Source: JAZDEY01 sp043808325 [NCBI: Candidatus Eiseniibacteriota bacterium]
GTDB taxonomy: Bacteria > Arandabacterota > Arandabacteria > Arandabacterales
NCBI GenBank assembly: GCA_043808325.1
Contig: JAZDEY010000011.1
Coordinates: forward strand, 1 to 19,582
Direction: 5' to 3'
Length of the DNA stretch: 19,582 bases
Shown: positions 1-19,582 of the stretch, in pieces
Layout of the letters: every line of letters starts with the position of its first letter
How positions within the stretch are numbered: the first letter of the stretch is position 1
Notes under the pieces: model-generated
Told to the model about the DNA's origin: nothing
Seen by the model: only the letters and a program-made list of their open reading frames with translations
Database searches by the model: none
Made by a program: the position numbers and the translations under genes

Positions 1-56
1 TCGGATTTCTCCTCATCCGACAACACAAGCAGCCCTCTTGGCCGGCCGGCTTTCAT
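1..56 (-). CDS. N-terminal fragment of a possible IS630-type transposase (cut by window edge)
   Basis: Reading the minus strand from the ATG at 56-54 gives MKAGRPRGLLVLSDEEKS and then the window ends. A strong ribosome binding site (AAGGAGGT) lies a few bases upstream, at about 61-68, so the start is convincing. The pattern GRPR-x-x-LVLSDEE resembles the N-terminus of IS630-family transposases, which often open with GRP(K/R) and LVL(T/S)xEE before the helix-turn-helix. Only 18 residues are visible, so the family call is inference; another small DNA-binding protein is possible. It is divergent from moeA, with 132 bases between the two starts. Confidence 0.4.
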   Translation of the reverse strand, partial: MKAGRPRGLLVLSDEEKS

Positions 57-188
57 GAGTACCTCCTTGTCGATAGGAACGGTACCCACTATATGCGCAG
101 AACCATACATTAATCAACTTGTTTATGGGACACGACACTAGCCCTTGCTTGACACTCATGTCTGCCGATGATAGCCTCGGAGTCCGTC

Positions 189-1484
189 ATGAATTCAAGC
201 GACAAGCGTGCGATCAGCCTTGAGGAAGCCCAATCGATTGTGACAGGCACGATCGGTGTGCTTTCGGCTGAGGTTGTCCCCCTCGAACGCGCCCTCGGCA
301 GGATCATTCGGCAGGACGTCGCGGGTGACGTTGACTATCCTCCTTCGGACATGTCGGCAATGGATGGCTACTGCCTGGCCTCGTCTGGTACAAGAGACGC
401 CACCACTGCCGAGCCGGTTCTCCTTAAGATCGCGGGTAAGCTCAGAGCGGGCCAGGTTGTCGGGATCAGGGTGAGTTCTGGGGAATGCATTTCGATAATG
501 ACCGGCGGCACGCTGCCTGAAGGCACCGACACCGTCTTGAAGATGGAGGACGTCGAACGGCGGGGTGACTGCATAGTGGTCACCGGGCCCGTTCCGCCTG
601 GGCAGTTCGTGCGAAAGCAGGGGGAGGTGACGAGGGCGGGTGAGACGGTCGGCACAAGCGGCAGGCGCGCAACGCCAGCGCTCCTGGGGCTGCTTGCTGC
701 TCTGGGCGCCCATCATGTTGCCGTTGCCAGTCGGCCGCGGGTCGGCATCCTGGCAACCGGCGATGAGCTGGTGCCGCCCGACCGCGACCCTCCTCGAGGA
801 TGCCTCAGGTGCTCCAATCTGCCGATGTTGGTGGGTCTGGCGTCCGAAGTGGGCTGCGAGGTTGTCTATGCCGGTATATGCGGCGACAGCGAAGCCGATA
901 TCATCCGAGGAGTCGACCGCTGTGGAGAGTGTGATGCCATTGTTATGAGCGGCGGTGTCTCCTACGGCGAGTACGATCTGGTGCCGGGAGCGCTAGCGGA
1001 AGCTGGAGCCCGGATAAAGTTCAGGGAGCTGCGCATCAGTCCTGGCAAACGAATGGTTTTTGCCAAGAAAGCCGAGACCGCATTCTTCTGCCTTCCCGGC
1101 AATCCGGTAGCGGCGACTATCTCATTCTACATGATAGTGAAGCCGGGGTTGCTTGGTATGATGGGTGCAGCCGTCGTCCTACCAAAACCCCTGAGAGCCA
1201 GAATCTCTAGTGAAATCCGAAAGGATGTGGGCTACCGGAAGCTGGTCCCTGCCCGACTGCGCCGGGCCGAGCCCCAGGCGCAAGGCCCGAAGCCAACTGG
1301 AGCTGAGTCCTGCGGCTTTGACATGTGCCCGGTGGTTCAGCCCATAGCATCTCGCAGTTCCGGAGACCTGCTAAGTCTGGCTGAGGCCGATTGCCTCGCA
1401 AGCCTTGACGCAGCCGTGGAGTGCATCCACGCAGGCGATGTGGTAGACGTGTTTATGCTCTCGTCGCCGGCGGGGTCGCCATGA
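189..1484 (+). CDS. moeA: Molybdopterin molybdenumtransferase MoeA
   Basis: MoeA inserts molybdate into adenylated molybdopterin in the cytoplasm, the last common step of molybdenum cofactor synthesis. The 431-residue product shows the family landmarks: SAMDGY near residues 56-61, TGGTLPEGTDTV near 106-117, GILATGDELV near 186, SGGVSYGEYD near 254-263, SPGKRM, and LPGNPVAATISF near 302. Length fits the family (about 400-430). An upstream in-frame ATG exists at 168, but the ATG at 189 is preferred because GGAG (179-182) sits six bases before it and it begins close to the conserved region. A TTGACA box lies at 149-154 with no convincing -10 at normal spacing. The stop overlaps the start of recD2 by four bases (ATGA), so the two are probably translated together. 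No other molybdenum cofactor gene is visible. Confidence 0.93.
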   Translation: MNSSDKRAISLEEAQSIVTGTIGVLSAEVVPLERALGRIIRQDVAGDVDYPPSDMSAMDGYCLASSGTRDATTAEPVLLKIAGKLRAGQVVGIRVSSGECISIMTGGTLPEGTDTVLKMEDVERRGDCIVVTGPVPPGQFVRKQGEVTRAGETVGTSGRRATPALLGLLAALGAHHVAVASRPRVGILATGDELVPPDRDPPRGCLRCSNLPMLVGLASEVGCEVVYAGICGDSEADIIRGVDRCGECDAIVMSGGVSYGEYDLVPGALAEAGARIKFRELRISPGKRMVFAKKAETAFFCLPGNPVAATISFYMIVKPGLLGMMGAAVVLPKPLRARISSEIRKDVGYRKLVPARLRRAEPQAQGPKPTGAESCGFDMCPVVQPIASRSSGDLLSLAEADCLASLDAAVECIHAGDVVDVFMLSSPAGSP

Positions 1485-3634
1485 CCGTGAACGAAGGCCT
1501 CTTTGAAGAGAAGCAATTGGAGATCAAGGGTGAGGTCAAGCGCATCACCTATCGTTCCGAAGACGGCTACACGGTGCTCCGCCTGGAGGCTCCGGGCTCG
1601 GGCGCGACCTGCGTGGGCTACTTTGCCAGAATCGGACCCGGCGACCGGATCAAGGCCAAGGGAAAGTGGGTTGCCCATCCCAGGTACGGCAGGCAATTCA
1701 GCGTTACGACCTACCAGGTAATTCCGCCGCACACCACTGAAGGCATCGCACGTTATCTCGCCTCAGGGCTCGTCAAGGGTGTGGGCGAGGGCATCGCCGA
1801 CAGGATTGTCGAGCGCTTTGGAGAGAAAACCCTCGAGGTGATAGAGAAGGAACCCAGGAGGCTGCTCGAGGTGGAAGGGCTCGGGCCCAAGCGGGTCCAG
1901 GCCATAAAGAAGGCCTGGCGTGAGCAGCGGGAGATCAGCGAGCTGGTGGTATTCCTCGAGTCCCACGGGATCCGAGTGGGCAGTGCGCTCAAGATCCACA
2001 AGCAGTACGGCGCCGCGTCGATCGACGTCATTCGTGAGAATCCCTACAGGCTGGCCTCCGAAATCTGGGGGATCGGCTTTGCCACAGCTGACAAGATCGC
2101 CTACAGGCTTGGTGTTGCCCCCGACGCACCGGTCAGGGTGCGCGCGGCCATTGTCTATCTGCTCTCCGAGGCCTCTGTAGAGGGCCATGTCTTTCTCGAA
2201 GAGCGGTTGCTGCGGGCCCAGTGCGGCTCCATGCTCGGGATTGCGGAGACCGCCTTCGAAGACGCCGTTGCGGTGCTTGCCGGGGAGAGCCAGATTGTGC
2301 AAGAGCGGGAGAGGATCTATCTCCCGCACCTGCTTGAGGCCGAAAAGTCGATCGTGGCCAGTCTCAGGCGGCTGTATGAAAGCGAGGACCGCCCGGCGCT
2401 GTCATCCTTGGATGAGGTGCTTGCCCGAATGGAAAACGAGCAGGGCAGGCCGTTCGGGGACTCTCAGCTTAGCGCCATAAAACGAGGCTTAAGCTCGAAC
2501 CCGGCAATCATTACTGGGGGACCGGGCACAGGCAAGACCACAATCGTTCGCGCCTTTGTCGATGTTTACGAGTCACATGGGCTCAAGGTCTGTCTTGCGG
2601 CGCCCACGGGGCGAGCGGCCAAGCGCATGAGCGAGATAGCCCAGAGCGAAGCCAAGACGATTCATCGGCTGCTTGAGTACAGCCCCCAGGACGGGGTGTT
2701 CAGGCGGAATGCTCAGAATCCCATCGTGGCCGACCTTGTGGTGGTGGATGAGGCATCGATGCTCGACATCCTGCTCGCCTCAGCGCTGCTCAAGGCGATA
2801 AAGCCTTCAACGTCGGTGATCCTGGTGGGCGACATTGACCAGCTTCCGCCGGTCGGCCCCGGGAATTTCCTGAGGGACGTGATTGAGGCCGGGCGATTCC
2901 CGGTTCAGAGGCTCACCCATATCTTCAGGCAGGAAGCCGGCAGCACGATCGTCGAGAATGCCCACCGAATCAACGAGGGGGAGTTCCCGGTCTTCAGCAA
3001 GGACTCGGGCGACTTCTTCATGATCGACGAGGAGAATCCCGGTGAGGTTGCCAATAAGGTGGTCGAGCTCTGCTCCCGGAAACTACCGGTCGGTTTCGGC
3101 CTCGACCCCGTAAGCGATATCCAGGTCTTGGCGCCCATGTATAAGGGTGACGCCGGCGCGATCAATCTCAATGCAAGGCTCCAGGAGGCTCTCAATCCCC
3201 TGGGCAAGAGGCTGGAGGAACTGAGGTTCAGGGTGGGGGATAAGGTGATGCAGCTCAGGAATAACTATGACAAGATGGTCTTTAACGGAGACATCGGGCG
3301 GGTTGTGGATTACGACCCCGACGGCGACAGGTTGATCATCCGGTTCGACGCCGATGTGGAATATGACAGGTCAGAGCTCGATGAAGTGACTCTGGCCTAC
3401 GCAATCACGGTGCACAAGAGCCAGGGCAGCGAGTTCCCCTGTGTTGTGTTGCCGGTGCTTACCCAACACTACATAATGCTCTATCGGAATCTGCTCTATA
3501 CGGCCGTTACCCGGGCCAAGAGTGTTGTTGTGCTGGTAGGCACCAGAAGGGCCGTAGGTCTTGCCGTCCGGAACATAAAGACCGAGCAGCGCTTCTCGTC
3601 GTTGGCGGAACGCTTGGTGGAGGAGATCAGATAA
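1481..3634 (+). CDS. recD2: RecD2-type ATP-dependent 5'-3' DNA helicase
   Basis: This 717-residue protein is a superfamily 1B helicase of the RecD2 type, which acts in DNA repair without RecBC. An N-terminal OB-like segment (residues 10-80, with EIKGEVKRITYRSEDGYTVL) is followed by tandem helix-hairpin-helix motifs (about 97-147, GVGEGIADRI and EGLGPKRVQAI). The motor has Walker A GGPGTGKTT (346-354), Walker B VVVDEASML, a Q/GD motif LVGDIDQLPPVG, FRQ, and the late motifs TVHKSQGSEF (about 644-653) and YTAVTRAK. Length matches the family (about 700-750). The ATG at 1481 is chosen because it forms the ATGA overlap with moeA and starts just before the conserved domain; an in-frame GTG upstream would lie inside moeA. 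The pairing with moeA is not a functional link that I recognise. Confidence 0.93.
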   Translation: MTVNEGLFEEKQLEIKGEVKRITYRSEDGYTVLRLEAPGSGATCVGYFARIGPGDRIKAKGKWVAHPRYGRQFSVTTYQVIPPHTTEGIARYLASGLVKGVGEGIADRIVERFGEKTLEVIEKEPRRLLEVEGLGPKRVQAIKKAWREQREISELVVFLESHGIRVGSALKIHKQYGAASIDVIRENPYRLASEIWGIGFATADKIAYRLGVAPDAPVRVRAAIVYLLSEASVEGHVFLEERLLRAQCGSMLGIAETAFEDAVAVLAGESQIVQERERIYLPHLLEAEKSIVASLRRLYESEDRPALSSLDEVLARMENEQGRPFGDSQLSAIKRGLSSNPAIITGGPGTGKTTIVRAFVDVYESHGLKVCLAAPTGRAAKRMSEIAQSEAKTIHRLLEYSPQDGVFRRNAQNPIVADLVVVDEASMLDILLASALLKAIKPSTSVILVGDIDQLPPVGPGNFLRDVIEAGRFPVQRLTHIFRQEAGSTIVENAHRINEGEFPVFSKDSGDFFMIDEENPGEVANKVVELCSRKLPVGFGLDPVSDIQVLAPMYKGDAGAINLNARLQEALNPLGKRLEELRFRVGDKVMQLRNNYDKMVFNGDIGRVVDYDPDGDRLIIRFDADVEYDRSELDEVTLAYAITVHKSQGSEFPCVVLPVLTQHYIMLYRNLLYTAVTRAKSVVVLVGTRRAVGLAVRNIKTEQRFSSLAERLVEEIR

Positions 3635-4008
3635 AAAGGGTCAGGCTCCCGACCAGAAGGTGACTCCTCACTCGTGTGAACCCAGGGGCGAGCTCGAATA
3701 TGCTCACGAGTGCGATCGGTTCAGGGCGTCAGGAGTGCACCAAGAGGACAGGACACCTGACCACCTAATTTGTATCATATCTCAAGAACTTAGTCAACAA
3801 AATCGGTTCGGCGGATGAAAAAAAGAATTGTCGTGGGTCTGGAGAGGAAGCGGAACAACGTGGAAGAGATTAATAAACAGTTGGTTATGACAATCATATA
3901 AGCTATTACATTAAGATATGCAAGAACTTGCAGTGCGGTCGATTGCACACCGTCCGCAGGGCGATTATAATGAGTATTGGTTGGCGGTGATCTTGCTCGG
4001 AGGCGCGC
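3635..4008. other. Intergenic region between recD2 and uvrA
   Basis: No gene is visible in these 374 bases. A perfect 8-bp inverted repeat, CACTCGTG at 3669-3676 and CACGAGTG at 3705-3712, lies 35 bases after the recD2 stop with a 28-base loop. It has no T-run after it, so it is not a classical terminator; it could be a protein-binding site. The uvrA promoter is at the right end. The middle (about 3770-3930) is more AT-rich than the genes around it. Confidence 0.4.
3943..3971 (+). promoter_or_regulatory. Sigma-70-type promoter for uvrA
   Basis: TTGCAC (3943-3948) and a perfect TATAAT (3966-3971) are separated by exactly 17 bases. The predicted transcription start near 3978 leaves a leader of about 30 bases before the uvrA ATG, with GGAGG at 3999-4003. 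I see no LexA-type SOS box that I could defend. Confidence 0.65.
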
Positions 4009-6765
4009 ATGGGAGGCACTTTGGGAGGAATAGGCGTAAAGGGTGCCAGGCAGCACAATCTTAAGGGCATCGACGTCACGATCCCGCACCGGAGCCTCAC
4101 CGTGGTCACCGGCGTCAGTGGCTCGGGAAAGTCGAGCCTGGCCTTCGATACCATCTATGCCGAAGGTCAACGGCGGTTTGTGGAGTCCCTTTCCACCTAT
4201 GCACGGCAATTCATGGAACGGGTAGCCCGTCCCGATGTCGACGAGATCAAGGGCCTGCCGCCGGCGGTCGCCGTCCAGCAGGCCAATCCCACCAAGACCT
4301 CGCGGTCGACCGTGGGTACCGCGACCGAGATCCATGACCTGCTGCGGCTCCTTTACGCCCGCGTCGGGACCATAATGTGCGAGGCCTGCAAGGTTCCCGT
4401 CGAAAGGGTGGGCGTGCAGCAAGGCACGGAACAGGCGCTTTCTCTGCCTCAGGGCAGCATGGTGCTGGTCGCCTTCCCGTTTGTGGTGGCGGTGCCGAGC
4501 GAGGTCAAGTCAAGACTAATATCACTCGGGTTTGTGAGAGCCCTCCGGAGAGGGCGGCTCAAGCAGGTCGCAAGTCTTAAAGACACTGATCTCAGGCCCG
4601 GGGAGTCGATCGACGTCGTTGTTGATCGGATTGTGGTCGGAGAGGCAAACCGGGCGAGGATCGCCGAGGCCATATCGCTTGCCTTCTCGATGAGCACGTC
4701 GGATGAGATCCACATCTTTGACAATAAGCTCGCGCAGTTTCGGATCTTCAGGGGATTCCGATGCCCCAAATGCGGCAAGGCCTACGAGCACCCGTCTCCG
4801 CTCTTGTTTTCCTTCAACAGCCCCTATGGCGCGTGCCCGGAGTGCCGGGGATTCGGTAACAAACTGGAGTTTGACCTTAACCTGATCATTCCTAATGACG
4901 ACCGAACCCTCGAGGGCGACGCGATTCAACCCTGGTCGAAGCCCCAGTTCCAGTATTTCAAGCAGTGGCTCTTGAAGACGTGTCGCAACCACGACGTGCC
5001 GACCAACGTTGCCTATAAGAGACTTGCGCCCGAGCAGCGGGACATCGTGCTTAACGGCAAGGGGCGCTTCCCGGGCGTGATCGGCTTTTTTGAGAAACTG
5101 AGATCCAAGGGTTACAAGGCCTACGCTCGGTTCTTTGCACGGCGGTATATGTCGTTGCGTGACTGTCCCCTGTGTAAGGGCGCCCGCCTGAGGGCAGAGG
5201 CCCTGAACGTCAAGGTGGGCGGCCTGTCGATCGCCGAACTCTCGGCACTCGACATCGGCAGGGTGAGAGCGTTCTTCGAGAAGCTCTCCCTGAGCGAGAC
5301 CGAGCGGACGGTCGCCGCCGATATCCTGAAGGAAATTGACTCGCGCCTCACCTATCTGGTCGATGTCGGGCTCGATTATCTCACGCTTGACAGGCAGTCC
5401 AAGACCCTCTCGGGGGGTGAGGCCCAGCGGATCAACCTATCGAGCGCCCTGGGGGCAGGGCTCACGGGGACGCTCTACGTACTCGATGAACCCACCATAG
5501 GGCTTCACGGGCGCGATACCGCGCGGCTGCTCGCGGTCTTAAGGAAACTGAGCGCCCACGGCAACACCGTGCTCGTGGTGGAGCATGATCCCATGGTGAT
5601 CCTCGGGAGCGACCACGTCATCGATCTCGGCCCGGGCGCAGGCTCAAGAGGTGGAGAGGTCCTCTACGATGGCAAGCCCGAGGGCTTGAGGGCCTGCAAG
5701 CGCTCGATAACCGGGAAGTATCTTCGGCAGGAATTCAAGATCGAATGCGGTGGCCGCTCCAAAGGGGTCCAGCGCCACAACGTGTTTATTAGGAACGCAC
5801 GGGAGCATAACCTCAAGGGGATCGACATCAAAATCCCGCTTTACTCGCTGGTGTGCATCACCGGGGTCTCAGGCTCCGGTAAGAGCACACTGATCGAGGA
5901 TGTGCTCTACAATGCGGTGAGATCGAGGACCTCGGCCGTGGAAAAGGTTGGGGCCCACGATGCGATCGAGGGGCTCGAACGCATCCGGGACGTAGTGCTC
6001 GTGGATCAGTCGCCGATCGGACGGACCCCACGGTCCAATCCGATAACCTACATAAAGGGCTTCGATGCAATCCGAGGTGTGTTTGCCTCGACAAGAGATG
6101 CCCGCAGCCGGGGCTACAATCGCTCCACCTTCTCCTTCAATCTTGCTGCCGGCAGATGTCCTGCGTGCAAGGGTGAGGGGGCAATCAAGATTGAGATGCA
6201 CTTCCTTGCGGATATCTATATCCCCTGCGAAGAATGTGGCGGCAGGCGCTACAAGAAGAGCGTGCGCGAGATCAAATATCACGGCAAGAGCATAAGCGAT
6301 GTGCTCGATATGACCGTCGATGACGCGATAGAGTTTTTCAAGGAAGAACCGGCGATCCTGCCGGAACTCCATCTCTTGCAGGAGGTGGGTCTAGGATACG
6401 TGACCCTCGGCCAGCCTGCGACCACGCTCTCCGGTGGGGAAGCCCAGCGCCTCAAGATCGCGCGGGAGATAAGCCGCACCGATGGGGGGGCGATGCTCTA
6501 CATCATGGATGAGCCCACAACGGGGCTCCACCTTCATGACATCGCCAATCTTGTGAGGATCTTGCGGAAGCTGGTGGAGAACGGCAACACGGTAGTGGTG
6601 ATCGAGCACAATCTCGAAGTGATCAAGTGCGCCGACTACGTGATCGATCTGGGGCCTGAGGGAGGGGATAAGGGAGGCTACCTCGTCTGCGAGGGCACAC
6701 CCCGCGAGGTGGCCAAGAGCAAGGCTTCCCATACCGGCAGGCTTCTGCGTGAGGTGCTTGACTGA
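4009..6765 (+). CDS. uvrA: Excinuclease ABC subunit A (UvrA)
   Basis: UvrA is the damage-recognition ATPase of nucleotide excision repair; a dimer loads UvrB at lesions. The 918-residue protein has two ABC modules: Walker A GVSGSGKSS (about 35-43) and GVSGSGKST (about 618-626), signatures LSGGEAQRINL (about 467) and LSGGEAQRLKI (about 807), and VLDEPTIGLH and IMDEPTTGLH Walker B regions. Zinc modules are CPKC...CPEC (about 252-279) and CPAC...CEEC (about 717-743), with a further DCPLCKG near 385. The segment at about 123-245 fits the UvrB-binding region. Slightly shorter than the usual 940 residues but complete. The ATG at 4009 has GGAGG five bases before it. The NPTKTSRSTVGTATE stretch differs from the common NPRSTVGT(V/I)TE form and may mark a lineage-specific branch or paralogue. 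uvrB and uvrC are not in the window. Confidence 0.95.
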   Translation: MGGTLGGIGVKGARQHNLKGIDVTIPHRSLTVVTGVSGSGKSSLAFDTIYAEGQRRFVESLSTYARQFMERVARPDVDEIKGLPPAVAVQQANPTKTSRSTVGTATEIHDLLRLLYARVGTIMCEACKVPVERVGVQQGTEQALSLPQGSMVLVAFPFVVAVPSEVKSRLISLGFVRALRRGRLKQVASLKDTDLRPGESIDVVVDRIVVGEANRARIAEAISLAFSMSTSDEIHIFDNKLAQFRIFRGFRCPKCGKAYEHPSPLLFSFNSPYGACPECRGFGNKLEFDLNLIIPNDDRTLEGDAIQPWSKPQFQYFKQWLLKTCRNHDVPTNVAYKRLAPEQRDIVLNGKGRFPGVIGFFEKLRSKGYKAYARFFARRYMSLRDCPLCKGARLRAEALNVKVGGLSIAELSALDIGRVRAFFEKLSLSETERTVAADILKEIDSRLTYLVDVGLDYLTLDRQSKTLSGGEAQRINLSSALGAGLTGTLYVLDEPTIGLHGRDTARLLAVLRKLSAHGNTVLVVEHDPMVILGSDHVIDLGPGAGSRGGEVLYDGKPEGLRACKRSITGKYLRQEFKIECGGRSKGVQRHNVFIRNAREHNLKGIDIKIPLYSLVCITGVSGSGKSTLIEDVLYNAVRSRTSAVEKVGAHDAIEGLERIRDVVLVDQSPIGRTPRSNPITYIKGFDAIRGVFASTRDARSRGYNRSTFSFNLAAGRCPACKGEGAIKIEMHFLADIYIPCEECGGRRYKKSVREIKYHGKSISDVLDMTVDDAIEFFKEEPAILPELHLLQEVGLGYVTLGQPATTLSGGEAQRLKIAREISRTDGGAMLYIMDEPTTGLHLHDIANLVRILRKLVENGNTVVVIEHNLEVIKCADYVIDLGPEGGDKGGYLVCEGTPREVAKSKASHTGRLLREVLD

Positions 6766-6786
6766 CCTTGGCTCATATGTTATTTT
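6758..6786 (+). promoter_or_regulatory. Promoter for tRNA-Trp, starting inside uvrA
   Basis: TTGACT (6758-6763) and TATTTT (6781-6786) are spaced by exactly 17 bases, and the tRNA begins 14 bases after the -10 box. The -35 box lies within the last codons and stop of uvrA, so the tRNA can be transcribed separately from uvrA. Confidence 0.55.
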
Positions 6787-6799
6787 GTAACTCGATCGC

Positions 6800-6876
6800 A
6801 GGCGTGTAGCTCAACTGGCTAGAGCACCGGTCTCCAAAACCGGGGGTTGCGGGTTCAAGTCCTGCCACGCCTGCCA
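6800..6876 (+). tRNA. tRNA-Trp (anticodon CCA)
   Basis: The full cloverleaf can be drawn. The acceptor stem AGGCGTG (6800-6806) pairs perfectly with CACGCCT (6866-6872). The D stem is GCTC/GAGC (6809-6812, 6822-6825). The anticodon stem is CCGGT/ACCGG with loop CTCCAAA, giving anticodon CCA at 6834-6836. The T arm is GCGGG-TTCAAGT-CCTGC with one G-T pair. The discriminator is G (6873), as expected for bacterial tRNA-Trp, and the CCA end is encoded (6874-6876). A CCA anticodon reads UGG only, which agrees with TGA being used as a stop elsewhere in this window. Confidence 0.96.
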
Positions 6877-6883
6877 GCATTAC

Positions 6884-6917
6884 GCTCTGACCCCACCATG
6901 TTGCGGAGGTCCAGAGC
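6884..6917 (+). other. Hairpin just downstream of tRNA-Trp
   Basis: GCTCTG-ACC (6884-6892) pairs with GGT-(C)-CAGAGC (6908-6917), nine base pairs with one bulged C. There is no T-run, so it may be a processing or weak termination structure rather than an intrinsic terminator. Confidence 0.3.
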
Positions 6918-6945
6918 CAGGCACTCTCTCCACTACCTGCACCAC

Positions 6946-7031
6946 CCCACAGCGGTCTTTCCAATATCCTCCGACGGTCCCACGTGGTATAATGAGCTTG
7001 TAGCCTACTGGCGGAGTTAAAGGGGGCACTC
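6946..7031 (+). promoter_or_regulatory. Extended -10 promoter and leader of the first secreted-protein operon
   Basis: TATAAT at 6988-6993 is preceded by the extended -10 element TG (6985-6986) within CGTGGTATAAT. No good -35 box sits at the right distance. The block CGGT-CTTTCCAATATCCTCCG upstream and the leader ending GGAGTTAAAGGGGG closely match the region before the gene at 10198, and the -10/leader part matches the region before 18027. The start codon is 38 bases after the -10 box. Confidence 0.6.
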
Positions 7032-7457
7032 ATGACCAGGGTACTCATAACGGGGTTTCTACTCGCACTTCTGCTTGCCGCCTCTCCGGTCTCATCTGGT
7101 GCATGCGCACTCTGCAATTGCACTTCCTCGGTATGGGCACAGAGTTACACACCTTGTGTGGGCGACACGGTGGAGATCTCGGCCTGCATCGTAGATTGCT
7201 ACTGCACCCCGCTTGTCGGCAAACCAGTTACGTTCTACTCGACGCGGGGCGCGGACGAGCAGATTCTCGAGATGACCGTGCTTACCGACACCAATGGTAT
7301 GGCGGAATCGAAGATCACAACAATGGTGCCGGGGGTTTCGCAGGTTTACGTCGAGGTCCTCGGCGTCCACATTGGACCTAGCCCTGCCATCAATTGGAGT
7401 GGGGCGAGTTCGGTTGACGCGAGCACCTGGGGGCAGATCAAAGCGCAGTTCAGGTAG
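7032..7457 (+). CDS. Secreted 141-aa Ig-like (Big-1-type) protein with TWGxIK tail
   Basis: The product opens with a signal peptide (MTRVLITGFLLALLLAASP, cleavage probably near residue 22). The mature part is cysteine-rich (CALCNC, PCVGD, DCYC), suggesting disulfides outside the cytoplasm. The stretch from SYTPCVGDTVEI through GKPVTFYST to TDTNGMAESKI has the pattern of a bacterial Ig-like group 1 domain: vulnerable linker, then T-D-xx-G-xA. It ends with ASTWGQIKAQFR at the stop. It is a full-length paralogue of the equally long protein at 10198. GGGGG at 7022-7026 is the ribosome binding site. It heads a probable two-gene operon with 7559. The biochemical role is unknown. Confidence 0.75.
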   Translation: MTRVLITGFLLALLLAASPVSSGACALCNCTSSVWAQSYTPCVGDTVEISACIVDCYCTPLVGKPVTFYSTRGADEQILEMTVLTDTNGMAESKITTMVPGVSQVYVEVLGVHIGPSPAINWSGASSVDASTWGQIKAQFR

Positions 7458-7469
7458 GGAGAGAGCGGG

Positions 7470-7493
7470 CGGATCCAGGACTCCTTTGATCCG
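7470..7493 (+). other. Hairpin between the two genes of the first secreted operon
   Basis: CGGATC (7470-7475) and GATCCG (7488-7493) are perfectly complementary, with AGGA and TCCT able to pair inside. It sits in the 101-base gap between 7457 and 7559 and lacks a T-run. It could tune expression or mRNA stability between the two genes. Confidence 0.25.
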
Positions 7494-7558
7494 ATGCATA
7501 TCGTGAAATGGATGGGCGAGATCCTGTCAGTCGGCTAATGGAGCTGAGAGGCAAAACG

Positions 7559-9769
7559 ATGCGACGAGGCATGCTTCTGTCGGTTGCTCTTCTAGTTGCA
7601 GTTAGCTGTACCCAGGCCATCGCGGGCGCCAATCCTCATAACAAGATAGCAATACATGTGGTGCCTCACGGGGTTGCCTGTAAGAGTCTTCCCACGTTTT
7701 CGAATTGTTCCCAGATCGTCACGACCTACGCCAGCCTCGGGGACTTAGACGTCATTCCGGTCTTCTTCGGCCTTGATTCGACCACGGTGGTCGAATTCGG
7801 TTTGACCTGGCCGGATGCTTGGGGCAGCATCGCCTACGTCAGATGTGCGGGCGATCTCTCTATCGGCACCATCACTTACTCCGGCGAGGGGATGGCGACC
7901 GTGTGGAGAACGTGCCAGCGTGCTTGGGCTGTGCCTCACGGCTACGGGTGGCTCGCCGCTTCGAGCCCTGGCTGGGTCGCGCCCACCCCTAATCCGGCAA
8001 CAGGGGATTACGGTGTCGTGGACTGTGGTTATTTCGGATGGGATCCCCAGCACGACGATCCCGAGGCAGTATTCCGTTCGGGCATAGGCGGCCCTGTCGG
8101 GGCCGATCCATGCGACGCAACGTTCCAGCCAATCGACCTCGCGAAGACAGACGACGCGGGTGGTTACTGCGTGTACCTCGGCGACACCTTGACCTACGGG
8201 ATCACCTACGCGAACTCGCGGAATTCAGCGGACGTGCACAACGTGACACTCACTGATCGCATGCCTCGAGAAACCATCTTCCTGTCGTCGACGTCGGGGG
8301 GAGTTTATGATCAGGGGACTCATACCGTCACATGGCCATTGGGCACGCTCAGTCCGGGTGCCGGTGGTTCGGTCGGTGTCGTCACGTCGGTAAACGTAAA
8401 CACCACGATGACCATTGGCAACACCTGTACAATCACCGGCGATGAAACCCCGCCCAACGCGGCCGCCAAGCCTACAGATGTTTGCGGCAACGTATTCGCG
8501 CCTCTCAACCTCACGAAGGCCAGCGATGTAATCGGCGATTGCGTGAACCAAGCTGGGAGAATCACGTATTCGATCATGTACGACAACAGATCCAACATGC
8601 GAGATGTTCACAACATCACACTTGTGGATAGCCTTCCTGCCCAGACCACCTTTGTTTCCGCACCGGGCGGCACCTACGATCCCAATGCCCGTACGGTGAC
8701 GTGGCGGCCTGGCAGTCTTGCGCCGGGCGCATATGGGTCAAAGGATGTTACGGTTTCCGTCGACGCGCCCCGCGGAGCAACGCTCACCAACATCTGCTGG
8801 ATAGCTACCGACGAGACTCCCCCTAACCGTGCGGCGGTCACCGTCCAAGTTTATGATCCAGCCCTGATCCTCACCAAGACCGACGGCCTCGGCGGACAAT
8901 GCGTGAACCATGGGGCCAACCTGACTTACTCGATTGCCTACGAGAACATGCACGTTGGTGAGAACTTGCAAGGCGTGGTCCTCAAGGACAATCTGCCTAG
9001 CGGCGTGGCTTTCGTGTCGGCATCTTCTGAGGGGACGTACGATCCGAGTACTCGCGCGGTCACGTGGTCCATTGGCACATTGGCTGGGGGCGCCAGCGGA
9101 TCGGAGCAGGTCACGGTTTGGGTGACCGCTAACCGCGGCACAATCCTCGCAAACCGGGCCGAGTTCACTTGCCAGGAATTGTCTGCCAAGAGCGCGAGCA
9201 TCACCACGCGGGTCTGCGGCCAATACCAGCGCAACACGTACTTTAAGGTGGCCATCCACGTCAAGTCTCACGATGTCGAGTGCGAGAGCGTGCCGGCCTT
9301 TCAGTACTGCACGCAGATATCAACTACCTATCAGGGCTGTGGTGAGGTCGATGTGGTTCCCGTCTTCTTCGGTCTGGCGGAGTATTCCGTGGTCGAGTTC
9401 GCAGTGGACTGGCCCCAGGAGTGGGGCAGCTGCACTTTCACTCGCTGCAAAGGGGATATCGCAGTTGGCAATATAGTTCATTCCGGTGATGGAATTGCGA
9501 TCGCATGGATAGACTGCCAGTACGCTATCATCGTCGCCCCCGGCTTTGTCTCTCTCCATGCGACGACACCAGGGCTCATCTCACCCCATTCGAACCCGGC
9601 AACCGGTGAGCTCGACGTGGTGAACTGCGCTCCTTCTCCGGGGCCTTACGTGGATTACCCGGTCGCAGTCATTCGCGCCGGCGTCTGCGGCGCCACCGGC
9701 GAAGTCCCGTGCAGCACCACCCGCGTCCAGCCCAGCACCTGGGGCCAGATCAAGGCGCAGTTCAAATAG
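7559..9769 (+). CDS. Large secreted protein: duplicated novel domain flanking three DUF11 repeats, TWGxIK tail
   Basis: This 736-residue protein starts with a signal peptide (MRRGMLLSVALLVAVSC..., cleavage near residue 23). The ATG at 7559 is chosen over 7508 because AGAGG lies seven bases upstream and the hydrophobic segment then begins at once. A cysteine-containing domain (about 28-185, KIAIHVVPHGVACKSLPTF ... DVIPVFFGL ... EFGLTWPDAWGS) is followed by three DUF11 repeats starting near 192, 315 and 436, each with LTK, a YxxxYxN core, and T(V)TWxxGxLxxGAxGS. The first domain then recurs near 559-720 (KVAIHVKSHDVECESVPAF ... DVVPVFFGL ... EFAVDWPQEWGS). It ends PSTWGQIKAQFK. DUF11 repeats are typical of long cell-surface proteins; a surface role is inferred. 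I do not recognise the flanking domain. Confidence 0.75.
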   Translation: MRRGMLLSVALLVAVSCTQAIAGANPHNKIAIHVVPHGVACKSLPTFSNCSQIVTTYASLGDLDVIPVFFGLDSTTVVEFGLTWPDAWGSIAYVRCAGDLSIGTITYSGEGMATVWRTCQRAWAVPHGYGWLAASSPGWVAPTPNPATGDYGVVDCGYFGWDPQHDDPEAVFRSGIGGPVGADPCDATFQPIDLAKTDDAGGYCVYLGDTLTYGITYANSRNSADVHNVTLTDRMPRETIFLSSTSGGVYDQGTHTVTWPLGTLSPGAGGSVGVVTSVNVNTTMTIGNTCTITGDETPPNAAAKPTDVCGNVFAPLNLTKASDVIGDCVNQAGRITYSIMYDNRSNMRDVHNITLVDSLPAQTTFVSAPGGTYDPNARTVTWRPGSLAPGAYGSKDVTVSVDAPRGATLTNICWIATDETPPNRAAVTVQVYDPALILTKTDGLGGQCVNHGANLTYSIAYENMHVGENLQGVVLKDNLPSGVAFVSASSEGTYDPSTRAVTWSIGTLAGGASGSEQVTVWVTANRGTILANRAEFTCQELSAKSASITTRVCGQYQRNTYFKVAIHVKSHDVECESVPAFQYCTQISTTYQGCGEVDVVPVFFGLAEYSVVEFAVDWPQEWGSCTFTRCKGDIAVGNIVHSGDGIAIAWIDCQYAIIVAPGFVSLHATTPGLISPHSNPATGELDVVNCAPSPGPYVDYPVAVIRAGVCGATGEVPCSTTRVQPSTWGQIKAQFK

Positions 9770-9789
9770 GTGTCCAAGGGCTGACACCT
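9768..9789 (+). terminator. Weak hairpin at the end of the DUF11 gene
   Basis: AGGTGTC (9768-9774) pairs with GACACCT (9783-9789), seven base pairs beginning within the stop codon. The following sequence has only short T stretches (CTTCTTT), so termination is plausible but not assured. Confidence 0.3.
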
Positions 9790-9910
9790 TGAGCCTTCTT
9801 TGCAGACTCCAATAATTCCCCTGGTGATCGCGCAGCTCGATAGGCGGACACCCCCGCAACCAAACGGTCACCCCGCTTTGTGCCATGGGGAAATCAATAC
9901 CATTTCGATG

Positions 9911-10098
9911 GCGGGGTAGAGGGGATTCACGGGAGGGAGGCCACCATCTGCGCCATTTCAAGGCACTCTACGGATCTGAGGAAGTTGCGAAAGTCGTCCA
10001 ACGAGGCCTGCCAGCGTCCTCACCATGGTCTCTTTGTCGCACTCAAGCAATGCCACTGGCTTCTGCTGCGTGGTTCACGATGTCTATTCCCAACCCCA
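9911..10098 (-). repeat. Interspersed repeat, copy A
   Basis: This 188-base unit closely matches 16000-16188: in the part from CAACGAGGCCTGCC to CAACCCCA I count three mismatches in about 100 bases. Shorter matches occur at 11991-12116, 14584-14791 and 17833-17922. On the minus strand, from TGG (10013-10011) to TGA (9929-9927), it reads 29 codons starting WQASLDDFRNFLRSVECLE and ending VASLP-stop. An in-frame TGA lies three codons before the Trp, so no start codon is available and the frame is probably a gene remnant. The plus-strand end CAACCCCA leads into the promoter block of the gene at 10198. The rest of the gap (9790-9910) shows nothing I can identify. Confidence 0.8.
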
Positions 10099-10111
10099 TC
10101 GTTACGCCATA

Positions 10112-10197
10112 CGGTTGCCTTTCGAATATCCTGCGGTCATCCCTCGTGCTATAATGATGGTCCACCGTAGCCGCAGAGTTGAAAGGGGGACGCTCTG
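10112..10197 (+). promoter_or_regulatory. Extended -10 promoter and leader of the second secreted operon
   Basis: TATAAT at 10150-10155 is preceded by TG at 10147-10148 in CGTGCTATAATG; no -35 box is seen at 16-18 bases. The leader GCAGAGTTGAAAGGGGG places the Shine-Dalgarno sequence eight bases before ATG at 10198. The block CGGTTGCCTTTCGAATATCCTGCG upstream (its first 20 bases are the relevant part) matches that before 7032. Confidence 0.6.
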
Positions 10198-10623
10198 ATG
10201 ATGCATGCATTTCGACCGGGATTGCTGTGCGGTTTTATCATGCTTGGATCGGGCCTCGCATTGGCCGCCGGGGTACCATGCGGTGGAACCTCAAAGGTCT
10301 GGGCGGGGAGTTACTCGCCTTGCGTGGGCGACACTGTGGAGATTTTCGCACTTGTTAAGGACTGCTACGATAATGTTCTTCCTAACAAGTCCACTACTTT
10401 CTATTCGACCCGCGGGGCTACAGACATAATCATTGGCCCAGAAACCGTTACCGACAAGAATGGGATTGCGAGGGCTAAGATCACTAGCCTGGCGCCAGGG
10501 GCATGCCGGGTCTATGCGGTTGTGACGGGGGTTCAGCTTTGGTCGTCTCCAGAGATGGCCTGGAGTGGTGCCTCTTGGTGCGAAGCAGCTACTTGGGGCT
10601 CAATCAAGTCCCTGTATCGTTAG
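10198..10623 (+). CDS. Secreted 141-aa Ig-like protein, paralogue of the 7032 product, TWGxIK tail
   Basis: A signal peptide (GLLCGFIMLGSGLALAAG, cleavage near residue 24) precedes a domain that aligns end to end with the 7032 product: TSKVWAGSYSPCVGDTVEI, DCYDN, TFYSTRGA, TDKNGIARAKI, PGACRVYAVVTGV, MAWSGAS. It ends AATWGSIKSLYR. The first cysteine cluster (CALCNC) of its paralogue is reduced to CGG here. ATG at 10198 or 10201 could start it; 10198 gives eight-base Shine-Dalgarno spacing. It heads an operon with the lipoprotein at 10634, just as its paralogue heads one with the DUF11 protein. Function unknown; an Ig-like group 1 fold is a family inference. Confidence 0.75.
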   Translation: MMHAFRPGLLCGFIMLGSGLALAAGVPCGGTSKVWAGSYSPCVGDTVEIFALVKDCYDNVLPNKSTTFYSTRGATDIIIGPETVTDKNGIARAKITSLAPGACRVYAVVTGVQLWSSPEMAWSGASWCEAATWGSIKSLYR

Positions 10624-10633
10624 GAGGCAAGAT

Positions 10634-11866
10634 ATGGCGAAGCGTTTCGTCACTCTCTGCGTGGTGGCAGCCGCCATGGCAGTGCTGACTGCGGGATGCG
10701 GCGATGATGGGTGCCCCAAGCCTGTGATTTTGGTGCTCGTGTATCCGGGCGCAGTGAACGTGGAGATCTGCCAGACAGCCTCAATTGCCGCGCAGGTCAC
10801 AGGAGGAAAGACTGGCGATGTGGACTGGTACATCAACGATGTTCTCGGCGGGGGCTCTGCCCTGGGCACCGTAACTCAGACGAATCCGGCAACCTATACT
10901 GCCCCTGAGAGCTTCCCGCCCGTAGATGTCCAAATCGTGGTGAAGGCGGTGGCCCGCGAGGACACCTCAAAGGTAGGCAGCTGCCTCATCAATCTGGGGT
11001 TGACGAAGATCTATGTCAATTGCACGGCAGGGCATGATCAAGGCGGGACGGGGTGCATCACCAGACCTTTCAAGTCCATCACGCGTGGGCTCGCCGCGGC
11101 AGGAGCGGGGATGACCGTTCTTGTCGCCCCTGGTGTCTATGATGCGACCAACGGCGAGGTCTTCCCGATCACCGTGGCGAACGGCGTCTCCCTTGTCGGA
11201 CAGAACTGGGAAACCACGATCATACGGGGGCACAGCGAGTCTACATTCGATCGGACGGCAGTCTTTCTCTGCGGCATGCACTCCGCGCTGAGGAGGTTCA
11301 CCCTCGAAGAGGGACCGACAATCCAAGACGCTTGGCAATACGGGGTATTCGTGCTTGAGGAGGCTACCGGCACGGTCATCGACAGCATAAGGATGTCGGA
11401 GCGGACACGCATATCGAACCTGACCATGATCGGAACCACCGACGTCACTGTTGAGAACTGCCGTTTCGTGATAGATGACCATGAGCACAAGGGTGGAGGA
11501 ATAGCGAGCGTCGTCTCTAACACCGGGACTGTTATCAGGAATTGCGTGGTTTCAGGATTCGGCGAGGGCATCTTCTTTAACGATTCATCAGATGCCTTGA
11601 TCGAAGGCTGCACGATGGAGAACAATCAGATCGGTGTGAACATGTGCTGCTACAATGCGCCGGACAGTAACCCCAACCCTGACCTCGGTGGAGGGGGCCG
11701 GGGCAGCGCGGGTGGCAACATCATCAGGAACAACGACATTTGTGGCCTGCGGAATCCGACCAGCAATGCCATCTATGCAAGGTTCAATACCTGGACTCAC
11801 AATCCGCCTGTGGCGGGCCAAGACTACTGCACCGGGGAAGGTACAGGGAGCATAGTCTGGCAGTAG
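10634..11866 (+). CDS. Lipoprotein with Ig-like segment and DUF1565/parallel beta-helix domain
   Basis: The 410-residue product starts MAKRFVTLCVVAAAMAVLTAGC, a lipoprotein signal with lipobox LTAG-C (Cys22 lipidated). Residues about 30-120 look Ig-like (YPGAVNVEI ... DVDWYINDVLGGG ... NPATYTAPE). From about 126 (KIYVNCTAGHDQGG...FKSITRGLAAA) it has the DUF1565 pattern, followed by right-handed beta-helix repeats (TVIRNCVVSGFGEGIFFND, ALIEGCTMENNQIGVN, GGNIIRNNDICGL). Such proteins bind or cleave polysaccharide or act as surface scaffolds; no catalytic residues can be assigned here. The upstream stop (10621-10623) overlaps its Shine-Dalgarno sequence (TAGGAGG), so the two genes are tightly coupled. 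It lacks the TWGxIK tail, in keeping with a different anchoring route through lipid. Confidence 0.8.
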   Translation: MAKRFVTLCVVAAAMAVLTAGCGDDGCPKPVILVLVYPGAVNVEICQTASIAAQVTGGKTGDVDWYINDVLGGGSALGTVTQTNPATYTAPESFPPVDVQIVVKAVAREDTSKVGSCLINLGLTKIYVNCTAGHDQGGTGCITRPFKSITRGLAAAGAGMTVLVAPGVYDATNGEVFPITVANGVSLVGQNWETTIIRGHSESTFDRTAVFLCGMHSALRRFTLEEGPTIQDAWQYGVFVLEEATGTVIDSIRMSERTRISNLTMIGTTDVTVENCRFVIDDHEHKGGGIASVVSNTGTVIRNCVVSGFGEGIFFNDSSDALIEGCTMENNQIGVNMCCYNAPDSNPNPDLGGGGRGSAGGNIIRNNDICGLRNPTSNAIYARFNTWTHNPPVAGQDYCTGEGTGSIVWQ

Positions 11867-11990
11867 GACCGGAAGTACGTCAGAGCGCGTCCCGGTGAGT
11901 AGCTGTCCAGAGGCCGACGGTGGTTCGCTCTTGTCACGGGTTGGGGTTTCTCCGAGAATGATGTCTACTCGGTGGTAAGGTAGTGGGTAT
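11867..11990. other. Intergenic stretch after the lipoprotein gene
   Basis: Nothing identifiable. ACCGG (11868-11872) and a later CCGGT could pair weakly, without a T-run. Together with repeat copy B and the propeller fragment this fills the 441-base gap to the response regulator. Confidence 0.3.
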
Positions 11991-12116
11991 TCAGTCGAGG
12001 GCCCCGACCATACCTGCCACCTTCAAGCCTTCTTCCGACCTCAGAAGGTTGCGAAAGTCGTCGTGCCACGCCTGCCAGGTTCCTCATCGCGGTGTCCTTA
12101 TCGCACTCAGTCGACG
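11991..12116 (-). repeat. Interspersed repeat, copy B (diverged)
   Basis: The minus strand from TGG (12077-12075) to TGA (11993-11991) again gives exactly 29 codons, starting WQAWHDDFRNLLRSEEGLK. The core GTTGCGAAAGTCGTC is shared with the other copies. As in copies A and D, an in-frame TGA stands three codons before the Trp. The plus-strand right part (TCATCGCGGTGTCCTTATCGCACTCA) matches copy A less closely. Unlike the other copies, it is not followed by a plus-strand secreted gene but by a minus-strand propeller fragment. Confidence 0.65.
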
Positions 12117-12149
12117 CCGATCGTTCGTGCTGCCTTCATTCGTGCAACC

Positions 12150-12290
12150 TACTGACCCCCCGCCATAGGTCGCAAACCACCTGTTGCCCGAGGCGTCAAT
12201 CGCCATTCCGGTTACATTGTCGTCAGCCAAACCGCTGTTCGAGGTATTGTAAGTCGTCCAGGTCTGTTCCGGAGGGTTAGCGCCTGGCAC
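12150..12290 (-). pseudogene. Fragment of a two-component-regulator-type beta-propeller protein
   Basis: The minus strand reads PEQTWTTYNTSNSGLADDNV, then TGMAIDASGNRWFATYGGGSV. This W-x-x-Y-(N/D)-T-x-N-S-G-L ... A-x-D-x-x-G-N-x-W-(F/V)-A-T pattern is characteristic of Reg_prop propeller repeats in secreted and sensor proteins. The frame is open only from about 12305, just past the response regulator stop, and runs on into sequence next to repeat copy B before stopping at 12084. Upstream residues VGLLSGAVPGA look like the end of a signal peptide. It is therefore probably the N-terminal remnant of a lost secreted propeller gene; expression from the GTG at 12290 cannot be excluded. Confidence 0.55.
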
Positions 12291-12307
12291 TGCGCCACTG
12301 AGTAGGC

Positions 12308-12697
12308 CTACTCGCCCAGGATCTTATTGACGGCTTCGAGGAAAACGGCTGGATTGACGGGTTTCTCAATGTATTCCCTCGGCGCATGACCGTAGAACTT
12401 GCCCATGTCTTCGCCCGAGAAGCCCATGCCCACCTTGTCGCGGATGCCCGTGAGCATAATCACGGGGATGGATTTGAGGCTGTCTTCCTTCTGCATCGCT
12501 TCGAAGACCTCAAAACCGTTCATCTTCGGCATCTGCACGTCAAGGACCACCAGGTCGGGCCTCTCCGCCCGTATGGCAACAAGCCCAGCCCTGCCGTCGT
12601 TCTCCGATATGACCCGGCGGCCGGCGCCCTCTAGGATCTCGGTCACGAAATCAACGGCGTCCTGTTCATCATCAATTACGAGTATGGTCTTCGGCAT
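12308..12697 (-). CDS. Single-domain response regulator (CheY-like receiver)
   Basis: The 129-residue protein is a stand-alone receiver: acidic pair D9-D10 (VIDDE), phospho-acceptor Asp53 in LVVLDVQMPKMNG, Thr83 in IMLTG, and Lys112 in EKPVNP. There is no output domain, so it would signal through protein contacts. AGGAGGT lies just upstream of the ATG. It is divergent from the FHA-GAF histidine kinase, which is the obvious partner. The insert between the Thr and Lys (KVGMGFSGEDMGKFYGHAP) is longer than in a minimal receiver. Confidence 0.9.
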   Translation of the reverse strand: MPKTILVIDDEQDAVDFVTEILEGAGRRVISENDGRAGLVAIRAERPDLVVLDVQMPKMNGFEVFEAMQKEDSLKSIPVIMLTGIRDKVGMGFSGEDMGKFYGHAPREYIEKPVNPAVFLEAVNKILGE

Positions 12698-12727
12698 CGT
12701 TCGATTACCTCCTCAGGTTTGGTTTCC

Positions 12728-12756
12728 AGTTTGAGCATATGGATGGAGAATGTCAA
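12728..12756 (-). promoter_or_regulatory. Possible promoter for the response regulator
   Basis: On the minus strand a perfect TTGACA (12756-12751) is followed, after 17 bases, by CAAACT (12733-12728), a weak -10. The predicted start would leave a leader of about 24 bases carrying AGGAGG. Confidence 0.4.
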
Positions 12757-12877
12757 CCCTAATTGCGGGGTCGCATCCGGGGCGCAGGTGTGCTACCATG
12801 GATGATCGAGTATGCCATCTTGGATCCTGCGTGTGCAATGAGGTGACCAGCCGCGCATCAATGTGGAGGTGAGACCG

Positions 12878-14503
12878 ATGCCCACGGTGCGAGTCTCGCA
12901 CAAGGGACAGCCCGCCGAACCTGTTACCCTCGACACTGGCGTTTACGTCATAGGACGCGATCCCTCATCCGATGTCGCCCTGGACGACAAGACCGTCTCC
13001 AGGTCGCACGCCAGGCTGGAGGTAACCAGCCTGGGCCCCACGATCGCCGTTGTGCTGGAGGACCTGGACTCCAGAAACGGCACGGTGGTCAACGGAGAGA
13101 GAATCAAGAGGCGCGAGCTATTTGCGGGCGACGTTGTGACTATCGGGAGCCATACGCTCACCTTCGACGGTCTTCCTGTGCCGGCTGCCGGAGGCAACTC
13201 GGCCACCAGTGGCGCCGTCGCCCGAGCGGTCCACGAAACCATGATCGTGGGCAGCCTTGACGCCCAGCGTGTCGGCAGGGGAGAGGATGTGAGGGATGGG
13301 CAGGTGAGCGCCGAGGCGCTCACCCACAGGCTGGCGCTCATCTATCAGATCGCCGAGAAGCTATGCGGCAGGCTGGCCGTCTCCGAGATAGCCGACAGTT
13401 TCCTGGGCGTTCTCCTGGATGCTTTCAAGGGTGCCGACCGGGCGGTCCTGCTTCTCGAGGATCAAGCAAGCTGCCGGTTGAGCCCGGTCGCGGTGAAGGC
13501 CCGCGACGGCTCCGGCGGTGAAACCGGGATCTCCCAGACTGTCGTGGAGACCGTGCTCGGCGAGCGGCGTTCGGTCCTATGCCGCGACACCACCTCCGAC
13601 CAACGCTTCAGCACCTCCCAAAGCCTGCTGGACCTTCGCATTTGGTCCATCATGTGCGCGCCGCTGCTGGCCTCAGACAAGATCATCGGGATGGTAGAAG
13701 TTGACAGTTTGCAGGCAGCGTCACCTTTCACCGAAGATGATCTACGGTTGCTCACAGGCCTTGCCGGGCAGGTTGCAATAGCCATCGAGAACGCCAGGCT
13801 CTATGGCCAGATTGAGCAATCCAAGCGCTTGGCGGCAATCGGCGAGACGGTCGCGGGGGCCGCCCACTGCGTTAAGAACGTTCTCAACGGGATCGAAGGC
13901 GGCCTCTTCATTGCCCGCAAGGGCCTGGATGCGGGGAGCGGCGAGAAAGCCGAGAAGGGCTGGGGGATGCTCGAGCGCAACAGCGCCTTTCTCAAGACCA
14001 TGGTGCTGGACATGCTCGATTATTCGAAGGAGCAGGTGATCGAGCTGGCCGAGACCGACCTGAGCAGCCTGCTGGGCGAGGTGGTGGCGCTGGTGGAGGG
14101 GAAGGCGGCCGAGGGCGGTGTCAGCATTGCGGTGGATGTCGACCCTGAACTGGACCGGGCCGTGCTGGATTCCAAGAGGATCAAGCGGGCGCTGGTCAAC
14201 ATCGCAGGCAACGCCGTCGAAGCGACTTCTCCCACCGGAAGCGTGCGGCTGTCGGCTTCGCCCTCTGGGGAAGGACTGTTCACTATCTCTGTCAGCGATA
14301 CTGGGAGCGGCATTCCCGAGGACGCGGTCCAGAAGATCTTTGAGCCCTTCTATAGCACCAAGGGGTCGAAGGGGACGGGGCTGGGCCTTCCGGTGGCGCG
14401 CAAGATCGTCGAAGAGCACGGAGGCCTTCTGGAGTGCGATTCGGTGGTCGGCCGGGGGACGACCTTCAGAATGACACTTCCCCTGCGGCGGCCCTCGAGC
14501 TGA
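12878..14503 (+). CDS. FHA-GAF sensor histidine kinase
   Basis: The 541-residue protein has an FHA domain (about 20-95, with GRDPSSDVALDD, SRSHARL and LDSRNGTVVNG), a GAF domain (about 150-310, ending DLRLLTGLAGQVAIAIENARLY), and a kinase core. The H box is AAHCVKNVLNG with likely phospho-acceptor His330. The ATP-binding domain has N box NIAGNAVEA (about 441), G1 DTGSGIPED (about 474), F box FEPFYSTK and G2 GTGLGLPVARKI (about 500). No membrane segment is seen, so it should be cytoplasmic. Start chosen at ATG 12878 because GGAGGT (12865-12870) precedes it; the GTG at 12863 would remove that site. FHA domains bind phosphothreonine peptides, so cross-talk with Ser/Thr kinases is possible but inferred. 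Confidence 0.9.
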   Translation: MPTVRVSHKGQPAEPVTLDTGVYVIGRDPSSDVALDDKTVSRSHARLEVTSLGPTIAVVLEDLDSRNGTVVNGERIKRRELFAGDVVTIGSHTLTFDGLPVPAAGGNSATSGAVARAVHETMIVGSLDAQRVGRGEDVRDGQVSAEALTHRLALIYQIAEKLCGRLAVSEIADSFLGVLLDAFKGADRAVLLLEDQASCRLSPVAVKARDGSGGETGISQTVVETVLGERRSVLCRDTTSDQRFSTSQSLLDLRIWSIMCAPLLASDKIIGMVEVDSLQAASPFTEDDLRLLTGLAGQVAIAIENARLYGQIEQSKRLAAIGETVAGAAHCVKNVLNGIEGGLFIARKGLDAGSGEKAEKGWGMLERNSAFLKTMVLDMLDYSKEQVIELAETDLSSLLGEVVALVEGKAAEGGVSIAVDVDPELDRAVLDSKRIKRALVNIAGNAVEATSPTGSVRLSASPSGEGLFTISVSDTGSGIPEDAVQKIFEPFYSTKGSKGTGLGLPVARKIVEEHGGLLECDSVVGRGTTFRMTLPLRRPSS

Positions 14504-14583
14504 TCGCGGTCTTGACGGACAGGTAGACTGCCTATCGGCGGACGCACTACGGTACACTACGGGGAAGGCAGAGCAGGCGGGAT

Positions 14584-14791
14584 GGCCTCGGGTCTAGTAA
14601 TAATACTAGCTCAAGGCATTCTTCGCATTCTTCCGACCTCAAGAAGTTGCGAAAGTCGTCCTGTATGGCCTGCCAGCAACTTTCTTGTTCTTCCCATTTG
14701 ACTCTCCCAGACCGGGCGGCATTACGCTCACAAATCCGTTGCGCAAGCAGGCAGCTGCATGCCGGGGGTCACGACGTCTTTTCCCAACCCC
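14584..14791 (-). repeat. Interspersed repeat, copy C (interrupted)
   Basis: The core at about 14612-14680 matches the other copies and shares with copy E the variant GTCGTCCTGTATGGCCTGCC. On the minus strand from TGG (14675-14673) it reads WQAIQDDFRNFLRSEECEE; a 9-base tandem duplication (GAAGAATGC) and a palindrome CTAGTA-ATAA-TACTAG (14594-14609) break the conserved end, so the 29-codon stop is lost. The distal part returns at 14768-14791 (GTCACGACGTCTTTTCCC), with unrelated sequence between. The stretch 14504-14583 before it holds nothing I can identify. Confidence 0.65.
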
Positions 14792-14811
14792 ACTTTGGAC
14801 AAGGAATGTGG

Positions 14812-14840
14812 TTGACTGAGCGGCTCGGATCTGATATCCT
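14812..14840 (+). promoter_or_regulatory. Promoter for the 246-aa secreted protein gene
   Basis: TTGACT (14812-14817) and TATCCT (14835-14840) are exactly 17 bases apart, directly after repeat copy C. The sequence GATATCCTCCG contains the ATATCCTSCG block also found before 7032 and 10198. Confidence 0.5.
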
Positions 14841-15041
14841 CCGTTCGTATTTGCAGAGTGTCAGCCAGACGCGAACAGCGAGAGTTCCTGACAATACTTC
14901 AGATTTGGCGCAAAGGGTTTCAGCTCTGCTTGCGCTGATTTCCTTGTGCGCCGCCGGTACGGGAACAACCGAAAGAAAGGAGGTAACCGTAGACGGTTTA
15001 AGGTTCTTTCCACTCTCTTTCGATTCAAGGAGGTATCTGAC
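14841..15041 (+). other. Long structured 5' leader with two Shine-Dalgarno sequences
   Basis: About 195 bases separate the predicted transcription start from the ATG at 15042. CGAAAGA (14970-14976) pairs with TCTTTCG (15016-15022), and AACCGT/ACGGTT (14985-14990, 14993-14998) pairs inside. A strong AAGGAGGT at about 14978-14984 lies within this hairpin, and the true ribosome binding site, AAGGAGGT at about 15027-15034, lies just outside. The arrangement could be a regulatory leader; no known riboswitch is recognised. Confidence 0.35.
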
Positions 15042-15782
15042 ATGAAGAAGTGTTACCAAGCTTTTTTTGCCGGCCTCGTGTGCCTGGTCCTCGCGGCCCC
15101 CGTACTGGCCATTGAGATCGATCCCGCGGACGTCCTCGAGGGCACTCCTATTCCCATCGGAGGGGGCAGCCCCCTCGGCTGTGGCACCACGATTTATGAG
15201 AACATAGGAACGACCTACTTCTACTCGAGCTCGCTCACCCGGAACGTGCTCGACGACGGCAATTTCCCACCGGGCACTGCGCCTGTCTGCATGGGCTGTG
15301 TTCAGCTCGCTTGGCAGCAGAGGACCCAGCAGCAGCTCTATGTAGCCGTGGATTTCTATGACACCGTCGTCCCGGGCGGACCGGTATGCAATCTCACTTG
15401 GCTCGGCGGCTTCACCGTAAACTTCGGAGTCGTAGCCGTGGGTGGCTGGATCTCGAATCCGATCGATATTTCCGCGACTCCCATCACGTTCCCGGACGAC
15501 AGCTGGTGCGTCCAGATGAGGTTCTTCAGGTTGCTCTCCCCGCTCACGTACTCGACCGTCGCCCATGTGTTTTTCGCAAACGGCGGGCCGACCGTCGGGT
15601 CGAACAACGGAACGGTGTTCTGGTGGGATGCGAACAACAATGGCACGTTCGACTGCCCCAGCGAAGCATACTCCTTCGCTGTACCGAACCTGTCACAGTT
15701 CTATCTCAAGCTCTCGGCGACGCTAACACCGAGCGCGACTGAGTCATCGAGCTGGGGGACCATAAAGGCGCTCTATCGTTAG
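15042..15782 (+). CDS. Secreted 246-aa protein of unknown function with SWGxIK tail
   Basis: A signal peptide (MKKCYQAFFAGLVCLVLAAPVLA, cleavage probably after residue 23) is followed by a mostly beta-type sequence rich in aromatic residues, Gly, Asn and Thr, with cysteines (GCGTT, PVCMGCVQLAW, DSWCVQM, TFDCPSE). It resembles small secreted or surface proteins of beta-sandwich type, but I do not recognise a family. The protein ends SSSWGTIKALYR at the stop. The ATG at 15042 has AAGGAGGT eight bases upstream and begins the signal peptide; the open frame from 14946 only extends through the leader. It is a single-gene unit with its own promoter and a strong terminator. Confidence 0.75.
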   Translation: MKKCYQAFFAGLVCLVLAAPVLAIEIDPADVLEGTPIPIGGGSPLGCGTTIYENIGTTYFYSSSLTRNVLDDGNFPPGTAPVCMGCVQLAWQQRTQQQLYVAVDFYDTVVPGGPVCNLTWLGGFTVNFGVVAVGGWISNPIDISATPITFPDDSWCVQMRFFRLLSPLTYSTVAHVFFANGGPTVGSNNGTVFWWDANNNGTFDCPSEAYSFAVPNLSQFYLKLSATLTPSATESSSWGTIKALYR

Positions 15783-15820
15783 TCTACCTACGCGGGCCCT
15801 CGATCTGAACTATGACCCCA

Positions 15821-15854
15821 ACTGCACAGGCGAAATCCTGTGCAGTTTCTTTTT
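15821..15854 (+). terminator. Intrinsic (Rho-independent) terminator
   Basis: ACTGCACAGG (15821-15830) pairs perfectly with CCTGTGCAGT (15837-15846) around a six-base loop CGAAAT, followed by the T-rich tail TTCTTTTT. It is 39 bases after the stop of the 246-aa gene and is the only classical terminator I can defend in the window. Confidence 0.88.
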
Positions 15855-15999
15855 GCGCCCCCACTTTCTCACTTTGGACAGTCTAGGCAATTCCTGGTTA
15901 TAAGGATCCGGCGCACAGCGATAGGTAACCAGTCCTAGCAGCAAGCCGTACCCCGCGACCTTTGCGTTGGGGCCACCTCAAGCCTAATGCCTTCTTGAT
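15855..15999. other. Intergenic stretch before repeat copy D
   Basis: No gene, promoter or structure that I can support. It connects the terminator to repeat copy D. Confidence 0.3.
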
Positions 16000-16188
16000 G
16001 CTGGGGTAGAGGGATCTTAGGGGAGCGAGGCCACTAGCTGGCTCAGCTCAAGGCACTCCTCCGACTTCAGAAAGTTGCGAAAATTGCCCAACGAGGCCTG
16101 CCAGCGTCCTCACCATGGTTTCTTTGTCGCACTCAAGCAATGCCACTGGCTTCTGCTGCGTGGGTCACGATGTCTGTTCCCAACCCCA
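16000..16188 (-). repeat. Interspersed repeat, copy D
   Basis: This 189-base unit is the closest relative of copy A. The minus strand from TGG (16103-16101) to TAA (16019-16017) gives 29 codons, starting WQASLGNFRNFLKSEECLE and ending VASLP-stop. Compared with copy A over these codons I count 20 base differences, 11 at third positions, and the stop codon itself differs (TAA versus TGA) while its place is kept. An in-frame TGA lies three codons before the Trp. Confidence 0.8.
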
Positions 16189-16207
16189 TATATACGCAAG
16201 GGTTGGG
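16179..16207. repeat. Inverted repeat at the end of copy D
   Basis: CCCAACCC (16179-16186) and GGGTTGGG (16200-16207) are perfectly complementary around 13 bases. Shorter CAACC/GGTTG pairs occur at the same place after copies A and C. It ends directly at the -35 box of the next gene and could be an operator or the boundary of the repeat. Confidence 0.5.
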
Positions 16208-16237
16208 TAGACAAGAAGCGGAGCTTTCCTGTATACT
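16208..16237 (+). promoter_or_regulatory. Possible promoter for the BNR propeller gene
   Basis: TAGACA (16208-16213) and TATACT (16232-16237) are separated by 18 bases. The leader to the start codon is then about 115 bases. Confidence 0.45.
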
Positions 16238-16357
16238 TGTAGTCGTAGCGGACTTAACGCACGATGCAGGCATGGAACGGTGGTGCATGCCTTCTTTGAG
16301 AGCCTGTAATGGAAACTCGTTTGCTCCTTCTGGCAGACAGGGAGGTGATTGGTCTTG

Positions 16358-17656
16358 ATGGCAGCACGCTGTTTGCCCATATCTGCGGCTGTCGCAGTGC
16401 TTGTTCTCACGCTTGCGTCATCTGGGTTTTCCGAGTGGCAGCACTCGGGACTTGATAGCTCGCAGGTCGATGACGTCGTTTTCCGTGCTGGCAACGCCGA
16501 TGTAGCCTATGCGGCAAACTACGGTTTCAGTCAAGGCGTGTACAAATCAACCGATGCGGGCTCCACTTGGACCCTATCTCATGCAAGCGGCTGGGCACAT
16601 GGGCTGGCCGTAGGCCCGGTCGGCACAGATGCAGTCTACGCCATACATAGAGAGGCGATATTCAGATCCTTGGACGGCGGTGCTACCTGGGTGAAAAAGA
16701 ACAAGGGTTTCAGTTTTGATGCCGGATACGGCCCTTCAGACATCGTTGTCAATCCGGCTCATGCCGAGAGTGTGTACTTAACGACAGGTGGTATGCTTGG
16801 TGGCGGCGGGGTCTTTTGCAGCCCGGATCAAGGAGACAATTGGAATCGGATTGAGATGCCGTATATCAGCTGGAAAGGCCCCATTGATATTGACCCTTTG
16901 AATACTGCTAGGATCTATGTGGCAGAGGGATGGGATGGGCCCCTTCTTCGCACGCTGGACGGTGGCGATAACTGGACCGGCATCTACCCCGACGTCATCG
17001 GGGACATTGCGATCAATCCTCTGAACCCGGACATCATCTATATCACAGTTTCTGGAGACTCTGCCGTGTATCGTTCCGAGGACGGAGGAGACACTTGGAC
17101 TGGTTTCGGGGCCGAGGCTGGCCTCGGGGTCTGGGCAACAGGTGTTGCCGTCAATCCGGTGAATCCGGCCATTGTTTATGCGATAGGCCAAGGGGTTTAC
17201 AGAAGTGATGACGGCGGCACTGCCTGGTCTGATTTCGGTGCAGGGCTACCCGAAGGTGAGTACCTTAGTTCGATCGCGGTTGACAGCGAATTAGGGACGA
17301 CGCTACTGGTTGGCACCTATCAACGCGGAATCTACCGACGCAGTGAGTCGCTGTCAGGGGTCGGGAGGAAGACTGAGTCAAAACAGGTGTTCTTGACTGC
17401 AAGCCCCAATCCGTTCAAGGGCGAGACCGCGATAGCGTATCAGCTCCCCATGGCATCGCAGATGTCGATCGCGGTCTATGATGTTTCTGGAAGAGAGGTA
17501 GCGGCCTTGGTAGACCGCAGCGAAGCGACCGGTCTGCATCAGATAATCTGGGACGGCCGAGACCTCAATGGGCGGCTGGTAGGGCCAGGCATCTACTACG
17601 TGGAGATTCAGGGCGGCCAAGCGAGTGCGGTCAAACCGATCGTGCTCCTTAGGTAA
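16358..17656 (+). CDS. Secreted BNR/sortilin-type propeller with T9SS-like C-terminal domain
   Basis: After a signal peptide (MAARCLPISAAVAVLVLTLASS) the 432-residue protein has at least six BNR-type repeats with the Asp-box: STDAGSTW (about 63), SLDGGATW (103), SPDQGDNW (154), TLDGGDNW (198), SEDGGDTW (239) and SDDGGTAW (283), plus a partial one near 325. The C-terminus (about 347-432) has ASPNPFKGETAIAYQLP, VYDVSGREVAAL, WDGRDLNG and GIYYVEIQ, the pattern of FlgD-like/T9SS type A sorting domains. It is thus probably an exported, surface-attached or released protein. Start ATG 16358 is 12 bases after GGAGG (16341-16345); TTG at 16355 or 16349 has better spacing and is possible. It lacks the TWGxIK tail of its neighbours. 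Confidence 0.85.
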   Translation: MAARCLPISAAVAVLVLTLASSGFSEWQHSGLDSSQVDDVVFRAGNADVAYAANYGFSQGVYKSTDAGSTWTLSHASGWAHGLAVGPVGTDAVYAIHREAIFRSLDGGATWVKKNKGFSFDAGYGPSDIVVNPAHAESVYLTTGGMLGGGGVFCSPDQGDNWNRIEMPYISWKGPIDIDPLNTARIYVAEGWDGPLLRTLDGGDNWTGIYPDVIGDIAINPLNPDIIYITVSGDSAVYRSEDGGDTWTGFGAEAGLGVWATGVAVNPVNPAIVYAIGQGVYRSDDGGTAWSDFGAGLPEGEYLSSIAVDSELGTTLLVGTYQRGIYRRSESLSGVGRKTESKQVFLTASPNPFKGETAIAYQLPMASQMSIAVYDVSGREVAALVDRSEATGLHQIIWDGRDLNGRLVGPGIYYVEIQGGQASAVKPIVLLR

Positions 17657-17832
17657 GAAGAAGTCCCCCGAGAGTGCCGGGCCAAGATGTGCTTCTCAGC
17701 ACTGAGACACGTCCCGCTTGACGTTCCCCCAGGCACTGACCCGGCCTGGATCAACGACGGGGGCACGCCCATAGCCTCAGTTCACCTCCGTGACACGCCC
17801 GCAGAGATGATGGAAACTCAGGTGTGGGGTTC
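17657..17832. other. Intergenic stretch before repeat copy E
   Basis: No gene or structure that I can support. An open frame starting at 17687 runs through this stretch and the repeat but has no coding signature. Confidence 0.3.
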
Positions 17833-17922
17833 TCATCGGAAGGAGGCCATCAATTGGCTTATCTCCAGGCACTCCCCCGACCTCAGAAAGTTGCGAAAGT
17901 CGTCCTGTATGGCCTGCCAGCG
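17833..17922 (-). repeat. Interspersed repeat, copy E
   Basis: The minus strand from TGG (17919-17917) to TGA (17835-17833) again gives exactly 29 codons, starting WQAIQDDFRNFLRSGECLE. It shares the GTCGTCCTGTATGGCCTGCC variant with copy C. The part distal to the Trp codon (GTCCTCACCATGG in copies A and D) is absent here, so this copy is truncated on its right side. It lies about 55 bases upstream of the promoter of the decayed beta-helix gene. Confidence 0.75.
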
Positions 17923-17969
17923 TTTACTTCAGCAGGAGACCTGGACTGATCCTTCTGGTCTGGCGTCCC

Positions 17970-18026
17970 TTTTCGTGCTATACTGGAAATCCAACGTAAC
18001 GGCAGAGCTGAAAGGAGGGTCGTCCC
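17970..18026 (+). promoter_or_regulatory. Extended -10 promoter and leader of the decayed beta-helix gene
   Basis: TATACT (17979-17984) is preceded by TG (17976-17977) in TTCGTGCTATACT. The leader GCAGAGCTGAAAGGAGGG closely matches that before 10198, and the distance from the -10 box to the ATG is 42 bases in both. Confidence 0.6.
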
Positions 18027-19305
18027 ATGAAGCGTATGCTACTGGCATTGGGCCTGGTTGTTCTTGTCACTGGCCAGGCCCGTGCGCGCACTTGGGCGAT
18101 AAGGTCTGATGGAAGTGGGGATGCTCCAACTGTCCGCGCGGGTCTTGACTCGGCGCGGGCCGGGGATACGGTACTCGTGTATCCGGGAGAATATGAGGTG
18201 GCCGGGGGCCCCGTCAGGGACTACGTGAATCTGGTCAGTTACGGCGGCCGCGATGTAACGACCTTATACAACAGCACCGAGCCGGACACCCCGATAATCT
18301 ACCCTGGGTGCGACGGGGTGCTCATAAAGGGCTTTTGCTTCAGACGGGTGCGACAATATCTGGTTCAGGGAATATTCGCAGGCGGGTGCGACCGGCCGCC
18401 TCTCCAGCGCAACGAGTTCGTCGAGAATTCCTTCATTGACCTGGCCGCCACCGACTGGGGAGGAGGAATCTGCCTCTACGAAGGTGGCTCAGCACTTATC
18501 GCAAACAACATCTTTGTCCGCTGTGCGGGTTACGATGCTGGAGGGGCTATATGCTGTAGTGACCAGGCGTCTGCCTTGATTAGGGGCAACGAGTTCTACG
18601 ACTGTCAGTCGCAGTTTGGTGGCGCTATCTCCGGTAGTGGGGGGGGCTCGGTCGAAATCACGGACAACCTCTTTGTCGGGAATTACTCCTGGAAGCAGGG
18701 CGGGGCCATATGGTGCAACTATGGTGAGGTCCCGCTTATCGAGCGCAACACCTTCAAGGACAACAGCGCTTCCTCCGGCGGAGGCGGCATGTTCTTCCAG
18801 CGGTGCACGAGCCAGGTCAGGTACAACATTCTGGACGGCAATGAGGCCGAGTATGGAGGAGGCCTTGTTGCGGGATTGGAGTCTCACGCGATCTGCGAGA
18901 TGAATACCTTCTACGGAAACCGCGCGACGGCCGGCGGATCGGGGATCTTCGGGGCGGGCGGGACAATCCTTGAGGTGCGGAACTGCGTTCTCGCGGCGTG
19001 AGCGGATCGTTACGCGATTGAGTGCGTGGGTGTGGCCACATCCTCACTGGACTGCAACGACCTTTGGGGTAACTGGGGCGACTACGCGGGTTGCGCCCCG
19101 GGTGCATTGGACTTCCGCGAAGATCCGTTGCTCTGCTCGACGGCAGATGGAATGGAATGTCTGTATTTGCAGGAGTGCTCGCCGTGCGTCGCGAGGCCCG
19201 GCTGTGGGCAGGTGGGGGCCTATGGGGTCCGTTGTGACTGTGGTGGGGGCCCTTCAGCCGCGCTGCCGACGACTTGGGGTGCTCTCAAGTCCCATGTACA
19301 GGTAG
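18027..19305 (+). pseudogene. Decayed secreted parallel beta-helix protein with two lesions
   Basis: The frame opens with a signal peptide (MKRMLLALGLVVLVTGQARA) and has beta-helix repeats: ALIANNIFVRC, AGGAICC, ALIRGNEFYDC, GGAISG, VEITDNLFVGN, QGGAIWCN, LIERNTFKDN, AICEMNTFYGN. It stops at TGA 18999-19001 after 324 residues, in the middle of a repeat (LEVRNCVLAA). The same frame continues with clear homology to the usual end of such proteins (SLDCNDLWGN, DPLLC, LYLQECSPC). Near 19291-19293 one extra C shifts the frame: reading without it gives PTTWGALKSMYR and a stop at 19303-19305, the cluster's shared tail. As written, the tail becomes SHVQVEG and runs on to a stop shortly after 19349. 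A truncated 324-residue product could still be made and exported. Confidence 0.75.
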
Positions 19306-19307
19306 AA

Positions 19308-19329
19308 GGCCCTCAGGGCATGCAGGGCC
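19308..19329 (+). other. GC-rich hairpin after the decayed gene
   Basis: GGCCCT (19308-19313) pairs with AGGGCC (19324-19329) two bases after the ancestral stop. There is no T-run; a weak terminator for the convergent genes is possible. Confidence 0.25.
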
Positions 19330-19348
19330 CTCGGCGTGGCTCAGAAGG

Positions 19349-19582
19349 CTAGGGACGCACAACCACCGTGGTATCACCGCCCCAGTCACAGTCAATCATC
19401 TCGACGTGGCGCTCCCACGTTATCGGTTCCGTCACTGGTAGCGGCACACGGATCGCAACCGTTGGCTGCAAGTAGGTGCCACCCTCAACCGGCGGACAGT
19501 TGTCGCCCGGCACCATCACGCTGTAGGCAACGGTCGTACCGCTGCTCGTCACCTCGAGGCTGTTCAGCCAGATGCCGCCACC
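19349..19582 (-). CDS. C-terminal part of an unidentified protein (cut by window edge)
   Basis: The minus-strand frame is open from the right edge to a TAG at 19351-19349, giving 77 residues. They read GGGIWLNSLEVTSSGTTVAY, then SVMVPGDNC, PTVAIRVPLP and a terminal CDWGGDTTVVVRP. The order G-x-x-I/V-x-x-I..., Y-x-V-x-x-PG-x-x-C, Q-P-x-x-x-x-R-V-P is reminiscent of PrcB C-terminal-type domains found in small secreted proteins, but the match is by eye and weak. It is convergent with the decayed beta-helix gene. Confidence 0.45.
   Translation of the reverse strand, partial: GGGIWLNSLEVTSSGTTVAYSVMVPGDNCPPVEGGTYLQPTVAIRVPLPVTEPITWERHVEMIDCDWGGDTTVVVRP

What the first reader, a model, noticed from the sequence alone, without database searches (positions are those of the whole stretch)
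7032..19305. Shared C-terminal tag [ST]WGx[IL]K[AS]x[FY][RK] on five secreted proteins
Seen directly: the proteins ending at 7457, 9769, 10623 and 15782 terminate in STWGQIKAQFR, STWGQIKAQFK, ATWGSIKSLYR and SSWGTIKALYR, and the ancestral end of the decayed gene (19305) is TTWGALKSMYR. The bodies include an Ig-like domain, DUF11 repeats, a beta-helix and an unknown beta fold, so common descent of the whole proteins does not explain the tag. All carry signal peptides. By analogy with PEP-CTERM, LPXTG or T9SS tails, a C-terminal sorting, anchoring or processing signal is inferred. I cannot name a described family for it.
Basis: partly seen in the sequence, partly recalled or inferred. Interest (0 to 1): 0.9.

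Follow-up and report, generated by a model that had tools for sequence, protein, structure and literature searches.

The report
Short C-terminal type 9 export tag
Uncultured bacteria of at least three phyla end many secreted proteins with the same ten-residue tail, which looks like a miniature address label for the type 9 secretion machine, whose known labels are much longer folded domains; this is inferred from genomes and not yet shown at the bench.

Summary
Four window proteins end in [ST]WGxIK..[YF][RK]; a fifth copy sits in a broken gene. The tag is far above chance: 122 sites in 8 of 8 genomes of the window's closest phylum, 773 in 20 of 20 of a second, reversed-pattern control 0 in both. 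It sits at the very C-terminus of mostly small signal-peptide proteins with varied bodies, has no membrane helix, and no Pfam or NCBIfam model covers it in the proteins scanned. [quoted passage not shown] Tag and type A T9SS domain never share an ORF (0 of 151), yet tagged bodies are often homologous to type A bodies (22 of 100, against 7 of 440 other ORFs), including tandem neighbours. A small secreted protein elsewhere keeps a nearly invariant TWGSIKAMFR end on a body 30-40% identical. Best reading: a new, short, linear T9SS sorting signal standing in for the folded type A domain. Sortase is absent (0 of 30); exosortase is absent from the window's closest phylum but present in the second. 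Export is untested and the receptor (PorV family/SprA) is inferred. New variant of a known kind.

The parts
7032..7457 (+). Secreted Big_1 (Ig-like) protein, 141 aa, ending STWGQIKAQFR; tag codons 7422-7454
   Evidence: (Big_1 32.6 bits, just under the cut-off of 34.9)
7559..9769 (+). Secreted DUF11-repeat protein (likely start 7559), ending STWGQIKAQFK; tag codons 9734-9766
10198..10623 (+). Secreted Big_1 protein, 141 aa, paralogue of 7032-7457 (47%), ending ATWGSIKSLYR; tag codons 10588-10620
15042..15782 (+). Secreted protein of unknown fold, 246 aa, ending TPSATESSSWGTIKALYR; tag codons 15747-15779
18027..19305 (+). Decayed secreted beta-helix gene: in-frame stop at 18999-19001, frame resumes, tag (19269-19302) split by a frameshift
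16349..17656 (+). Associated, not tagged: secreted Sortilin/BNR-type protein with a T9SS type A (Por_Secre_tail/FlgD_ig) C-terminus
   Evidence: TIGR04183 29.7 bits, cut-off 23; PF13860 34.6 bits, cut-off 27

Best explanation
[quoted passage not shown] The protein enters the periplasm through Sec by its signal peptide (inferred from sequence); the C-terminal tag is then bound by the T9SS translocon, most likely by a PorV-family barrel docked in SprA, in place of the folded type A domain (inferred). Its Lys at -5, hydrophobic -3/-2 and basic last residue may do the job of the C-terminal Lys motif of type A domains (inferred). The protein leaves through SprA and is released or held at the surface. 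Shown here: the tag, its sharp definition, its link to signal peptides, its co-occurrence with T9SS and its exchangeability with type A domains. Not shown: binding, export, cleavage.
For: (1) Tag in 8/8 genomes of the closest phylum (122 sites) and 20/20 of a second (773), reversed control 0. (2) SprA in 38/40 tag-positive against 45/250 tag-negative genomes (Fisher 6e-22, 3e-18 after dropping seven of eight phylum mates). (3) Type A domains >=23 in 39/40 tag-positive genomes, any in 10/30 tag-negative ones; PorU over cut-off beside a PorV-family gene in G001, G011, G017, G226. (4) Tag and type A domain never in one ORF (0 of 151; 0 of 100); 22/100 tagged bodies resemble type A bodies against 7/440 other ORFs (p 5e-12); homologous tag/type A neighbours in L080, L091, L100, L142, L172. 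(5) A small secreted protein with body 30-40% identical ends TWGSIKA[ML]FR; 12 near-full-length copies found by profile all lie in SprA genomes. In 3 of 12 loci a PorV-like gene is close (G017, G067, G209); in G017 a PorD-like gene lies just upstream. (6) A divergent PorV-like/tagged gene pair recurs in G011, G012, G013. (7) No near-miss ORF lacks W, the aliphatic at -6, or K. (8) Literature passages: last 22 residues of the HBP35 domain suffice to export GFP, motif E lysines are needed (PMC10202324); an almost invariant Lys near the end contacts PorV (PMC10994853).
Against: No experiment. The passages read hold that type A domains are recognised as folded beta-sandwiches, largely by shape (PMC10994853, PMC11285876), so a bare peptide would be a departure; and type A C-termini tolerate extensions, whereas the tag is almost strictly terminal. 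45 SprA-positive genomes lack the tag, so the machine does not need it. Two tag-positive genomes lack SprA: G119 (23 type A domains and a PorU over cut-off, so perhaps an assembly gap) and G102 (one AT-rich site, one type A match; perhaps chance). T9SS and tag are both confined to related lineages, so part of the correlation may be shared ancestry; kinship within the 290 is not told. PorV-family genes also occur in 15 of 30 tag-negative genomes. PorV-like neighbours were seen in only 5 of 100 tag loci of the phylum (one of them 5 kb away) and 3 of 12 loci of the small protein; most of these matches, and the PorD match, are below NCBIfam cut-offs. W-G has no counterpart in type A ends. Two AlphaFold models of window proteins were too poor to show the tag's form.
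Confidence: 0.74

Rival explanations
1. The tag is a surface-docking motif rather than the export signal: the proteins leave by some route and the tail clips them to a PorV/PorQ-family barrel or another T9SS-associated outer-membrane protein.
For: PorV-like genes sit near some tag genes; the 40 tag-positive genomes hold 5-28 PorV-family genes each, more than one export shuttle would need; the small TWGSIKAMFR protein lies near PorD- or PorQ-like genes in some genomes, like a component.
Against: Exchange with type A domains suggests the tag replaces the export signal; no type A domain was found in any of 151 tagged ORFs.
Confidence: 0.14
2. The tag serves an unrelated envelope system that happens to share the T9SS's phylogenetic range.
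For: Both are limited to related lineages; the tag is absent from 45 SprA-positive genomes.
Against: Homologous tag/type A neighbours, mutual exclusion within ORFs and T9SS-like gene neighbours are not expected from ancestry alone.
Confidence: 0.09
3. A sortase-, exosortase- or rhombosortase-type processing signal with a dedicated transpeptidase.
For: C-terminal position on diverse secreted proteins, as in PEP-CTERM, GlyGly-CTERM and MYXO-CTERM. Exosortase is present in all 6 genomes tested of the second phylum and in G223, G210 and G082.
Against: No membrane-like stretch in the last 24 residues of any of 151 tails (2 of 151 in the last 35); sortase in 0/30; exosortase in none of the 8 genomes of the window's closest phylum, nor in G115, G253, G041, G120, nor in nine one- or two-site genomes. 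Rhombosortase and myxosortase were not searched.
Confidence: 0.02
4. Chance, or common descent of whole proteins.
For: Two of the five window proteins are paralogues.
Against: Chance expectation 0.05 in the window; 0 reversed-control sites in the 28 genomes of two phyla, 1 in 290 genomes; bodies include Ig-like, DUF11, beta-helix and unknown folds.
Confidence: 0.01

Closest known systems
T9SS type A C-terminal domain (TIGR04183 / PF18962)
   Same: C-terminal, on Sec-signal proteins, in genomes with SprA, PorV and PorU; conserved basic residue near the end and a basic last residue (in 65 type A-like ORFs here K or R at -6 in 59, R or K last in 54)
   Different: About 70-100 residues with an Ig-like beta-sandwich (papers); the tag is about 10-18 residues, matches no model in the proteins scanned, has W-G and Lys at -5, and is carried by smaller proteins (median ORF 238 against 680 codons)
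T9SS type B and type C domains
   Same: Show that one T9SS reads more than one C-terminal signal and that PorP/SprF-type shuttles are signal-specific (PMC12618676 and PMC10202324, passages seen)
   Different: About 100-235 residues; no such match in the Pfam and NCBIfam scans of tagged proteins
PEP-CTERM, GlyGly-CTERM, MYXO-CTERM
   Same: Many unrelated secreted proteins per genome share one short C-terminal signature
   Different: Those end in motif, membrane helix and basic cluster and pair with an intramembrane enzyme (largely recalled; starts of abstracts in the listing); the tag has no membrane helix
LPXTG / sortase
   Same: C-terminal sorting signal
   Different: No membrane helix, no sortase in 30 tag-positive genomes

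Membership tests
T9SS substrates (system level) | Sec signal peptide | tested here: met
   76 of 89 tagged complete ORFs against 131 of 486 untagged ones in loci of the first phylum, 14 of 21 against 3 of 100 in the second, by a crude rule of mine
T9SS substrates (system level) | Occurs with the T9SS machine | tested here: met
   SprA 38/40 tag-positive against 45/250 tag-negative; PorV family in 40/40 tag-positive, 15/30 tag-negative; two tag-positive genomes, G102 and G119, show no SprA
T9SS substrates (system level) | Exported across the outer membrane in a SprA-dependent way | not testable with these tools
   needs a bench test
T9SS type A CTD | Match to TIGR04183 / PF18962 at the C-terminus | tested here: not met
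   none in the window's tagged proteins nor in eight tagged proteins of relatives (six of the eight also against Pfam); none of 151 tagged ORFs matched my HMM of local type A tails
T9SS type A CTD | Seven-stranded beta-sandwich of about 70-100 residues | tested here: inconclusive
   The tag is too short by itself and follows beta-helix or Ig-like bodies; the AlphaFold model gave the tail a pLDDT of about 30-36
T9SS type A CTD | Conserved Lys close to the C-terminus | tested here: met
   Lys at -5; no near-miss ORF lacks it; local type A tails have Lys or Arg at -6 in 59 of 65, so the spacing differs by one
T9SS type B / C CTD | Match to a curated type B or C model | tested here: not met
   no such family reported for the tagged proteins scanned
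PEP-CTERM / exosortase | C-terminal membrane helix plus exosortase in the genome | tested here: not met
   0 of 151 tails (last 24 residues); exosortase in 9/30 genomes: 0/8 of the first phylum, 6/6 of the second, 3 others
LPXTG / sortase | Sortase in the genome | tested here: not met
   0/30
GlyGly-CTERM / MYXO-CTERM | Rhombosortase or myxosortase in the genome | not tested

The most novel reading that the evidence does not exclude
A bare peptide of about ten residues is by itself a complete T9SS export signal, a fourth class beside types A, B and C, used by several related phyla for up to dozens of small secreted proteins per genome and probably read by dedicated PorV-family shuttles; a folded domain is then not needed for T9SS recognition.
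Probability: 0.55. Interest if true: 0.88.

Novelty: new variant of a known kind. Interest (0 to 1): 0.8.

Why it matters
T9SS cargo is found today by models of domains of 70 residues or more, so tagged proteins in uncultured phyla would be missed. The two phyla scanned here alone hold 895 tag sites in 28 genomes (DNA pattern counts). If a ten-residue peptide suffices, the open question of what the translocon reads in its cargo becomes directly testable with a minimal ligand, and the tag could become a compact handle for secreting proteins. It also points to working T9SS machines well outside the Bacteroidota.

Tried and rejected
Own-genome search: no genome is held for the window, so relatives were found through the gene at 1481-3634, which I read by eye as a RecD2-like helicase (L001 66%, L002 62%). 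Eight other genomes (three Latescibacterota, one Zixibacteria, two delta-proteobacterial, one 'bacterium', one Zipacnadum) have no site. Encapsulin-type cargo peptides and translation-arrest peptides were considered from memory and dropped, because the proteins carry signal peptides and number a dozen or more per genome. Sortase rejected; exosortase judged unlikely. The structure of 15042-15782 from a single sequence failed (pLDDT 31); the Big_1 pair gave a fair core and an uncertain tail drawn as a helix, so no fold search was run. A first signal-peptide rule was too loose (205 of 419 untagged positive) and was replaced by a stricter one. A library scan of RNA families found only a tRNA in the window. 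Literature for an existing description: searches showed none in their listings; the library lacks most subscription papers.

Full report
What is there. Four proteins of the window end in STWGQIKAQFR, STWGQIKAQFK, ATWGSIKSLYR and SSWGTIKALYR. With two mismatches allowed the pattern is expected 0.05 times per shuffled window. A fifth, in the beta-helix gene 18027-19305, is broken: that gene has an in-frame stop at 18999-19001, resumes in the same frame, and its tag is split by a frameshift. Bodies: two paralogous Big_1 Ig-like proteins (47% identical), a DUF11-repeat protein, an unknown fold, and the beta-helix. The neighbour 16349-17656 ends instead in a T9SS type A domain (TIGR04183 29.7 bits, cut-off 23).

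The tag in relatives. No genome is held for the window. Its helicase-like protein is 66% and 62% identical to those of L001 and L002, two MAGs named only 'bacterium'. Their genomes hold 25 and 12 tag sites, eight more distant genomes none. All 8 genomes held of that phylum have 11-25 sites each, 122 in all, with 0 for the reversed pattern. Among 290 relatives (these 8 included) 40 have a site, and the reversed control finds one site in one genome. G226 alone has 56; its phylum has 20 of 20 positive genomes, 773 sites with a slightly different pattern, control 0. These are DNA pattern counts; ORFs were checked only in the fetched loci. G223, G115 and G210 are rich too and are in neither phylum list, so at least three phyla carry the tag.

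What the tag looks like. In 126 tails from the first phylum the last 18 positions read G-P-[ST]-A-[TV]-E-P-[ST]-T-W-G-x-I-K-[AS]-[LM]-[YF]-[RK] (W, G and K, and the choices at -6, -2 and -1, are set by the pattern used to collect them). In a second phylum (21 tails) V at -14 (12), E or D at -13 (19) and S/T at -10 (21) recur, while -18 and -17 do not. On 7,523 stop-to-stop ORFs of the fetched loci, 145 have all six key positions at the C-terminus and 15 have five; these miss only G at -8 (8, all Ser), the basic last residue (6) or the aromatic at -2 (1); none misses W, the aliphatic at -6, or K. The motif occurs three times elsewhere in 991,801 residues, each time one residue before the end. 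No tail has a membrane-like stretch in its last 24 residues (0 of 151; 2 of 151 in the last 35), and 5 of 151 have a lipobox-like start.

On which proteins. By a crude rule 76 of 89 tagged complete ORFs carry a signal peptide against 131 of 486 untagged ones in the same loci; in the second phylum 14 of 21 against 3 of 100, with uncertain start codons. Tagged ORFs have a median length of 238 codons. No Pfam or NCBIfam model covers the tag in the proteins scanned.

Link to type IX secretion. SprA, the T9SS translocon barrel, is found in 38 of the 40 tag-positive and 45 of the 250 tag-negative genomes (72 of the 83 pass the curated cut-off; Fisher p 6e-22, or 3e-18 when seven of the eight phylum mates are dropped). 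All 17 genomes with three or more sites have it. Of the two exceptions, G119 has 23 type A domains and a PorU match over the cut-off, so its SprA may be missing from the assembly; G102 has one type A match and one AT-rich site that may be chance. Type A domains number at least 23 in 39 of 40 tag-positive genomes (at most 70 candidates per genome were scored), and occur in 10 of 30 tag-negative ones. PorV-family genes are in 40 of 40 tag-positive genomes (5-28 each), and in 15 of 30 tag-negative ones. PorU-type matches occur in 47 of 50 genomes tested, 35 over the cut-off, and lie beside a PorV-family gene in G001, G011, G017 and G226 among others.

Exchange with the known signal. In the loci of the first phylum, 583 non-overlapping ORFs include 100 tagged and 43 type A-like by an HMM I built from local tails; none has both. 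Of the tagged bodies 22 of 100 resemble a type A body (E 1e-5), against 7 of 440 other ORFs (p 5e-12). In L080 a 212-codon tagged ORF lies between two type A ORFs with homologous bodies; L091, L100, L142 and L172 (the L080 arrangement in another genome) have such pairs. So related proteins use either the domain or the tag. In a wider set 36 of 151 tagged bodies have such a partner. Proximity alone is weak: 26 of 100 tagged and 63 of 440 other ORFs have a type A ORF within 1.5 kb.

A widespread single-copy case. Of the 18 genomes with just one site, 10 carry it on a small secreted protein of about 130-165 residues; G067 (two sites) and G212 (a variant end, STWGSIKALLK) bring this to 12. I call its body FN3-like by eye; no Pfam model passes its cut-off. 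Six copies are 30-40% identical to the first sequence but share T-W-G-S-I-K-A at the end. The same domain without tag occurs inside larger proteins. In G017 the gene follows a PorD-like gene with a PorV-like gene on the other side; in G067 and G209 a PorQ-like gene is close; in the other nine loci no PorV-like gene was found. Several of these matches are below the curated NCBIfam cut-offs, so this is suggestive only.

Mechanism. I propose that the tag is read by the T9SS in place of the type A domain, most likely by a PorV-family barrel in the SprA pore. In favour: a divergent pair of a PorV-like gene (36, 83 and 61 bits, cut-off 90) and a tagged gene recurs in G011, G012 and G013; [quoted passage not shown] Local type A tails have Lys or Arg at -6 in 59 of 65 and a basic last residue in 54 of 65, echoing Lys at -5 and the basic end of the tag. 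Against: the same papers find that PorV and SprA hold a folded beta-sandwich largely by shape, that the domain's fold matters, and that type A ends may be extended; the passages I saw name only types A, B and C. Different type B signals use different shuttles (PMC12618676, passages), which makes a dedicated shuttle for the tag plausible.

Rivals. Docking rather than export, or an unrelated system with the same range, are not excluded. Sortase is in 0 of 30 tag-positive genomes. Exosortase is in 9 of 30: none of the eight of the closest phylum, all six tested of the second, and G223, G210, G082; so it cannot be the general partner, though it is not absent everywhere. Rhombosortase and myxosortase were not searched.

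Novelty. No held paper contains the six tag peptides I searched, and searches listed none on a short T9SS signal; subscription papers are mostly outside the library. I rate it a new variant of a known kind. On re-checking I lowered the main odds slightly (0.75 to 0.74), because most PorV and PorD neighbour matches lie under curated cut-offs.

Noticed in passing
window 9921-10017, 11985-12081, 14596-14678, 16011-16107, 17827-17923: Intergenic repeat of about 85-210 nt, same strand, core ...AGTTGCGAAAGTCGTCC...GCCTGCCAG; 17 copies in the window and in loci of four relatives (G001, G012, G013, G014), six of them within 240 nt after a tag gene, some others after type A genes. No Rfam match and no convincing fold. 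Could be a cassette or recombination site, a regulatory element or a mobile repeat.
   Followed up: partly
window 18027-19305: Decayed tagged beta-helix gene with an in-frame stop and a frameshift inside the tag; could also be assembly error.
   Followed up: partly
L234 (G017), L235 (G067), L238 (G209): Single-copy small secreted protein ending TWGSIKAMFR near PorD-, PorV- or PorQ-like genes; may be an unrecognised T9SS component.
   Followed up: partly
G001, G011-G016, G226 and other tag-positive genomes: Many PorV-family genes per genome (5-28 in the 40 tag-positive genomes); some may be dedicated shuttles.
   Followed up: no
G226, G085, G299-G302, G223, G210, G082: One strong exosortase-family match each (E 1e-59 or better), so these lineages may hold a second C-terminal sorting system beside the tag.
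   Followed up: no
window 10634-11866: Lipoprotein-like beta-helix (DUF1565; best NCBIfam match the LIC10774/LIC10365 surface protein model, far below its cut-off) without tag or type A domain.
   Followed up: no
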